Assembly (NCBI RefSeq): GCF_029167645.1
Contig: NZ_CP119147.1
Span: 2,418,001-2,482,000 of the forward strand
Source: Streptomyces sp. AM 2-1-1
Lineage (GTDB): Bacteria > Actinomycetota > Actinomycetes > Streptomycetales > Streptomycetaceae
Reading direction: 5' to 3'
Length of the DNA: 64,000 nt
Shown here: piece after piece, positions 1 to 64,000 of the stretch
How the letters are laid out: each line of letters begins with the position of its first letter
How positions within the stretch are numbered: the stretch's first letter is position 1
Made by a program: the position numbers and the translations under genes
Notes under the pieces: generated by a model
The model's database searches: none
Seen by the model: the letters and a program-made list of their open reading frames with translations, nothing else
Told to the model about the DNA's origin: nothing

Positions 1-1372
1 CTACCCGTACCTGGCCCGGGTGCACTGGTCGTCGGCGGGCGCCCCGCTGCTGCTGGTGCAGGCCAGGGACCAGCGCACCCAGCGGTGTCTGACGGTGGAC
101 CCGGAGACCGGGGCGACCCGCACCGTGCACGCGGACGAGGACCCGAGGTGGCTGGATCTTTTCGGTGGGGTGCCCGTATGGACGCCGGACGGACGGCTCG
201 TACGGATCGCCGACGAGGGCGGGGCGCGGGTCCTGCACGTCGGGGACCGGGTGCTGACCGGGGCCCGGCTGCACCTCCAGGCGGTGCTGGACGTCGGGGA
301 GTCGGACGTCCTGGTGCAGGCGGTGGCGGGCGAGGAGGCCGCCGCCCCGGAGATCGGGGAGAGCCATGTGTACCGGGTGAGCGAGCTGGGCGTCGAACGG
401 ATGTCGGAAGGGGTGGGCGTCCACTCGGCGGTCCGCTCCGGCGCCCTCACGGTGATGTCCTCCACCTCGCCGGAGCGCCCGGGTGCGACCGTACGGGTGC
501 TGCGGGACGGCAAGCAGGTCGCGGTGGTGGCCAACCACGCCCAGGAACCGGTGCTGCGCCCCCGCCTCACCCTCACCGAAGGGGGCGCGCGGCGCATTCC
601 GTGCGCCGTCCTGCTCCCCACGGACCATCAGGAGTCGGACGGTCCGCTTCCGGTACTGATGGACCCGTACGGCGGACCGCTCGGCCGCCGGGTGCTCGCC
701 GCCCACAACGCGCACCTCACCTCCCAGTGGTTCGCCGACCAGGGCTTCGCGGTGGTCGTGGCGGACGGCAGGGGCGCCCCCGGCCGCTCCCCCGCCTGGG
801 AGAAGGCCGTACGGGACGACTTCACGCTCACCCTGGACGACCAGATCGAGGCGCTCCACGCCCTCGCCGAGCGCTTCCCGCTGGACCTGTCGAAAGTGGC
901 GATGCGGGGCTGGTCGTACGGCGGCTACCTCGCGGGCCTCGCGGTGCTGCGGCGCCCCGACGTGTTCCACGCGGCGGTGGTGGGCGCACCGGTCACCGAT
1001 TTCCGGCTCTACGACACCCACTACACCGAGCGGTACCTCGGCGACCCCACCGAGCAGCCCGAGGTCTACGCGCGCAACGCGCTGGTGACCGACGACGGGC
1101 TGTCCCGGCCGGCGGAGACCGCACGGCCGATGATGATCGTGCACGGCCTCGCCGACGACAACGTGGTGGTCGCGCACACCCTGCGGCTCTCCTCCGCGCT
1201 GCTGGCGGCGGGACGCCCGCACGAGGTGCTGCCGCTCAGCGGGGTGACCCACATGACCCCGCAGGAGCAGGTCGCGGAGAACCTCCTCCTGCTCCAGGTG
1301 GACTTCCTCAGGCGGTCGCTCGGCCTGTCGGCGCCGGAGCGCCCCGGGGCGGACCGGCCGGCGGCGGGCTGA
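1..1372 (+). CDS. S9 family prolyl oligopeptidase / dipeptidyl aminopeptidase, 5' end outside window
   Basis: The frame is open from the first base, so this is the last ~456 residues of a longer gene whose start lies upstream. The N-terminal visible part (roughly 170 residues) looks like the end of the beta-propeller that gates access in the S9B/S9C families; the rest is the alpha/beta-hydrolase domain. The nucleophile serine sits in GWSYGG (bases 908-925), the acid in HGLADDN (about 1140-1160) and the histidine in GVTHMTP (about 1245-1265), in the usual S9 order. The family hydrolyses short peptides; no signal peptide can be judged because the start is missing. The gene converges with the membrane protein gene ending 18 bases downstream. 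Function as a serine peptidase is firm; substrate preference is not readable. Confidence 0.9.
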   Translation, partial: YPYLARVHWSSAGAPLLLVQARDQRTQRCLTVDPETGATRTVHADEDPRWLDLFGGVPVWTPDGRLVRIADEGGARVLHVGDRVLTGARLHLQAVLDVGESDVLVQAVAGEEAAAPEIGESHVYRVSELGVERMSEGVGVHSAVRSGALTVMSSTSPERPGATVRVLRDGKQVAVVANHAQEPVLRPRLTLTEGGARRIPCAVLLPTDHQESDGPLPVLMDPYGGPLGRRVLAAHNAHLTSQWFADQGFAVVVADGRGAPGRSPAWEKAVRDDFTLTLDDQIEALHALAERFPLDLSKVAMRGWSYGGYLAGLAVLRRPDVFHAAVVGAPVTDFRLYDTHYTERYLGDPTEQPEVYARNALVTDDGLSRPAETARPMMIVHGLADDNVVVAHTLRLSSALLAAGRPHEVLPLSGVTHMTPQEQVAENLLLLQVDFLRRSLGLSAPERPGADRPAAG

Positions 1373-1390
1373 GCCGCCGAGCCGCCGGGC

Positions 1391-2623
1391 TCACCGGCCG
1401 GGCGGCGGGGACGAGGGCGGCGGCGGCCCGGAGCCGCCGCCCCGCGGGTAGCCGTCACCGGGTCCGGAGCCCTCCGCCGGTTCCGGCCCGGAGCCCGGCC
1501 CGACGGGCGGATACCCGTACCCCGGGGCGGACGGGGCGGACGGGTACGAGCCCGACGGATAAGCGGGGCCCGACGGGTAGGAGGGGGCCGAGGTGTAAGG
1601 GGAGCCGGCGGCCGGCGGGTACGGGTAGCCGTACCCGGGGGCGCGGCCGGGCGCTCCGGCGGGCGGGTAGCCGTACCCCGGAGCGCCGGGCCCCCAGCCC
1701 GCTCCCGCCCCGTCCTCGGCCGCGGGCCGCCCCCGGCGGACGGTGGCGGACAGTGCGGCGATCCCGGCGAGGGTGAGGAACACCCAGGAGAGCATGGCGA
1801 GTTGTTCCTCGACGCCCTGGTCGGAGAAGCCCTCGAAGAGGTCCAGCCGGACGGCGCGGGCGACCCCGAGGCCGCCGGAGAGCAGCAGGAAGACCGCGGC
1901 GGCCATGCCGAACGGCCGGGAGTGGACGGCGTGCGCGAGCGCCGAGACGCCGGCGAACAGGGCGAGCAGCGCGATGGTCACGGTGGTCCAGCCGCCCGGC
2001 GCGTCCACGAGCGCGGGGCCGGCCATCCGGCCGCCGAGGTACCAGTCGGGGTAGAGCGCGTCCGGGAAGACGAAGATCTGGCGGATCTCCCACGCGATCA
2101 GCACCGCCGCGGAGACGCCCAGCGCGAGGAAGGCGACGACCGAGGCGCCCGTGGTGGGCCGGGTCGGCGCGGGGAGCCCCACGTCCCGCGCGGGCCGCCG
2201 GCCGGCCGCCGCCGTGACGACGAGGGCGAGCGCGGCCGCGAGGGTGACGACGGTGGAGATCAGCGCGCGGGAGCGGAGTTCGTCGGGGTAGCGGCCGTCC
2301 GTCCACGAGGCCTCGGTGGTCCACAGACCGGGGAGCCGGAGCAGCAGCGTGGTCACACCGGTGGTGACCAGCGCCGCGGCGGCGACCGGTGAGCGGCGGA
2401 CGGCGAAGGCGGTGACCGCCTGCACGAGGAGGAGGACCAGCGTGGTGCCGGTCGTGGCGGGCAGCGCGCCGGGAAAACGTCCGGGCACCCCGGACCAGAT
2501 GTCCCAGAGCGGGCCCGGCCCCTCCAGGGCCCGCAGGTCCCGGACGATCCAGCCGGCGGTGATCAGTGCGAGCACGGCGCTGAGGACCGTGCCGGTGATG
2601 CGTGCGCCCCGTGTGAGTGTCAC
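1391..2623 (-). CDS. Multi-spanning membrane protein with Pro/Gly/Tyr-rich C-terminal tail
   Basis: About 410 residues from a GTG start at 2623. The frame stays open further upstream, but the residues there are arginine/proline-rich and unlike coding sequence, whereas this GTG is followed directly by the first hydrophobic helix and preceded by GGAG 11 bases upstream. About eight hydrophobic segments are visible over residues 10-300. The last ~100 residues are a low-complexity cytoplasmic-type tail rich in PGYGYP- and PSGP-like repeats, common in actinobacterial membrane proteins. I recognise no family motif, so no function is assigned. It is convergent with the S9 peptidase and lies downstream of the oligopeptide transporter operon, separated from it by a strong hairpin, so it is probably its own unit. 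Confidence 0.7.
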   Translation of the reverse strand: MTLTRGARITGTVLSAVLALITAGWIVRDLRALEGPGPLWDIWSGVPGRFPGALPATTGTTLVLLLVQAVTAFAVRRSPVAAAALVTTGVTTLLLRLPGLWTTEASWTDGRYPDELRSRALISTVVTLAAALALVVTAAAGRRPARDVGLPAPTRPTTGASVVAFLALGVSAAVLIAWEIRQIFVFPDALYPDWYLGGRMAGPALVDAPGGWTTVTIALLALFAGVSALAHAVHSRPFGMAAAVFLLLSGGLGVARAVRLDLFEGFSDQGVEEQLAMLSWVFLTLAGIAALSATVRRGRPAAEDGAGAGWGPGAPGYGYPPAGAPGRAPGYGYPYPPAAGSPYTSAPSYPSGPAYPSGSYPSAPSAPGYGYPPVGPGSGPEPAEGSGPGDGYPRGGGSGPPPPSSPPPGR

Positions 2624-2688
2624 GCGAGCGATACTCCACCGCCCCGGACGACCCGACAAGAGGGCCTGCGGGGGGCGTGGAACGGGAA

Positions 2689-2722
2689 ACCGGCCGGGAC
2701 GACGCTGGTCGTCCCGGCCGGT
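2689..2722 (-). terminator. Perfect 15-bp hairpin, terminator of the downstream opp operon
   Basis: Arms at 2689-2703 and 2708-2722 are exact reverse complements with a four-base loop. It lies about 135 bases after the stop of the last ATPase gene of the first transporter operon (minus strand). No T-tract follows, which is normal for Streptomyces. Confidence 0.75.
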
Positions 2723-2857
2723 CCACGGCACCCGCACGGCCGTACGCCGTCCATGGTGCAACGTTCGTATATCGGTGCGGCGACGGGCAAGTTGCCTCAC
2801 TGTTAACGAGCCGGGGCGGCTGGAGCGGGCACCGTGCGGGACGGCTCCGGCCGCCCT

Positions 2858-4109
2858 CTACGCAGGGCCCGGCGCGGGAGGCTCCGTGCCCGGTTCCCCG
2901 GCGTCCGGCCCCGCGATGCCCCCGCCCGCGTCGCCGACGTCGCCGACATCCCCGTCGTCCCCATCGTCCCCGACGTCCCTGCCGACCGGTGGCGGCACCC
3001 GCTCGGTCTCCGGCACGACCACCCGCTTCTCCTCGGCGAAGTGGCACGCCGAGTCGTGGTGGGCCGGCCCGGGCACCCCCTCGAACGCCTCCGGGACCGC
3101 GAGCAGGGGCACTTCCACCGCGCACCGCTCCCGCGCCTTCCAGCACCGGGTGCGGAACCGGCAGCCGGAGGGCGGGTTGGCGGGCGAGGGCACGTCGCCG
3201 TGCAGGATGATCCGCTCCCGGCGCTCGCGCGCCTCCGGGTCGGGCACCGGGACGGCGGAGAGCAGCGCTTGCGTGTACGGGTGGGTCGGGTGGTCGTAGA
3301 TCTCCTCCTCGGTGCCGGTCTCGACGATCCGGCCGAGGTACATCACCCCGACCCGGTCCGAGATGTGCCGGACGATCGAGAGGTCGTGGGCGATGAAGAC
3401 GAAGCTGAGCCCGAACTCCGCCTGGAGCCGGTCCAGCAGGTTGACGACCTGGGCCTGGACGGAGACGTCGAGCGCGGAGACGGGTTCGTCGGCCACGATG
3501 ATCTCGGGGTTGAGCGCCAGGCCGCGGGCGATGCCGATGCGCTGGCGCTGACCGCCCGAGAACTGGTGCGGATAACGGTTGATGTACTCGGGGTTGAGCC
3601 CCACCACGTCCAGCAGGTCCTGCACCCGCTGCCGCCGGCTGCCCTTCGGAGCGGCCTCGGGGTGGATCTCGTACGGCTCCCCGATGATGTCGCCGACCGT
3701 CATGCGCGGGTTGAGCGAGGTGTACGGGTCCTGGAACACCATCTGGATGTTCCGGCGGACGGCCTTCAGGGCGCGGCCGGAGAGCTTGGTGACGTCCTCG
3801 CCCTTGTAGCGGATGGTGCCGGCGGTGGGGCGCTCCAGGTGGACCAGCATCCTGGCGACGGTGGACTTGCCGCAGCCGGACTCCCCCACGATGCCCAGGG
3901 TCTCTCCGGCCGAGAGGTCGAAGGTGACGCCGTCGACGGCCTTGACCGCGCCGATCTGCTTCTTGATCAGGATGCCCTGGGTGAGCGGGTAGTGCTTGAC
4001 GAGGTCGCGGACCTCCAGGATCGGCTCTCCCTCGGTCCAGGCGGACCTGTGCCGCGACTCGGAGAGCGGGGTGGCGGCGGTCTCGCCCTCCTCGCGGCTC
4101 CGGGCGTGG

Positions 4110-4120
<11 letters not shown>
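2858..4120 (-). CDS. Oligopeptide ABC transporter ATPase (DppF/OppF type)
   Basis: 420 residues. This is the second nucleotide-binding subunit of an oligopeptide importer. Walker A is GESGCGKST, the signature is SGGQRQR, and Walker B ends in [10 protein letters not shown]; the oligo_HPN C-terminal zone follows, with the [10 protein letters not shown] cysteine motif that in this family can carry an iron-sulfur-like site. The start overlaps the end of the preceding ATPase gene by 11 bases, so the two are translationally coupled. The last ~55 residues are unusual: after the normal end comes an acidic, glycine-rich stretch with DGD/VGD repeats and a proline-rich end that other OppF proteins lack. 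That tail looks like repeat expansion and is probably disordered. Confidence 0.92.
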
Positions 4121-5087
<967 letters not shown>

Positions 5088-5100
5088 GGCAGCGGACTCC

Positions 5101-6075
5101 TCAGCGCAGCTTGGGGTCGAGGGCGTCGCGCACCGCGTCGCCGAGCATGATGAACGCCAGCACGGTGACCGCCAGCGCTCCCGCGGGCCAGAGCAGCATG
5201 TGCGGGGCGTTGCGGATGTAGTTGGACGCGGCGGAGATGTCGATGCCCCAGGAGACGGCCGGTTCCTTCAGGCCGACGCCGAGGTAGGAGAGGGTCGCCT
5301 CCAGGGAGATGTACGTGCCGAGCGCGATGGTCGCCACGACGATGACGGGGGCGACGGCGTTCGGGGCGACGTGGCGCAGCAGCATGCGCGAGTTGGAGGC
5401 GCCCAGCGCGCGGGCGGCCTGGACGTAGTCGTTCTGCTTGGCGGTGATCACCGAGCCGCGCGCGATGCGGGCGATCTGCGGCCAGCCCAGCAGGACGATG
5501 AAGCCGACGACGGGCCAGACGGTGGAACTGGTGACGACGGAGAGGAACACCAGCCCGCCGAGGACCACCGGGATGCCGAAGAAGACGTCGGTGATCCGGG
5601 AGAGCACCGCGTCCCAGCCGCCCCCGAAGAACCCGGCGAGTCCGCCGAGGACACTGCCCAGGATGCCGACGCCGAGGGTGGCGCAGACGCCGATGGTGAC
5701 CGAGGTGCGGGCGCCGTAGACGACGCGGGTGTAGACGTCGCGGCCCTGTGGGTCGAAGCCGAAGGGGTGGCCGGGCTCGCGGCCCTTCTGGGCGTCGGCC
5801 AGGTCGGCCTGGAGCGGGTCGCCGGACGCGATGAGCGAGGGCCAGATCGAGATGATCACCAGGAAGAGGATGACCAGGCCGGAGATGATGAAGACCGGGT
5901 TGCGCCGCAGGTCGCGCCAGGCGTCGGACCAGAGGCTGCGGGGCTTCTCGGAAGGGCCGGTGCCGTCGTGGCCGGGCGGCTTCTCCAGCGTCTCGCCCTC
6001 CTCCATGGCGAGGTCCATGGGCCCGCCGGCTCCCGCCGGGGAGATCGCCCCGTCCTGCGAATACGGCTCAGGCAT
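5101..6075 (-). CDS. Oligopeptide ABC transporter permease (DppC/OppC type)
   Basis: 324 residues. Inner-membrane permease with a hydrophilic N-terminal tail of about 45 residues, one N-terminal helix (residues ~57-77), a periplasmic-type segment with the FGFDPQGRD motif of OppC proteins, and the transmembrane transport domain with the EAA-like loop (around ARALGASNSRML) that docks to the ATPases. The start overlaps the end of the DppB-type gene by eight bases, typical of coupled permease pairs. An internal ATG 18 codons later is a possible alternative start. Confidence 0.92.
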   Translation of the reverse strand: MPEPYSQDGAISPAGAGGPMDLAMEEGETLEKPPGHDGTGPSEKPRSLWSDAWRDLRRNPVFIISGLVILFLVIISIWPSLIASGDPLQADLADAQKGREPGHPFGFDPQGRDVYTRVVYGARTSVTIGVCATLGVGILGSVLGGLAGFFGGGWDAVLSRITDVFFGIPVVLGGLVFLSVVTSSTVWPVVGFIVLLGWPQIARIARGSVITAKQNDYVQAARALGASNSRMLLRHVAPNAVAPVIVVATIALGTYISLEATLSYLGVGLKEPAVSWGIDISAASNYIRNAPHMLLWPAGALAVTVLAFIMLGDAVRDALDPKLR

Positions 6076-6991
6076 AGCGGATCCTCGGGTCGAGTACGGC
6101 GTACAGGAGGTCGACGATCAGGTTGGCCGCCAGGAAGACGAGGACCAGGATGGTGACGAACCCGACGACGGTCTGGGTGTTCTGGCGCAGGATGCCCTGG
6201 TAGAGCTGGTAGCCGACGCCGTGGATGTTGAAGATCCGCTCGGTGACGATCGCGCCGCCCATCAGGGCGCCCACGTCGGTGCCGATGAAGGTGATGACGG
6301 GGATCAGCGAGTTCCGCAGCAGGTGGCGCGTGATGACCCGGCGGCGCGGAAGTCCCTTGGCGGTCGCGGTGCGCACGTAGTCGGCGCGGGCGTTCTCCGC
6401 GATGGAGGAGCGGGTGAGCCGGGCGACGTAGGCGAGCGACACCGAGGCGAGCACCAGGCCGGGGACGATCAGTTCGTCGAGCGGGGCCGCCGAGGAGACG
6501 GAGGGGCTGATGATCCCCCACTTCACGCCGAGCAACAGCTGCAGCAGGAGGCCGGTGACGAAGGTCGGGATCGAGATGACGACCAGGGTCAGGACGAGCA
6601 CGGTGGTGTCGACGGGCCGGCCGCGCTTCAGGCCGGTGAGGACGCCGAGGCTGATGCCGATGACGATCTCGAAGACGATGGCGACGAGGGTGAGCCGGAT
6701 GGTGATGGGGAACGCGGTGGCCATCAGCTCGGTGACCTTCTGCCCGTTGAAGGCGGTGCCGAAGTCGCCGGTGAAGACGTTGCCCATGTACGTCAGGTAC
6801 TGCTGCCAGACCGGCTTGTCGAGGCCGAACTCGGCGCGCAGCTGGGCGGCGGTGGCGGGGTCGCACTGGCGGTCGCCGCAGAGGCCCGCGATGGGGTCGC
6901 CCATCACGTTCACCATGAGGAAGATCAGCAGCGTGGTGCCGAAGAAGACCGGGATCATCTGCAGCAGCCGCCGGATCACATAACGTCCCAT
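6068..6991 (-). CDS. Oligopeptide ABC transporter permease (DppB/OppB type)
   Basis: 307 residues, typical DppB length. It begins MGRYVIRRLLQMIP, the standard OppB-type first helix, and carries an EAA-like loop (TATAKGLPRRRVITRH) for ATPase contact; it ends with the DPRIRY motif shared by this family. The periplasmic segment after helix 1 has two cysteines in CGDRQCD. A CGGAG ribosome binding site precedes the ATG. It lies 198 bases after the binding-protein gene, and that gap contains a strong hairpin that may lower expression of the membrane and ATPase subunits relative to the binding protein. Confidence 0.92.
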   Translation of the reverse strand: MGRYVIRRLLQMIPVFFGTTLLIFLMVNVMGDPIAGLCGDRQCDPATAAQLRAEFGLDKPVWQQYLTYMGNVFTGDFGTAFNGQKVTELMATAFPITIRLTLVAIVFEIVIGISLGVLTGLKRGRPVDTTVLVLTLVVISIPTFVTGLLLQLLLGVKWGIISPSVSSAAPLDELIVPGLVLASVSLAYVARLTRSSIAENARADYVRTATAKGLPRRRVITRHLLRNSLIPVITFIGTDVGALMGGAIVTERIFNIHGVGYQLYQGILRQNTQTVVGFVTILVLVFLAANLIVDLLYAVLDPRIRYA

Positions 6992-7145
6992 GCGGGGCTC
7001 CGGGGGTCGGGGCGGAAACGGGGGCCGGGAGACGGGTCGGGCGGTGTCCGGCGGGTCGGGGTGGGCACCCGTGCGATCCGCCGCGCGGGTGCCGGAAGGA
7101 CGTCCGGCGCCGGGAGCGGTGGTCCGCGGGAGACCGCCGGAGCCG

Positions 7146-7177
7146 GGTGGCCGGTGCGGTGCTCCGCACCGGCCACC
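7146..7177 (-). terminator. 14-bp hairpin between binding-protein and permease genes
   Basis: Arms 7146-7159 and 7164-7177 are exact reverse complements with a four-base loop, 12 bases after the stop of the binding-protein gene. Because the permease and ATPase genes follow on the same strand without an obvious new promoter, this is more likely a partial terminator or mRNA-stabilising stem than a full stop. Confidence 0.6.
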
Positions 7178-7189
7178 GGCTTCAGCGGG

Positions 7190-8827
7190 TCACTTGACCT
7201 TGATCTCGTTGTAGACGGGGACGCTGAAGACGTTCAGCGCGACGTTGCTGACGCGGTCGGAGTAGCCGGCGCTGCCGTTCTGGTACCAGAGCGGGATGAC
7301 CGGCATCTGCTCGACGAGCACCTGCTCGGAGTCCTGGAAGGTCTTCACCGCCGTGGCCTTGTCGGTCTCGGCGTTGGCCTTGTCGACGAGGTCGTCGAAC
7401 TTCTGGTTGCTCCACTTGCCGTCGTTGGACGAGGCGTTGGTGTAGTAGAGCGGCTGGAGGAAGTTCTGGATGAGCGGGTAGTCCATCTGCCAGCCCGCGC
7501 GCCAGGCGCTCTTCAGCTTCTGCTGGGAGACCTGGTTGCGGAAGTCGGCGAAGGTGCCGACCGGTCCGCCGACGCAGGCCCGGTTGTTCCCCAGGGCCCC
7601 GTTGATGCTGTTGCAGACGGCGTCGACCCACTCCTTGTGGGAGCCGGTGTCCGCGTTGTACGAGATCTTGAGCTGGCCGCCCGGGATGCCGCCGGCGTCG
7701 TCGATCATCTTCTTGGCGGCGGCGGCGTCGTACTCGCACTCCTTGCCGCACAGGCCCTTCTTGAAGCCGCCTTCCGTGCCGAGGACCGGGGAGGTCCAGT
7801 CGGAGGCGGGCTCCCGCGTCTTGTGGAAGATCTGCTCGGTGATCTGGTCCCGGTTGATCGCCATCGACAGGCCCTGGCGGACCTTGCGGCCGTTCTCGGT
7901 GTCCCACTCCTTGTCGTAGAAGGGGAAGGCGAGGGTCTGGATGATGCCGGCCGGGGTGTTGATGTAGCGGTCGCCGAGGTCCGACTGGACGTTGGTGAGC
8001 TGGGAGGCGGGGATGTCGTCGACGAGGTCGAGGTTGCCCGCGGTCAGGTCGGTGTAGGCGGTGTTGTTGTCGGTGTAGACCTTGAGGTCGATGCCGCCGT
8101 TCTCCGCCTTGTCGTCCCCGGGGTAGCCGTCCCAGCGCCGCAGGTTCATCGACGAGCCCTTGGCGTACTGGTCGATGGTGTACGGGCCGTTCCCGACGGG
8201 CTTGGAGAGCCACGCGTCGTGGTCGTCGAAGAAGCTCTTGGGCAGTGGTGAGAAGGCCGCGTAGCCGAGGGTGTCGGGCCAGAGCGAGAACTTCTGCGAC
8301 AGCTTCACGGTGAAGGTCAGGTCACCGGTGGTCCTGAGGCCGGAGAGCGTGGTGGCGGAGGCGGAGCCGCTCTCGGGGTGGGCCTTCTCGTAGCCGTCGA
8401 TGTACTGGAAGAAGTAGGCGTTCTTCTGGTTGTTCTTCAGCGCGGCGCCGTAGTTCCAGGCGTCGACGAAGGACTTCGCGGTGACCTTCTCGCCGTTGGA
8501 GAAGGTCCAGCCGTCCTTGACGGTGATGGTGTAGTTCGTCGCGTCGCTGGACTCGATCTTCTCGGCGAGCATGTTCTTCGCCTCGCCGGTCTTCGGGTCG
8601 TACCGCTTGAGACCGCGGAAGACCATGTCGAGGACCTTGCCGCCCTGCACCTCGTTGGTGTTCGCGGGCTCCAGCGGGTTCTGCGGGTCGCCCCAGGAGG
8701 AACTCACGATCCCGTCGGCGCCACTGCCGCCCCCACCGCCGCCGCTGTCGCCGCCGCCGCAGGCGGTCGCGGTGAGCGCTACGGCCACCGCGCATGCGGC
8801 CCACCTGGCCTGTGTGGCTCCGCGCAT
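7190..8827 (-). CDS. Peptide-binding lipoprotein of ABC transporter (SBP_bac_5 family)
   Basis: 545 residues from ATG 8827, chosen because AGGAGG lies six bases upstream and a lipoprotein signal follows at once. The signal peptide ends at Cys23 (LTATAC) and is followed by a Gly/Ser linker, so the protein is lipid-anchored outside the membrane and captures oligopeptides for the permeases encoded downstream. The body has the usual family landmarks: DGWTFSNGEKVTAKSFVDAW near the N-terminus and a MAINRDQI helix start. First gene of the five-gene operon running left to 2858. Recalled gene content resembles the transporter adjacent to bldK in S. coelicolor; not checked. Confidence 0.93.
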   Translation of the reverse strand: MRGATQARWAACAVAVALTATACGGGDSGGGGGGSGADGIVSSSWGDPQNPLEPANTNEVQGGKVLDMVFRGLKRYDPKTGEAKNMLAEKIESSDATNYTITVKDGWTFSNGEKVTAKSFVDAWNYGAALKNNQKNAYFFQYIDGYEKAHPESGSASATTLSGLRTTGDLTFTVKLSQKFSLWPDTLGYAAFSPLPKSFFDDHDAWLSKPVGNGPYTIDQYAKGSSMNLRRWDGYPGDDKAENGGIDLKVYTDNNTAYTDLTAGNLDLVDDIPASQLTNVQSDLGDRYINTPAGIIQTLAFPFYDKEWDTENGRKVRQGLSMAINRDQITEQIFHKTREPASDWTSPVLGTEGGFKKGLCGKECEYDAAAAKKMIDDAGGIPGGQLKISYNADTGSHKEWVDAVCNSINGALGNNRACVGGPVGTFADFRNQVSQQKLKSAWRAGWQMDYPLIQNFLQPLYYTNASSNDGKWSNQKFDDLVDKANAETDKATAVKTFQDSEQVLVEQMPVIPLWYQNGSAGYSDRVSNVALNVFSVPVYNEIKVK

Positions 8828-8962
8828 GAAGTGCCTCCTCCTGAGATGCCATGAGTAGCTCTGCCCTATACCACCCCATTCGTCTGCATACTGCATGTCT
8901 GCTTGGCCCGTCCGGGCCGCTGGGACCCGGTGCCCCGTCACCCCGGTGTACGGGCCCCGGCA

Positions 8963-9014
8963 CGCCGACGGGCCCGTACTCGGGAGTGGTCTCCTGAGTA
9001 CGGGCCCGTCGGCG
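8963..9014 (-). terminator. Perfect 19-bp hairpin separating the two transporter operons
   Basis: Arms 8963-8981 and 8996-9014 are exact reverse complements. The 14-base loop can itself pair (GGAG with CTCC). It lies about 60 bases after the bldKE-type stop and 135 bases before the next binding-protein start, so it ends the upstream operon. The stem is symmetrical and could act in both directions. Confidence 0.85.
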
Positions 9015-9071
9015 CGGACCGTGAACCGGCGTCCGCCTCCCGCGTGCGGGAGTACCTCGTGTGCGGGAGGA

Positions 9072-10184
9072 CTACTCCTCCAGCGCCGCCAGGGCCGGGT
9101 CCAGCACGATGTCCGTCGTCCGGCGGACCGTCGGGTCCTCCGGGAAGTGGCAGGCCGTGAGGTGGCCGGGCTTGTCGCCGGAGAGCTGCACCAGCGGCGG
9201 CTCCTCGGTGGCGCACTTGTCCTGGGCCTTCCAGCACCGGGTGCGGAAACGGCAGCCCGAGGGCGGGTTGACGGGCGACGGGACGTCACCCTCCAGCCGG
9301 ATGCGCTCGCGCTTGTCGGCGTCGATGTCCGCGTCGGGGACGGCGGACAGCAGCGCGTGCGTGTACGGGTGCCGGGGCGCCTCGTACAGCGAGTCGCGGT
9401 CGGCGACCTCGATGATCTTGCCCAGGTACATCACCGCGACGCGCTGCGAGAAGTGCCGGACGATCGCGAGGTCGTGCGCGATGAAGACGAACGCGATGCC
9501 CATCTCGCGCTGGACCTCCTGGAGCAGGTTGATGACCTGCGCCTGGATGGAGACGTCCAGGGCCGAGACCGGCTCGTCCGCGATGATCAGCTTCGGCTCC
9601 AGGGCGACGGCGCGCGCCACCCCGATGCGCTGCCGCTGGCCGCCCGAGAACTCGTGCGGGAAGCGGTTGTAGTGCTCCGGGTTGAGGCCGACGATCTCCA
9701 GCAGCTCCCGCACCCGGGCCTCGCGGCCGCCGGGCGGGTTGATGCCGTTGATCTCCATCGGGCCGCCGATGATGTTGCCGACCGTCTGCCTCGGGTTCAG
9801 GGAGGCGTACGGGTCCTGGAAGATCATCTGGATCTCGGACCGGATGGGCATCATCTCGCGCCGCGAGGCGTGGCTGATGTCCTGGCCCTTGTACGTGACG
9901 GTGCCCGAGGTCGGCTCCAGCAGGCGGGTCAGCAGCCGGCCGGTGGTCGACTTGCCGCAGCCGGACTCACCGACCAGCCCGAGTGCCTCGCCGGCCATGA
10001 CGTCGAAGGACAGGCCGTCGACGGCCTTGACCGCGCCGATGGTCCGCTTGATCGGGAAGCCGCCCTTGATCGGGAAGTGCTTCTTGAGGTCGCGGACCCG
10101 CAGCAGCGGGGAGGACGTGTCCTCGTCGCGCTGCTTCGGCACGGTGTCGGTCGCTGCCGTGCCGGTGGTGTTGTTCTCGCTCAT
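9072..10184 (-). CDS. bldKE: BldK-type oligopeptide ABC transporter ATPase (second ATPase)
   Basis: 370 residues. DppF/OppF-type nucleotide-binding subunit with Walker [10 protein letters not shown], signature SGGQRQR and Walker [12 protein letters not shown], and the [14 protein letters not shown] motif near the end. Last gene of a five-gene operon whose order (permease, binding protein, permease, ATPase, ATPase) matches the bldK locus of S. coelicolor, which imports a peptide signal needed for aerial growth. The symbol rests on that order and on the neighbouring typA gene, both from memory. It starts 24 bases after the preceding ATPase gene and is followed by the strongest hairpin of the region. 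Confidence 0.88.
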   Translation of the reverse strand: MSENNTTGTAATDTVPKQRDEDTSSPLLRVRDLKKHFPIKGGFPIKRTIGAVKAVDGLSFDVMAGEALGLVGESGCGKSTTGRLLTRLLEPTSGTVTYKGQDISHASRREMMPIRSEIQMIFQDPYASLNPRQTVGNIIGGPMEINGINPPGGREARVRELLEIVGLNPEHYNRFPHEFSGGQRQRIGVARAVALEPKLIIADEPVSALDVSIQAQVINLLQEVQREMGIAFVFIAHDLAIVRHFSQRVAVMYLGKIIEVADRDSLYEAPRHPYTHALLSAVPDADIDADKRERIRLEGDVPSPVNPPSGCRFRTRCWKAQDKCATEEPPLVQLSGDKPGHLTACHFPEDPTVRRTTDIVLDPALAALEE

Positions 10185-10208
10185 GGTGATGCCCCAGTCG
10201 CTGGTAGG

Positions 10209-11270
10209 TCAGCCCAGCCGGGGCTGAATCTTCTCGATGAACACCTGCTGCTTCTGTTCCGCCGTCAGGTGGCAGGCGGAACCCCGTCCGGCCGGCAGGC
10301 CGGGGCGGTCGGTGACGCAGGCGTCACCGGGCACGTCCCCGGTGAACGCGCACCGGGGGTGGAACGGGCAGCCGGTCGGCGGGTTGAGCAGGGAGGGCGG
10401 CGAACCCGGGATCGGCATGAGCGGCTCGTCCACGCTGGAGGTGAGGCGCGGCATCGAGCCGAGCAGACCCCAGGTGTACGGGTGCTGGGGCGACTTGAGC
10501 ACCTCGCGCACCGAACCCCGCTCCACGGCCCGGCCGGCGTACATCACCAGCAGGTCGTCGGCCATGTTGGCGACGACGCCGAGGTCGTGCGTGATCATGA
10601 TGATCGCGGAGCCGAACTCCTGCTGGAGGTCCTTGAGCAGGTCGAGGATCTGCGCCTGGACGGTGACGTCCAGGGCGGTCGTCGGCTCGTCGGCGATCAG
10701 CAGGTCGGGGTTGCAGACCAGCGACATGGCGATCATGGCGCGCTGGCGCATGCCGCCGGAGAACTGGTGCGGGTAGTCGTCCACCCGCAGCGTGGGCTGC
10801 GGGATGCCCACCTTGGTCAGCATCTCGATGGCCCGGTCCCGGGCCTCCTTCTTGCTGGCGCCGGTGTGCTTGCGGAACGGCTCGGAGATCTGCCGCCCCA
10901 CCGTGTAGTACGGCGAGAGGGCGGTGAGCGCGTCCTGGAAGATCATCGACATCTTGTTGCCGCGCAGCGACTCGAGCGTGGACTCGGACGCGTGCGTCAG
11001 GTTCTCGCCGTCGAGGAGGATGTCGCCCTCGACGGTGGTCGTCTTCGGGCTGTGCAGGCCCAGCACGGTCAGGTTGGTGACCGACTTGCCGGAGCCGGAC
11101 TCGCCGACGATGCCGAGCGTCTTGCCGCGCTCCAGGTCGAAGGAGAGCCCGTTCACCGCATTGACGACGCCGTCCTCGGTGGAGAACTTGACGTGCAGAT
11201 CGCGTACCGAGAGGAAGGCGTCGGACCCGGTGGGGGCCGAGGCCTCGTCGGTCTTGGTGAGTGTGGTCAC
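10209..11270 (-). CDS. bldKD: BldK-type oligopeptide ABC transporter ATPase (first ATPase)
   Basis: 353 residues from a GTG start with AGGAG upstream. DppD/OppD-type subunit: Walker [10 protein letters not shown], signature SGGMRQR, Walker [12 protein letters not shown]. The C-terminal region contains the cysteine pair in [12 protein letters not shown] and a third cysteine in GDACVTDR. It starts 10 bases after the permease gene and is followed 24 bases later by the second ATPase gene, so the three are clearly one transcript. It would power peptide uptake by the two permeases of this operon; a separate full set of subunits lies immediately downstream. Confidence 0.88.
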
Positions 11271-11280
11271 GTTGCTACTC

Positions 11281-12258
11281 CTAGGACAGCCGCACGCGCG
11301 GGTCGATCACGGCGTACAGGGCGTCCACGACGAGGTTCAGGACAATGATGAAGGCCGCGCTGACGAGCATGACGCCCATGGTCATCGGCAGGTCCTTCTG
11401 CGTCACGGAGTCGATGGCCAGACGGCCGATCCCGGGAAGGCCGAAGGTGATCTCGGTGACCATGCCGCCGCCGAGCAGCGCCGCGATGTCCATGCCGAGG
11501 ATGGTGATGATCGGGATGAGCGATCCGCGCCAGGCGTAGCGCAGGAAGACGTAACGCCCGCTCATGCCCTTCGCCTTGGCGGCCCGGACATGCTCCTCCT
11601 GGAGCTGCTCGATCATCGTGGAGCGCGCCATACGGGTGTAGTTGGCCGTGAAGATCACGGACATCACCACCCAGGGGATGAGCAGCCCCATGAACCAGGG
11701 TCCCACGCCCTCGGTGAAGTCGTGGTACTTCGGCTTGTCCAGCCAACCGGTGCTGTAGACGAAGATGCCGAGCACGATCGGACCGAGGAAGTAGATCTGG
11801 AAGGAGCTCAGCACCAGCGAGAAGGAGCTGACGACCTTGTCCAGCCAGGTGCCCCGGAAGCGGGCGGCGACAAGGCCGGTTCCCAGGCCCACGACGAGGA
11901 AGACGATGAGCCCGCCGATGGTGAGCGAGAGGGTCAGCGGGAAACGGTCGACGATCGTGTCCCACACCATCTGGCCGTTGTTGAACGAGACGCCGAAGCA
12001 GGGCGCGTCGCAGTGGCCGACCGAGAAGTCCCGGCCCATGAAGATGCCGACGAGGAAGGTCCAGTACTGGACCGCCACCGGCTTATCGAGGCCGAGGTTG
12101 GTGTGGATGATGTCCAGCGCGTCCTTGGTGCAGTTCTTGCCGCAGGCCAGCATCGCCGGGTCCTGTGGGATCGCGAAGAACATGAAGAAGGTGAAGGCGC
12201 TGATCAGGACCAGAATCAGGAACGCGCCGAGCGACCGGCGCAAGAGGAAACGAAGCAT
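11281..12258 (-). CDS. bldKC: BldK-type oligopeptide ABC transporter permease (DppB type)
   Basis: 325 residues. Begins MLRFLLRRSLGAFLILV, the first helix of OppB-type permeases, followed by an external segment with CGKNC and CDAPC cysteine pairs, then the transport domain with EAA-like loop (AAKAKGMSGRYVFLRY) and the family's terminal DPRVRLS. It lies 112 bases after the binding-protein gene; that gap holds a GC-rich imperfect hairpin. Together with the permease at 14.3-15.3 kb it would form the membrane channel of the transporter. Confidence 0.88.
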   Translation of the reverse strand: MLRFLLRRSLGAFLILVLISAFTFFMFFAIPQDPAMLACGKNCTKDALDIIHTNLGLDKPVAVQYWTFLVGIFMGRDFSVGHCDAPCFGVSFNNGQMVWDTIVDRFPLTLSLTIGGLIVFLVVGLGTGLVAARFRGTWLDKVVSSFSLVLSSFQIYFLGPIVLGIFVYSTGWLDKPKYHDFTEGVGPWFMGLLIPWVVMSVIFTANYTRMARSTMIEQLQEEHVRAAKAKGMSGRYVFLRYAWRGSLIPIITILGMDIAALLGGGMVTEITFGLPGIGRLAIDSVTQKDLPMTMGVMLVSAAFIIVLNLVVDALYAVIDPRVRLS

Positions 12259-12319
12259 GGCAAGAGGCTGCTCTCAGGACGGCGGGACGAGAGGGGGGAG
12301 GTGGGGCGGATCCGGCAGA

Positions 12320-12351
12320 GGGGGCGCGCGCTCCGCCGCGCGCGCACCCCC
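12320..12351 (-). terminator. Imperfect GC hairpin after the bldKB-type gene
   Basis: A run of five Gs and a GCGCGC repeat (from 12320) can pair with the complementary run ending near 12351, with a small bulge. It sits just after the binding-protein stop, in the same place as the 7146-7177 hairpin of the neighbouring operon, and may likewise let through only part of transcription. Confidence 0.4.
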
Positions 12352-12370
12352 GTGGAACTGCTGTTGCCGA

Positions 12371-14167
12371 TTACTTCTTGAGGAAGATCTGCGTCACGTC
12401 GGTGTAGCTGGTCACCGTCGAGTAGCGCAGACCGCCGACGTTGGAACCCGCGATCTGGAACACCTTGGTGTAGTAGATCGGGGCAGCCGGGTTGATCTTC
12501 GTGGAGATGTACTTGGCGAGCTCGGCCCAGGCCTTGGTGGCCTCCGCGTTGTCCGTGATCTTCTGGATGCGGACGATCTCGGCGTTCACGTGCGGGTCGT
12601 TGAGGTGCGTGTAGTTCGAGGAACCGTCCTGGATGGCGGTGCCGTCGAACGACGGCGGGATGACCGTGGCGGCCGACGGCCAGTCCTGGCCCCAGCCGGT
12701 CATGTAGATGTCGTAGCCGTTCTTGACCTTACCGACCTGCTCGTACCAGGTGGCGGAGTCGATTTCCTTCTTCTCGACGTCCAGGCCGATCTTCTCCAGC
12801 GCGTTGGCGATCAGGACCGCCTGCTTCTGGCGGATCGGGGTGTTGGCGTAGGCGTAGACGATCTTCTTGCCCTCGGCGCCGGCTTCCTTGACCAGAGCCT
12901 TGGCCTTGACCAGGTCACCGTTGGGCTTGGCCTTGCGGTTGAACGGGTCGTACGTCTCGTCGAAGCCCGGGGTGGTGGGCGACATCAGGCTGCCGGCGAC
13001 CTCGCCGCCGTACGCACCGCCGTCCGCCTTGGAGATGGCCGAGGAGGGCATCGCCAGGGTGATCGCGTCACGGACCTTCTTGTCCGTGACGCGGTCCATG
13101 TTGAAGTTCATCTGCCACACGTACGGGGCGTAGCCCTGGATCGTGCGGGCCATGGCGGTCTTGTCGCCGACGACCTTCTGGAGCTGCGTGGTGGCGACCT
13201 GGCCGGTGAACATCACCGCGTTCTTCGCAGCACCGCGGTCGGCGAGGAGCGTCTTGGTCTGGTCCTCGTCGTCGTGGTTGTACTCGATGTTGAAGCCGTC
13301 GACGTACTGGTGGCGGACCGCGTCGGTCTTCGCGTCCCAGTTGGTGTTGCGGACGAGCTTCATGCCCTTGCCGGGCTTGAACTCGGCGATCTTGTACGGG
13401 CCGACCGCGACCGGGGCGGTGTCGTACTTCGCCTGGGTGTCGGTCTTCTCCGGGACGACGGAGTAACCGGCCATGGCGAGCGCCTGCGGCAGGTCGGGCT
13501 GCGCGCTCGGGAAGTGGAAGACGACCGTGTTCTTGTCCGGGGTCGCCAGCACCGAGTCGGGCAGGTGCTTGCCCTTGTAGGGGCCCTCGTACGCCTTGCG
13601 GTACGTGCTGCCGGAACCGGACAGCCACTGCTGGACGAAGGTGGGGCCGTCGGTGAGGTTGGTCGAGTACAGGCGCTCGATCGTGTGACGGATGTCGGCC
13701 GAGTCGATGACGTGGCCGTTCTGGTCCTTCACGCCGGACTTCAGCGTGTAGGTCCAGGTCTTGCCGCCGTCGGAGACCTTGCCCGAGTCGGTGGCGAGGT
13801 CGCCGACGACCGTCAGGCTGCCGTCGGCGCCTTCCTTGTACGTCGTCAGACCGCGGTAGATCAGCTTGGAGAGCAGGCCGCCGTCGCTGACGTAGATCTG
13901 GCCCGGGTCCAGGTGGGAGAAGTCGTCCTCCTGGTAGACCTCGGCCGTGCCGCCGGAGCGGGCGCCCGCGACCTCGGCCGCCGGGCCGGTGGAGTCGGCG
14001 GCGGTGCCGAGGACGACCGCGTTGGACTGCGAGGACGCGTCCTTCTTGGTCTTGCTGTTGTCCTTGCTGGCGCTGTCGTCGTTGCCGCCGCACGCGGTGA
14101 GGGTCAGTGCGCCCGCCGCGACCGCGACCATCGCGGCTCTCGCCGAACGGTTCTTGAGCATAGACAT
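12371..14167 (-). CDS. bldKB: BldK-type peptide-binding lipoprotein
   Basis: 598 residues from ATG 14167 (a second ATG lies two codons on; AGGTGGA lies about 10 bases upstream). The lipoprotein signal ends at Cys26 in LTLTAC, followed by a charged Ser/Lys/Asp linker of about 25 residues. The rest is SBP_bac_5: YTLKSGVKDQNG and a MPSSAISKADGG segment mark the usual lobes. It would bind the extracellular peptide that the BldK importer delivers. It lies between two permease genes rather than first in the operon, the feature that most resembles bldK. Paralogous to, but clearly different from, the binding protein at 7.2-8.8 kb. Confidence 0.88.
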   Translation of the reverse strand: MSMLKNRSARAAMVAVAAGALTLTACGGNDDSASKDNSKTKKDASSQSNAVVLGTAADSTGPAAEVAGARSGGTAEVYQEDDFSHLDPGQIYVSDGGLLSKLIYRGLTTYKEGADGSLTVVGDLATDSGKVSDGGKTWTYTLKSGVKDQNGHVIDSADIRHTIERLYSTNLTDGPTFVQQWLSGSGSTYRKAYEGPYKGKHLPDSVLATPDKNTVVFHFPSAQPDLPQALAMAGYSVVPEKTDTQAKYDTAPVAVGPYKIAEFKPGKGMKLVRNTNWDAKTDAVRHQYVDGFNIEYNHDDEDQTKTLLADRGAAKNAVMFTGQVATTQLQKVVGDKTAMARTIQGYAPYVWQMNFNMDRVTDKKVRDAITLAMPSSAISKADGGAYGGEVAGSLMSPTTPGFDETYDPFNRKAKPNGDLVKAKALVKEAGAEGKKIVYAYANTPIRQKQAVLIANALEKIGLDVEKKEIDSATWYEQVGKVKNGYDIYMTGWGQDWPSAATVIPPSFDGTAIQDGSSNYTHLNDPHVNAEIVRIQKITDNAEATKAWAELAKYISTKINPAAPIYYTKVFQIAGSNVGGLRYSTVTSYTDVTQIFLKK

Positions 14168-14265
14168 GGAGTCGAGTCCACCTGCCTGTGAGTAGTGATC
14201 AGCTGTGCTGCCCTGCACGTCCGGTCGGTACCGGCGCCCGGGAGGCAGCGCCCCCGCGGTTCGGA

Positions 14266-15288
14266 TCAGCGACCCGTCTTCGGGTCGAAGGCGTCCCGTA
14301 CGGAGTCCCCGAGGAGGTTGAACGCCACGACGAACACGACCATGGCGATACCCGGGAAGAACATGTAGACCGGGTCCTGCTCGTAGACGTCCGCGCCCAC
14401 GGAGAACATCCGGCCCCAGTCCGGCGTCGGTTCGACGTAGCCGACACCGACGAAGGAGAGAAAGGCGACCGAGAGGATGGTGCTGGGCAGCATGTACGTG
14501 GACTGCACCAGGATCGGGGTGACGAGGTTCGGCAGCAGCTCCTTGCGGATGATGCGCCAGGGGGAGGCTCCGGCGACCTTGGCTGCCTCGACGAACTCAC
14601 GTCCGCTGAGCGAGAGGGTGACGGCGCGCACCAGACGGGCCAGGCCCATCCAGCCGAGCAGCCACATCACACCGATGATGGCGCAGGTGCGCACGTACGT
14701 CGGCGTCTCCTCGTCCGGGGCCACGAACACGGTCGTGATGACCGGCATCGCCGCCACGAAGAAGAGCTGGCTCGGGAGCGCGAGGAAGAAGTCGGTGACC
14801 CGGCCGATCCAGTAGTCGGTCTTGCCGCCGAAGTAACCGCCGACGAGGCCGATCAGGACACCCATGACCACCATGGCGATGGTGGCGGCGACCGCCGTGA
14901 ACAGCGAGGTGCGCATGCCGTAGAGCAGCTGGGCGAAGACGTCGCGGCCGAGCGTCGGCTCGATGCCGAACCAGTGCTCCGGGGACATGCCGCCCATGCC
15001 GCCGGAGGGCATGTTGAACATGTCCAGGAGGTCGGGGTTGTCCTGCCCGTACAGCGTGTACGGGTCCTTGCCGTAGAGCTTGGTGATCACCGGCGCGAGG
15101 AGGGCGACCGCGAAGAAGAGGATCACTACGACCGCGGACACGAGTCCGGTCTTGTCGCGCTTGAACCGGCGCCACATCAGCTGGCCCGGCGAGCGCCCCT
15201 CGACCTTGGCGGGGCCGGTCGGCTTCTCGGGCTCTTTCTCGAGGACCGAGACCGAAGCCTCGGCCTGAATCCCAGTTGGACTCGTCAT
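14266..15288 (-). CDS. bldKA: BldK-type oligopeptide ABC transporter permease (DppC type), first gene of operon
   Basis: 340 residues. OppC-type permease: a hydrophilic N-terminal tail of about 50 residues, one helix (LVSAVVVILFFAVALLAP), the FGIEPTLGRDVF motif in the external segment, then the transport domain with EAA-like loop (AAKVAGASPWRIIRKE) and the DSVRDAFDPK ending. First gene of the five-gene operon. Its ribosome binding site is weak (GGACGA), whereas a short upstream ORF has an excellent one, which may matter for regulation. The next gene follows after 98 bases. Confidence 0.88.
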   Translation of the reverse strand: MTSPTGIQAEASVSVLEKEPEKPTGPAKVEGRSPGQLMWRRFKRDKTGLVSAVVVILFFAVALLAPVITKLYGKDPYTLYGQDNPDLLDMFNMPSGGMGGMSPEHWFGIEPTLGRDVFAQLLYGMRTSLFTAVAATIAMVVMGVLIGLVGGYFGGKTDYWIGRVTDFFLALPSQLFFVAAMPVITTVFVAPDEETPTYVRTCAIIGVMWLLGWMGLARLVRAVTLSLSGREFVEAAKVAGASPWRIIRKELLPNLVTPILVQSTYMLPSTILSVAFLSFVGVGYVEPTPDWGRMFSVGADVYEQDPVYMFFPGIAMVVFVVAFNLLGDSVRDAFDPKTGR

Positions 15289-15519
15289 GATTCGTCCGTT
15301 TCACATGTAATTGACGGCCGCCGGCCCGCGCACGTGCCGCTTCTCAGCAGTATGCGAGGAGTCAACCGCACTGCGCCTGCACCGAGTTGCCGAACGAGAG
15401 GGCGGGTGCGGGAGCGTACGGAGCGGCGAGCAGGGCCAAGGGCTGATCTGCGCGGGTAGACCGCGGCCAGGGTGGACTCACCCCGGAGGACCGATACGAA
15501 GGATCGGGCGCCGGGCGGA

Positions 15520-15624
15520 TCAGTACGGCGAGCGAGCGGATCCCCGGCGTACCGCCAGGGTTCGCGGGCGTCTGACGCGCCGGTCGGACGACGTGACCCA
15601 CTGGGCGCTTGTGGCACCGTTCAT
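15520..15624 (-). CDS. Possible 34-residue leader peptide upstream of bldKA
   Basis: ATG at 15624 is preceded at ideal distance by GAGGAGG, the best ribosome binding site in this part of the window. The frame runs 34 residues (MNGATSAQWVTSS..., ending RSARSPY-like) and stops 231 bases before bldKA. The second half is arginine-rich and the codon use is not clearly Streptomyces-like, so it may be a translated leader rather than a functional protein. I recognise no family. It contains no TTA codon. It could couple translation of the leader to expression of the transporter, but nothing in the sequence proves that. Confidence 0.4.
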   Translation of the reverse strand: MNGATSAQWVTSSDRRVRRPRTLAVRRGSARSPY

Positions 15625-15969
15625 GGGTTCCTCCTCATGAGTCCACTTGTTCTTCACTACGAAGCGGGCACGACGATCCCGGTCGACACCCCTGACGACG
15701 AGAGATCTGCGTACCCCGTGTGCTCGTGAGTCGGCACTCCCCACAGTGCGTGACTCATTGACCCGAGCTCAATGGAGCCAACTATTAAGTACGAGCGGGC
15801 CTTAAACCACACTTAAAGGGTCTCGGTTTGACAACATCGATACGGGGCGTGTGCCCGAAATCCGGACAAAGTGAGTGCAGACAGACACCCCCGAAACGGA
15901 CTGTTAACACATGTTTCGGAGAGCGACGCCCGATAACCGGACGCGAAAGTGACGAAAATCAATTGACGA
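15625..15969. other. Promoter-containing spacer upstream of the bldK-type operon
   Basis: No convincing gene. This is an AT-richer zone (about 15760-15840) with CTTAA/TTAAG elements that probably holds the minus-strand promoter(s) of the leader ORF and transporter. A TTGTCA-like -35 read leftward near 15835 has no good -10 at the right distance, so no promoter is called. A TTGACA on the plus strand at 15828 also lacks a -10. Confidence 0.4.
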
Positions 15970-16008
15970 AGGCCCGGCCTCCCACAGTGTCTGCGGGAGG
16001 CCGGGCCT
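15970..16008 (-). terminator. Perfect 14-bp hairpin, typA terminator
   Basis: Arms 15970-15983 and 15995-16008 are exact reverse complements with an 11-base loop, 67 bases after the typA stop. Confidence 0.8.
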
Positions 16009-16074
16009 CATGTCAATGCTCTGGATCGGGTGGGGACCCGGCAGGGACGTGCCCCGGCCGGTGGCCGCATGTGA

Positions 16075-17946
<1,872 letters not shown>

Positions 17947-18256
17947 GGGTGGAATGCGCTTCTCTCGGATCGTGGGATCAGGCGTCGCAGTCGGTCTCAG
18001 GTCCTCGTACGCCCCGCCGGGCTGACACGCCACGGCTCGTCCCATGGTACGGGCCCGCCGCGCGGGGGGCTTCCGGGCCCGATCCGCGAGACCCCTCTCC
18101 CCCCGGTATTCAACGGATAATCAACGGTCGGTGCGGGTCCGGAGCGGTGCTCGGACGGATGCGGAGGCGGCGCGCGGCCCCCTGCGCGTCCCCTTTTCGC
18201 CGGTTTCCCGTCACCTTCCGCCGGGCCCCCGAAACCCGGCTCGCGCGCCCGGACGT

Positions 18257-18291
18257 GAACGTGCCCGCCGGGTGGTCCGGCGGGCACGTTC
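18257..18291 (-). terminator. Perfect 15-bp hairpin downstream of the third peptide-binding protein gene
   Basis: Arms 18257-18271 and 18277-18291 are exact reverse complements with a five-base loop, 55 bases past the stop of the gene ending at 18346. Confidence 0.8.
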
Positions 18292-18345
18292 GAACAACGG
18301 GGCCCCGTCGAAGGCGCTCGGGGGTGCGCCGAGGGGGGTCCCGCG

Positions 18346-20751
18346 CTACTCGGTCAGACGGGCCGGGGCGCCCGCCGCCTTCTTGTCCTTGAACCCGATG
18401 TCCTGGTAGCGCGCCGTGCCGAAGCCGAAGGCGCCGACGTTCACCAGTTTCTTGTCGACCGCCACCAGCTGCGGGCGCTGGTAGAGCGGGATCGAGCCCG
18501 CGGCGGCCCAGATCCGGGCGTCCGCCTGCTTCATCAGGTCGCGGGCGGCGTCCTCGTCCAGCTCCGCGACGGCCCGGTCGAAGAGCTGGTCGATGTAGTC
18601 CGTGCCGACCCGGGTGTAGTTCTGCTCGACCAGCAGCGATCCGTCCGAGGCGGGGACCGGCTTGGCGAAGATGGGCCGCCCGTCCGTGGCGGGGTAGGCG
18701 CTGGCAGGCCAGGAGTACAGGGCCAGGTCGTAGTCGCCGGACGCGATGTGGTCCTTGAAGTAGCTCGCGTCGGAGACCTTGGTGATCACCGTGGAGATGC
18801 CGACGGAGTCGAGCATCGCCGCGATCTTCTGCCCGACGGTGCGCAGGGCGGCCGACTCGGCGCCCGAGGGGAGCACGAAACGAAGGCTCAGGGTCTTCCC
18901 GTCCTTGCCGATCCGGCTCCGTACGGCCGCGTGCGGGGCTGGGGCGGGCCGGGCGGGGGCCGCGGTGCCCACCGGGGCGTACGCGCCCGGGGCGCCCCCG
19001 GCCTTGCGGTCCTGGAGCGATGCCTGGGCGGCGGAGCCGTCGTCGCCCGGCTTGTCGTCGCCCCCGACGATGTAGCGCCCGGCGTCCCCGGCGTCGGCCT
19101 TCTCGTCGGCGGAGGCCTTCTCGGCGGAGCCGGGGGACGCCGCCGCGGAGGGCTCGGCGGAGGCCTTCTCGGCGGAGCCGGGGGACGCCGCCGCGGAGGG
19201 CTCGGCGGAGACGTCGGGGGCGGCTCCCGCGGCCGTGCCGGAGGCCTCGGAGGCCTCGGCGGACGCGTCGTCGGAGTCGTCTTCCGCGGCGTCCTCGTCG
19301 GCGTCCGCGGAGGCGGAGGGGGAGGCGGAGGCGGATGCCTTGCGCTTCTGGGCCTCGCTGCCCGCCTCGGTGCCCTTGGGCCTGCCTGCGCCGCCCGGTG
19401 TCCAGCCGGCGTCGGCGAGCAGCGCCAGGGCCTCCGCGGTGTCCTGGTCGCCGATGGCGCCGCTGCTGTCCGTGTAGCCGGGCTGGCCGGCCATCGCGAG
19501 GTGGCTGCCGAGCGGCTCGGCCGGGAGCCCCAGCGGCTTCAGGACGGTGTCGGCGATCTCCTGGCGGTCGAGAGCGCGGGCCACCGCCCGGCGCACCCGC
19601 TCGTCGGCCAGCGGCCCGGACTCCCCGTTGAGCGCCAGCTGCGTGTAGGCGGGCTCCAGGGATTTGCGTACGACGTAGGAGCGCAGGCCCGCCTGCTCGG
19701 TCTCGTAGGCCTCGATCGCCTCCTTGGCCTTCTCCCGGGACGCCTGCGCGATCTCGGCCGCCTCCTCGTCCGAGCCGTGCGCGAGCGCCCAGGAGCGCAG
19801 GGCGGCGGCGGGGGTGAGGTCGGCTTCGGGGCCGTGGGTGAGCGGGCGGCCGTTGCGGCCGTCGTCGCGGGCTGCGAGACGGATGCGCTGTGCGCCGGCG
19901 CCGTCGATGTCGGCCACGTCCACCGTGCCCTTCGCGAGCGCCGCGGTGCGCTCCCGGGGGGCGACCGCGCGGAAGACGATCTTCTCCAGCTTCGCCTCGT
20001 CGCCCCACCAGCGGGGGTCGCGGACGACGGTGACGGTCTTGGTGTCCTTGTCCACGGCGCCGAACTTGAAGGGGCCGCCGGTGGTTCTGAGGGTGGTGCG
20101 GGCCCCGTCGTTGAAGGCGTCCGGGGTGCCCATGACCTCCTTGGGGTACAGCGGCGAGAAGAGCGAGCGCCAGTCGGCGTACGGCTTGGAGAAGGTGACC
20201 CGGACCTGGAGGTCGTCGTGGCCGCGCTCGATCTTCTCGATCCGCTCGTATCCGGCGTTGCGGGCGGTCCAGTAGGCGGAATCCTTGCCGCTGAGCGCCC
20301 TCCACTGGGCGAGGAAGTCGGGGGCGCCGATCTCCCGGCCGTCGCTCCACACCGCCTGCTGGTTGAGCTTGTAGAGGACGACCTGCTGGGGTTCCCGGTC
20401 GATGATCTTCGCGGATTCCAGGTAGTCGGGATTGAGCCGCGGCCGTCCCTGTGCGTCGAGGGGGAAGAGCGTCGGCAGGAGCGCGCCGGTGATCCGGGTG
20501 GTGGAGGCGTCCGCGTCCGCCTGGAAGGTGTTGAGGGTGGCGGGCAGCGTGTCGACGGCCCAGTTCAGGGTGGCTCCCTGGGCGATCGCGCCGCGGGCGG
20601 CCGGGGCGATGTCCTGGGGGACGCGGACGACCGCCTCGTCCCCGCCGGATCCGCAGGCGGCCAGCGCCGGGAGGGTGAGCACCCCCGCGGTGAACAGCGC
20701 GAGGGCGCGGCGCTTGCGGACGGTCCCGCGCGGGACGCCGACGTGGGACAT
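18346..20751 (-). CDS. Large ABC-transporter-type peptide-binding lipoprotein with repeat linker
   Basis: 801 residues from ATG 20751 (GGAGG eight bases upstream; a GTG ten codons earlier is less likely). Lipobox LAAC places the lipidated residue at Cys33. The N-terminal ~430 residues and the C-terminal ~200 are SBP_bac_5 family. Between them is an inserted low-complexity region of roughly 120 residues rich in Ala, Ser, Glu, Asp and Pro, containing a 16-residue unit repeated twice in tandem. At 801 residues it is about 200-250 longer than ordinary family members. No permease or ATPase is adjacent, so it is either an orphan receptor or serves a transporter elsewhere; the neighbouring opp/bldK importers are candidates. 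Confidence 0.88.
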   Translation of the reverse strand: MSHVGVPRGTVRKRRALALFTAGVLTLPALAACGSGGDEAVVRVPQDIAPAARGAIAQGATLNWAVDTLPATLNTFQADADASTTRITGALLPTLFPLDAQGRPRLNPDYLESAKIIDREPQQVVLYKLNQQAVWSDGREIGAPDFLAQWRALSGKDSAYWTARNAGYERIEKIERGHDDLQVRVTFSKPYADWRSLFSPLYPKEVMGTPDAFNDGARTTLRTTGGPFKFGAVDKDTKTVTVVRDPRWWGDEAKLEKIVFRAVAPRERTAALAKGTVDVADIDGAGAQRIRLAARDDGRNGRPLTHGPEADLTPAAALRSWALAHGSDEEAAEIAQASREKAKEAIEAYETEQAGLRSYVVRKSLEPAYTQLALNGESGPLADERVRRAVARALDRQEIADTVLKPLGLPAEPLGSHLAMAGQPGYTDSSGAIGDQDTAEALALLADAGWTPGGAGRPKGTEAGSEAQKRKASASASPSASADADEDAAEDDSDDASAEASEASGTAAGAAPDVSAEPSAAASPGSAEKASAEPSAAASPGSAEKASADEKADAGDAGRYIVGGDDKPGDDGSAAQASLQDRKAGGAPGAYAPVGTAAPARPAPAPHAAVRSRIGKDGKTLSLRFVLPSGAESAALRTVGQKIAAMLDSVGISTVITKVSDASYFKDHIASGDYDLALYSWPASAYPATDGRPIFAKPVPASDGSLLVEQNYTRVGTDYIDQLFDRAVAELDEDAARDLMKQADARIWAAAGSIPLYQRPQLVAVDKKLVNVGAFGFGTARYQDIGFKDKKAAGAPARLTE
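19106..19201. repeat. Two exact 48-bp tandem repeats inside the binding-protein gene
   Basis: Units 19106-19153 and 19154-19201 are identical, and eight bases of a third copy follow. The length is a multiple of three, so each copy adds 16 residues (AEKASAEPSAAASPG-like) without breaking the frame. This is recent in-frame expansion in a disordered linker. Confidence 0.9.
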
Positions 20752-20974
20752 GGCTGGTACCTCCGGGGCCGGACGGACCACCCCGTACCGGAATGGACCG
20801 GATGACAGTTGCCTGCTGATCTGGTGGCATTAACGGTTGATCACACCGAATGCGTCTTTCCACTGAAAGCGGTGGCGCGGGCGCGCGGGCGCCGACACGT
20901 CGGCGGTGCCGCGCGACTCACCCGCGCGGGGGTACGGCCGGCCCGGACGGCCGCCGCCGGGCCCCGGACGCGAC

Positions 20975-21013
20975 GGTGCCCCGGAACCGGCGGAAGGCCG
21001 GTTCCGGGGCACC
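20975..21013 (-). terminator. Perfect 16-bp hairpin ending the MarR-MFS-hydrolase operon
   Basis: Arms 20975-20990 and 20998-21013 are exact reverse complements with a seven-base loop, 41 bases past the hydrolase stop. Confidence 0.85.
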
Positions 21014-21053
21014 CGGGGAGAGGCGCCGGCCCGTGCGGGGCCGGTGACGGGGA

Positions 21054-21605
21054 TCAGCCGAGGAGCGTGATGACCTCGTCGGTGGTGGCGGTCTCGCCGA
21101 GCCTCGGGAAGATCTTCTCGACGGAGTTGGCGTGGGCGCCGGCGTCCATGTCGCTGATCGCGTCGGTCACGATCGTGACGTGGTAGCCGTATTCGTGGGC
21201 GAAGCGGGCGGTGGACTCGACACCGATGCTGGTGGCGACGCCGAGCAGCACGATCTGGGTGACGCCGCGGCGACGCAGCTGGAGGTCCAGGTCGGTGCCG
21301 TAGAAGGCGCCCCACTGCCGCTTGGTGACGACGAGGTCGCTCTCCTGGCGGCCGAGGCCGGGGACCAGGTCGGCCCAGTCGGCGGGCAGCTCGCCGCGGG
21401 GGCCCGCGGTCTCGTTGCGGCCGGGGGCTGAACCGGTGACGTGGACCAGCACGACCGGCAGATCCTTGGCGCGGAACGCCTCGGCGAGCCGGGCGGCCCG
21501 GGCGACGATCTCCTCGCCGGAGTGGATGATCGGCAGATCGAGGATGCCCTTCTGCAGGTCGATGACGACGAGCGCGGTCTTCGCGTCGAGCGTGGTGGCG
21601 GTCAT
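21054..21605 (-). CDS. Isochorismatase-like hydrolase
   Basis: 183 residues from ATG 21605 with GAGGAG upstream. The fold is shown by ALVVIDLQKG at the N-terminus (catalytic Asp), the central VTKRQWGAFYGTDLDL segment (catalytic Lys) and GVATSIGVESTARFA, the strand-turn that normally carries the nucleophile. In cysteine hydrolases such as nicotinamidase this last motif has Cys where this protein has Gly. The same position is also non-Cys in true isochorismatases of the EntB/PhzD type, so a cysteine-independent reaction is more likely than amide hydrolysis. It lies 71 bases after the MFS gene in the same orientation and shares its terminator, so it is probably controlled by the MarR protein. 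Confidence 0.85.
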   Translation of the reverse strand: MTATTLDAKTALVVIDLQKGILDLPIIHSGEEIVARAARLAEAFRAKDLPVVLVHVTGSAPGRNETAGPRGELPADWADLVPGLGRQESDLVVTKRQWGAFYGTDLDLQLRRRGVTQIVLLGVATSIGVESTARFAHEYGYHVTIVTDAISDMDAGAHANSVEKIFPRLGETATTDEVITLLG

Positions 21606-21676
21606 GGGAGTGCTCCTCGGGGATGGGGTGCGGCCCGTGCGTACCGGGGCCGGGGCGGTGCGGGGGGGAAGGGTCT

Positions 21677-23140
21677 TCAGGGGGCGGCCGGGGTGCGCAG
21701 CGCCCGGTCGGTGACGGTCAGCACGATCAGCGCGACCCCGAGCCCGGCGGCGATCCACGCCATCAGGTGCAGCCCCGCGTCGGTGGCCGCCCGGCCGTAG
21801 GCGAGGGCGATCATGCTGGACGCGGTGATCGCTCCTGTGTACTGCGCGGTGCGCTGGAGCCCCGCGGCCGACCCGATGGACGCGGCCGGGGCGAACTGGG
21901 CGACGGCCGCCTGGTTGCTCGTACCGATCAGCCCCTGCGGGACACCGAAGCAGGCGCCCGCCAGCAGCAGCAGGACGAGCGGGGAATCGCCGGAGAGGAA
22001 GCCCAGCAGGACGGCCCCGCCGGTGAGCAGCAGACAGGCCAGGGTGAGCGGTCCCCGGATGCCCTTCGTACGGGCGCCGAGGAGCGAGCAGGCGAGGGCG
22101 GCGAGGGACATCGGGAGCATCAGCAGCCCGGTCTCCCCGGAGGAGAAGCCGCGGACCTCCTCCAGCCACTGGGTGAAGCCGTACATCACGCAGTAGACGA
22201 GGAGGTAGCCGAGGCCGTGCCGCAGGTAGGTGCGGGTGAGGGCGCCGTTGGAGGCGAGCATCCGCAGGTCGAGGAAGGGCGCGGGGGTCCGCAGCTGCCA
22301 GCGGACCAGGACGGCGCCCACCACCGCGAGGGGCAGCAGCAGCCACCACTGCGGGTGGGCCAGGTCGAGCAGGAAGAAGGCGAGCAGCGTCAGGGCGGTG
22401 GAGAAGAGCCCTATGCCGAGCGGATCGATTCCGGTCCTCGGACGGCTGCCGTCCTCGGCGGGCGGGCGCCCCCGGTCGGCCGGGATCCACCGCACGGCCG
22501 TGACGAGCGCGATCAGCGCGACGGGCACGTTGACCGCGAAGATTCCCCGCCAGCCGACCAGCATCACCAGCACTCCGCCGAGCGTCGGCCCGACGGCGGT
22601 GCTGCCGACCGCCGCGAAGGAGAGCCGCGCGAGGACCGGGCGGGGCGGCGTGCGGCCGACCCGGAGGCCCTCGTGGCGGAGGATCGACATGGCGGCGGGA
22701 TAGGCGGCGGCGCTGCCGATGCCCAGGAGCAGCCGGGAGACGAGGAGCCAGGTGAAGGAGAGGGCGAAGGCGCCGACCAGTCCGGAGACCAGCACCACGA
22801 CGAGCCCGGCGAGGAAGACCCGGCGCGGGCCGACGGAGTCGGCGAGCTTGCCGAGCACCGGCTGCGCGACGGCGCTGGTGAGGTAGAGGACGGAGATCAG
22901 CCAGGCGGTGCCGGCCGCGCCCACGGAGTAGGTGTGCCCGATCGCGACCAGGGCGGTCGAGATCATGGTGGTGTTGAGCGGGTTGACCAGCGAGCCGATC
23001 AGCAGGGGCGCCGTGAGCCGGGCGCCGAAGCCGAGGGTCCCCGAGGGGTCCTGGGGCGGGGCGGCGCTACCCGTTCCCCCGGCCGCCGCCGCGGGTATGA
23101 GCGGCGGGGTCGCGGCCGGTGTTCCGCCGGGAGCGCTCAC
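21677..23140 (-). CDS. MFS drug/solute exporter (DHA2-like)
   Basis: 487 residues from GTG 23140. The start overlaps the MarR stop as GTGA, a four-base overlap that couples translation. About 14 hydrophobic segments follow a hydrophilic Ala/Pro-rich N-terminus of about 40 residues. Motif A is visible as GKLADSVGPRRVF in the first cytoplasmic loop and a motif-C-like PTLGGVLVMLVGWRGIF segment follows, as in proton-driven multidrug exporters. It probably exports a toxic or signalling small molecule sensed by the MarR protein; the substrate cannot be read from sequence. Confidence 0.88.
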   Translation of the reverse strand: MSAPGGTPAATPPLIPAAAAGGTGSAAPPQDPSGTLGFGARLTAPLLIGSLVNPLNTTMISTALVAIGHTYSVGAAGTAWLISVLYLTSAVAQPVLGKLADSVGPRRVFLAGLVVVLVSGLVGAFALSFTWLLVSRLLLGIGSAAAYPAAMSILRHEGLRVGRTPPRPVLARLSFAAVGSTAVGPTLGGVLVMLVGWRGIFAVNVPVALIALVTAVRWIPADRGRPPAEDGSRPRTGIDPLGIGLFSTALTLLAFFLLDLAHPQWWLLLPLAVVGAVLVRWQLRTPAPFLDLRMLASNGALTRTYLRHGLGYLLVYCVMYGFTQWLEEVRGFSSGETGLLMLPMSLAALACSLLGARTKGIRGPLTLACLLLTGGAVLLGFLSGDSPLVLLLLAGACFGVPQGLIGTSNQAAVAQFAPAASIGSAAGLQRTAQYTGAITASSMIALAYGRAATDAGLHLMAWIAAGLGVALIVLTVTDRALRTPAAP

Positions 23141-23616
23141 CGCTCCACCAGCCGGTCGAGCAGGGTGACCGCCGCGGCGACGGTCCGCCGCTCGCCCTCG
23201 TCCATCTCCGCCGCGAGCGCCTCGGTGAGCCAGTCGTGCTTGGCCGCCCGGACTCCGGCGAGGGTGGCCCGGCCGGCCTCGGTGACCGAGACGAGGGACT
23301 TGCGCCCGTCCGCGGGGTCGGGGGCCCGCTCGACCAGGTGCTGGCCCTCCAGGGCGGCGAGCGTCAGCCGCATGGACTGCGGGCGCACGTACTCCGCCCG
23401 TGCGAGCGCCGCCGTGGTGGCCGGCCCGTCCCCGTCCAGCCGGGCCAGCACGGACCGCTGCGACGGCGTGAGCAGGCTCGCGGAGGACTCGGTGCGCAGC
23501 TTGCGCAGGAGCCTGCTCACCACCGCCGCGAGGCGCGCGGCCACCACGTCGGGAGCGGTGTCGTCCAGGCGCGGGGCGGCCGGCCGCGGGGCCGGGGCAT
23601 CGGTCGATTCGGGCAT
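23137..23616 (-). CDS. MarR family transcriptional regulator
   Basis: 159 residues. Winged helix-turn-helix dimer: LTPSQRSVLARLDGDGP leads into the recognition helix region (ARAEYVRPQSMRLTLAALE), followed by the wing with the DPADGRKSLVSVTEAG motif typical of MarR proteins. First gene of an operon with the overlapping MFS gene and probably the isochorismatase-like gene. A 19-bp palindrome 14 bases upstream of the start codon is a likely autoregulatory operator, as usual in this family where ligand binding relieves repression of the adjacent exporter. Confidence 0.9.
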   Translation of the reverse strand: MPESTDAPAPRPAAPRLDDTAPDVVAARLAAVVSRLLRKLRTESSASLLTPSQRSVLARLDGDGPATTAALARAEYVRPQSMRLTLAALEGQHLVERAPDPADGRKSLVSVTEAGRATLAGVRAAKHDWLTEALAAEMDEGERRTVAAAVTLLDRLVER

Positions 23617-23629
23617 ATCGCCAGGCTAG

Positions 23630-23648
23630 AAGATGTACAGAGCATCTT
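23630..23648. promoter_or_regulatory. Palindromic operator candidate for the MarR protein
   Basis: AAGATG and CATCTT are exact reverse complements separated by seven bases (TACAGAG). The site lies just upstream of the MarR start codon in a locally AT-rich stretch, the usual position for MarR self-repression. A second palindrome (CTTGCAAG, 23646-23653) overlaps its right side. Confidence 0.6.
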
Positions 23649-23959
23649 GCAAGTTTGCCTGTCGAATGCGGCCGCCCCGGCTACCCCGCCACATCGGGCT
23701 CCTCCGCTCGCAGCAGGGTTCCGTCGATCAGGGGCGGCGGTGCGTTCGGAAGCATTCCGCCGGTGGGCCCGGCACCGACCGCGTTGCTCCTGGTCGGTCT
23801 GCTCACGGTGGGCGCGGGCCAGGCCTCGCGCGGCGGCCGTCGGACCGGGTGACGCGCGCCGCGCGGGTACGGCACGTACCCGGCCCGCCGACCCCCCGCC
23901 CGACGGCCCGCCGAACGCCCGGGTCGCGGGGTGCGAAACCTGGTCATAACCTCCCAGGT

Positions 23960-26086
23960 GTGGCGCCTCCCCCGAGTCGTATCCGCAGCTCCCGCCCCTG
24001 CCGGGCGCTGCTCGGCGTGGTGTTCGCGGCCCTCTGGCTGGCCGCCGGGGCCACCGCTCCGGCGCGGGCCGACGACCCGGTGACGCTCTCCCGGGACGGG
24101 CAGATCACCGACCGCACCGGGGCGCTCGGCGACCGCACCGGCGAGGTCGAGGCAGCCCTCGACTCCCTCTTCGACGAGCGGCGGGTGCAGCTCTTCGTCG
24201 TGTACGTACGCGACTTCTCCGGCCGGTCCTCGCAGAGCTGGGCCGACGAGACCGCGACCCGCAACGGCCTGGGCCAGGACGACGTGCTGCTCGCCGTCGC
24301 CACCCACGACCGGCAGTACGCGTACTCCGTCGACGAGGCGTCCCGGCTGACCGACGCGCAGTTGCGGGACGTGGCGAGCACCGCCGTCGTGCCGGCGCTG
24401 CGGGTGAACGACTGGGCAGGTGCCGCGATCGGCGCCGCCGACGGCTTCGAGGCGGTGCTCGCGGGAGAGCCGGTGCCCTCGCCCTCGCTCTCCCCCGGCC
24501 CGGCCGATCCGGGGTCGGGCGGTTCGGGCGGGACGGGCGCCGGCGACCTCCTGCTCCCCGCGGTCCTGCTCGTCGCGGTCCTCGCGGTCGCCCTGTACGC
24601 CCTCTCCCGGCGCAAGCGGCGCGCGCGGAGCCGGACGACTCCGGCCGCCGCCGGCTGGGGCGCCGGTGCCCCCGGCGCCGAGCCCGCCGCACCCCTGGTC
24701 CCGCTGGCCGAGTTGGACGCGCGGGCCAAGGAGATCCTGGTGGACACGGACGACGCCGTCCGCACCAGCGAGGAGGAGCTGGGCTTCGCCGCGGCCCAGT
24801 TCGGCGACGAGGCGGCGGCTCCCTTCGCGGCAGCGGTGACACGTGCGAAAGCGGAACTGACCGCGTCGTTCCGGCTGCGCCAGCAGCTCGACGACGCGAT
24901 CCCGGAGGACGAGCCGACGCGGCACCGGATGCTGACGGAGATCATCTGCCGCTGCACCGCGGCGGACGAACGGCTCGACGCCGTGGCGGCCGACTTCGAC
25001 CGGCTGCGTTCCCTGGAACAGCACGCGCCCCAGGCGCTGGCGGAGGTGGAGACCACCTTCCGCGGCCTCGCCGGCCGTACCGCGACGGCGGGTTCGACGC
25101 TCGACACCATGCGGACCCGGTACGCGCCGTCGGCGGCCGCCCCCGTCGTGGACGACGTCGAGCAGGCCAAGGAGCGACTGCTCTTCGCGACCTCCACGCT
25201 CAACCAGGCACGCCAGGCGGTGGACGGCGGCGACCGCTCCGGGGCCGCCGTCTTCGTCCGCGCCGCGGAGAGCGCGGTGCGCCAGGCCGCCACTCTGGTG
25301 GACGCCGTCGAGCGCCGGGCCGCCGAACTCGACGAGGCGGCGTCCCGCGTCCCGGCGGCGCTCACCGAGATGGAGACGGACCTCGCGGACGCGCACGGGC
25401 TGCTGCGGGGCACCGCGCGGGGTGTGTCCACCGCCGATCTCCAGGGGCGCATCGGCAGGGCGGAAGCGGTGCTGCGGGACGTACGGGGAGAGGTGGCGGG
25501 CGGACCGTACGACCCGATCGACGCGCTGCGCCGGCTGGAGGAGGCGGACGCGGTGCTGGACCAGTCCCTGGCCGCGGCCCGTGCGCGGGACCACGGCGAC
25601 AGCCGGGCCCTTTCGTTGCTCGACCAGGCGATGCTCACCGCCCGCTCGGCCGTCTCGGCCGCCGCCGGCTACCTCACCACCCACCGGGGCGCGGTCGGCG
25701 CCCAGGCGCGCACCCGGCTCGCGGAGGCGCAGCGCCACATGGAGGGGGCGGGGCAGCTCGCCGCGGGCGGCGATCCGCAGCGGGCGCTGACCGAGGCGCA
25801 GCGGGCCGACGCCCTGGCCGGTCAGGCGCAGGCCCTCGCGGAACAGGACGTACGCGCTTTCGAAGACCGGTCCGGGCCGGGCGGCCCCCGGGGCGGCGGC
25901 ATGGGCGGAGCGGTGCTGGGCGGCATCCTGCTCGGCGGCATCCTCGGCGGCGGAAGGGACGGTGGTCGCGGGTTCGGCGGGGGCGGGTTCGGCGGGGGCT
26001 TCGGGGGCGGGTTCGGCGGCGGAGGGCCCGGCAGCTTCGGCGGAGGAGGGACGCGGGGTCGCCGGGGCGGCGGCGGCCGCTTCTGA
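23960..26086 (+). CDS. TPM-domain membrane protein with coiled-coil region and Gly-rich tail
   Basis: 708 residues from GTG 23960. The start is inferred from the signal peptide that follows (residues ~10-38, ending ARADDPV). The frame is open further upstream but non-coding in appearance, and TAACCT eight bases before the GTG suggests a leaderless message. Residues ~40-170 form a TPM domain (DRTGALGDRTGEVEAAL, LFVVYVRDFSG), external to the membrane. A transmembrane helix (~195-217) precedes a long cytoplasmic alpha-helical region rich in Ala, Glu and Arg (~240-630) with coiled-coil character. The last ~60 residues are almost pure Gly/Phe/Arg repeats. The pspA gene follows 129 bases later, so the two may work together in envelope maintenance. 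Confidence 0.82.
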   Translation: MAPPPSRIRSSRPCRALLGVVFAALWLAAGATAPARADDPVTLSRDGQITDRTGALGDRTGEVEAALDSLFDERRVQLFVVYVRDFSGRSSQSWADETATRNGLGQDDVLLAVATHDRQYAYSVDEASRLTDAQLRDVASTAVVPALRVNDWAGAAIGAADGFEAVLAGEPVPSPSLSPGPADPGSGGSGGTGAGDLLLPAVLLVAVLAVALYALSRRKRRARSRTTPAAAGWGAGAPGAEPAAPLVPLAELDARAKEILVDTDDAVRTSEEELGFAAAQFGDEAAAPFAAAVTRAKAELTASFRLRQQLDDAIPEDEPTRHRMLTEIICRCTAADERLDAVAADFDRLRSLEQHAPQALAEVETTFRGLAGRTATAGSTLDTMRTRYAPSAAAPVVDDVEQAKERLLFATSTLNQARQAVDGGDRSGAAVFVRAAESAVRQAATLVDAVERRAAELDEAASRVPAALTEMETDLADAHGLLRGTARGVSTADLQGRIGRAEAVLRDVRGEVAGGPYDPIDALRRLEEADAVLDQSLAAARARDHGDSRALSLLDQAMLTARSAVSAAAGYLTTHRGAVGAQARTRLAEAQRHMEGAGQLAAGGDPQRALTEAQRADALAGQAQALAEQDVRAFEDRSGPGGPRGGGMGGAVLGGILLGGILGGGRDGGRGFGGGGFGGGFGGGFGGGGPGSFGGGGTRGRRGGGGRF

Positions 26087-26215
26087 CCGGGCCCGGGCAC
26101 CCGCACCCCCTGCCTTGCCGAACCCCGCGCCCCTCGTCCCGTGTTCCCCGCCGCACCGCCGGGCGGCCGCACCGCCGGGCCGTTTCCCCCGACCGTCTCC
26201 AGAAGAGGAGTTCCC

Positions 26216-26929
26216 ATGTCGAAGCAGACGATTCTCGGCCGTGTCGGCCGGCTCGCGAGGGCGAACATCAACGCCCTCATCGACCAGGCCGAGGACCCGC
26301 AGAAGATGCTGGACCAGCTGATCCGCGACTACACCCAGAACATCGCGGAGGCCGAGCAGGCGGTCGCCGCCACCATCGGCAACCTGCGGCTGACGGAGCA
26401 GGACCACGCGGAGGACGTGGCGGCGGCGAAGGAGTGGGGCGGCAAGGCGCTCGCGGCCAGCCGCAAGGCGGACGAGCTGCGGGGAGCGGGCTCCGCGGTG
26501 GAGGCGGACAGGTTCGACAACCTCGCGAAGGTCGCTCTGGGCAGCCAGCTCCAGGCGGAGAAGGAGGCGCGGACGGCCGAGCCGGTCATCGCCTCGCAGA
26601 CCGAGGTGGTGGACGAACTGAAGGCGGGGCTCGACCGGATGAAGGCGAAGCTCGGCGAGTTGAAGGCCAAGCGGGACGAGCTGGTGGCCCGGGCCGCGTC
26701 GGCGCGGGCGCAGAACCGGATGATGGACGCGGTGAACTCCGTCGACGTGCTCGACCCGACGAGCGAGCTCAACCGCTTCGAGGAGAAGGTGCGCCGCGAG
26801 GAGGCGAAGGCGATGGGCAAGCAGGAACTGGCCGCGTCCTCGCTCGACGCGCAGTTCGAGCAGTTGGAGGGCATGGGCGACAGCGCGGAGGTCGAGGCAC
26901 GGCTCGCCGCCCTGAAGTCACCGTCCTGA
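26216..26929 (+). CDS. PspA/IM30 (Vipp1) family envelope stress protein
   Basis: 237 residues from ATG 26216 with AGAGGAG upstream. The N-terminal start MSKQTILGRVGRLARANINA and the following DQAEDPQKMLDQLIRDY are the conserved helix 1 and 2 of PspA proteins; most of the chain is long alpha-helical coiled coil (ALA/GLU/LYS-rich). PspA oligomers bind damaged cytoplasmic membrane. It follows the TPM protein on the same strand and is convergent with the phosphatase gene downstream. Confidence 0.93.
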   Translation: MSKQTILGRVGRLARANINALIDQAEDPQKMLDQLIRDYTQNIAEAEQAVAATIGNLRLTEQDHAEDVAAAKEWGGKALAASRKADELRGAGSAVEADRFDNLAKVALGSQLQAEKEARTAEPVIASQTEVVDELKAGLDRMKAKLGELKAKRDELVARAASARAQNRMMDAVNSVDVLDPTSELNRFEEKVRREEAKAMGKQELAASSLDAQFEQLEGMGDSAEVEARLAALKSPS

Positions 26930-27127
26930 CCGCCGGAGCGGGCGGGCGGAACGGGCGGCGGAATGCGCGGGCGGAACAGGGGAAATGCGCGGGCGGACCG
27001 GGGCGGAGGAGCGTGCGGGCGGAGCCGCAGCGGACCTGCGCCCGTCCCCTCGTCCGTCCCTCCGGCGGTCCTCTCCCCCGTCCGCCCCCGCCCTTTTTCT
27101 CCCCACGTGCCTCGTGTCAGTGCGTGC

Positions 27128-29758
27128 CTAGTACATGCTGAGCAGTTGTTCGACCGAGAGTTCGGCGGCGGGCCGCCCGTCCGGCAGTGCCAGTTCGAAC
27201 CAGACGGTCTTGCCGCGCGGGGTCCGCCGTGAGCCCCAGGCCGCGCTGAGCAGTCCGACGAGCTGGAGTCCCCGCCCGCCCTCGTCGGTGTCACGGGCGC
27301 GGCGGCGCCGCGGCTGGACCAGCCCGGCGTCCCACACCTCGCACACCAGGGTGCGGTCGCGCAGCAGCCGGAGCCGGATCTCGCCCTCGCCGTAGCGCAG
27401 CGCGTTGGTGACGAGTTCGCTGACGAGGAGTTCGGTGGTGTCCACCAGGTCCTCGACGTTCCACTCGGTCAGCTTCCGTCGGGCGAGTTCGCGCGCCCTG
27501 CCGACCGAGCGGGGTTCCCGGGGCAGCGTCCAGTCGCCGACGGCCTCCTCGGGCAGCCCCTGGACACGGGCCATCAGGAGCGCGATGTCGTCCTCGCCGT
27601 GCCGGGTGTCCAGGGAGGTCAGCACGTGGTCGCAGGCGGCCTCCAGCCGCATGCGGGGGCCGGTGAGGGCCGCGCGCAGCGCCTCCAGCCCTTCGTCGAG
27701 CGGGTGGTCCCGCGACTCCACCAGGCCGTCCGTGTAGAGGGTGAGGAGGGCGCCTTCGGCGAGCTCGACCACCACTTCCTCGAACGGTTCGCCCCCGACG
27801 CCGAGCGGCATCCCCGGCGGTACGTCGAGGAGCCGGGCCGGAGCGCCGGGCTCGACGACGGCCGGCGGCAGGTGTCCGGCGTTGGCGAAGGTGCAGCGCC
27901 GGGTGACCGGGTCGTAGACCGCGTACACGCAGGTCGCGAGGTAGACCTCGGAGAGGTCCGCCTCGCGGGACTTCTGGAGGGCGCGCGAGGGCCACTGGGT
28001 GCCGCCGCCCTCCGGCCGGTCGCCGCCGCCGGGAGTGCCGAGGCCGCGGGCGACCTCGTCGAGGGCGTACAGCACTTCGGCGGGCTCCAGGTCGAGCAGG
28101 GCGAGGGTCCGTACGGCCGTGCGGAGCTCCCCCATGGCGACCGCCGCCCGCAGTCCCCGCCCCATGACGTCGCCGACGACGAGCGCGGTGCGGTGTCCGG
28201 GCAGTTCGATGACGTCGAACCAGTCGCCGCCGACCTCGGTGGTCGCGTTGCCGGGGAGGTAGCGGCAGGCGATGTCCAGACCCGCCGCCTCGGGAGCGCC
28301 GGGCGGGAGCAGGCTGCGCTGGAGGATGAGGGCGCGTTCGTGCTCGCGGCGGTAGAGGCGGGCGTTGTCGATGCAGACGGCGGCTCGGGCGGCCAGCTCG
28401 CCGGCCAGGTCCCGGTCCCGCTCGCCGAAGGGTTCGCTGCCCTTCGTACGGGAGAAGCGGACGAGCCCCACCACGGTGTCGTGGGCGATCATCGGCACCG
28501 CCAGCGTGGAGCGGACGAAGCCGGGTCCGTCGCCGGGTTCCTCCTGCACCCGGCCGGTGCGCAGGGCGGTCGCGCAGGCGGAGGCGTACGGGTAGCGGTG
28601 TACGGCTCCGAGGGCGGGCCCGGCCGTCCCGGCCGCGGCCTCCCGGTCGTCGGCGATCCACTCGCCGGTGCGTGCCCCGGGTACCCGGGCGCCCGGTGTG
28701 CCGGGGGCCGGGGGCCGGGCGTCGGAGACCGCGCTGGCCTCGGCGACCCGGCGCAACTCCGCCGACGCCGCCCCGGGCTCGGGTGCGGGGCCGCCGGCGG
28801 GCGGGGCCTCGGCGCCGGTGAGGACGGCGGGGAAGAGGTCGACGGTGGCGAGGTCGCAGAAGCCGGGTACGGCCACGTCGAGGAGTTCGCGGGCGGTGGT
28901 CTCCAGGTCGAGGGAGTTGCCGATCCGGGCGCTGGCCTCGTTGAGCAGCCGGAGGTTGCGCCGGGCGCTGGCCGCCTCGCGGGCGGCGATGTGCCGGCCG
29001 GTGACGTCGGTGGCGAGTCCGGCGACCCCGGTGGGCCGCCCCGACCGGGTGTGCACCCGGTAGAGGTTCATGGACCAGTGGCGGCGGTCGGTGTCGCCGG
29101 GGACCGTGCCGATGAGCCGGAGGTCGGTGACCGATTCGCCGGTGGCGAGGACCCTCTTCAGGGTGTCGGTCAGCCGGTCCGCCTCGGGGCGGGTGAGGTA
29201 GTCCTCGGCCCTGCGCCCCCGGTGGTCGGCGGCCATGCCACCGAAGACGGTGGCGAAGCGCTCGTTGGCCCGGACCACGGAGAGGTCCTTGCCGAAGAGC
29301 ACGAAGCCGAAGGGTGATTGGCCGAAAATTGCCTGTGAGGCGGCGAGGTCCGTCTCGATGCCGCGCAGCGCCCGCACGTCCACCACGATGCAGAGGGCGG
29401 CGCGTTCGCCGGAGGCCGTCGCGCTCGGCATGACGTAGACCTCGGCGAGCCCGCGGACGTCCCGCTCCCCGGGTATCCGGAACGGGACGAGGCCCGTCCA
29501 CTCCTTGCCGTCGAGGATCTCGCGGACCTGTCGGTGTCCGCCGCGCCGCAGTTCGGGAGGCATGAACGCCTCCACGGGATCGCGGCCGACCGCCTCGTGC
29601 GGGCCCATGCCGAAGAGATCGGCGGCCCTCGTGCTCCACTGCTCGATCAGGCCGTCCGGGCCCATCGAGAAGGAGGCAACCCTGATGTACTCGTAAATCG
29701 AGCCAGGCGGGCTGCTCTGCCACACGATGTCGCCCGCTGTCCCAGGTATCTCGCTCAC
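27128..29758 (-). CDS. PAS-PAS-GAF-SpoIIE serine phosphatase with C-terminal HATPase
   Basis: 876 residues from GTG 29758. Order of domains: PAS (about 20-130), PAS (about 140-260), GAF (about 280-480), PP2C/SpoIIE phosphatase (about 500-720), and an RsbW-type histidine-kinase-like ATPase (about 740-870). The phosphatase shows VGGDWFDVIELPG (first metal Asp), VGDVMGRG, LYTDGLVESRD and EDDIALLM. The ATPase N-box is ELVTNALRYG with EGGRGLQLV as the G-box. Such fused proteins act at both ends of a partner-switching cascade, dephosphorylating an anti-sigma-factor antagonist and phosphorylating it, in response to a signal perceived by PAS or GAF. An RsbW-like single-domain gene lies just upstream. 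Confidence 0.92.
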   Translation of the reverse strand: MSEIPGTAGDIVWQSSPPGSIYEYIRVASFSMGPDGLIEQWSTRAADLFGMGPHEAVGRDPVEAFMPPELRRGGHRQVREILDGKEWTGLVPFRIPGERDVRGLAEVYVMPSATASGERAALCIVVDVRALRGIETDLAASQAIFGQSPFGFVLFGKDLSVVRANERFATVFGGMAADHRGRRAEDYLTRPEADRLTDTLKRVLATGESVTDLRLIGTVPGDTDRRHWSMNLYRVHTRSGRPTGVAGLATDVTGRHIAAREAASARRNLRLLNEASARIGNSLDLETTARELLDVAVPGFCDLATVDLFPAVLTGAEAPPAGGPAPEPGAASAELRRVAEASAVSDARPPAPGTPGARVPGARTGEWIADDREAAAGTAGPALGAVHRYPYASACATALRTGRVQEEPGDGPGFVRSTLAVPMIAHDTVVGLVRFSRTKGSEPFGERDRDLAGELAARAAVCIDNARLYRREHERALILQRSLLPPGAPEAAGLDIACRYLPGNATTEVGGDWFDVIELPGHRTALVVGDVMGRGLRAAVAMGELRTAVRTLALLDLEPAEVLYALDEVARGLGTPGGGDRPEGGGTQWPSRALQKSREADLSEVYLATCVYAVYDPVTRRCTFANAGHLPPAVVEPGAPARLLDVPPGMPLGVGGEPFEEVVVELAEGALLTLYTDGLVESRDHPLDEGLEALRAALTGPRMRLEAACDHVLTSLDTRHGEDDIALLMARVQGLPEEAVGDWTLPREPRSVGRARELARRKLTEWNVEDLVDTTELLVSELVTNALRYGEGEIRLRLLRDRTLVCEVWDAGLVQPRRRRARDTDEGGRGLQLVGLLSAAWGSRRTPRGKTVWFELALPDGRPAAELSVEQLLSMY

Positions 29759-29916
29759 GCGACCGTCCCCTCCAGCTCACACACCGGACCGGTCCTGTGC
29801 GCAGTATTCAGCACGAATGCCTCTCCCGACACGGCGTTCACGATCACAGCAAGGTCTCAGTCCTTCTCGTCGGCGGCCCCGACCTCAGGTGATCGCTGTG
29901 CGTCCCCCCTCCACTC

Positions 29917-30378
29917 CTAACCAGACAGAGGCAGCTCGAACCACACCGTCTTGCCGCTCTTTCCTTTGCGGGTCCCCCAGCGACGTGCGGAACAGGCCAC
30001 CAGCTGGAGCCCCCGGCCGCCCTCGTCGTCGGGGCCGGCCTTCCGCCGGGTGGGGAGTTCCGGAAGCGGATCGGAGACTTCCACCAGCAGCCCGTGGCCG
30101 TCCGCCGACGGGTCGGGCGCCTGCGCCGGGGGGTCGGGCGCTTGCGCCGGGGGGTCGCCGGGCCGTACCAGGCGCACTCCGATGGGGCCGGTGGCGTGCC
30201 GGAGCGAGTTGGTCACCAGTTCACTGACCAGCAGCACCGTGAGGTCGATGACGGTCGGGCCGAGTTCCCAGGCGCGCAGCGTCTCGCGGACGGCGTTCCG
30301 GGCGCCCCGCACGGAGCCGGGCTCCGCCGGGAAGGACCACTCGGCACAGCCGCCTTCGGTATCGATCACGCCGATCAC
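29917..30378 (-). CDS. RsbW-like ATP-binding anti-sigma/regulatory kinase
   Basis: 153 residues of HATPase_c_2 type. It has the N-box ELVTNSLRHATG, a G-box DEGGRGLQLVAC and the family's terminal KSGKTVWFELPL. It would bind or phosphorylate an anti-anti-sigma factor. Between the two ATP-binding motifs is a proline-rich insert (PPAQAPD repeated), produced by two 21-bp tandem repeats. It lies 157 bases upstream of the large phosphatase gene, whose own ATPase domain is close in sequence. Confidence 0.85.
   Translation of the reverse strand: MIGVIDTEGGCAEWSFPAEPGSVRGARNAVRETLRAWELGPTVIDLTVLLVSELVTNSLRHATGPIGVRLVRPGDPPAQAPDPPAQAPDPSADGHGLLVEVSDPLPELPTRRKAGPDDEGGRGLQLVACSARRWGTRKGKSGKTVWFELPLSG
30110..30151. 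repeat. Two 21-bp tandem repeats inside the RsbW-like gene
   Basis: Units 30110-30130 and 30131-30151 differ at one base. The period is seven codons and adds a second PPAQAPD unit to the protein. Confidence 0.85.
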
Positions 30379-30750
30379 TTCCCGGGGCCGACAGCGGATT
30401 CACCCTCGACGGGTCAACCGGCACATACCCGTAAAGCGTGATGAACTATCACGGATCGTCACCTATGGGTCGTACGGGTGCACGGACCGTCGCCGACACC
30501 ACTGGGCCGTGTCGGTCCACGCGCGTCGGATCAGCGGGCAGTGTCCGGTGCGGTGCGTCGCATGGCGGAGGGGCACCCGTGTACCGGACGTGCTCGGGCC
30601 GTCGACCACGCCGCGAGGTGCCGGGCCGGGCGCCGACCGGCCGCCCGGCGGGAACGGCCGGACACGGCCTGCGGACCCCGCCTCCGCAAGACGGCGGAGC
30701 GGTAGCGGCCGGCAGCGGCCCGCCGACGGCAGCGCCCGGGCCCCCGTGCG
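30379..30750. other. Intergenic region, no gene seen
   Basis: About 370 bases between the RsbW-like start and the Nudix stop. The part next to the RsbW-like gene (30380-30480) is AT-richer and probably holds its promoter; the remainder is GC-rich with no supported gene or strong hairpin. Confidence 0.5.
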
Positions 30751-31152
30751 TCAGTCCAGTACGCCGGCCGCGTGGAGGTCGTCGAAGAGCACCTGGTCGA
30801 CCGGGGCGACGAGCGGACGGTCCGCGAAGGTGAACCAGGCGATCTCCTCGATCTCGTTGCTCGCCGCCGGGGTGCCCGCGCAGTCGCCGTAGTAGCAGCT
30901 CATCCGCACCACGACGCCGTCCGCGTGGCCGTGCGCCTGTGCCTCGTAGACGCCGGCGTGCACCACGGTCGCCGGGTCGAGGACGACCGCGAGTTCCTCC
31001 TCCACCTCCCGCAGCAGGGTCTGGAGGTCGCTCTCCCCCGCTTCCCGCTTGCCGCCGGGGATGTAGAAGACGTCCTTCCCCTTCGACCGCGCGCAGAGGA
31101 TCCTGCCGCTCTCCACCCGTACCCACGCCACCGTGTCGATCAGCGCTGCCAT
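30751..31152 (-). CDS. Nudix hydrolase
   Basis: 133 residues from ATG 31152 (a GTG directly before it at 31155 is equally possible). The Nudix box is clear as GGKREAGESDLQTLLREVEEEL, matching G-x5-E-x7-REUxEExGU apart from the end, where Leu-Ala replaces the usual Gly. Substrates of small Nudix proteins of this length are nucleoside diphosphate derivatives; which one cannot be read here. It stands alone, flanked by spacers of about 370 and 200 bases. Confidence 0.88.
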   Translation of the reverse strand: MAALIDTVAWVRVESGRILCARSKGKDVFYIPGGKREAGESDLQTLLREVEEELAVVLDPATVVHAGVYEAQAHGHADGVVVRMSCYYGDCAGTPAASNEIEEIAWFTFADRPLVAPVDQVLFDDLHAAGVLD

Positions 31153-31355
31153 CACTCCGCCTCAGTCGTCCGGCCCGGCGGCCGGGCCGGGTCAGGCCGG
31201 ACCTTACCTCCGCGCGGCGGCGCGCTCCGAGGCGAGGGGAGCGAACCGGCGCGGGCGGGACGGGGGCGCGCGCCGGCCGCCGGACGGGCCACGCACGACG
31301 GCGGCCGGGCGCTCCCTGGTCAGGGGGGCACCCGGCCGCCGGAAACGCCGGTCGC

Positions 31356-31538
31356 TCAGGGGCGGGTGGTCTCACCCGCGCGCTCGACCCAGTAGAGCTG
31401 CTTGTGCTCCCGGGTGTCGAACCCGTCCGCGACCCTCCGTGCCTCTTCTTCTGTGGCGTAACGGCCGACACGGTACCTGTTGCCGTTGTCGTCCTGCCGT
31501 ATCACCAGCCACGGGAGGACAGTCGTGCTGTCGCTCAT
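31356..31538 (-). CDS. Small SPOR-like/DUF protein
   Basis: 60 residues from ATG 31538, chosen because GGGAGGAG lies five bases upstream; an earlier ATG 15 codons up has no such site. The sequence WLVIRQDDNGNRYRVGRYATEEEARRVADGF resembles the short SPOR-type beta-alpha-beta modules found alone in many Streptomyces. No signal peptide. Function unknown. Confidence 0.75.
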   Translation of the reverse strand: MSDSTTVLPWLVIRQDDNGNRYRVGRYATEEEARRVADGFDTREHKQLYWVERAGETTRP

Positions 31539-31761
31539 CGTGCTCCTCCCGAGCATGCTGCCCCTCTCCCCACCGGTCTGCACATCTCATAGGACGATCC
31601 CCAGGAAACCGCTGTGCGCATATGCCGGAGCGTACGCCTGACCTTCACTCAGCGAATGCGGAATCGCACAAAGGGATACGGAACCGGCCATACACGGGGC
31701 GCATCCGCCCGGATGCGCCCCCGGCGAGGAGAAGTGGACCTCCCGCGACGCGCGGGGCCGT

Positions 31762-33579
31762 TCACACCGCGTGCGGGCCCCCTCCTCCCGCTCCGGCGGG
31801 ACGGCCGGACGAAACCGTGGGCAGGGGCAGCGGTACGGGGCCGGGCAGGGGCGCCTTCCGGCAGGCGTCGCCGCAGGTGGCGTCGAGGGAGCAGCAGAGC
31901 GAGCAGACCGGGCCCGCGTGCGCGGGGCAGTCGGCGATGTCCGGCAGTTCGTAGGCGGTCGCGCAGACGGCGCAGGTGTGGGTGGCCGTGATCTCCTCGA
32001 TCGCGACCCCCGGTCCGTTCACCGGATTGGGGCGGGCCAGGTAGTACTTCCCCTTCGTCGCCCAGGCGATCAGCGGGCAGAGCGTCACCGCGAGTCCTGC
32101 GGCGATGAAGGTGGAGAACGCTTCCGCGTACGGACCGAAGAGGCCGAAAAAGGCCAGGATCGAGACGGTCGAGGCGATCACCATGGCCCCGAAGCCGGCC
32201 GGGTTCACCGCGTACAGATAGGCCCGCTTGAACTCGATGTACGGCGGGCTGAGCCCGATCCGCTTGTTGATGACCAGGTCGGCGGCGACGGCGGCGATCC
32301 AGGCGATGCCGACGTTGGAGTAGAAGCCCAGCAGCTTGTTGAGGGCCGCGAACATGTTCATCTCCATCAGCGTCAGGGCGATGGCGAGGTTGAGGAAGAT
32401 GTACCAGACGCGTCCGGGGTGCCGGTGGGTGATCCGGGAGAAGAAGTTCGACCACGAGAGCGAGCCGCTGTAGGCGTTGGTCACGTTGATCTTCACCTGG
32501 GAGACGACGACGAAGATCGCCGCCGCCGGCAGGGCGAACCCGCCGAGCCAGGGCCTCAGCGCTTCGATCTGCGGGGCGATCGGCTCCAGCGCGTGCGTCG
32601 TGCCGACCGCTTCCAGCGCGACGAAGGCGAGGAACGCGCCACCGAGCTGCTTGGCGGCACCGATGATCACCCAGCCGGGTCCGGCCGCGAGCACCGCGAG
32701 GTTCCAGCGGCGCCGGTTCGCCTCGGTCTTCGCGGGCATGAAGCGCAGGTAGTCCGCCTGCTCGCCGATCTGGGCGATGAGCGAGAGGGCCACACCCGTG
32801 CCCATGCCGAACCCCAGCCAGGAGAAGCCGGAACCCGCCCCCTCCGTCCCTCCGAAGGAGCTGAACGCACCCCAGGAGTCCGGTGCCTCGAAGGCGAGCA
32901 CCAGGAACGGCAGGATCATGCCGATGATCCAGACGGGCTGGGTCCACGCCTGCACCTTCGCGAGCGCGCCCATGCCGCGGAAGACGATCGGGATCACGAT
33001 CAGCGTGGTGAGCAGGTAGCCGGCCTGCACCGGAAGCCCGACGGCCTGGTGCATGGCCTGGGCCATGATCGAGCCTTCGAGTGCGAAGAAGATGAAGGTG
33101 AACGAGGCGTAGATGAGCGAGGTCAGAGTCGAGCCGAAGTACCCGAACCCGGCGCCCCGGGTGACCAGGTCCATGTCCAGACCGTAGGTCGCACAGGCCC
33201 GGGCGATGGGGATGCCGGTGACGAAGATGATCACCGCGGCGGTGAGGATCGACGCGGAACCGCTGGTGAAGCCGTAGGTGAAGACGATCGAGGCGCCGAT
33301 CGCGAAGTCCGCGAGGTAGGCGATGCCGCCCAGTGCGGTGCCCGCGACGGTGCCGGGCGACCAGCGGCGGAAGGAGTGCGGCGCGTAGCGCAGCGAGTAA
33401 TCCTCGCGGCTCTCGTCGGCGGCGAGCGCCGCGTAGCTGCGGGCCGGTGCGTCCGGACCGCCCGTCCCCGACCCAACGGTCCCGGGGCCGGTCGGAGCGG
33501 AGGGTGCGCGTACCCGTCCCTCCGCCGGGGGCTCCGGGGGCCGGGGATCGGCGGTGGTCGGTGGTGCGGTGTCCGTCAT
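31762..33579 (-). CDS. NCS1 family purine/cytosine permease-like transporter with C-terminal Cys-rich module
   Basis: 605 residues from ATG 33579 with GGGAAG upstream (an upstream in-frame ATG lacks a site). The first ~60 residues are Pro-rich and hydrophilic. About 12 hydrophobic segments follow, with the NCS1-type features of a sodium- or proton-coupled nucleobase or allantoin transporter. The unusual part is the end: residues 534-573 hold eight cysteines (536, 539, 551, 559, 562, 563, 569, 573) and two histidines in CxxC, CxxCC and CxxxC spacings, a likely metal-binding module on the cytoplasmic side. This is absent from ordinary NCS1 carriers of 480-520 residues. The transported molecule is not known. 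Confidence 0.85.
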   Translation of the reverse strand: MTDTAPPTTADPRPPEPPAEGRVRAPSAPTGPGTVGSGTGGPDAPARSYAALAADESREDYSLRYAPHSFRRWSPGTVAGTALGGIAYLADFAIGASIVFTYGFTSGSASILTAAVIIFVTGIPIARACATYGLDMDLVTRGAGFGYFGSTLTSLIYASFTFIFFALEGSIMAQAMHQAVGLPVQAGYLLTTLIVIPIVFRGMGALAKVQAWTQPVWIIGMILPFLVLAFEAPDSWGAFSSFGGTEGAGSGFSWLGFGMGTGVALSLIAQIGEQADYLRFMPAKTEANRRRWNLAVLAAGPGWVIIGAAKQLGGAFLAFVALEAVGTTHALEPIAPQIEALRPWLGGFALPAAAIFVVVSQVKINVTNAYSGSLSWSNFFSRITHRHPGRVWYIFLNLAIALTLMEMNMFAALNKLLGFYSNVGIAWIAAVAADLVINKRIGLSPPYIEFKRAYLYAVNPAGFGAMVIASTVSILAFFGLFGPYAEAFSTFIAAGLAVTLCPLIAWATKGKYYLARPNPVNGPGVAIEEITATHTCAVCATAYELPDIADCPAHAGPVCSLCCSLDATCGDACRKAPLPGPVPLPLPTVSSGRPAGAGGGGPHAV

Positions 33580-33730
33580 GGGGCTTCCCGTCCGTCGGTC
33601 CGTTGATGCGGCGACGGACGGGAAGATAGGCAATGCACATGACAGGTCACGGGCCCGGGGCGTTGCCCGGGGGTTACGTGCGGTGAGGGGAGGTTACGTC
33701 CGCGTCACGGCTCCCGCGACCCGGCACCGC

Positions 33731-33808
33731 GGACCGGAGCGCCGGTCGGCCGTCATGTGACCGGCAGGTGGACCGGAGCGCCGGTCGGCCGTCATTTGAC
33801 CGGCAGGT
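33731..33808. repeat. 39-bp tandem duplication spanning the stop codon of the GntR gene
   Basis: Units 33731-33769 and 33770-33808 differ at one base. The right copy contains the last codons and the stop of the regulator gene; the left copy repeats them downstream of the stop. The duplication therefore lies at the 3' end of the gene and in its trailer. Confidence 0.9.
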
Positions 33809-34544
33809 GGTAGGCGACCCGGTAGCGGTCGGCGGGGACCACCACGTCCGCCGTCTCCACCGCACGCCCGCCGGCGTAGTAGGTGCGCACGATGACCAGG
33901 ACCACGTGACCCGGCACGCCCCCGAGGTCTCCCAGTTCGTCCGCCAGCCCTGGCCGGGCACCGACCTCCTCGGTCACGTTGTCCACCACGACATCGATCG
34001 CCGCCATCCGGTCGACCACCCCGCAGCCGCCCAGCGGCCCCTCCTCGGGGAGCATCACCGGGGTCCGGCCGGTCACCGAGAGCGGCTCCCAGGAGGTGGA
34101 GAGCATCATCGGCTCCCCGGCGTCCCGGAAGACGTACCGCGTGCGCATCACCCGCTCCCCGGGCTCGATGCCGAGGCGCGCGGCGGTCTCCGCGCTCGCC
34201 TCCTCCTGCTCGCTCCTCGACTCCCAGGTGCCCCGCACGCCCTCGGCGGTCTGCTCCTGGCGGAACGGACTGGCGCCGATCCCCGGGCGGTAGCCGGACC
34301 GGGCGATCCGGCGGGGCACCGGACGGGCCCGGACGTACGTGCCGGAGCCGGAGCGCCCCTCCACCAGTCCCTCGGCCATGAGGACCTTCCGCGCCTCCAG
34401 CGCGACGGTGTCCGACACGCCGTACTCCTCCCGGATCCGCGCCTGGGACGGCAGACGGGTATGGGGCGGCAGCGCTCCCTTGACGATCTTCTCCCGCAGA
34501 TCGCTCGCCACGCGCAGATAGGCGGGCTGCTCACCGAACGTCAC
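33792..34544 (-). CDS. GntR family regulator, HutC/UTRA subfamily
   Basis: 250 residues from GTG 34544, with GGAG six bases upstream. Residues ~8-70 are the winged helix domain (YLRVASDLREKIVKGALPP, LPSQARIREEYGVSD, SGSGTYVRARP). Residues ~95-245 form the UTRA effector domain, shown by GERVMRTRYVFRDAGEPMM and a terminal VPADRYRVAYHLPV. Such proteins repress sugar or amino-acid genes and release DNA on binding a small ligand. The GH65 gene is divergent across a 403-base gap, a natural target. Confidence 0.92.
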   Translation of the reverse strand: MTFGEQPAYLRVASDLREKIVKGALPPHTRLPSQARIREEYGVSDTVALEARKVLMAEGLVEGRSGSGTYVRARPVPRRIARSGYRPGIGASPFRQEQTAEGVRGTWESRSEQEEASAETAARLGIEPGERVMRTRYVFRDAGEPMMLSTSWEPLSVTGRTPVMLPEEGPLGGCGVVDRMAAIDVVVDNVTEEVGARPGLADELGDLGGVPGHVVLVIVRTYYAGGRAVETADVVVPADRYRVAYHLPVK

Positions 34545-34947
34545 TGGCCACTCCCAACACGTTGACGGACCGCAACAGAGTCGCAACCGTGAGTGGCCCA
34601 GGACAAGCAATGGCCAGCGTTTCACTCGAAGTAGTGATTCGGAGGGGCGCGGCGCATGCCCCGGGGGCATCACCACAGGTCTCCCGGCCGTTCTCTGCCC
34701 ACTTCGCGACACCGGCAAGCGCCACCGGCCGCGCGGAGTGACACGTGCCGCCCCCGCGGGGTCCGCGAGCGGCGGCGCTTCCGTTCCCCGCCCGCCGTCG
34801 GTCCGCCGCGAACGGGGAGTGCCCGGCCGGCCGGCTCCGCACCGGCTGCTCCGTCCGGAGGACGGCTCCGTCGGCGTCCGCGTGCCCCGTGCGCCCCCGC
34901 GCGTGCCGTGAACCGGTACCCGCCCCCGCCTCCCTAGGTTCATCACG
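34545..34947. other. Divergent promoter region between GntR regulator and GH65 genes
   Basis: 403 bases with no supported gene. The part near the regulator (34560-34640) is AT-richer than the rest. I see no clear GntR-type palindrome or sigma-70 box that I would defend. Confidence 0.45.
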
Positions 34948-37587
34948 GTGAGACACGCGCGTACCACCCTCGTCCACGGCCTGGCCGGCGCTCTCGCCCT
35001 CCTGGCCCTTCCCGGCCCGGTGGCGCCGGTGGCCGCGCGGGGGGCTACCGGCGCCGCACCGCCCTCCTGCACGGCGCCGGACACCCCCGTCCCCCTCCCC
35101 CGCACGCCCTCCGACAGCGCCTGGGAGCTGACCTCGACCCGCTTCGGCGAGGCCGGGGGGTACGACCCGTACGTCGGCAACGGTTACCTGGGCCACCGGA
35201 TCCCGCCGACCGGCGCCGGTTACGCGGCCCGCCCGGAGAAGACCGGGTGGCCGCTGTACACCCCGCGCTACGACGGGGCGTTCGTCACCGGTCTGTACGG
35301 GGCCGAGCCCGGCACCACCGAGGGGCGCGAGGTGCTCGCGGCGCTGCCGAGCTGGACGCCGCTCGACCTCCGCGTCGGGCGGGAGACCTTCGGCGCCGGC
35401 ACCCCGCCCGGCCGGATCTCGCGCTACCGGCAGACCCTTTTCTTCGCCTGCGGCCTGGTCCGCACCTCACTGCGGTGGACCGCGGCCGACGGCCGGGCCA
35501 CCGACCTGGTGTACGAGGTGCTGACGGACCGCTCGGACGTCCACGCCGGTGCCGTACGTCTGACGCTGACGCCCCGGTGGAACGGCGTGGCGACGGTCAC
35601 CGGGCGGCTCGACGCACGGGGCGCCCGCCGGACGGTGGTGGCGAAGGACGGGACCTTCCGCACCCGCGGCACCGGGGTGGCCGGGGCCGTCGTCCAGACC
35701 ATGGCGCCGGGCCCGGCGCTCACCCGGGAGCTGCGGATGGTCGCGGGGCGCTCGTACACCGTCGAGAAGTACGTGGGCGTGGACACCGCGCTCACCTCGC
35801 GCGCCCCGCTCGCCTCGGCGCGCGCCGCCTCACGGCGGGCCGCCCGGCGCGGCTGGGACCGGGTGCTGGCCGACAGCACGGCGCTCTGGCGGCGCGCCTG
35901 GTCCTCGGACGTGCTGGTGCCGGGCGCCCCGGACCTCCAGCGGTGGCTGCGGGCCGCGCAGTATGGGCTGCTGGCCGCCACCCGCCCCGGCGCGGCGGAC
36001 AGTGTCGCGCCGGCCGGTGCGACCAGCGACACCTACGCGGGCCTGGTGTTCTGGGACGCCGAGACGTGGATGTACCCGGGGCTCCTGGCCACCCGCCCCG
36101 AGCTGGCCCGCACGGTGGTGGAGTACCGCTACCGCACCCGTGACGCGGCCCGCGCGAACGCCGCGGAGCTGGGACTGGACGGACTGTTCTACCCGTGGAC
36201 CAGTGCGAGCCGGGGCCGGCTGGACTCCGAGTGCCAGAGCTGGGACCCACCGCACTGCCTCACCCAGATCCACCTGCAGGGCGATGTGGCGCTGGCGGTG
36301 TGGCAGTACTGGCTGGCCACCGGCGACCGCACCTGGCTCGGCGAGCGCGGCTGGCCGCTGCTGAAGGGGATCGCCGACTTCTGGGCGTCCCGCGCCACCG
36401 CGAACACGGACGGCAGCTGGTCGATCACGAACGTCGCCGGGCCCGACGAGTACAGCAACGGCGTCACGGACGGGGTCTTCACCAACGCGGTCGCCGCCAC
36501 CGCCCTGCGCGACGCCGCACGCGCCGCCGCACTCCTCGGCCGGCCGGCGCCCGCGGCCTGGCGGCGGATCGCCGACGGGCTGCGCGTCCCGTACGACGCC
36601 GGGCGCCGGATCTTCCTCCAGTACGCCGGGTACGACGGCTCGACGATCAAGCAGGCCGACACGGTCCTGCTGATGTACCCGCTGGAGTGGCCGATGGAGC
36701 CGGGAGCCGCCGCCGCGACGCTCGACTTCTACGCCGCCCGCACCGATCCGGACGGCCCGGCCATGACCGACTCGGTACACGCGATCGACGCCGCCGCGAT
36801 CGGGGAGCCGGGGTGCGCCGCGTACACGTACCTCCAACGGTCCGTACGCCCCTTCATGCGCGGCCCGTTCGGTCTCTTCTCCGAGGCGCGCGGTGCGAAG
36901 TCGGGCACCTCGGACCCGCTGTCGGGCTTCCCCGCCGAGGACTTCCTCACCGGCAAGGGCGGATTCCTTCAGGTCTTCACCCACGGCCTGACCGGGCTGC
37001 GGCTGCGCGAGGACGGCATCCGGCTCGATCCCACCCTCCCGCCGCCCCTGCGGGCGGGCGTCACGCTGAAGGGGCTGCGCTACCGGGGCCGTACCTACGA
37101 CATCGCGCTCGGGCCCTCCCGGACCGCGGTGCGGCTGGTGTCGGGCGCGCCGTTCACGGTGCACACCCCGGCGGGTCCCCGGCGGCTGGAGGGCACCCTG
37201 GTCCTGCCGACCCGCCGCCCCGACCTGGCCCCCACCGACGACGTGGCCCGCTGCCGCACGGTGACGGCGTCCTCCGAGGCCCCCGGGCTCTACGCGGAGG
37301 CCGCGGTGGACGGTTCGCCCGCCACCGCCTGGTCGCCGGACGGGACCACCGGCACCCTGACCGTGCGGCTGGACCGCGCGCTGCGGATCGGCTCGGTGAC
37401 CCCGCTCTGGAGCGCGGTGCCGCCCGCCGGCCACACGGTCGAGATTTCCGTGGACGGCCGTTCCTGGCGCCCCTACCACCCGGGCGCCACGGCCCGGGAG
37501 GTGCGGGTGACGGTGGTCGGGCCGGACACGGCGAAGGGCACGGGGATCGCGGAGCTGAAGGTGGTGGCGGCGCTGCCGGGGTCCTGA
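34948..37587 (+). CDS. Secreted glycoside hydrolase family 65 protein with C-terminal discoidin-like domain
   Basis: 879 residues from GTG 34948. A signal peptide covers residues 1-~35. The catalytic body has the GH65 order: N-terminal beta-sandwich (about 60-320), then the alpha/alpha barrel with FWDAETWMYPG (substrate binding), LDGLFYPWTSASRG and VAGPDEYSNGV, whose Glu501 is the general acid conserved in the family. GH65 includes trehalose and kojibiose phosphorylases and acid-trehalase-like hydrolases; being secreted argues for the hydrolase type, since phosphorylases act inside the cell. Residues ~765-879 form a discoidin (F5/8C, CBM32-like) module. The ribosome binding site is poor. Probably controlled by the divergent GntR regulator. 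Confidence 0.9.
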   Translation: MRHARTTLVHGLAGALALLALPGPVAPVAARGATGAAPPSCTAPDTPVPLPRTPSDSAWELTSTRFGEAGGYDPYVGNGYLGHRIPPTGAGYAARPEKTGWPLYTPRYDGAFVTGLYGAEPGTTEGREVLAALPSWTPLDLRVGRETFGAGTPPGRISRYRQTLFFACGLVRTSLRWTAADGRATDLVYEVLTDRSDVHAGAVRLTLTPRWNGVATVTGRLDARGARRTVVAKDGTFRTRGTGVAGAVVQTMAPGPALTRELRMVAGRSYTVEKYVGVDTALTSRAPLASARAASRRAARRGWDRVLADSTALWRRAWSSDVLVPGAPDLQRWLRAAQYGLLAATRPGAADSVAPAGATSDTYAGLVFWDAETWMYPGLLATRPELARTVVEYRYRTRDAARANAAELGLDGLFYPWTSASRGRLDSECQSWDPPHCLTQIHLQGDVALAVWQYWLATGDRTWLGERGWPLLKGIADFWASRATANTDGSWSITNVAGPDEYSNGVTDGVFTNAVAATALRDAARAAALLGRPAPAAWRRIADGLRVPYDAGRRIFLQYAGYDGSTIKQADTVLLMYPLEWPMEPGAAAATLDFYAARTDPDGPAMTDSVHAIDAAAIGEPGCAAYTYLQRSVRPFMRGPFGLFSEARGAKSGTSDPLSGFPAEDFLTGKGGFLQVFTHGLTGLRLREDGIRLDPTLPPPLRAGVTLKGLRYRGRTYDIALGPSRTAVRLVSGAPFTVHTPAGPRRLEGTLVLPTRRPDLAPTDDVARCRTVTASSEAPGLYAEAAVDGSPATAWSPDGTTGTLTVRLDRALRIGSVTPLWSAVPPAGHTVEISVDGRSWRPYHPGATAREVRVTVVGPDTAKGTGIAELKVVAALPGS

Positions 37588-37606
37588 GCCGCCGCGGATC
37601 CGGCCG

Positions 37607-39004
37607 TCAGGCGGGCAGTCGGCGGGCCTGCTCGGTCCGGCCGGCCCAGGTGGCCCGGTGCGCCTCGGCGGCGGCCGCGGCCCGGCGCTGCGCGGAGGGC
37701 GGGACGGGCAGCGCACAGAGCCCTTCCAGGGTGTCCAGCATGTGCCCGCCGAAGCGTCGGCCGAGGGGGGTGAGCCGCCCGGAGCCCAGGGCCAGCAGGG
37801 CGGCGTCGCGGGCGGCGGTCCGCCAGCGGGCGAACCGGGCGTGCGCGTCGGCCCGCAGGACCGGATCGGGCTCGGTGACGCGGCGCCGGTCCCAGAACCG
37901 CGCCACGCCGAGGTGGGCGTACGCCCCGTGGACCAGGCCGAGCAAGGGACGTGGGTCGGGTCGCCAGGGCGCGTAGTAGAGCGGTCCGTCGCCCGGTTCG
38001 AGGAAGTCGAAGAGGTGGAGCAGGGCGGCGAGTTTGGTGTGCTGCATCTCGTGCGCCAGCGTGACGGCGAATCCGGCCGCGGACTCGGGCGGCGAGAGCG
38101 CCACGCACCCGAAGGTCTCGGCGCTGCTGCCGCTGACGCTGCCCCGGCCGGATCCGGCGAGCGGCACCAGCAGCCGGGGTCCGGCGGCGAGTTCGGCCCA
38201 GACCTCGGGGTGATCGGCGCGGAGCAGTGCGCGGGCGTCGTGCGCGAGCGAGGTCCAGCGGCGCCGCTGCGCCTCGGTGACGGCTCGGGGCCGGTCCGGC
38301 GCGTTCGGGAAGCAGGGCGCGTCCAGGGTGTCGAGCAGCAGCGGGGCTCCGGGGCCGAGGCGGGCGAGGAGCACGGGCCCGCGCCACCGGTCGTGGGTCC
38401 GGTACGGGTCGCCGGCGGGCACCACGAGCGGGCCCGGGCCGGGAGCCCCCGGTACGCGGAGCGTGGCGCGGCCTCCCGCCCCGACGCGCAGTTCGGCGGT
38501 GTCCCCGGCGCGGGCGCCGGGGAACCGGGCCCGGCCGAGCGCGGGCAGGGTCACCCAGGGGCCGGACACCGGCCAGCGCGTGCGGCCCGGCACTCCGGCG
38601 CGGGCCGCGCAGGCGGCGGCGAGCGCGGTGAGCCGGTGCACCGGCGGCTCCTCGCCGGCCGGTCCGCGCAGCAGGCGGGTGAGCAGGTCGAGCAGGGTGG
38701 GGCCGGCGGACGGGTGGGTGAGCACCGCGGCCACCGCCGCCGGCGCGGCCCGGTCCGCGGCGGCGATCAGCTCCCAGGCCTCGCCGGTCTGCCGGGCCAC
38801 GGCGCCGCCGGCGTCCAGGCCGGCCTCCCGCACCGCGTACAGGCAGGCGAGACGCCGGCTGTGTTCGGCGCGGGCCAGCAGGCGCAGCGCCTCCGCCCCG
38901 CCGCCACCCGCGGCGACGGCGTCGAACAGGGCGCCGGCCATGCGGTGCGGCGCCGGGCCCGTGCGGTTCCCGGGGGCGGGAGGGACGTGGGGCAGCGGGC
39001 TCAC
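37607..39004 (-). CDS. HExxH-motif peptide beta-hydroxylase of the Fxs-type RiPP cluster
   Basis: 465 residues from GTG 39004; the start overlaps the radical SAM stop as GTGA. The N-terminal half is Ala/Leu/Arg-rich and helical. The C-terminal half carries LAHEMQHTKLAALLHLFDF with HEMQH at residues 318-322, the mark of the mod_HExxH family found beside radical SAM peptide maturases. That family was first described from genome context, and members studied since, as I recall, are 2-oxoglutarate- and iron-dependent peptide beta-hydroxylases, not proteases. Coupling to the maturase gene says it acts on the same precursor. No signal peptide or membrane helix. It is convergent with the GH65 gene, 19 bases apart. 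Confidence 0.85.
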   Translation of the reverse strand: MSPLPHVPPAPGNRTGPAPHRMAGALFDAVAAGGGGAEALRLLARAEHSRRLACLYAVREAGLDAGGAVARQTGEAWELIAAADRAAPAAVAAVLTHPSAGPTLLDLLTRLLRGPAGEEPPVHRLTALAAACAARAGVPGRTRWPVSGPWVTLPALGRARFPGARAGDTAELRVGAGGRATLRVPGAPGPGPLVVPAGDPYRTHDRWRGPVLLARLGPGAPLLLDTLDAPCFPNAPDRPRAVTEAQRRRWTSLAHDARALLRADHPEVWAELAAGPRLLVPLAGSGRGSVSGSSAETFGCVALSPPESAAGFAVTLAHEMQHTKLAALLHLFDFLEPGDGPLYYAPWRPDPRPLLGLVHGAYAHLGVARFWDRRRVTEPDPVLRADAHARFARWRTAARDAALLALGSGRLTPLGRRFGGHMLDTLEGLCALPVPPSAQRRAAAAAEAHRATWAGRTEQARRLPA

Positions 39005-40242
39005 GCGGCTTCCCGGGGTGGGAGGGACGCGCCCTCCAGGTCCGCGGTGAGCCGGCCGCGGACCCGTCGGATGAGTGCGGTGAGGTCGGCGCAGTAGACG
39101 CTGGGCGAGGCGAAGCCGGTCGCCCGGTGGTAGCGGTTGGCGTAGTGGCCGCCGCCGCAGACCTGGTGGAGCGGGCAGGCGCGGCAGCGGTCGCAGAGTC
39201 CGTCGACGCCCCACTGCCGGGCCGCGATGCCGGGGTGGCGGAGCAGCGCGTCGAAGGAGTCGCGGTCCACGTGCAGCCCGGTGCCGGCGGCGCCGTGGTA
39301 GGCGGTGCGCAGGGTGTCGTCCTGGGCGAGCGATCCGTCGGTCTCGACCACCGCGTAGCGGACCGGGGCGAGCCCCATGGTCTCCGTGCGGGGCGTGGCA
39401 CCGAGCAGCAGGGCCAGCAGGTCGTCGAGGACGCGTACGCCGGTCTCCCGCACGGGGGCTCCGTACCAGCGTTCGAAGACCGCCCAGAGCCAGTCCGCGT
39501 AGGGGGTGCGCCGGCCGTCGGGCCGCAGTCCGGGCGGCGGGGCGTGCCAGTTGGCGAGCGGGAGGAGGAAGTCGATCGAGGGCGGCCGGTGTTCGAGGAG
39601 CTCCTCGTAGGTGCGCACGGGGTCGTTGCGGAGGTCGATCACGCACAACAGGCCGGAGAACAGGGGGCGGTAGGGCTCCGAGGCGAGCAGGCGCAGCGCG
39701 GCGGCGACCCGGGCGTGGCTGCCGCGTCCGTCGGCGGAGCGGCGGTGGCGGTCCTGGGCGGCACGGCCGCCGTCGGTGCTTACGCCGACCCGGATGCCCA
39801 GCTCCCCGCAGAGGTCGAGCCGCCGTTCGTCGAGGCGCGCTCCGTTGGTCTGGAGCGAGAGCCGGAGGTCCACGCCCCCGCCCACCGCGGCCCGCAGCAC
39901 ACGGGCGGTGCGGGCGAGTGCCTCGTCACCGGCGAGGAGGGGCTCCCCGCCGTGCAGGACGACGCCCGCCTCCCGCGTCCCGTGCGCGGCCAGGTGGGCG
40001 GCGATCCGTTCCGCGGTGCGGGCGAGGACGGCGGGGGCCATGGTGCGCGGCTGGGTCCGCCAGCTCTGGTCGCGCGAGCGGTACATGTAGCAGTAGTCGC
40101 AGGCCAGGTCGCAGCGGCTGTGCACCTTGAGGACGAAGGAGTGGAGCGGGTGGGGGGTCCAGCCGGCCGCCTCCCGGGCCGCCACGTCGCGTGCCCGGGG
40201 CCAGGGCGGCTCACCCGGGTGCCGTGCGGGTGCTCTGCTCAT
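39001..40242 (-). CDS. fxsB: FxsB-type radical SAM/SPASM cyclophane-forming peptide maturase
   Basis: 413 residues from ATG 40242 with GGAG just upstream (an earlier in-frame ATG has no site). The radical SAM cluster is CDLACDYC (C44, C48, C51) with YMY after it, as in FxsB proteins; GGEPLL and LSLQTNGA are the next family motifs. Near the C-terminus CDRCRACPLHQVCGGGHY and a last Cys in SVYCADL form the SPASM-type auxiliary cluster ligands. FxsB enzymes join the ring of an aromatic residue to a nearby side chain in the precursor. It shares a four-base overlap with the hydroxylase gene and is divergent from the precursor gene across 293 bases. Confidence 0.93.
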   Translation of the reverse strand: MSRAPARHPGEPPWPRARDVAAREAAGWTPHPLHSFVLKVHSRCDLACDYCYMYRSRDQSWRTQPRTMAPAVLARTAERIAAHLAAHGTREAGVVLHGGEPLLAGDEALARTARVLRAAVGGGVDLRLSLQTNGARLDERRLDLCGELGIRVGVSTDGGRAAQDRHRRSADGRGSHARVAAALRLLASEPYRPLFSGLLCVIDLRNDPVRTYEELLEHRPPSIDFLLPLANWHAPPPGLRPDGRRTPYADWLWAVFERWYGAPVRETGVRVLDDLLALLLGATPRTETMGLAPVRYAVVETDGSLAQDDTLRTAYHGAAGTGLHVDRDSFDALLRHPGIAARQWGVDGLCDRCRACPLHQVCGGGHYANRYHRATGFASPSVYCADLTALIRRVRGRLTADLEGASLPPREAA

Positions 40243-40535
40243 CCGCTCCCCCGGGGGTTCCTGCCGGCCCGTCCGGCGGCCCCGCCGGGCGGGGCGCGGG
40301 CACGGGCGCGCTCCGTTCGGCAAGTATTCGTTTCCGCGACGGCGCCGGTCAACATCACGAACCGGCCAACAGGCCTGTGCGACAGGGCGGTTATCGGCAA
40401 TCAGGCCGTGCGTCCGCTGCCGCGCGGAGCCCGGGCGGCGTTACGCTGACGGGGACGCGTTTCACCGGAACGCGTGCGCGCGACACGGGTCGTGGCCGCT
40501 CGGGGCGGCCCGACGGGACCTCCTGGAGTGACACC
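40243..40535. promoter_or_regulatory. Divergent promoter region between maturase and precursor
   Basis: 293 bases between fxsB (minus) and the precursor gene (plus). The stretch 40320-40400 is AT-richer and probably contains both promoters. I see no clean sigma-70 box or operator palindrome. Confidence 0.5.
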
Positions 40536-40754
40536 GTGGCAGCTACCGAGGGCTCCGGCTCCGTCGAGGGGTCCGCCGGTGCGGACGGTGATCCGGCTCC
40601 GGACGCCGAGTCCGTGGTCCTGGACGTCTCGCTGCTCGCGCCGGCGGATCTGGCCGCCCTGCCCCCTTCCGTGTTCGGGGAGACGCTGCGGCGGTTGCGC
40701 GACAGCTGCTTGGAGGGCGACCCGTTCGTCACCGGCCACATGGAGAGTGCGTGA
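40536..40754 (+). CDS. Precursor peptide of Fxs-type cyclophane RiPP, variant C-terminus
   Basis: 72 residues from GTG 40536 with GGAG seven bases upstream. The leader is acidic and Gly/Ser-rich for ~25 residues, then has the LDVSLLAPADLAALPPSVF segment, which fits the hydrophobic/Pro recognition region of FxSxx peptides. The end reads DPFVTGHMESA (Asp62-Ala72). Canonical members end in Phe-x-Ser-x-x; here Phe64-Val-Thr66 is followed by six more residues, and the terminal five are HMESA. Likely ring sites are Phe64 with Thr66 and perhaps His68 with Glu70, and the hydroxylase may act on the same tail. It is the only short ORF beside fxsB with a good ribosome binding site and a conserved-looking tail. 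Confidence 0.75.
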   Translation: MAATEGSGSVEGSAGADGDPAPDAESVVLDVSLLAPADLAALPPSVFGETLRRLRDSCLEGDPFVTGHMESA

Positions 40755-40875
40755 GCGGGTGACGCGGCCGGCGGGGAACGACCGGGGGAACACGCGCACG
40801 TACCCGCCCCGCACCGACGCATCCCTCGTACCGTCGTGTCCGTCCTGTCGCCGTACCGCACCGAACGGAGTGGCC

Positions 40876-43800
40876 ATGCCAGGCATCTCTCACCCCGCTC
40901 CGCCGGGCCCGTTCGCCGTCTTCTTCACCACCTCGGAGAGCCTGGGCCTGAGTACCACCCTGCGCAACGTGGCGGACGTGCTCGCCGAGGGCAATCGCAG
41001 CGTGCTCCTGGTGAACGGGCGGGGGCCCGGCCGGGGCGACAGCGGGCAGGTGCCGGACCCGGTGCCGGGGCAGGTGGCCACCACGGCGCGGACCACCCCC
41101 GACACGCTCACCGGTCTCGCCCGGGACCCGTCGGCGCTCCGCTACGACCACGTGCTCGTGGAGGCGCCGCTGCCGGACGCCCCGGGTGCGGTCCACCCCG
41201 GCGCGCTCGCGGAGTTCGCCGACTCCCTCGTCATCTGCTTCGCGCTCACCGCCTGGTCCATCGACGGGGCCGCCGCCCTCGCCGACGACCTGGACTCCCA
41301 CCGGGGTGGCCGGACCGTCACGATGCTCACCCTCGGCCTCCGCAGCGACATCGGGGTGCGCGACCGGTTGCGGGACGCCCGCGAGCGGGTGCGCCGGAGG
41401 TTCGCCCCGATCGCCCAGGCACGCGGGGAGACCGGGCTGCCGTTCCTGGAGATCCCGTACAACCCGCTCTACATGGACAGCCGCAGCCTCGTCGTGGAGA
41501 GCGAGGTCATCGGCAACGTCACCGGAATGCGTCCCTACTACGAGCGGGTCGCCGACCGGCTCCGCGCCCTCCAGCCCGCCCGGCTCACCGACGTCGTCCT
41601 GGTCCACGCGGCCCGCCACGCGTCCTGGGCCGCCTGGATCGAGGACCGGCTCGCCGACCGGGGCGTACGGACCGAACTGCGCCGGGGCGACACCTACGCG
41701 GGGGAGCGCCCCGCGCCCGGTACGGCGCTGCTCTTCCTCTCCCCGCGCGACGCGGACGACGCCCTGCTGCGGCAGATCGGCGCGCTCTCCCACACCGACG
41801 TGCGGATCGTCCTGGTGGACGAGCCGGTCCCGCACACCGAGGCCGCGCACCACGAGCGGATCGACCTGCGCGACGCCACCGAGGGCGACGCGCTGCGCAT
41901 CCTCTGCACCGCCCTCGGCCTGCCCCCGGGGCCGGACCGCGCGGGACCGGGCGGCGCGCCCTACCCCAGGCTGCCCGAGGTCATCAACATCCCCCCGCGC
42001 AACCGTGAGTTCACCGGTCGGGACGCCGTACTGACCTCGCTGGACGAGGAGTTGTGGGCGGCGGGCCGCGAGGGTGCCTGCCTGGTGCTCCACGGCGCCG
42101 GCGGCTCGGGCACGAGCGAGACCGCCCGCGAGCTGTGCCACCGGATCGGCGCCCGTTACGACCTGGTCTGGTGGGTCCGCGCCTGGGAGGGCGAACGGAT
42201 CCGCCGGGAGCTGCATCAGCTCGCCGGCCGCCTCTCCACGACCGAGGAGCTGACCGGACGCGCCGCCCCCGGGGACGACGACGCCGCCGTCGCCCGGCTG
42301 CTCGCCCGCCTGACCCGCCCCGAAGCGGGTGCGGGACGGTGGCTGATCGTCTACGACGGGGTCACCGACCCGGCCGGACTGCGCGGGCTGCTGCCCGTAC
42401 CGCACGAGCGCGGCCACGTCCTGATCGCCACCCGCCGAGAGCCGGTACCGGAGCCGTCGGCCGGCGCGGGGGGAAGGGGCGCGGACCGGTCCGCGCCGCG
42501 TTTCGTCCCCTTCGCCCTGGCGCCCATGACGCCCGAGGAAGCCCGCGTCCTGCTGGGCGACCACCTCCCCGACATCACCGCCGACCAGGCCCTGCGGGTC
42601 GGCAGCGTCACGGAGTTCGTACCGCAGGCCCTGCGGCTGGCGGCGCACTGCCTGGCGCAGCGGGCCGCCCTGCACCGCGGCGTCGACCACATGGGCCAGG
42701 ACACCGCGAACCGGGCGGCCGTGGACGACCTGCTGACGCTCTACCGCACCCACAAGTCGGAGATGCTCGCCGGGGCGGCGGCGGTCTCCTCCGTCGCCGT
42801 CATGGTGCGGGTGGCGCTGGAGGTCGCGCGGTCCACGCCGGGCGCGGACGCCTGGAAGGCGGAGAACCCGGCCCACGAGCCCCTCGGGTGGCTGCTCGAC
42901 GCCGCGTCGCTCCTCACCGGCCGGGGCATGGGGCTGGAGCTGCTGCGCTCGCCGCGCATCCTGTCCGAACTGGCCCGTGACGACACGGCCGGCCCGTTGC
43001 CCGTCGACCGCTCGGCGCGCGACCGCACCGACGACGCGCACCTGCCCGACGAGCACATGGTCAGCGTCGCCCTCTGGTCGCTGGCCCAGGTCGGCCTGCT
43101 CGAAGTGGACTTCGACCGCAGGCAGCAGCCGCTGGCGCAGCACCACGGGCTGCGCGACCTGATCCGCGCGGGCATGGAGCCCGCCGCACAGCAGCACGTC
43201 GAGTCGGTGCTGCGCACCACCCTCGCCGAGTACGGCCCCGAGAAGAACCAGGACCTGCCCGCCGACTGGGCCCGCGAGGTGTACTCCCTGCGGCTGTGGG
43301 AGGACACCCGCCCCCGGGTGCGCCGCTCGCTGCTGCGCCACCTCCACGCGCTCAGCGGGCGCGGCGAGAACGCCGACCTGGAACGGGTCCTCGACATCGC
43401 TGGCCGGGCCCGGGAGGCCTGGTGGACCGAGGGTGACGAGCAGTCGCCGGAGTACCTGCGGCTGCTCAACCACACCGCCCGCGCCCACCGGATGCGCGGC
43501 GACTACGCCGACGCCCGCCGCCGCTCGCAGGAGGCGCTGCGCGGACACCGGCGGCTGCTGGGCCCCACCCACCCGCGCACGCTGCTCTCCGCCGACTCGC
43601 ACGCGGCGATCCTGCGCGCGCTGGGACGGTTCGACGACGCGCTGATGGAGCTCAGGCCCGCCATGGACGGGATCACCCTGCTGCTCGGCGACAACCACCC
43701 GGCCACCCTGCAGATCGAGCACAACCTCGCCCTCACGGAGGCGCTCACCGGCCGGGTCGCGGCCGCCACGGGCCGGATGCAGAAGCGCTTCCGCTACCGG

Positions 43801-44583
43801 CAGGCGGTCGGCGGCGAGGACGACCCGGTGGCCTGGAACTCGGCCGAGCTGCTCGCCCATCTGTACCGGGCGACCGGGCGGGCCGGCGAGTCGCGGGACC
43901 TGCTGCGCCGCCGTCTGCGGCGGCACGGTGACACCTGGGACATGACCCGCCTCTCGACGGAGGTCGGGCTCGCCGTCAGCGAGCGCCGGCTCGCCGACGC
44001 CCGCCCGGCCAACCTGGACCCCGTGTACGGCTTCGAGATGGCGTACGAGCGCGACCAGCGGGCCCTGCAGCTGTACGTCTCGCGGTTCGGCGCGGAGCGG
44101 CCCGAGACGCTCCGCTGCCGGTTCAGCTTCGCCGCCGACCTGCACGCCCTGAACAAGGTGGACGAGGCCGTGCGGCAGGCCGCGCAGTGCGGTGAGTCGC
44201 TCGCCGCGCGGTACGGCCCGGGGCATCCGTACACCGCGCTGAACCAGGTGCGGCAGGGGGTGTACCTGCGGGCGGCGGGCGAGCCCCGGGAGGCGGCGGA
44301 GCTGGGCCGCGCCGCCCTGGGGCTGCTGGTCGCCAAGGTCGGCGAGGGCCACTTCTGGGTCGCCACCGCCGAGAACTCGCTCGCCGCCACCCTCGCGGCG
44401 GACGGCAGGACCGGGGAGGCCGCGGCCCTCACCCTCCGCGCCCTGCGCCGGCTGCGCGACCTGGGGGTCTCGCACCGCCCGGACGGCCGCCGGGTGCAGG
44501 CCCACCACGCCCGGCTGACGACCGGCGACACGTCCGTGCCGGAGCCCCGGTCGGGATACGACATCGATCTGGAACTGCCCTGA
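40876..44583 (+). CDS. fxsT: FxsT-like large protein: degenerate ParA-like, TIR-like, NB-ARC-like and TPR regions
   Basis: 1235 residues from ATG 40876 (GGAG five bases upstream). Residues 1-~230 resemble the ParA/MinD-like head of FxSxx-system TPR proteins, but the P-loop is FFTTSESLGLSTT (16-28) without the KGGxGR core. Residues ~238-350 read like a TIR-like domain (VLVHAARHASWAAWIEDRL, LLFLSPRDADD). An NB-ARC-type ATPase starts near 371 (NIPPRNREFTGRDAVL), with P-loop GAGGSGTS at 407-414, where Thr413 replaces the Lys. The C-terminal half (about 840-1190) is tetratricopeptide repeats (RRLLGPTHPRTLLSADSHA and similar units). Its job is unknown; it is the usual partner of FxSxx peptides. Both lost lysines suggest ATP is bound weakly or not at all. 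Confidence 0.88.
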   Translation: MPGISHPAPPGPFAVFFTTSESLGLSTTLRNVADVLAEGNRSVLLVNGRGPGRGDSGQVPDPVPGQVATTARTTPDTLTGLARDPSALRYDHVLVEAPLPDAPGAVHPGALAEFADSLVICFALTAWSIDGAAALADDLDSHRGGRTVTMLTLGLRSDIGVRDRLRDARERVRRRFAPIAQARGETGLPFLEIPYNPLYMDSRSLVVESEVIGNVTGMRPYYERVADRLRALQPARLTDVVLVHAARHASWAAWIEDRLADRGVRTELRRGDTYAGERPAPGTALLFLSPRDADDALLRQIGALSHTDVRIVLVDEPVPHTEAAHHERIDLRDATEGDALRILCTALGLPPGPDRAGPGGAPYPRLPEVINIPPRNREFTGRDAVLTSLDEELWAAGREGACLVLHGAGGSGTSETARELCHRIGARYDLVWWVRAWEGERIRRELHQLAGRLSTTEELTGRAAPGDDDAAVARLLARLTRPEAGAGRWLIVYDGVTDPAGLRGLLPVPHERGHVLIATRREPVPEPSAGAGGRGADRSAPRFVPFALAPMTPEEARVLLGDHLPDITADQALRVGSVTEFVPQALRLAAHCLAQRAALHRGVDHMGQDTANRAAVDDLLTLYRTHKSEMLAGAAAVSSVAVMVRVALEVARSTPGADAWKAENPAHEPLGWLLDAASLLTGRGMGLELLRSPRILSELARDDTAGPLPVDRSARDRTDDAHLPDEHMVSVALWSLAQVGLLEVDFDRRQQPLAQHHGLRDLIRAGMEPAAQQHVESVLRTTLAEYGPEKNQDLPADWAREVYSLRLWEDTRPRVRRSLLRHLHALSGRGENADLERVLDIAGRAREAWWTEGDEQSPEYLRLLNHTARAHRMRGDYADARRRSQEALRGHRRLLGPTHPRTLLSADSHAAILRALGRFDDALMELRPAMDGITLLLGDNHPATLQIEHNLALTEALTGRVAAATGRMQKRFRYRQAVGGEDDPVAWNSAELLAHLYRATGRAGESRDLLRRRLRRHGDTWDMTRLSTEVGLAVSERRLADARPANLDPVYGFEMAYERDQRALQLYVSRFGAERPETLRCRFSFAADLHALNKVDEAVRQAAQCGESLAARYGPGHPYTALNQVRQGVYLRAAGEPREAAELGRAALGLLVAKVGEGHFWVATAENSLAATLAADGRTGEAAALTLRALRRLRDLGVSHRPDGRRVQAHHARLTTGDTSVPEPRSGYDIDLELP

Positions 44584-44666
44584 CCGCACGGGCCGCCCCA
44601 GAGCCCCTCCGGCCGCTTCCGGTCACCTCCGGCCGCCGCCGGCCACCGAGCGAAAGGCGAACGCAC

Positions 44667-45761
44667 GTGGCAGCCCCCTCGCATCCCCCGTCGCACCCCC
44701 TCCCGGGCCGACGGACCGACACGCTCCGCGAGTTCCACTGGACCCGGGACCGCCACGGCCGGATCACGGCGCTGTGCGAGGAAGCCGTCGCCGGGCAGCC
44801 GGCCGTCCGCTCGCTGGCCCACTACAGCAGCGGCATCCTCGACTTCGCGGTGTGCGCGGCCGGCCGGTCCCCGTTGAGCGGCCTGATCGCCGAACCCGAC
44901 GAGGAGTTGCAGGACGAGGCACTGCCGGGCAGCCGGCTGCTGCTGTGCACCCAGGACCTCGGTGCGGCGCTCCGCCCGCTGGGGACCGGCGAGTTGATGC
45001 GTACGGTCGTCGCCAACGCGCGCGGCGGCCTGTGGGGCGGCCGGATCAAGCCGGGGGAGTTCCTGGCGGCCCTCACCGACGACCCGCACGGGGTGCGCCC
45101 GATGGACGCGGCCATGAACCGGCTGACCACCCGCATCCGGGTCGATGTCCACTCGCTGCCCGACGAGTTGCCGGGCGGCGCTCCGGAGGCCGGGCCCGTG
45201 CTCCGGGCGGGCGGTTCCCCGGAGTCCTCGCTGCGGGTCGACTTCGGCACGGGGGCCGGCCCGGACACGGGGACCGAGGCACGCCTGCGCGACCTGTGGC
45301 ACCGGCACGTGGACGACGTCGACCTCCAGTACGCGGCGTACTACCGCGACTGGACCCTGGTGTGCGCCGGCGACACCTTCGACTCGCCCGCCCTCGGGCC
45401 GCGCTTCATCGACGTCAGCGTACGCACCCGGCGCACCGCCTACCGGGACCTCTCCCGGGTCCTGCGCGGCCATCTGGCCCGGCTCACCGACGCCCTGCAC
45501 CTGGTCGCCCCGGCGACCGACGGCCACCCGCCGCTGGACCGGCTCGTCCTCGACGTGCAGGAGGGGGCGGTGTACGTCCTCTGGGTCTCACCCCGCGAGT
45601 TCGTCATCGGCGTCACGCTGGACCAGCTCCGGGTCGCCCCGGCCGAGCACCGGCTGCGGCGGCTCGTCCGCGAGGTGCGCGGACTGTCCGGAGGGCGCGG
45701 GATGGACGGGACGGACGGGGTGGGCGAGCCGCGCGACCTCACGGCGCGGCCGGCACGCTGA
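44667..45761 (+). CDS. Protein of unknown function downstream of fxsT
   Basis: 364 residues from GTG 44667 with AAAGG upstream. It lies 83 bases after fxsT in the same direction, and is probably co-transcribed. I recognise no family. It starts with a Pro/Arg-rich tail, then a mixed alpha/beta region. No signal peptide, membrane helix or P-loop is visible. Its 3' end overlaps by 23 bases the convergent NTPase gene, which implies that the two gene sets were fixed together here. Confidence 0.75.
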   Translation: MAAPSHPPSHPLPGRRTDTLREFHWTRDRHGRITALCEEAVAGQPAVRSLAHYSSGILDFAVCAAGRSPLSGLIAEPDEELQDEALPGSRLLLCTQDLGAALRPLGTGELMRTVVANARGGLWGGRIKPGEFLAALTDDPHGVRPMDAAMNRLTTRIRVDVHSLPDELPGGAPEAGPVLRAGGSPESSLRVDFGTGAGPDTGTEARLRDLWHRHVDDVDLQYAAYYRDWTLVCAGDTFDSPALGPRFIDVSVRTRRTAYRDLSRVLRGHLARLTDALHLVAPATDGHPPLDRLVLDVQEGAVYVLWVSPREFVIGVTLDQLRVAPAEHRLRRLVREVRGLSGGRGMDGTDGVGEPRDLTARPAR

Positions 45762-48060
45762 GCGCCCCCCACACCTCCTCCGCGAGCAGCTCGACGGTGC
45801 GGGCGGCGGTCAGCGGGTGCGGGGGCCCGGCGTTGTCCAGCCGGTGCACCGGCAGCACCTCGACCGCGTACGCGTACTCCCGGCAGATCCGGCGCAGTTC
45901 GCCCAGCTGCGCCTCGGTCGGGGCGGCCGGGGACCGGGCGTGGTACCAGTCCGCCACGGCCCGCCGGAAGTCCACCGTGAGGGACCTCACCAGGGTCACG
46001 CAGCCCAGCAGGCCGAGCTCGGCGGGGGTGGTGGCGCCGCGCCGGCCCACCGCCCGGCCGGCCATCCGCCGGCCGGCGGCGTCGAGGACCGCGAGCACGT
46101 CCAGGAAGCTGCTCCTCACGGCCCCCGGAAGCGCCTGGGTACCGGCCTCGTCCTCGGCGGGGCCGCCCGGCCCCGGGAAGTCCGCCGAGGTGCCCGGCGC
46201 GGACCGCTGCGCCGTCGCCCCGGTCCGCGCCTCGGTCGCCAGCTCGGCCATCGCGCGGCTCAACCCGTCCAGCCGGTCGCTCTGCTGGGCGAGGTCACGG
46301 CGCATCCGCTCGCCCAGCCGGTCGAGGTCCTCCTCGCGCCGGCCGTCCACGATCCGGCGTTCGAGCTGCCGCAGCGCCTCGTGCACGCGCCGGGGGAAGT
46401 CGCCCTGCCGGTACACCAGCGGCCGCGACCCGATCACCCGGGCGAGCCGGTCCTGCATGGCGTTGGCCGCCCGCCCGTTGACGACGACCAGCGGCTCGAA
46501 CCGGGCCGGGCTCACCGCGCCGCGCAGCCCCTGCACGTGGGCGGCGACACGTTCGACGTCGTCGGCGACGAGGACGGAACGGGTCAGGATCACCGCGAGG
46601 TGGGCGTTGGTGGCCGGGGCGATCCAGTGCAGCACCTCCTCCGGGACGCCCGCGGGCGACGAGAGCCGGGACGCGACCGGATCGCGGGAGGCGATGCGCC
46701 ACTGGCCGAGCCCCAGTGCCTCGTGCACCTCCGCCTCCACCTGCCGCCGGGAGACCTTCTCGTGCAGCTCGCGCACGGCGCGGAGCGCGTTCTGGGCCGG
46801 CACCTCCCGGACCGCGCCGTCCTCGTCCTCGCTGATCTGCCAGGCCTGCCGGCAGGTCTTGAGCACCTCGCGCGGCACCCCGTCCGTCAGCTCGTGCAGC
46901 AGCCGGAGCGCGTCCGGGCCGAACGGGCCTGAGGCCCGCAGCCCGCGCAGCGGCGGCTCGGCGCTCTCCGCCGTACCGACGTAGGTGTCGACCAGGCGGA
47001 CGGTGAGCTCCTCGCTGAGCCCCGCCGGCCACAGCTGCACCAGCCGCTCGTGCACGCTCGGGCGCAGCGCCTGGAGGCCGCGCGGGGAGACGCAGAAGAC
47101 CAGCAGGCCGCCCCGGCTGGCGAAGATGTTGACCAGGCGTTCGAAGGCGTCCACGAAGACCCGCCCGGTGTCGGCGGGCCAGTCGAGCACCTTCTCCAGC
47201 GAGTCCAGCAGCAGGACGTACGGCTTGCCGACCCTGCCGTGCAGGAACCCCTGGACCGCCAGCGCGTCGAAGACCAGGTCGATGCCGGCCGCCGCACCGG
47301 CCGGGCCGACGGCCCCGGGCTGCGGGCCGATGGACTCCGTGATGCCGCGCTCGCGCAGGGGCTCGGCGGGCTCCATGCCGTTGAGCCACTTCCAGACCAT
47401 GCGGGTGTGCCGGGGGTCCAGCAGCAGGGCCAGCGCGGTGGCGAACCTGCGGTGCTCGGTGACCTCTCCGAGCGTGCCGCGCAGGTCCGCGTGGATCACC
47501 TCGGGGTCGTACCGCAGCGCCGAGACCACCTTGGCCGGGTCGAGCGTGTGGTCGCGCAGCCCCGCCGCGATGTCGTCCAGGTCGCCGAGGCGCGGGTCGG
47601 GGCCCTGCTCGCCGACCCGCCGGGCCGTGACGTAGGCGTAGTAGTCCCGGACCAGGTCCTCGAAGGCGCGGCGGCCCGCGTCGGTGTCCCCGGGGCCGCG
47701 CAGCCGGTCCCGGTACATCCGTCCCATGTCCTGCATCGGCTCGTCCACGATCCAGGTGGCGGGGCGTTCCGGCCGGGCGCCGAGGAGGGCGTAGACCTCG
47801 CGCAGGGCGTGGCTCTTGCCCAGGCCGAAGTGGCCGACCAGGGCGATCGCCCGCCCGCGCCGGCCGCCCGGGGGCCGCTCGGTGAGGTAGTCCTCGACCA
47901 GCTGGGTGAGTTCGTCGATGGTCGGTGTGCGGACGGTGGCGCTCCCCGAGTCCGACGCTTCGACGGGGACGTCCCCGAGGTCCGCCGAGGGACCGAGGCG
48001 GACGACCGGGATCACCGGGAAGGGGTTGCCGCGCCGGCTCTCTCCACTGTCTGGGGCCAC
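45739..48060 (-). CDS. P-loop NTPase (STAND/AAA-like), Fxs-adjacent
   Basis: 773 residues from GTG 48060 with GAGGAG upstream. Walker A is GHFGLGKSH (76-84), and PYVLLLDSLEKVLD is a good Walker B (Asp-Ser-Leu-Glu). An Asp-rich N-terminal tail of about 50 residues precedes it. The region after the core is long and helical (about 400-770) with no recognised repeats. It looks like a regulatory STAND- or AAA-type ATPase. It is followed upstream on the same strand by a second P-loop ATPase gene (48170-49240) 109 bases away. The same two-ATPase arrangement next to FxsT-like proteins is suggestive but I cannot name it. Confidence 0.8.
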   Translation of the reverse strand: MAPDSGESRRGNPFPVIPVVRLGPSADLGDVPVEASDSGSATVRTPTIDELTQLVEDYLTERPPGGRRGRAIALVGHFGLGKSHALREVYALLGARPERPATWIVDEPMQDMGRMYRDRLRGPGDTDAGRRAFEDLVRDYYAYVTARRVGEQGPDPRLGDLDDIAAGLRDHTLDPAKVVSALRYDPEVIHADLRGTLGEVTEHRRFATALALLLDPRHTRMVWKWLNGMEPAEPLRERGITESIGPQPGAVGPAGAAAGIDLVFDALAVQGFLHGRVGKPYVLLLDSLEKVLDWPADTGRVFVDAFERLVNIFASRGGLLVFCVSPRGLQALRPSVHERLVQLWPAGLSEELTVRLVDTYVGTAESAEPPLRGLRASGPFGPDALRLLHELTDGVPREVLKTCRQAWQISEDEDGAVREVPAQNALRAVRELHEKVSRRQVEAEVHEALGLGQWRIASRDPVASRLSSPAGVPEEVLHWIAPATNAHLAVILTRSVLVADDVERVAAHVQGLRGAVSPARFEPLVVVNGRAANAMQDRLARVIGSRPLVYRQGDFPRRVHEALRQLERRIVDGRREEDLDRLGERMRRDLAQQSDRLDGLSRAMAELATEARTGATAQRSAPGTSADFPGPGGPAEDEAGTQALPGAVRSSFLDVLAVLDAAGRRMAGRAVGRRGATTPAELGLLGCVTLVRSLTVDFRRAVADWYHARSPAAPTEAQLGELRRICREYAYAVEVLPVHRLDNAGPPHPLTAARTVELLAEEVWGALSVPAAP

Positions 48061-48169
48061 GATGGCACTCCTCGTGCTTCCGATCGGGGTCTGTCCGGCT
48101 GGTGCGGCGGGCCGGGGCGCGGATGCGCGTGCGGCGGTGCGGGCAGGGGTGCGGGGCGTGGATCCGGTG

Positions 48170-49240
48170 TCAGGGGGCGCGGCCCAGGTCGCTGCGGGTC
48201 CGCCGGCTGTGGGCGCGCACCTGCTCGGCCAGGTCCTCGCCGGTGATCCGTACCGGCCGGCCTGCCCGGGTGTGGGCCTCCGCCGCCGCGTGGAAGATCT
48301 GCCGCAGCTCCCGTACGTCGCCCGGCTGCCAGCGGGCCGCCCGGGCCCGGAGGACCGCTTCCCGGAGGGTCAGGTCGTCCGCCGGGTCGTCGGGGTCGGG
48401 GTGGTCCGAGCGGGCGCTCCGCCCGAACGTCACGGCGTCGTCGGGCTGGAGCGGGCCGAGCGCGAGGTGGGTGAAGGCCCGGTCGGCCGCCAGCTCCCGG
48501 ACCACCTCTCCGGCGGTCTCGCTCGCGCCGTGGCTGACCTCGACGAAGAGCAGGATGCGGCTCTGCGCGTGGCTGAGACAGGTCATGAGGAACTTGCTCC
48601 GCACGCCCGGGTCCTTCCACTCGATGTGCGGGACCACCGCGAGCAGCAGGGCGTTCTCCTCGGCCAGCAGGGCGCTGATCGCGGCGAACGCCTTCGAGGT
48701 GCTCGCGCCGTGCAGCACCGGGTCGACGCCGTCGGCCGTCGGCAGGCCGGTGCGGAGCGCGGCCACGATCTTGTCGCGGATGGTCTCGTTGATCGCCGCC
48801 GTCGACGCGAAGTCGCCGTTGTCGTCGACGCAGATCCCGCGGCCGTCGTTCACGTAGCCGGCGGTCATCGCCACCACGTGCCGCAGCGCCCGGGCCGGCG
48901 GCTCCGCGCGGGCCGCCGCGTTCTCGATGACCTGCTGGGCCCGGTGGATGCAGCGGTGGATCAGCGTGGTCTTGCCCATCCCGACCGGGCCGGTCACCAC
49001 GACCAGGTGCCCCCGGTCCACCTGGGGGCTGACCATGTGAGCGAGCCGTCGCAGGCACTCCTCGAAGAGGTCCAGCTGGTCCCGCGCGTGGTCGACGTCC
49101 ACCCACTGGCCGACGTGGCTCGCGTCGTCCCACGGAACCAGCGGATGGTCGTCCAGGGGAGGGCTGACGAAGCCCGGCATGGTCCGGTCGCTTCCCGGGA
49201 CCCGCACCCCGTAGGGGTTCTCCCGCTCGGATGCCGTCAT
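48170..49240 (-). CDS. P-loop ATPase (AAA-like), coupled to upstream membrane protein
   Basis: 356 residues from ATG 49240 (GGGAGGGG upstream). The start overlaps the stop of the preceding gene as ATGA. Walker A is GPVGMGKTT (84-92); the Walker B position reads RILLFVEVSH, with Glu in place of the usual Asp. The frame stays open upstream for about 930 further codons as antisense of other genes; that extension is not coding. Likely one component of a multi-protein NTPase module with the 773-residue protein and the membrane protein. Confidence 0.8.
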   Translation of the reverse strand: MTASERENPYGVRVPGSDRTMPGFVSPPLDDHPLVPWDDASHVGQWVDVDHARDQLDLFEECLRRLAHMVSPQVDRGHLVVVTGPVGMGKTTLIHRCIHRAQQVIENAAARAEPPARALRHVVAMTAGYVNDGRGICVDDNGDFASTAAINETIRDKIVAALRTGLPTADGVDPVLHGASTSKAFAAISALLAEENALLLAVVPHIEWKDPGVRSKFLMTCLSHAQSRILLFVEVSHGASETAGEVVRELAADRAFTHLALGPLQPDDAVTFGRSARSDHPDPDDPADDLTLREAVLRARAARWQPGDVRELRQIFHAAAEAHTRAGRPVRITGEDLAEQVRAHSRRTRSDLGRAP

Positions 49241-50178
49241 GCGCCCCCTCCCGGCGTACGGCGGGCGAACCGCTCGCGCACGGTACGCCAACGCCAGTGC
49301 ACGGCACGCCGGTCCAGCCCGGCGAGCGCGCCCAGCTCCCTGTCCAGGCGGAGCCGCACGCCGTGCGCCTCCCGGAGGCGCGCCTGCCTGCCGAGAAACC
49401 CGCCGCCGTCCTCGGCGGCGAGCGGCCGGGCCAGCGGCAGCCCTTCGGTCAGCCGCCGCGCCTCCGCCCGCCGCGCGGCGGGGCCGGATATCCGGGCGAG
49501 GGGCGCGGTGAGGGTCTCGCGCGCGGCCAGCACCGCGGCGTGGTCTCCGTACCCCTCGGATTCGTACGCGGCCAGATAAGTCCCCACAGCCGTACGGTAC
49601 GTCAGCTCGCCCAGCGCCAACTGCTGCCTGTTCGCCCGTCTTTCGGCGTTCACCCGCTCCGAGGCCTGGCCGGCGAGGGTGAGCAGGGCGCCGGCCACCA
49701 GCAGGGGCAGCGAGGTGAGGAGCTCCGCCGGCCAGCCCTTCTCCTTCTTCTCCCCGGCGCCTCCCGGCGTCCCGGCGGCCGCCGCCATCAGCGCGGAACA
49801 GGCTCTCGCGAAGTCGTCGCTCCGCGGCCCGCCGGCCCACTCCTCCACCGTGACCGGCCGGTCCGCACCCGCCGGCAGCACCCGGCCGGGCCCGGGGGAA
49901 CGGCGGTCGAGCACACCCAACCGCGTCCCCGCGGCGACGAGTTCGGCCCGGTGCGCCGGGTCCAGACAGTAGACCAGCAGGACGTCGCGCCCGGGGTCCG
50001 TGGACACGGCCCGCAGGACGGAGGCCGCGAAGGCGGAGGATGCGGAGTATTCCGGGGTAGCGGCCGGTGCGGCGTCCGCCGCCGGGGCGAGGAGGAGCGG
50101 CAGGGCCACCGCGACCACCGTCAGCAGTCCGGCTGCGCGGGGTGGTCCCGCCCGCCGCCGCTCGCGCGTCTGCCCCAT
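49237..50178 (-). CDS. Membrane-anchored protein with extracytoplasmic domain, unknown family
   Basis: 313 residues. A signal-peptide-like hydrophobic helix (~16-37) is followed by an external segment (~38-145) that resembles no family I know; a second helix (LLTSLPLLVAGALLTLAGQA, ~152-171) then passes to a cytoplasmic Arg/Ala/Leu-rich helical region (~172-313). The stop overlaps the ATPase start as ATGA, so membrane protein and ATPase are made together. The arrangement suggests a sensor that passes a signal to the ATPases. Confidence 0.72.
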   Translation of the reverse strand: MGQTRERRRAGPPRAAGLLTVVAVALPLLLAPAADAAPAATPEYSASSAFAASVLRAVSTDPGRDVLLVYCLDPAHRAELVAAGTRLGVLDRRSPGPGRVLPAGADRPVTVEEWAGGPRSDDFARACSALMAAAAGTPGGAGEKKEKGWPAELLTSLPLLVAGALLTLAGQASERVNAERRANRQQLALGELTYRTAVGTYLAAYESEGYGDHAAVLAARETLTAPLARISGPAARRAEARRLTEGLPLARPLAAEDGGGFLGRQARLREAHGVRLRLDRELGALAGLDRRAVHWRWRTVRERFARRTPGGGA

Positions 50179-50244
50179 GTGCGTCCTTCCGTCCGCCGGT
50201 CCTCGCGTGCCGGCCGTCGCCGCCCCGGCGGCCGCCGGTCCCGT

Positions 50245-51507
50245 TCACGCGGCGGCCCGTCCGCTGGATTCCTGTCCCGGAGCCTCGCCGAGCGGGTCCG
50301 GGGCCGCTGCGCGGGGGTCGGTGTCCGACGGTCCGTCGCAGGAGGAGTGACGTTCTTGGTCCGCCCGGGGTTCCCCGCGCGTCCCCGGCGGCCCCGCACC
50401 GCGCGCGAGCAGCGACTGACCGGTCGCGTGGAGCAGGTTGACGGTCACGACGGCGGGTCCGACGATGGCGACCGTGCCGGGGAAGTCGTGTTCCAGGGCG
50501 AGGGCGATCAGCACGGCGGTGATGCCGTTCTGCTGACCGAGCCCCAGCACGATCCGGTCCCGCCGCTCCAACCCGCGTACGAAGAGCGGCATGACGCACA
50601 GGGCGACCAGCGCCTGGGCGCCGAAGGCCGTGGCGCCGAGCAGCAGCCCGGGCCACAGCGCGACCCCTTGGGCGAGGAAGAGCCCGAGTACCAGGGAGGC
50701 GGCGAGGAAGGCGGTGGCGACCGCACGGCCCAGCGTCTTCGCGAAGACCCGTCGGCGCACCACCAGCCCGGCCACCGCCACCGCGAGCATCAGCGTGCCC
50801 ACCGCCGCGAGCACCAGCATCAGCACGACCAGGAGCCCCGCCGCCACCTCCCCCGCGCGCCGGAACGGCGGTACGGACACGAGCGCGGGCGCCGCCCGGC
50901 GCCAGGCCCACCACAGCAGCACCACGCCGGCCAGCAGTGCCGCGTTCATCGCGAGTCCGGTCAGCCACCCCCCGGCGCCGCCCCCGGCGATCGCCGGCGC
51001 GCCCCGGTGCCCCGCGGCCGCATAGGCGTACCCCGCCGCGTACAGCGTCAGGAGGACGGTCATCGGGTCGTCGAAGGCCGCCCACGCCATCAGCAGCGAG
51101 CGGGCCCGCTCGGACATCCTCCCGCGCCGGTCGAGCGCGGCGACGGAGAGCGGGTCGATCTGCGCCACCGCGATGCCCAGCACCAGATGGGCGGGCCGCC
51201 CGAACGCCAGCACCATCACCCCGGCGATGAGCGCCGCCTTCAGCACCACGCCGAGGGTCACCGCCGCGACCACTCCGCCCAGGTCGGCCCGTAACGCCGC
51301 GAGGTCGATCCCGTAGGTGCTTCCGTACAGCCCCACGGCCAGCAGGAGACTCGTCCCGAAGGTGTACCCCCAGGTACCGGCCAACGCCGACGGGTCGACG
51401 GCGAGACCGCACAGCACCCCGGCCACCAGCGCGCCCACGGCGCCGAGCACGATGCCGGGAACGGCCGGCGGCACTTTCCGCCGCACCGCGCCCCACCACT
51501 TCCGCAC
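50245..51507 (-). CDS. Cation:proton antiporter (CPA1-like)
   Basis: 420 residues from GTG 51507 with AAGGGGG upstream; the frame is open further up but lacks a site. About 12 hydrophobic helices. The pair of acidic motifs QIDPLSVAALD and AWAAFDDPMTV marks the ion-binding site of CPA antiporters, which exchange sodium or potassium for protons. The last ~50 residues are hydrophilic with several Cys and Asp. It lies 66 bases ahead of the membrane/ATPase operon on the same strand, so they could be co-transcribed. Confidence 0.85.
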   Translation of the reverse strand: MRKWWGAVRRKVPPAVPGIVLGAVGALVAGVLCGLAVDPSALAGTWGYTFGTSLLLAVGLYGSTYGIDLAALRADLGGVVAAVTLGVVLKAALIAGVMVLAFGRPAHLVLGIAVAQIDPLSVAALDRRGRMSERARSLLMAWAAFDDPMTVLLTLYAAGYAYAAAGHRGAPAIAGGGAGGWLTGLAMNAALLAGVVLLWWAWRRAAPALVSVPPFRRAGEVAAGLLVVLMLVLAAVGTLMLAVAVAGLVVRRRVFAKTLGRAVATAFLAASLVLGLFLAQGVALWPGLLLGATAFGAQALVALCVMPLFVRGLERRDRIVLGLGQQNGITAVLIALALEHDFPGTVAIVGPAVVTVNLLHATGQSLLARGAGPPGTRGEPRADQERHSSCDGPSDTDPRAAAPDPLGEAPGQESSGRAAA

Positions 51508-51998
51508 CGCGCACCCCCTTCCCCGCGCGACCGCCCCCTCGCGACGCCCGGTGGCAGCCGCATCGTAGGGGCACCAACGCCACGGCGACAGGTGCATCTC
51601 GCCCTGGCGCAGGCACGCCGACCCGAATCAGCCACGCCGCCGAACCCGGCCGGGCCGGCGCACCGGCCGCCCCCCGGACCCTGCCCGGGCCCCGTCGGGA
51701 ACCGGCCGCTCCGCCCGGCGCCACCCCGCGTCCGGTCCGCCCCGGCGCCACCCGCGTCGGGTCCGGCCCGCTCCGGCCGCCCTCCTCGGCGTCCGTCCGG
51801 CTCCGCCGCCGGGCCGGTGTGGTCCTTCCTGGACGATGCCCGCCCGGAGCGGCCGCCGAACCCGGGGGCGCCGGGGAGTCGGGGGCGCCCGGGGGCGGGG
51901 GCACGAGGGGGTCGGGGGCGCCCGCGGAACCGCGCTCCGCCCCGGCCGACGCGTGCGCCGGGTCGAAGCCGCGGGCGGGTGCTGGGAGGATGGCTGGC

Positions 51999-52802
51999 AT
52001 GGACATCCGGCGCAGGAACAACATCACCGTCACCGGCAACCCGCGGGGTCCGGTGGTGGTGCTGGCGCACGGATTCGGGTGCGACCAGAACCTGTGGCGC
52101 CTGACCGTGCCGGCGCTGACCGAGGACTACCGCGTGGTGCTCTTCGACTACGTCGGGTCCGGCGGCTCCGACCTGTCCGCCTGGACCGAGGAGCGCTACT
52201 CCTCGCTCGAGGGGTACGCGCAGGACGTGGTGGAGGTCTGCGAGGAGCTGGATCTCGAAGGGGCGGTGTTCGTGGGCCACTCGGTCAGCGCCATGGTCGG
52301 GGTGATGGCCGCGAAGAAGGCGCCCGAGCGGATCGGGGCGCTGGTGATGGTCGCCCCGAACCCCCGGTACGTCGACGAGGGCGGCTACCGGGGTGGCTTC
52401 AGCGCCGAGGACATCGACGAGCTGCTGGCGTCGCTGGAACTGAACTATCTGGGCTGGTCCTCCGCGATGGCCCCGATGATCATGGGAAATCCGGAGCGGC
52501 CCGAGCTGGGCGAGGAACTGACCAGCAGTTTCTGCGCCACCGACCCCACCATGGCCCGTGCTTTCGCCCGCACCACGTTCCTCTCCGACAGCCGCCGGGA
52601 CCTGGCGGGCGTCACCGTGCCGACGCTGGTGCTGGACTGCACCGAGGACATGATCGCGCCCCCGGAGGTCGGTGCGTACGTCCACCGCGCCATCCCCGGC
52701 TCCACCCTCGTCACCCTCGACGCGACCGGCCACTGCCCCCAGTTGTCGGCTCCCGACGCCACGAACGCCGCCCTCACCGCGTTCCTGGCCGGTTTGGAAT
52801 GA
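51999..52802 (+). CDS. RsbQ-like alpha/beta hydrolase
   Basis: 267 residues from ATG 51999 with GGGAGGA upstream (an ATG three codons earlier is poorer). It starts MDIRRRNNITVTGNP, typical of RsbQ proteins. The nucleophile Ser lies in GHSVSAMVG, the oxyanion region in LAHGFGCDQNLW, the acid in LDCTEDMI and the His in TGHCPQL. In Bacillus, RsbQ is an essential partner that lets phosphatase RsbP respond to energy stress. The next gene starts inside the stop codon and encodes a PAS-PP2C phosphatase, so the pair is kept. Confidence 0.92.
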   Translation: MDIRRRNNITVTGNPRGPVVVLAHGFGCDQNLWRLTVPALTEDYRVVLFDYVGSGGSDLSAWTEERYSSLEGYAQDVVEVCEELDLEGAVFVGHSVSAMVGVMAAKKAPERIGALVMVAPNPRYVDEGGYRGGFSAEDIDELLASLELNYLGWSSAMAPMIMGNPERPELGEELTSSFCATDPTMARAFARTTFLSDSRRDLAGVTVPTLVLDCTEDMIAPPEVGAYVHRAIPGSTLVTLDATGHCPQLSAPDATNAALTAFLAGLE

Positions 52803-54109
52803 CCGGCCGACCGGGGCGGGAACCCGGCCCACCCGGCGCGTGCGCCGCGGCCGCCTCGGACCCGGCACTCGCGGCGCTGCTGGAGTCGGGCGCCGAGGAG
52901 TTGTACGAGAGCGCCCCCTGCGGCTACCTGTCGACGCTGATGGACGGCACCGTCGCGAAGATCAACGACACCCTGCTCGGCTGGCTGGGGCTCGACCGGG
53001 ACGCGGTGGTCGGCCGGATGCGCTTCGTCGACCTGCTGACCGTCGGCGGCAGGCTCTACCACGAGACCCACTTCGCGCCCCTGCTGCGGATGCGCGGCCG
53101 GATCAGCGGGATCGCCCTCGACATCAAGCAGACGGAACGCGTCGGCGGGGGCCGGATGCCGGTGATGGTCTCCGGCGTGATCATGCACGGCAGCACCGGA
53201 GACCCGCTGCTGATCCGCATCACCGTCTTCGACGCCCGCGACCGCCGTGCCTACGAGGAGGAACTCCTGCGGGCCCGCCACGCGGCCGAGGAGGCGACCC
53301 GGCGGGCTCAGGCCGACCGCGCGAGGTTGCAGGACGCCCTCGCCGTACTCCAGCAGGCGCTGCTGCCCGACACGCTCCCGGCGGTCCCGGGCATGGAGGC
53401 GGCGGCGCACTACCACACCGCCTCCCCGGACCGCCTCGGCGGCGACTTCTACGACGTCTTCCCGGTCGACGGCACCCGTTTCGCCTTCTTCCTCGGCGAC
53501 GTCTGCGGCAAGGGCCCCCAGGCCGCCGCCGTCACCGCGCTGACCCGCCACACACTGCGCGCCGCGGCCCTGCACGACCCCGACCCCGTCTCGGCCCTCG
53601 CCACCCTGAACACGGTGCTGTACGAGCGCTACTCGGGCGGCCCGGACCCCCGCTACTGCACCGCCGTCTTCGGCGTACTCGAAACCGACCCGGCCACCGG
53701 CCAGGTCGACGTCCACCTCGCGTCCGGCGGCCACCCGCCGGCTCTCGTGCTGCGCGCCGACGGCCGCGCCGACTACCTGCCCACCCCCGGCGGCCTCCTG
53801 GTCGGCATCCTCGCCGACGCGGACTTCGTCACCGCCGACACCCGCCTGGGCCCCGGCGACACCCTCCTGCTCTACACCGACGGCCTCACGGAAGCCCGTA
53901 CGGGCAAGGACTGCGCGGGCCTGTACGGGGACGAGGCGCTGCGCGACTTCGCCCGGGCCCGGGCGGGCACCCCCGCCCCCGCCCTCGTCCGCGCCCTGAC
54001 CGTCCTGCTGGACAGCTTCGGCCAGGGCCTCAACGACGACACCGCCCTGTTGGCGCTGGGCGTACCCGCCGAGAACGGCAGCGGCCCGGGCGCGGCGGCA
54101 GCGACCTGA
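52799..54109 (+). CDS. RsbP-like PAS-SpoIIE (PP2C) phosphatase
   Basis: 436 residues from ATG 52799, overlapping the RsbQ-like stop as ATGA. PAS domain at ~25-155 (GTVAKINDTLLGWLGLDRDA), a short coiled coil at ~158-190, then PP2C/SpoIIE at ~200-425. The phosphatase shows LGGDFYDVF, GDVCGKGPQ, LLYTDGLTEARTG and NDDTALLAL, so the metal-binding aspartates are all there. By analogy with RsbQ-RsbP it would dephosphorylate an anti-anti-sigma factor when the hydrolase delivers its signal. No sigma factor or anti-sigma gene is adjacent. A strong hairpin 112 bases past the stop ends the operon. Confidence 0.92.
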   Translation: MTGRPGREPGPPGACAAAASDPALAALLESGAEELYESAPCGYLSTLMDGTVAKINDTLLGWLGLDRDAVVGRMRFVDLLTVGGRLYHETHFAPLLRMRGRISGIALDIKQTERVGGGRMPVMVSGVIMHGSTGDPLLIRITVFDARDRRAYEEELLRARHAAEEATRRAQADRARLQDALAVLQQALLPDTLPAVPGMEAAAHYHTASPDRLGGDFYDVFPVDGTRFAFFLGDVCGKGPQAAAVTALTRHTLRAAALHDPDPVSALATLNTVLYERYSGGPDPRYCTAVFGVLETDPATGQVDVHLASGGHPPALVLRADGRADYLPTPGGLLVGILADADFVTADTRLGPGDTLLLYTDGLTEARTGKDCAGLYGDEALRDFARARAGTPAPALVRALTVLLDSFGQGLNDDTALLALGVPAENGSGPGAAAAT

Positions 54110-54221
54110 AGCGCGACCGGTGCCGCCCGGGCAGAAATCCGATGCGCCGGACGGCTTTCGCCCTCGGGCCCTCGACACCGAGGCACCCACCCGCCTGGAC
54201 GGCGCCCGGCCGACGGGACGA

Positions 54222-54254
54222 CGAGGGGCCGGACTCACCGAGCCCGGCCCCTCG
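54222..54254 (+). terminator. Perfect 11-bp hairpin after the RsbQP-like operon
   Basis: Arms 54222-54232 and 54244-54254 are exact reverse complements with an 11-base loop, followed by four As. The rest of the gap to 54441 holds nothing that I can support. Confidence 0.7.
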
Positions 54255-54441
54255 AAAACCGGCTTGCGGGTGCTCCCGCCGAGCGCCGAAGCTCGCCACG
54301 GAGCCGGGCGGCGTCGTCCGAGTGGCCGTCCGCAGAGCCCGCCCGACACCGCCGGAGCGGGCGCGCCTGATGCCCTCGGCTTTCGGCCCGCTCTGCGACC
54401 GGGGCCCGTCGTGCCCAGGGTCCGCCACGACGGCACTGTCG

Positions 54442-54615
54442 TCAGCTGTCGTCCCGCACGTCGTCCGGGCTGAGCCCCGCTTCTTCCAGCGCCTCGCCCA
54501 TCGTGCGCCCGGTGGCGCCCTTGTCCTGCTCGGTGGCCGCCCCTTCTTCGCCGGGCGACGCGACGACGGCGTCGGTCGACGTCGTCTTGGGGCGGTTCTC
54601 CTCGGGAGTGGTCAT
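54442..54615 (-). CDS. Small acidic hydrophilic protein
   Basis: 57 residues from ATG 54615 with GAGGAGGAGG four bases upstream. The chain is rich in Glu, Asp, Thr and Ala (MTTPEENRPKTTSTDAVV... ending LSPDDVRDDS) with no hydrophobic core until a short EALEEAGLSPDDV segment. No known family. It is probably mostly disordered. Second small gene upstream (54650-54841) is similar in style, only 34 bases away. Confidence 0.7.
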   Translation of the reverse strand: MTTPEENRPKTTSTDAVVASPGEEGAATEQDKGATGRTMGEALEEAGLSPDDVRDDS

Positions 54616-54649
54616 GGCCTCCTCCTCTCGTGTCGGGCTGAGGGCGGGC

Positions 54650-54841
54650 TCAGGCGGGGTGGTCGGGCTGCTGCTCCGGAGGTGTGCCGCCACCCTTTCC
54701 TCCGCCCTTGCCTCCGCGGTCGGTGCCGTGGGTGTGCCCGCCGGTCCCGCCCGGCTGTGCCGCCTTGCGGGCCTGACTGTCCTGCGGTGTGCTCGCGCCC
54801 TTGTCACTGCGCCGCAACTCGGGTTGTTGGGGGTTGGACAT
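54650..54841 (-). CDS. Small Gly/Gln-rich hydrophilic protein
   Basis: 63 residues from ATG 54841 with AAGGAG eight bases upstream. Gly-, Gln-, Pro- and Lys-rich (GGKGGGKGGGTPPEQQ near the end) and clearly disordered. No family known. The good ribosome binding site and Streptomyces-like codon use argue that it is made. Forms a small-gene cluster with the two neighbours. Confidence 0.65.
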   Translation of the reverse strand: MSNPQQPELRRSDKGASTPQDSQARKAAQPGGTGGHTHGTDRGGKGGGKGGGTPPEQQPDHPA

Positions 54842-54981
54842 GTTCGCGACTCCTTCTGCGACTCTGCCGGCCGAGGCCCGCGCCCGGGGACGGCGCATCA
54901 CGCCGCTCCGGGGCGGACCGTGCGGGGCCGGTGCACTCCGACGCCGGCCGTCCTTGCGTCGGGCCCGCGTCGTCCGTCCTT

Positions 54982-55173
54982 CTACTTGTCGAAGACGGCC
55001 TTCTGTACCTCGTTCGGTCCGTCGAACCGGTCCGCCGGGGCGTCACCGAGTTTGGTGACGAGTGTCTCCTCCGCGCCGTTGTCCCGGGCCCGCGAGACCA
55101 AGTCGTCCCGGCTCGCGGGGTACTCGGCTCCCTTGAGCGCCTTCTGCAGGTCGATCGGGCTGATGTCCGCCAC
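54982..55173 (-). CDS. DUF2795-like small protein
   Basis: 63 residues from GTG 55173 with AAGGAGAG six bases upstream. The sequence ADISPIDLQKALKGAEYPASRDDLVSRARDNGAEE is a good match to the DUF2795 helix-turn-helix-like module that occurs alone or in tandem in actinobacteria; what it binds is unknown. A proposed link to stress regulation rests on context only: three small proteins between two SpoIIE-type phosphatase genes. Confidence 0.8.
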   Translation of the reverse strand: MADISPIDLQKALKGAEYPASRDDLVSRARDNGAEETLVTKLGDAPADRFDGPNEVQKAVFDK

Positions 55174-55539
55174 AGTGCTCTCCTTGCTGGTCCGTGTGGT
55201 GTGGTGTGGTGATCCGTCCGGGCGGCCGGGAAACGGACACCTCTCGGGCGTCGGCTCTCTCCCCGGCCCGCGAGCGGGACCGGAAGGCCGGCCCGCGGTT
55301 CCGCAGGCGCCCTCGTGCTCACGCCCTCGGGCCCGGCGTTTCGGTACGGACGCCGGTCCGCCGCCGTCAGCGAGGGGCACGGTACGTCCGTTGTACGGGC
55401 CGCGGCGCTCGTACCCCCGCCCGCTGCGTACGTGCGGATATCGGAGCGCCCTCTCCAGTCTGCGCATCGCTCCGCCCCGCCGCCACCGGGTCCGGCCCGG
55501 AGTCCCGCGCGGAGCCACGCCCCTGCGGACGACGGTGCG
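55174..55539. other. Intergenic region, no gene seen
   Basis: 366 bases between the DUF2795-like start and the phosphatase stop. It has a short GTGTG/GGTGT repeat run (55190-55210) close to the small gene's promoter side, and nothing else that I can support. Confidence 0.5.
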
Positions 55540-56760
55540 TCAGGGCGTCAGGTCGCCCTGGTCGGGGTCGCCCCACTCGGCCAGCAGTACCGTGGCGTCG
55601 TCGTCGAGCCGTCCCCCGTGATGGGTCAGGATCGCGTGCGTGAGGCGGCGCAAGGTCTCATGGAGCGTGAGTCGGCCGGCGTGATGACGCATGACGAAGT
55701 CGACGAAGCGTTCGAGTCCGAATTGTTCGCCCTTCCCGTTGCGGGCCTCGACCACCCCGTCGGTGTAGAACAGCACCCGGTCACCGGGCTGGAGCTGCTC
55801 CTGGCAAACGGTCACCGGCAGTCGCAGTCCGACGCCCATGGGGCCGGCCGGCGGGCACCGGAGCTCGCTCGACCACCGTCCGTCGCGGATGAGCACCGGC
55901 AGGTGGTGGCCGCGGTTGATCCACCGCAGCCGGCCGGTTCCCATGTCGAGGTGGGCGAGGATGCCGGTCACGTAGCGGCTGACGCCGAACTGTTCGATGA
56001 GAACGTCTTCCACCGCCTGACCGGTCTCCACCAGGTCGGCACCCTGGCGGCGGGCGTTGCGGCAGGCGGCCACCGCGATGTTGGCGGTCAGACCGGCGGT
56101 GGCGTCGTGCCCCATGGCGTCGAACACGGACAGGTGCAGGGTGTCGCCGGAGACGGCGTAGTCGTAAGCGTCCCCGCCGACCTCGTACGCCGGTTCCGAC
56201 ACGGCTCCCACGGTGCAGTTGCGGCCGGCGAACGCGGAGGGCGGGGTGAGGTGCCACTGCATCTCCGCGGCCACGTTCATCGGTGCGGTACGGATCAAGC
56301 GGGCGTAGGAGTCGCTGTGGGACCGTTTGCTGAGCAACAGCAGGGCCACCAGCGAGGCGAGATTCCGCAGCGCGTCGTGAACCGCCTCGTCGTCGTCCGC
56401 CGTGTCCACACGCAGCACGCCGAGCCGCTCCACACCGTCCACGATCGGTACCCACCACCGGAGGAGACCCCAATCGGCCGTCCGTCGTGGCTCCAGGACG
56501 AGGTCCACCCGCTGGAAGGCCAGACCCGCGACGGTTCCGTCGGCCGCCAGCCGCAACCCGCCTTCACCGGCATCGGGCCCTCGGCCGGTCACCTGGCGCA
56601 GGACCTTGCCCTGCAGGTCCACCAGGAAGAACGTCGCCCCGTGCAGGCCCACCGCGTCGGCGTGCGAAGCCACCATCTCCGGCAAGTCCCCCAGGACCGC
56701 GATGTGACTGGCCGCCAGGAGATCGGTGAGTGCGCCCGCCACCTTCGCGGTGTCCGTCAT
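55540..56760 (-). CDS. GAF-SpoIIE (PP2C) serine phosphatase
   Basis: 406 residues from ATG 56760 with AAGGAGG upstream. Residues ~10-155 look like a GAF-type sensor (FFLVDLQGKVLRQVTGRGP, LGVLRVDTADDDEA); residues ~190-400 are a SpoIIE/PP2C phosphatase with VGGDAYDYAV, DAMGHDATAG, LFYTDGVVEARN and LDDDATVLLAEW. All metal ligands are present. One of three SpoIIE-type phosphatases in the window, each with a different sensor, so each probably feeds a different signal into partner switching. Confidence 0.9.
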   Translation of the reverse strand: MTDTAKVAGALTDLLAASHIAVLGDLPEMVASHADAVGLHGATFFLVDLQGKVLRQVTGRGPDAGEGGLRLAADGTVAGLAFQRVDLVLEPRRTADWGLLRWWVPIVDGVERLGVLRVDTADDDEAVHDALRNLASLVALLLLSKRSHSDSYARLIRTAPMNVAAEMQWHLTPPSAFAGRNCTVGAVSEPAYEVGGDAYDYAVSGDTLHLSVFDAMGHDATAGLTANIAVAACRNARRQGADLVETGQAVEDVLIEQFGVSRYVTGILAHLDMGTGRLRWINRGHHLPVLIRDGRWSSELRCPPAGPMGVGLRLPVTVCQEQLQPGDRVLFYTDGVVEARNGKGEQFGLERFVDFVMRHHAGRLTLHETLRRLTHAILTHHGGRLDDDATVLLAEWGDPDQGDLTP

Positions 56761-56825
56761 GAGGGCGTACCTCCTTCTGATCGGGTAGCTTCGCCGTCCG
56801 TCGCCCCGGGGGCCACCGGCGCCGC

Positions 56826-56853
56826 AGCCGTCGCCTCGCCCGAGGCGACGGCT
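56826..56853. terminator. 12-bp hairpin between the GAF phosphatase and the ADH remnant
   Basis: Arms 56826-56837 and 56842-56853 are exact reverse complements with a four-base loop. It lies between the phosphatase start and the remnant and can end minus-strand transcripts coming from the right. Confidence 0.7.
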
Positions 56854-56984
56854 TCCGCCTACCCCCGTTTGAGGCCGTAGCCGCGTCCACCGGGATGCTG
56901 GGGTGCCCGCGGTCCCCCTTCACCCGCCCGGACGGGAAGCCTCGTGCCGGTGCCCTCCCGCTCGTGGGGGCGGCTTTCCCCACC

Positions 56985-57383
56985 TGGCCGACCGGTGGGT
57001 GAACCACGCGGTGGGGTGGGCGTCGGACAGCAGGAGTGCCTGGGCGTCGTCCACCGTGACCGGCAGGGGGACGCGACCGGCATGGGGAGGGGCACCCGGA
57101 CGCACTCGGCCCGCAGTACGTCCAGTCCCCCGGCGGCTTCCGGACCACCGAAGAACACGGTGCCCGCCCCGGCAGCCCCGTGAGGTGGCGTCGTCGCACT
57201 GCGCGTAGGGGCGTGCGAGGCAGTAGCCGCAGGTTCCGCCCCCACCGTGGACCGCATCACTACTCGCCGTCGGGGTCGCCGAGTAAGTCGGCTCCGGATC
57301 ACGTCGTGCGGGTCCCTGATCTTCGGTCGCGGGACATCACCCAGGGGTCCGTCCCCCCACGCGTGCCACACCACGGCCTTCAC
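56985..57383 (-). pseudogene. Degenerate zinc-dependent alcohol dehydrogenase (N-terminal part only)
   Basis: GTG 57383 has GGAGGGAGAAG upstream and starts KAVVWHAWGDGPLGDVPRPK, the N-terminus of glutathione-independent formaldehyde-dehydrogenase-type ADHs. The rest is spread over shifted frames: the zinc-lobe cysteines appear as CGYCLARPYAQCDD, then VFFGGPEAAGGLDVLRAECV in a second frame, then VTVDDAQALLLSDAHPTAWF back in another. All pieces are in the right order for the family. About 130 codons of a ~380-codon gene remain; the substrate-binding middle and the NAD-binding domain are missing. At least three frame changes, so it cannot be translated. Confidence 0.75.
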
Positions 57384-58342
57384 GGTCTTCTCCCTCCTCT
57401 CCGCTCCGTCCACCGGAAGCGGGAGAACCGGACAGCGGGCGGGGTGACGCCGACCGGGTCGGCAGGTGACCGGGCGGCCAGCATGGCCGCCCACTCGGCA
57501 CGGGTGGGACTCGGCACCGTTGCCTCGGGGGCCACGGGGAGGGAACGAAAGGCACCCCGACGGCGGCGACCGGCCGGGACAGCGAGCGGGCAACTCGATT
57601 CCAGCCTGCGCGCTGATCGACAGGCGTACAAGCCGACCCGTCCACGCCGCCGGGCAGTGGCCACGACTGTCACGGACGTCGGCCCCGGACGGCAGGGTCG
57701 TGCGGGCCGGATCACCGGACGGGGCTCTTGCCCTCGTCCGCTTCGGAGGGGCAACGGCTCGTCCGGTCGCTTCCACGACGGCCCCACCCGGGCGTGCCCG
57801 AACCTGCCCGGGCGAGCAGGGAGGGAGAGGAGCAGCGGGCACGGAGCCGCCGGCCCGTCGGTGGATGCGACGGGGCGAACGCCACACCGGCGTGCCGCCT
57901 TCGTGCGACTCCTGCCCGGATGAATCCGAAGGCCTCTCGCCGCGTCGCGTCAGCGTCCCGACGGACCTGACCGCCGCACGGACCTGACAAGCTGCACGGA
58001 CCTGACAAGCTGCACGGGCCTGACGAGCTGCACGGGCCTGACCGGCTGCCCCGGGTGGCCCGCGTCCTCTTCCGTACGCCGGCTCGGAGGACGCCGTCCC
58101 TGAGCGCCGAATCCCGCCGGGGCTCCCACCGGCACTCTCGTCCAGCGTCCGGGCGGTCTTTCGATCCTGGGCGTCGCGCGCCCTCGGTTCCGACTGCCTC
58201 GCGTACCAGAAGCACGTGCGCGGGCCCCGTCGGCCGTGATCGGTCAGGGAGCCTGCATCCCCGGGTTCTCGTCCACCCGGCACCTGACCGTGTACCGGCC
58301 CCGGGAAGAGCGGCCCGCCGACGGGCAAATAGAATCTGTCCC
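57384..58342. other. Long gene-poor stretch
   Basis: About 960 bases upstream of the ADH remnant (minus) and gvpU (plus). Frames are open on both strands because of GC content but show no family similarity or good start. It contains the 18-bp tandem repeats and, near 58320-58342, the presumed promoter and a weak ribosome binding site of gvpU. Confidence 0.5.
57964..58052. repeat. About five tandem copies of an 18-bp unit
   Basis: Units start at about 57964 (partial), 57981, 57999, 58017 and 58035; 57981-57998 and 57999-58016 are identical, the others differ at two to five bases. The core is ACCTGACAAGCTGCACGG. There are no spacers, so it is a minisatellite, not CRISPR. Confidence 0.9.
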
Positions 58343-58702
58343 ATGTCGAAGCCTGACGCCCTGCTTGTCGATGTTGTCGCCCTGGTGGAGTCCGGGCACA
58401 GCAACCAGTTGCCTCTGACCGTGGTCGCCGGTGGTGCGGTCATCACGGGCCGGCTGGCTCCCGAAGCCGTCTGGAGGCAACGGGTGTCGGAGGTCCTGGC
58501 GGACTCGGCCCACTTGACCGACTTCGCCGCCATGTTCACCACTGCGGCGCACGAGGACGGACCGCCCACGCATCTCCACTTCCACGTGGCACGGATCCTC
58601 CAGGGCACGGTGGGCATCCCGGAGACCGGCGGAATGTACCGGGTCGCGATCGAAGACGTCAGCTCATGGACGATGGGCGACTTCAGCTACTCCGACCACT
58701 GA
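58343..58702 (+). CDS. gvpU: Gas vesicle accessory protein GvpU
   Basis: 119 residues from ATG 58343. The domain runs through the full length: LVDVVALVESGHSNQLPLT, then GGAVITGRLAPEAVWRQRV, and the MYRVAIEDVSSWTMGDFSY end agree with GvpU as I recall it. GvpU affects gas vesicle clustering or dispersion in Bacillus; in Streptomyces, gas vesicle-like gene sets have no proven flotation role. No other gvp gene is in the window, so this copy is isolated. It converges with the SCO5918-like gene; a perfect hairpin lies between. Confidence 0.75.
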   Translation: MSKPDALLVDVVALVESGHSNQLPLTVVAGGAVITGRLAPEAVWRQRVSEVLADSAHLTDFAAMFTTAAHEDGPPTHLHFHVARILQGTVGIPETGGMYRVAIEDVSSWTMGDFSYSDH

Positions 58703-58738
58703 CCCACCCACTACCGGCCCCCTGGCCACGAGCTTCAC

Positions 58739-58783
58739 ATCACGGAGGGTCCGACCGGCTGCGCCGGTCGGACCCTCCGTGAT
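58739..58783. terminator. Perfect 20-bp bidirectional hairpin between convergent genes
   Basis: Arms 58739-58758 and 58764-58783 are exact reverse complements with a five-base loop. It lies 36 bases past gvpU (plus) and 33 bases past the SCO5918-like stop (minus), so it serves both. Confidence 0.9.
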
Positions 58784-58816
58784 GCCGGTGACCGACGGCT
58801 CGCGCTCGGCCGTCGG

Positions 58817-59128
58817 TCAGGCGGCCTCGGTGGCGCCGAGCATCGCGGACGCGTGCTCCACCGGGTCGAGAACGCGGGTGGGCGCGGGGGCCTGGGGAAG
58901 GCCGCGGCAGGTGAAGCCGAGCTGGGTCATGGCCCGGACGACTTCGCCGGCGCTGAAATCGCGGCGGTCCTGGCGCGTGACGACCTGGCCGACCTGCTTG
59001 ACGGGGTAGGTGCGTCGGCCGATGATCACGGACTCGCCCGTCACCGGCTCGGGCGCGATGCCCTTCATCGACTCCAGGACTCCGCTCTTGGTGAGGTCGA
59101 ACGGGAAGCGGGCGATGACGAAGCGCAT
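58817..59128 (-). CDS. SCO5918-like small protein
   Basis: 103 residues from ATG 59128 with GGGAGAGG upstream. The start MRFVIARFPFDLTKSGVLES and VKQVGQVVTRQDRRDFSAGE match the SCO5918 family, which in Streptomyces commonly sits beside cold-shock and DEAD-box helicase genes. Function unknown; small basic alpha/beta protein. Here a cold-shock gene lies 890 bases upstream, and no helicase gene is visible between. Confidence 0.8.
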   Translation of the reverse strand: MRFVIARFPFDLTKSGVLESMKGIAPEPVTGESVIIGRRTYPVKQVGQVVTRQDRRDFSAGEVVRAMTQLGFTCRGLPQAPAPTRVLDPVEHASAMLGATEAA

Positions 59129-59208
59129 GGTGCCTCACAGGGAGAGGAACGGAAAAAGGAAGTAGTGCTGCGGCGGTGGAACGGCTCCGGAAAGACCCGG
59201 GCGAGGAC

Positions 59209-59460
59209 ACCCGGGGCACTGCCGTGTACGTCGACCACCGGCAAGACGTCGAGGTGGCCGTGGCGCCTCATGTGCCCGACCTCGGCCATGGTGGTCACCG
59301 GCGAGGCGAACTGCCCTCGTCCATCGAGGATATCGCGCAACCGGAGACTGTCCGAGTACGCGGAGCCGTCTCGCTCCGCCGCGGGCCGAGCCCGGGCGGC
59401 AGGTACGCCAGGAAGGCCGCTGTCGTCGCGAACGGGCAGATGCTCACTGCGGGCGCTCAA
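59209..59460 (-). pseudogene. Possible CBS-domain protein remnant
   Basis: The minus-strand frame reads LRLRDILDGRGQFASPVTTM followed by HMRRHGHLDVLPVVDVHGSA, which resembles a CBS motif (a helix, then LPVVD and a glycine turn). It has no start with a ribosome binding site and runs on both sides into non-coding-looking sequence. If real, it is a fragment. Confidence 0.25.
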
Positions 59461-59759
59461 CACCGGAATCCGACCGCGACCGCTCGGCCGACAGCACCCT
59501 CCGGGCGGTCCTGGGCGGCCGGACCACCCCATGAGCCGTGCCGCACACCGACTGCGTCGGAGCCCGCTGCGGGACCGTCGGTCACGTTGCGGTGGACGAT
59601 GGGCCTCCTGGCACCAGCGGCATCCTTCGATACCCCTTTTCCGCATTTTCCGCACACCGCATCCGGCACGGAATTTCGGTAAGGGAATAGCAGTGCCGGG
59701 TACCAAGATCGAATGGCGCACACGGCCCGACCGGAATCTTGAGGCGAATGCGGCGCGAA

Positions 59760-59804
59760 ATGTTCGACCGCGACATGTTCGACCGCGACACGTTCGACCG
59801 CGAC
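59760..59804. repeat. Three tandem copies of a 15-bp unit
   Basis: Units 59760-59774 and 59775-59789 are identical (ATGTTCGACCGCGAC); 59790-59804 differs at one base. Five-codon period would give MFDRD repeats on the plus strand, but the surrounding ORF has no coding support. Confidence 0.85.
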
Positions 59805-60019
59805 ACGGAGACGACGGAACGAATGATCTCGCACGACGTGACATACCGGACGTCGGTCCGTAGCACAAATTTCGAAAAAGGTTCCGACGCGAAGAAGTGC
59901 CGGGCCGCGTGCTGTGTGCTGGGTGCTGTGTGCGGTCGATAGCACTGCGGGAAGACGATTGCGGCCGGGGCCGCGCCCGTGGGGTGACGAGCCCCGACCA
60001 CGACGTGGCACCAAAATGA

Positions 60020-60223
60020 TCAGGCGGGGGCGATGTTCTCGGCCAAGGGGCCCTTGTGGCTCGGCACGATGTCGAAGATGACCTTCTGACCTTCGAGCAG
60101 CTCACGGAAGCCCTGGGCGGCGATGTTCGAGAAGTGGGCGAACACGTCCTCGCCGCCACCGTCCTGCTCGATGAACCCGAAACCCTTGGCCGCGTTGAAC
60201 CACTTCACGGTGCCTGATGCCAT
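60020..60223 (-). CDS. Cold-shock protein (CspA family)
   Basis: 67 residues, exact length of the family, from ATG 60223 with AAAGGAG upstream. RNP1-type motif is KGFGFIEQD and RNP2-type is DVFAHFSNI, with [13 protein letters not shown] at the start. It binds single-stranded nucleic acid and acts as an RNA chaperone. The AT-richer upstream sequence (60224-60560) is likely the promoter and leader, as usual for csp genes. Confidence 0.97.
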
Positions 60224-60777
60224 GTCATGTCTCCTTTGGGGCAGTACGCCGAGATCCGTGATGTCACGTATCCGGGTCGCCACGATGGGTCGCCCTGACC
60301 GGGAAATAACCGGAAATCCACAGCTCTTCCCGTGTCCGATGATTCCGGCGCAGGCGCGTGAAGCGTCGGGAACCACGAATGCAACTGATACCGACAGTAG
60401 CATGCGGCAACAGTGCGGGTACGCCAGATGATTTCGCTCTGCTGCCCGTGGTAAACACACTCCGCGCAAGGCACACCAAACCCTGACCTCACGGCCACAG
60501 ATATTGCCCCACCAGGAACATACGGTTCCTGGCGTAAAGCCTTCGCCGTACCTGCGCCGCAGGGAGAAGACATTCTCGACGATGCTGCTTTCCCCGCGCG
60601 GTGCCGCCGACCGGGTCAGCCGCACAGGATGGCGCGAGAACCGTCCCCGCGAGGACCGCCACGCGCGAACGCCCGCTGCCCCGGTCGCCTCGGCAGGGCG
60701 CCGGCCCTCCCTTACCCGGCTCGTACGCACACAGGCCGGTGGCACCGGGAGAGCCCGGCGCCCTCCCGGCGCAAGCC
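60224..60777. promoter_or_regulatory. Upstream region of the cold-shock gene
   Basis: 554 bases to the stop of the MerR-like gene. The right half (60580-60777) is GC-rich and featureless; the left half is about 55% GC, unlike the rest of the window, and fits a csp promoter and long 5' leader. No clean -35/-10 pair can be defended. Confidence 0.45.
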
Positions 60778-61113
60778 TCAGTTCTCGGGGGTACCGGACG
60801 AGCCGGCGGCGCGGTGGTGTTCGGCGTTGATGCGCCGGGCCTCTTCGAGCTGGTCCTCGAGGATGACGATGCGGCAGGCGGCTTCGACGGGTGTTCCCTG
60901 ATCGACGAGTTCGCGGGCGCGAGCGGCGATGCGCAGCTGGTAACGCGAGTAGCGGCGGTGGCCGCCCGCGGAGCGCAGCGGGGTGATCAGGCGGGCCTCG
61001 CCGATGGCGCGCAGGAAGCCCTGGGTGGTACCGAGCATCTCGGCGGCCCGGCCCATGGTGTAGGCGGGGTAGTCGTCGTCGTCGAGACGTCCGAAGGATT
61101 CGCCTGCTGTCAC
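60778..61113 (-). CDS. MerR-like DNA-binding regulator
   Basis: 111 residues from GTG 61113 (GAGAGG five bases upstream; a GTG two codons earlier is the alternative). A MerR-type winged helix is plain: [20 protein letters not shown], then [14 protein letters not shown], then a C-terminal helical segment ([18 protein letters not shown]). The short C-terminus has no metal-binding cysteines, so a small or absent effector domain is likely. A hairpin lies just before its start, and a long leader is implied by the promoter at 61.8 kb. Confidence 0.85.
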
Positions 61114-61139
61114 TTGCACCTCTCTGGAGAACGCGTGGA

Positions 61140-61169
61140 GGGGCCCTGGTGCTTTCACACCAGGGCCCC
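61140..61169 (-). promoter_or_regulatory. Perfect 12-bp hairpin immediately upstream of the MerR-like gene
   Basis: Arms 61140-61151 and 61158-61169 are exact reverse complements with a six-base loop. The stem ends 27 bases before the start codon, in the expected leader, so it could be an attenuator, or block the ribosome binding site region when folded. As a plain terminator it would have no visible gene to end. Confidence 0.5.
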
Positions 61170-61817
61170 GAAGGAACTGCTACACCATCTGCCGACCTCG
61201 TTACCGCGTCGGCCTTCTGTGTCCGCAAGCCCGACCGGAGTACTGCCGGGGGTGCGGGGATCGCGATTGCTTGACCGGAGACCACCTCACTATCGATGTC
61301 CTGCGGTACCCGGGTTCCAGATTTCCACCCGGGCGATCCTGATGGCGCTCAACTCCTCCGTTCTTTCCCTCTGGTTGAACCACTGATCAATGAACTGCCG
61401 ATCGAGCGGGAACTGCGTTGTTGCTGGTACTGCGAATGGCTGGTGTTGCCGATCCTGCGAACTGCTGGTGGCCTTCGTCAGCGCCACTCTTCGGCAGCCA
61501 GCCCCGTCGCCCGTCCTGCACATGCTCCGGCTTGGAACCCCACTGCCGAACTTCCCGGTACGCGCGCCCGCAGCCGACGCCTTTACCGGGGGACCTCTGA
61601 ACCTGCACTGCTGGTACTGCGCACTGCACTTCTGTACTGCTGACGGCGGCCCCTGATCACTGCGAGCCACCCGGTCCGGTCGCCAGCTCCGTCGCCCTCA
61701 TGCAACTGCTCCGGCTTCGGAACTCCACCACCGCACCGTCCTGCGAACCGCTCTCGCGGGTACTGCGGCCCAGCAGTTCATCTCTGCGGGGCTTGCTCGA
61801 TCTCGACTACAAGAGAA
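61170..61817 (-). promoter_or_regulatory. Long leader with repeated GCAGTACCAGCA elements
   Basis: About 650 bases without a supported gene between the promoter at 61.8 kb and the hairpin. On the minus strand the motif CGCAGTACCAGCA occurs at about 61424-61436 and 61610-61622, with several partial relatives (GCAGTACC, CAGTACAG) between. Their function is unknown. Confidence 0.4.
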
Positions 61818-61846
61818 ACCCTAGCGACAGCACCACCCAATGTCTA
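61818..61846 (-). promoter_or_regulatory. Sigma-70-type promoter reading toward the MerR-like gene
   Basis: On the minus strand TAGACA (61846-61841) is separated by exactly 17 bases from TAGGGT (61823-61818), a good match to the housekeeping-type promoter of Streptomyces. Transcription would start near 61811 and reach the MerR-like gene after ~700 bases. Confidence 0.6.
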
Positions 61847-62042
61847 CTCCGGCCGCTATAGATTTTCGCGCGCCGAACCCGCAGAGAGTCGACACCGGCA
61901 GGTGGGGAGGGGCAGGCCGACGCTCCGCCTCCTGACCGATCCGACGGAACGGGAGACCGGCCCGTTCGCCTACTCCACCCCGGCACGCATGTCCCAGCCC
62001 GACCGGCGCCGCTCGGAGTGGACGGCCAACGAGTCATCCCGG

Positions 62043-62300
62043 CGTCGACGACGGCGAGCCGGTCGCATGGATCCACCTGGCCGAGGTGGTGGAGCGCGCC
62101 GAGCGAGATGACGCGCCCACCGTGATCACCCGACGGGGCAAGCAGGTCGCGGCCGTCGTCTCCGTCGAGGTGCTGCGCGAGTACCAGAATGGGAAGAGCG
62201 CGAGATCAACCGGATCGTCGACGACCGCATGGCCAAGGCGGCACCCGGCATACCGATCGAGGACATCATCACGAGGGAGACGCCGGCACGCGGTGAGTGA
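62043..62300 (+). pseudogene. Phd/YefM-type antitoxin, frameshifted
   Basis: VDDGEPVAWIHLAEVVERAE then TVITRRGKQVAAVVSVEVLR is clearly a Phd/YefM-like antitoxin core. At ~62187 the frame breaks: EYQ is followed by NGKSARST instead of EWEEREINRIVDDRMAKAAP, which continues in the next frame to GE-stop at 62300. One missing base (CAGAATGG for CAGGAATGG) accounts for it. No start codon with a ribosome binding site is visible for the N-terminal part, so it may also be truncated. Confidence 0.75.
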
Positions 62301-62556
62301 GTACCGAACCGTCTTCTGGTCAGAGGCACAGGCCGAGCTCCGGAAGATCCCTTGCGACATGACCCTGCGCACCCTGGCCAAACCGACCGAGCTGGAGAGC
62401 GACCCCCTCGGCCGTGCCACCACGGCGCTCGCGTCAGAGCCAGAACGCCGTCGACCGCGGGTCGGCGACTACCGGATCGTCGGCACGATCGACCAGGGAG
62501 AGCCAGTGGTGTGGATCGTCCACGTCGGGCATCACTCCACCGTTGACGACACCTGA
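62293..62556 (+). CDS. RelE/ParE-type toxin, possibly inactive
   Basis: 87 residues from GTG 62293, overlapping the antitoxin stop by eight bases as in RelBE operons. It has the RelE-like order: SEYRTVFWSEAQAELRKIP, RRPRVGDYRIVGTIDQGE, then WIVHVGHHSTVDDT. In close relatives, as I recall, the central strand reads YRVVYTID and the end HRSTVYD; here both Tyr are lost (IVGTID and VDDT), and the last Tyr is usually needed for mRNA cleavage. If so the toxin is disarmed, which fits the broken antitoxin beside it. Confidence 0.75.
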   Translation: MSEYRTVFWSEAQAELRKIPCDMTLRTLAKPTELESDPLGRATTALASEPERRRPRVGDYRIVGTIDQGEPVVWIVHVGHHSTVDDT

Positions 62557-62973
62557 TCCCGACCGATCCAGCGTCTGAACATCCGGCGCAGGTCCAGCAG
62601 GGCCAGACCTTCGGCCGTCACAGCGCCTCCCTCATCAGGGCCGAGCAGAGGTGACTGATCGCCAGAAGGACCAGCACCGAACCAGCACGGTACGGGCGAA
62701 GAGGCCGGGCCCTTAAGAGCCCGGCCCTTTCTGCTCCGCTTGTTCGCCACGTCAGCGACGTGCTGTTGTTCCATCCGCTCACACGTTGCAGCGGAACGTC
62801 TGCGGACTGATCCTGACCTGCGGCGGAGCCCCATCCAGGGCTCTGAACTGGGGTTTCTTCGTTGACATGCGTTGGCTCCCGACGGCCGTTTACGGGTGTC
62901 CTGCGGACTGGCCGGGCACCCCGGGCAGAGAAATGCATGGCACACCGGCGGGACCTCCAAGGAGACTGCGCAG
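62557..62973. other. Spacer between toxin and CPCC gene
   Basis: 417 bases without a supported gene. Besides the hairpin listed separately there is a TTGACA at 62862 without a matching -10, and the ribosome binding site AAGGAG of the next gene at its right end. Confidence 0.45.
62702..62727 (+). terminator. Hairpin with T-rich tail downstream of the toxin
   Basis: Nine-base arms 62702-62710 and 62719-62727 pair around an eight-base loop, followed by TTTCT. It lies about 150 bases after the toxin stop and is one of few hairpins in the window with a T-rich tail. Confidence 0.6.
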
Positions 62974-63360
62974 GTGAGCGATTCCTACCCCTGCCCATGC
63001 TGCGGGCACCGCGTGCTTGGCGAGATGCCCGGCTCGTACGAGATCTGCCCCGTCTGCTTCTGGGAGGACGACGGGGTCCAGTTCCGCTGGCCGACCATGG
63101 GCGGCGGCGCGAACAAGGTCTCCTTGATCGCGGCCCAGCGGAACTACCAGGACTTGGGCGCCTGCGACGAGCACGGCCGCCGGTTCGTCCGCCCACCGGC
63201 CGAGGACGAGCTGCTCGACCCCGCCTGGCGCCCCATCGATCTGACCCGGGACTCCTTCGAGGACTGGGCAGCCGAGGACTGCGCCCCGTGGCCCGAGGAC
63301 CTCTCGGTGCTCTGCTGGTGGCTCCCCACATTCTGGCGCCGGGACCATTCCGCGTCATGA
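62974..63360 (+). CDS. CPCC-type cysteine-rich protein
   Basis: 128 residues from GTG 62974 with AAGGAG nine bases upstream. The N-terminus YPCPCCGHRVL with CPVCFWEDD 18 residues on matches the Cys_rich_CPCC family (two CxxC-type knuckles, likely zinc). Members occur near toxin/immunity and recombination-prone loci but their function is unknown. The stop overlaps the start of the HEAT-like gene as ATGA. Confidence 0.85.
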   Translation: MSDSYPCPCCGHRVLGEMPGSYEICPVCFWEDDGVQFRWPTMGGGANKVSLIAAQRNYQDLGACDEHGRRFVRPPAEDELLDPAWRPIDLTRDSFEDWAAEDCAPWPEDLSVLCWWLPTFWRRDHSAS

Positions 63361-64000
63361 CCTCCCACATCGAGACACTCGTCCAGCAGCTCCACGGCGA
63401 GGCCGCCGCGTCCTACGACGCCCGCGCGGAGCTGATCTGGATCGGCGCCGACGCCATACCCGCCGTCATCGACGGCCTGCCTTCCCTCGGCGGCTTCGGT
63501 CAGCTGACCGCCATCGAGGTCTTCGAGCTGGACAGCGACAACCCGACCGTCCGCGATGGACGGCCATGGCCCTGGCGAGCCTGGAGATCGACGGCGCCAT
63601 CAAGCCCCTGCGCCACGCCTATCGCGCCTGCCTGGAACGGGCGACCCCTCCGGACTGGACCGAGTCTGTCGGCATCCGCTGGGCCCTGACCGAACTCGGC
63701 GCACGCACCCCGTCATCCCGCCGCGCGCCCACGAGCCACCGCTGCGGACAACGCCCCCGGCTGGCCTTCAGCCCACTTCACCGAGCTCCTCAACGACCTG
63801 GCCGACCACGCCCAGGTGATCCTCTACTCACAGTTCTGGCGAGCGGACGCCGGCCGCCCGTACGGCGTCCCCGGCCCCGGCCCCGGCCCCGGCCCGGGAA
63901 CTCGACTGGACCGCGCCCTGGGAGCACCTGACCGAGGAAGCCCGCGCCTGGTCCCTCCTGGAAACCACCGAAGCCCCCGTCGGCGACAACATCTTCGTCG
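63357..64000 (+). pseudogene. HEAT-like repeat protein, multiply frameshifted, runs off the window
   Basis: ATG 63357 overlaps the CPCC stop (ATGA). The frame codes for about 65 residues (MTSHIETLVQQL, AELIWIGADAIPAVIDGLPS), then breaks at ~63557 and resumes in the next frame as MALASLEIDGAIKPLRHAYR and WTESVGIRWALTELGART. It breaks again near 63710 (TPVIPPRAHEPP), returns as AHFTELLNDLADHAQVILYS, and once more before ELDWTAPWEHLTEEARAWSL near the end. The breaks I can pin down are one-base losses, at AA->A (63557) and in a C run (~63708). Read together, the frames give a HEAT-like protein of ~210 residues so far, common in Streptomyces. Confidence 0.7.

What the first reader, a model, noticed from the sequence alone, without database searches (positions are those of the whole stretch)
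37607..44583. Variant Fxs cyclophane RiPP cluster with a hydroxylase and a non-FxSxx precursor tail
FxsB-type maturase and FxsT-like partner are present, but the only plausible precursor (40536-40754) ends DPFVTGHMESA, not Phe-x-Ser-x-x. A HExxH-type peptide hydroxylase is translationally coupled to the maturase. Together they predict a peptide with a Phe-based ring (Phe64 to Thr66, perhaps His68 to Glu70) plus hydroxylation. Family roles are established; the ring sites and the hydroxylated residue are inference.
Basis: partly seen in the sequence, partly recalled or inferred. Interest (0 to 1): 0.85.

Follow-up and report, generated by a model that had tools for sequence, protein, structure and literature searches.

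The report
Two-motif Fxs peptide in nine-gene locus
A conserved Streptomyces gene set makes a small peptide that is probably stapled through a ring and hydroxylated, beside ATPases and a regulator rather than an obvious exporter, so it may be an internal signal instead of an antibiotic.

Summary
The 72-residue precursor is real: a profile search gave 56 proteins, and the tail pattern [FY]V[TA]G[HFY]xE[SG] holds in 56 of 57 rows, window included (51 exactly FVTG[HFY]xES). The tail is not simply non-FxSxx. The FxSxx profile aligns without gaps and its Phe position falls on His68, so H68-x-E70-S-A is the FxSxx register and F64-V-T66 is the extra motif. The gene set is also larger: nine genes in convergent order, adding a roadblock/LC7-fold protein, two P-loop NTPases, a membrane protein and an antiporter-like protein, kept in two overlapping panels of relatives. 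A diverged clade keeps most of it, with tails such as FTADYQDLI. Five of nine genomes checked have no FxsB by profile, yet keep the hydroxylase and a precursor. I predict a cyclophane from aromatic residue 68 to residue 70 made by FxsB, and HExxH hydroxylation near F64-x-T66, in a peptide tied to a STAND-type ATPase. Gene content and conservation are shown; the chemistry is inference. New variant of a known kind.

The parts
37607..39004 (-). aKG-HExxH-type peptide hydroxylase, 465 aa; HEMQH and PWRxDPRP intact
   Evidence: TIGR04267 172 bits, cut-off 40; PDB relatives 22nu_A (120 bits) and ChlH 8s5f_A (27 bits); H318, E319, H322 invariant in 15 aligned sequences, two short ones (L022, L024) left out
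39001..40242 (-). FxsB-type radical SAM/SPASM cyclophane maturase, 413 aa
   Evidence: TIGR04269 467 bits, cut-off 370; ChlB 9gm3_A 231 bits; Cys 44, 48, 51, 353, 356, 362, 384 invariant in 17 aligned sequences
40536..40754 (+). precursor peptide, 72 aa, GTG start
   Evidence: TIGR04268 25.1 bits, cut-off 28; 56 proteins by profile; conserved place between fxsB and fxsT
40725..40733 (+). tail motif 1: F64-V65-T66 (second ring or hydroxylase site)
   Evidence: F 55 and Y 1 of 56 subfamily rows; T 54 and A 2 of 56
40737..40745 (+). tail motif 2: H68-M69-E70, in the FxSxx register (predicted FxsB ring)
   Evidence: residue 68 falls on TIGR04268 position 40 of 44; H/F/Y 47/8/1 and E 56 of 56
40876..44583 (+). 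FxsT: inactive MinD/ParA-like + TIR-like + STAND ATPase + TPR protein, 1235 aa (first two domains read by eye and by analogy with PMC7159879)
   Evidence: NF040586 566 bits, cut-off 300; TPR_12 and, under its cut-off, AAA_16
44667..45761 (+). orf364: roadblock/LC7-fold protein, probably two copies in tandem
45739..48060 (-). NTP773: P-loop NTPase, 773 aa, conserved member of the locus
   Evidence: tblastn in 15 of 16 named loci and 6 of 6 panel relatives; P-loop residues invariant in 13 aligned sequences
48170..49240 (-). NTP356: AAA/STAND-like P-loop NTPase, 356 aa
   Evidence: AAA_16 and nSTAND5, both under their cut-offs; 15 of 16 named loci, 6 of 6 panel relatives
49237..50178 (-). TM313: predicted membrane or exported protein, 313 aa
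   Evidence: hydrophobic segments by eye; 15 of 16 named loci, 6 of 6 panel relatives
50245..51597 (-). antiporter-like membrane protein, 450 aa
   Evidence: weak match to Na+/H+ antiporter 4cza_A, E 0.00063 and by profile E 0.0014; no Pfam match; 14 of 16 named loci, 6 of 6 panel relatives, mostly as partial matches where the stretch ends

Best explanation
This is a Streptomyces subfamily of the Fxs system with a two-motif core peptide. FxsB (radical SAM/SPASM) binds the leader (residues about 26-56) and joins the aromatic ring of residue 68 (His here, Phe or Tyr in relatives) to the side-chain beta carbon of residue 70 (Glu), the same place where FxSxx peptides have Phe and Ser. The stand-alone HExxH protein, an Fe/alpha-ketoglutarate oxygenase, then hydroxylates a residue in or near F64-V-T66; a second F64-T66 ring by FxsB is possible. 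The peptide is probably not exported as an antibiotic but serves inside the cell as a signal or effector of the STAND-type ATPase FxsT, with the roadblock-fold protein, the two NTPases and the membrane proteins as the rest of the machine. Shown: genes, tail conservation, FxSxx register, nine-gene conservation, absence of FxsB from five related genomes. Inferred: every chemical step, their order, and the role of the peptide.
For: Register: TIGR04268 aligns without gaps and its position 40 (Phe in P0061, AGFQSSI) falls on H68 or its equivalent. Position 68 stays aromatic, H 47, F 8, Y 1 of 56, while position 69 takes eight different residues; on the orf364 tree the Phe68 loci L031/L034 and L033 sit in different clades, each beside His68 loci. 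Three diverged FxsB-positive loci keep Phe at 64 and an aromatic at 68: FTADYQD (L082), FTTNHDK (L115) and FTTDYTQ (L117). In the loci checked, non-aromatic residues at 68 appear only without FxsB: Gln in L116, Thr in L083. F64-x-T66 is kept in 4 of 5 FxsB-less loci that keep the hydroxylase. The hydroxylase has intact HExxH and is related to ChlH, while the second Fxs system of the same genome has a fused copy without HExxH. ATPase coupling: NF040586, and PMC7159879 section 24 describes stand-alone actinobacterial peptide-processing systems with an AP-ATPase carrying an inactive MinD/ParA-like domain.
Against: No mass or structure data. Glu as acceptor is not documented for FxsB-type enzymes in the passages I saw (PMC11002830 gives MscB Phe-Ser, and HaaB/YhhB His-Ala and His-Arg). 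In the diverged FxsB-positive loci position 70 is D, K or Q, not E, and two of the three tails run on by several residues. The four FxsB-less loci with F64 are one closely related group (hydroxylases 86-93% identical), and three of them also keep His68, so they separate the two motifs only weakly; the fifth (L083) has Leu at 64. ChlH is reported to need a preinstalled cyclophane (PMC12636437), which sits badly with hydroxylation in FxsB-less genomes. The window's own precursor scores below the TIGR04268 cut-off. NTP773 and NTP356 relatives also occur without matched Fxs genes (L084). Lack of an exporter in the locus does not exclude export by a general transporter.
Confidence: 0.55

Rival explanations
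1. Two consecutive three-residue cyclophanes, F64-V-T66 and H68-x-E70, both made by FxsB, with the hydroxylase acting on a residue inside one ring. (Not exclusive of the best explanation, which leaves the second ring open.)
For: Both motifs start with an aromatic residue in all 56 subfamily rows and in L082, L115 and L117. ChlB is called a multiple cyclophane synthase in a reference title.
Against: F64-x-T66 survives in 4 of 5 FxsB-less loci. FxSxx relatives with VSAF or VAGF lack an aromatic at position 64 but share the V-[S/T/A]-[A/G] stretch, so T66 need not be an acceptor.
Confidence: 0.35
2. One reading: the main ring is Phe64-Thr66, and H68-x-E70 is a recognition element or the hydroxylation site (beta-hydroxy-His).
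For: Phe is the donor for MscB, and ChlH is reported to hydroxylate His and Asp.
Against: The FxSxx register falls on residues 68 and 70. Position 68 switches among H, F and Y, as expected of a ring donor, not of a His-specific hydroxylation.
Confidence: 0.2
3. The HExxH protein is a protease or an oxidative backbone-cleaving enzyme that releases the C-terminal peptide, as first proposed for such zincin-like proteins.
For: PMC7159879 calls the zincin-like protein a peptidase. PflC/PosC, HEXXH enzymes, do oxidative backbone cleavage, and PflC shows proteolysis when the leader is absent (abstract and passages of PMC12636437).
Against: PMC13060819 and PMC12636437 (passages) describe characterised members as alpha-ketoglutarate hydroxylases. 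The family model is named peptide beta-hydroxylase.
Confidence: 0.15
4. An exported antimicrobial triceptide with the neighbouring genes as immunity and transport.
For: Membrane proteins lie in the conserved locus.
Against: No transporter or peptidase family reached its cut-off in Pfam for the nine genes (ABC_tran scored 16.8 against 25 on the NTP356 P-loop) or in NCBIfam for the seven scanned. The ATPase/roadblock content resembles signalling or conflict systems.
Confidence: 0.15

Closest known systems
FxSxx-COOH / FxsB systems (TIGR04268, TIGR04269, NF040586)
   Same: Leader profile, FxsB maturase, FxsT ATPase/TPR partner; the core lies in the same C-terminal register.
   Different: Tail H/F/Y-x-E-S-x in place of F-x-S-x-x, plus an added conserved Phe four residues upstream; extra conserved genes (roadblock-fold protein and a four-gene set on the opposite strand).
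ChlB/ChlH (ChlBH) fused radical SAM and aKG-HExxH enzymes
   Same: The same two enzyme families (231 bits to ChlB; 27 bits to ChlH).
   Different: Separate genes here; different precursor; HExxH protein kept in related genomes without FxsB.
Stand-alone actinobacterial peptide-processing systems of PMC7159879 (section 24 read in full; otherwise passages)
   Same: HExxH (zincin-like) protein, small precursor, AP-ATPase with TPRs and an inactive MinD/ParA-like domain.
   Different: That section lists FxSxx, RxD, acidic and FtsH-associated tails; this tail fits none of them as written. A word search of its main text found no antiporter or exchanger.
Triceptides (MscB, XncB, OscB, HaaB, YhhB)
   Same: Predicted aromatic-x-x three-residue crosslink by a SPASM radical SAM enzyme (PMC11002830 passages).
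   Different: Glu at the acceptor place and a second upstream aromatic motif; crosslink not demonstrated.

Membership tests
FxSxx-COOH precursor (TIGR04268) | score over the curated cut-off of 28 bits | tested here: not met
   Window 25.1 bits; the five other precursors tested, four of this subfamily, all score over it (32.3-43.2)
FxSxx-COOH precursor (TIGR04268) | C-terminal F-x-S-x-x | tested here: not met
   Window ends H-M-E-S-A; Glu at the Ser place in 56 of 56 subfamily rows, six of which carry one or two extra end residues
FxSxx-COOH precursor (TIGR04268) | encoded beside FxsB | tested here: met
   Window, 6 of 6 panel relatives, 16 of 16 named loci; not so in five loci of the diverged clade
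FxsB (TIGR04269) | score over cut-off; radical SAM and SPASM cysteines | tested here: met
   467 bits against 370; seven cysteines invariant in 17 sequences
FxsB (TIGR04269) | forms a cyclophane in the precursor | not testable with these tools
   needs MS/NMR
aKG-HExxH peptide hydroxylase (TIGR04267) | score over cut-off and intact HExxH | tested here: met
   172 bits against 40; HEMQH, H/E/H invariant in 15 sequences
aKG-HExxH peptide hydroxylase (TIGR04267) | alpha-ketoglutarate-dependent hydroxylation | not testable with these tools
   needs enzyme assay
FxsT (NF040586) | score over cut-off | tested here: met
   566 bits against 300
VMAP/vWA-MoxR ternary conflict system (PMC7159879) | a vWA component | tested here: not met
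   No vWA match in Pfam among the nine genes at E 0.1; only the stand-alone form is resembled. VMAP itself was not tested with a model of its own
Roadblock/LC7 fold (orf364) | fold match over a whole domain | tested here: met
Roadblock/LC7 fold (orf364) | second copy, residues about 190-341 | tested here: inconclusive
   Similar order of helices and strands in the model; the aligner's rows span residues 21-165 only

The most novel reading that the evidence does not exclude
A peptide with two separately enzyme-addressed motifs (FxsB ring at an aromatic-x-Glu/Asp site, HExxH hydroxylation at F-x-T) is the internal ligand of a STAND-ATPase/roadblock/antiporter machine, and some lineages have dropped the ring while keeping the hydroxylated peptide and most of the machine. 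This would make the modified peptide a regulatory part, not a secreted product.
Probability: 0.3. Interest if true: 0.85.

Novelty: new variant of a known kind. Interest (0 to 1): 0.62.

Why it matters
Fxs systems are named in annotation, but in the one held paper I found that discusses their role (PMC7159879) the function of the modified peptide is a prediction. A conserved nine-gene setting, natural loci with and without FxsB, and a tail with two clean motifs make both the chemistry (which residue is ringed, which is hydroxylated) and the biology (ligand of an ATPase machine or exported product) directly testable. It would also add Glu as an acceptor and His as a donor for FxsB-type enzymes.

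Tried and rejected
Pfam gave nothing for the precursor, the HExxH protein, orf364, TM313 or the antiporter-like protein, although the protein search listed a precomputed PF27839 on the precursors. PADLOC was run on six of the nine proteins and gave two weak matches, both to NTP356, so no link to a listed defence system is claimed. NCBIfam was not run on TM313 or the antiporter-like protein (one search failed and was not repeated for them). Literature: 'FxsB cyclophane' found no paper; 'FxSxx radical SAM' found one; 'triceptide' found 16 papers, seen as a listing, of which PMC11002830 was read in passages; a broad search for cyclophane enzymes was mostly unrelated; other listings are. The key papers on ChlBH, ChlB and triceptide His/Tyr motifs are not held; what I say of them comes from other papers' text. 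I first thought F64-T66 the FxSxx-equivalent ring because precursors such as those of L019 and L020 have Phe nine residues from the end, and dropped this after the alignments. A first view that FxsB loss removes both aromatic motifs was dropped when L112-L114 proved to keep F and H. The precursor of L123 was not identified. A Foldseek search of orf364 could not be run; the VIA-align look was. A model of NTP773 could not be started. Searches were translations in the wrong frame, replaced by 9 and 10.
Full report
What is there. The window lies in a 7.2 Mb genome; genomes listed as its own genus share contig lengths with records titled Streptomyces, so it is a Streptomyces. Reading from 37607: HExxH protein (-), FxsB (-), a divergent gap, precursor (+), FxsT (+), orf364 (+), then a convergent minus-strand set NTP773, NTP356, TM313 and antiporter-like, ending at 51597. 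Family matches: FxsB TIGR04269 467 bits, HExxH TIGR04267 172 bits, FxsT NF040586 566 bits, all over their cut-offs; precursor TIGR04268 25.1 bits, under its cut-off of 28.

The precursor is a gene. In 295 same-genus genomes, 12 had a match at E 0.01 or better, of which 7 (own included) were strong (below 1e-10); three of the weaker ones (L008-L010) are precursors of other Fxs systems, and the other two (L011, L012) lie in long reading frames and were not followed. A profile of seven sequences found 56 proteins in a 5.8-billion database, only the 8000 best candidates being scored; one, P0013, 97% identical and without a source, probably stands for the window's own cluster. A scan of genome contigs found 16 named loci, 15 titled Streptomyces and one Streptosporangium nondiastaticum. 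The panels overlap: L013/L023, L015/L026, L017/L028 and L018/L030 lie on contigs of the same length, which leaves 18 distinct relatives in the two panels, and several loci repeat named ones. The order HExxH, FxsB, precursor, FxsT, orf364 is kept in 6 of 6 panel relatives and 15 of 16 named loci; the sixteenth, L037, ends at a contig end inside fxsT, and L022's HExxH gene is cut by a contig end.

The tail. In 57 rows (56 hits plus the window) one, P0061, is an ordinary FxSxx peptide. In the other 56: position 64 F 55, Y 1; 65 V 56; 66 T 54, A 2; 67 G 56; 68 H 47, F 8, Y 1; 70 E 56; 71 S 53, G 3; position 69 takes eight residues (the pattern used required V and G, and every row fitted it). Exactly FVTG[HFY]xES is found in 51. 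Codons at 64 and 65 are all TTC and GTC in 22 loci (two of them repeats), so synonymous change says little there, while the Gly67 codon and residue 69 vary.

Register. TIGR04268 matches P0061 from 11-53 to model 2-44 and the five subfamily rows tested without gaps, so that model position 40, Phe in FxSxx, lies on His68 or its equivalent. MAFFT gives the same register for four FxSxx peptides against two of this subfamily, with EPVSAFTSA and DAVAGFQSS beside DPFVTGHMES. Other Fxs loci have F-S-S-A-L (own genome, L045), F-N-S-A-L (L049), W-G-F-N-S-A-F, W-G-F-D-N-S-F and W-G-F-D-A-V-L (L046-L048), and W-E-S-A-V or W-Q-S-A-L (L085, L086, L090). Thus an aromatic residue in the Phe position is the common feature of these, and this subfamily uses His, Phe or Tyr there with Glu two residues on, and adds Phe four residues before.

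Diverged relatives. orf364 was sought in 295 same-genus genomes (14 with a match) and 391 genomes of the order (25 with a match); NTP773 in 295 (10 with a match). A second clade at about 40% identity keeps most of the layout: L082, L083, L112-L117. TM313 was detected only in L082 of these eight, so in the other seven the locus has seven or eight recognised genes. Tails: FTADYQDLI (L082), FTTNHDK (L115), FTTDYTQ (L117), FTTNHEK (L112-L114), FTTNQEK (L116), FLLNTDTPDD (L083); position 70 is thus D, K or Q in the three with FxsB. No FxsB was found near L083, L112, L113, L114 or L116, nor anywhere in those five genomes by profile at E 1e-10, whereas the other 4 of the 9 genomes searched have one (completeness of the five listed as 99-100%). 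P0087-P0089 have the L083 type of tail, but their neighbourhoods were not seen. A tree of orf364 puts L083 on its own long branch and the other four beside FxsB-positive L115 (support for the four as a group only 83/54), so two or more losses are likely. All eight loci had a HExxH-protein match; I read HExxH directly in L082 and L083 only. Simpler Fxs loci (L085-L090, L119-L122) have FxsB and FxsT, mostly with a distant orf364 and in some a matching antiporter-like gene, but showed no HExxH protein or NTP773 at E 1e-4. L123, from another family of the order, has FxsB and HExxH on the same strand as FxsT; its precursor was not identified. L084 has NTP773 and NTP356 relatives (26% and 40%, the latter over 68 residues) with no matched Fxs gene in 18 kb, so these NTPases are not tied to Fxs genes everywhere.

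Mechanism. MscB joins Phe to Ser beta carbon, and HaaB and YhhB use His as donor (PMC11002830 passages; that MscB belongs to the FxsB family is recalled from its InterPro number). aKG-HExxH enzymes hydroxylate His, Asp, Phe, Gln and Pro (PMC13060819, PMC12636437 passages). From register, aromatic-only change at 68 in the subfamily, and its loss in 2 of 5 FxsB-less loci, I put the ring at 68-70. The retention of F-x-T in 4 of 5 FxsB-less loci points to the hydroxylase for 64-66, though these four are close relatives and the fifth has Leu at 64. A second ring remains possible.

Role. PMC7159879 (section 24) proposes the processed peptide as a toxin or signal coupled to an AP-ATPase with TPRs, and mentions stand-alone systems with an inactive MinD/ParA-like domain; the degenerate P-loop in the FxsT N-terminus (SESLGLSTT, read by eye) fits. 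No transporter or peptidase family reached its Pfam cut-off in the nine genes. I therefore favour an internal signal. The same genome has a second Fxs system at about 5.867 Mb with a fused FxsBH in which HExxH is absent.

Novelty. A new variant of the Fxs kind: not strictly FxSxx-COOH (cut-off and motif not met), yet homologous. NCBI already names many relatives FxSxx-COOH. None of the papers listed by my searches was seen to describe this tail; I did not search for the tail letters, and the library lacks most subscription journals.

Noticed in passing
window 44667-51597: Five further conserved genes, outside the finding: roadblock/LC7-like protein (probably tandem), two P-loop NTPases, a membrane protein and an antiporter-like protein.
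   Followed up: yes
L045 (own genome, about 5.857-5.877 Mb): A second Fxs system with an FSSAL precursor and a fused FxsBH frame of 758 aa without HExxH.
   Followed up: partly
L083, L112, L113, L114, L116: Related loci without FxsB, in genomes with no FxsB by profile, that keep the HExxH protein and a precursor.
   Followed up: partly
P0085, P0087-P0089 and L083: Precursors with a long C-terminal extension ending in a conserved RSFS[PQ]LIY; unexplained.
   Followed up: no
L085, L086, L090: Fxs precursors ending W-x-S-x-x instead of F-x-S-x-x, in loci where no HExxH protein was matched.
   Followed up: no
L084: Relatives of NTP773 and NTP356 with no matched Fxs gene within the 18 kb fetched.
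   Followed up: no
PDB 22nu_A: Closest solved relative of the hydroxylase is named radical SAM core domain-containing protein; probably the HExxH part of a fused enzyme.
   Followed up: no
window 51836-54109 and 55540-56760: Reading frames with SpoIIE-phosphatase domains to the right of the locus; the panel stretches to the right of the locus gave no match to them.
   Followed up: no
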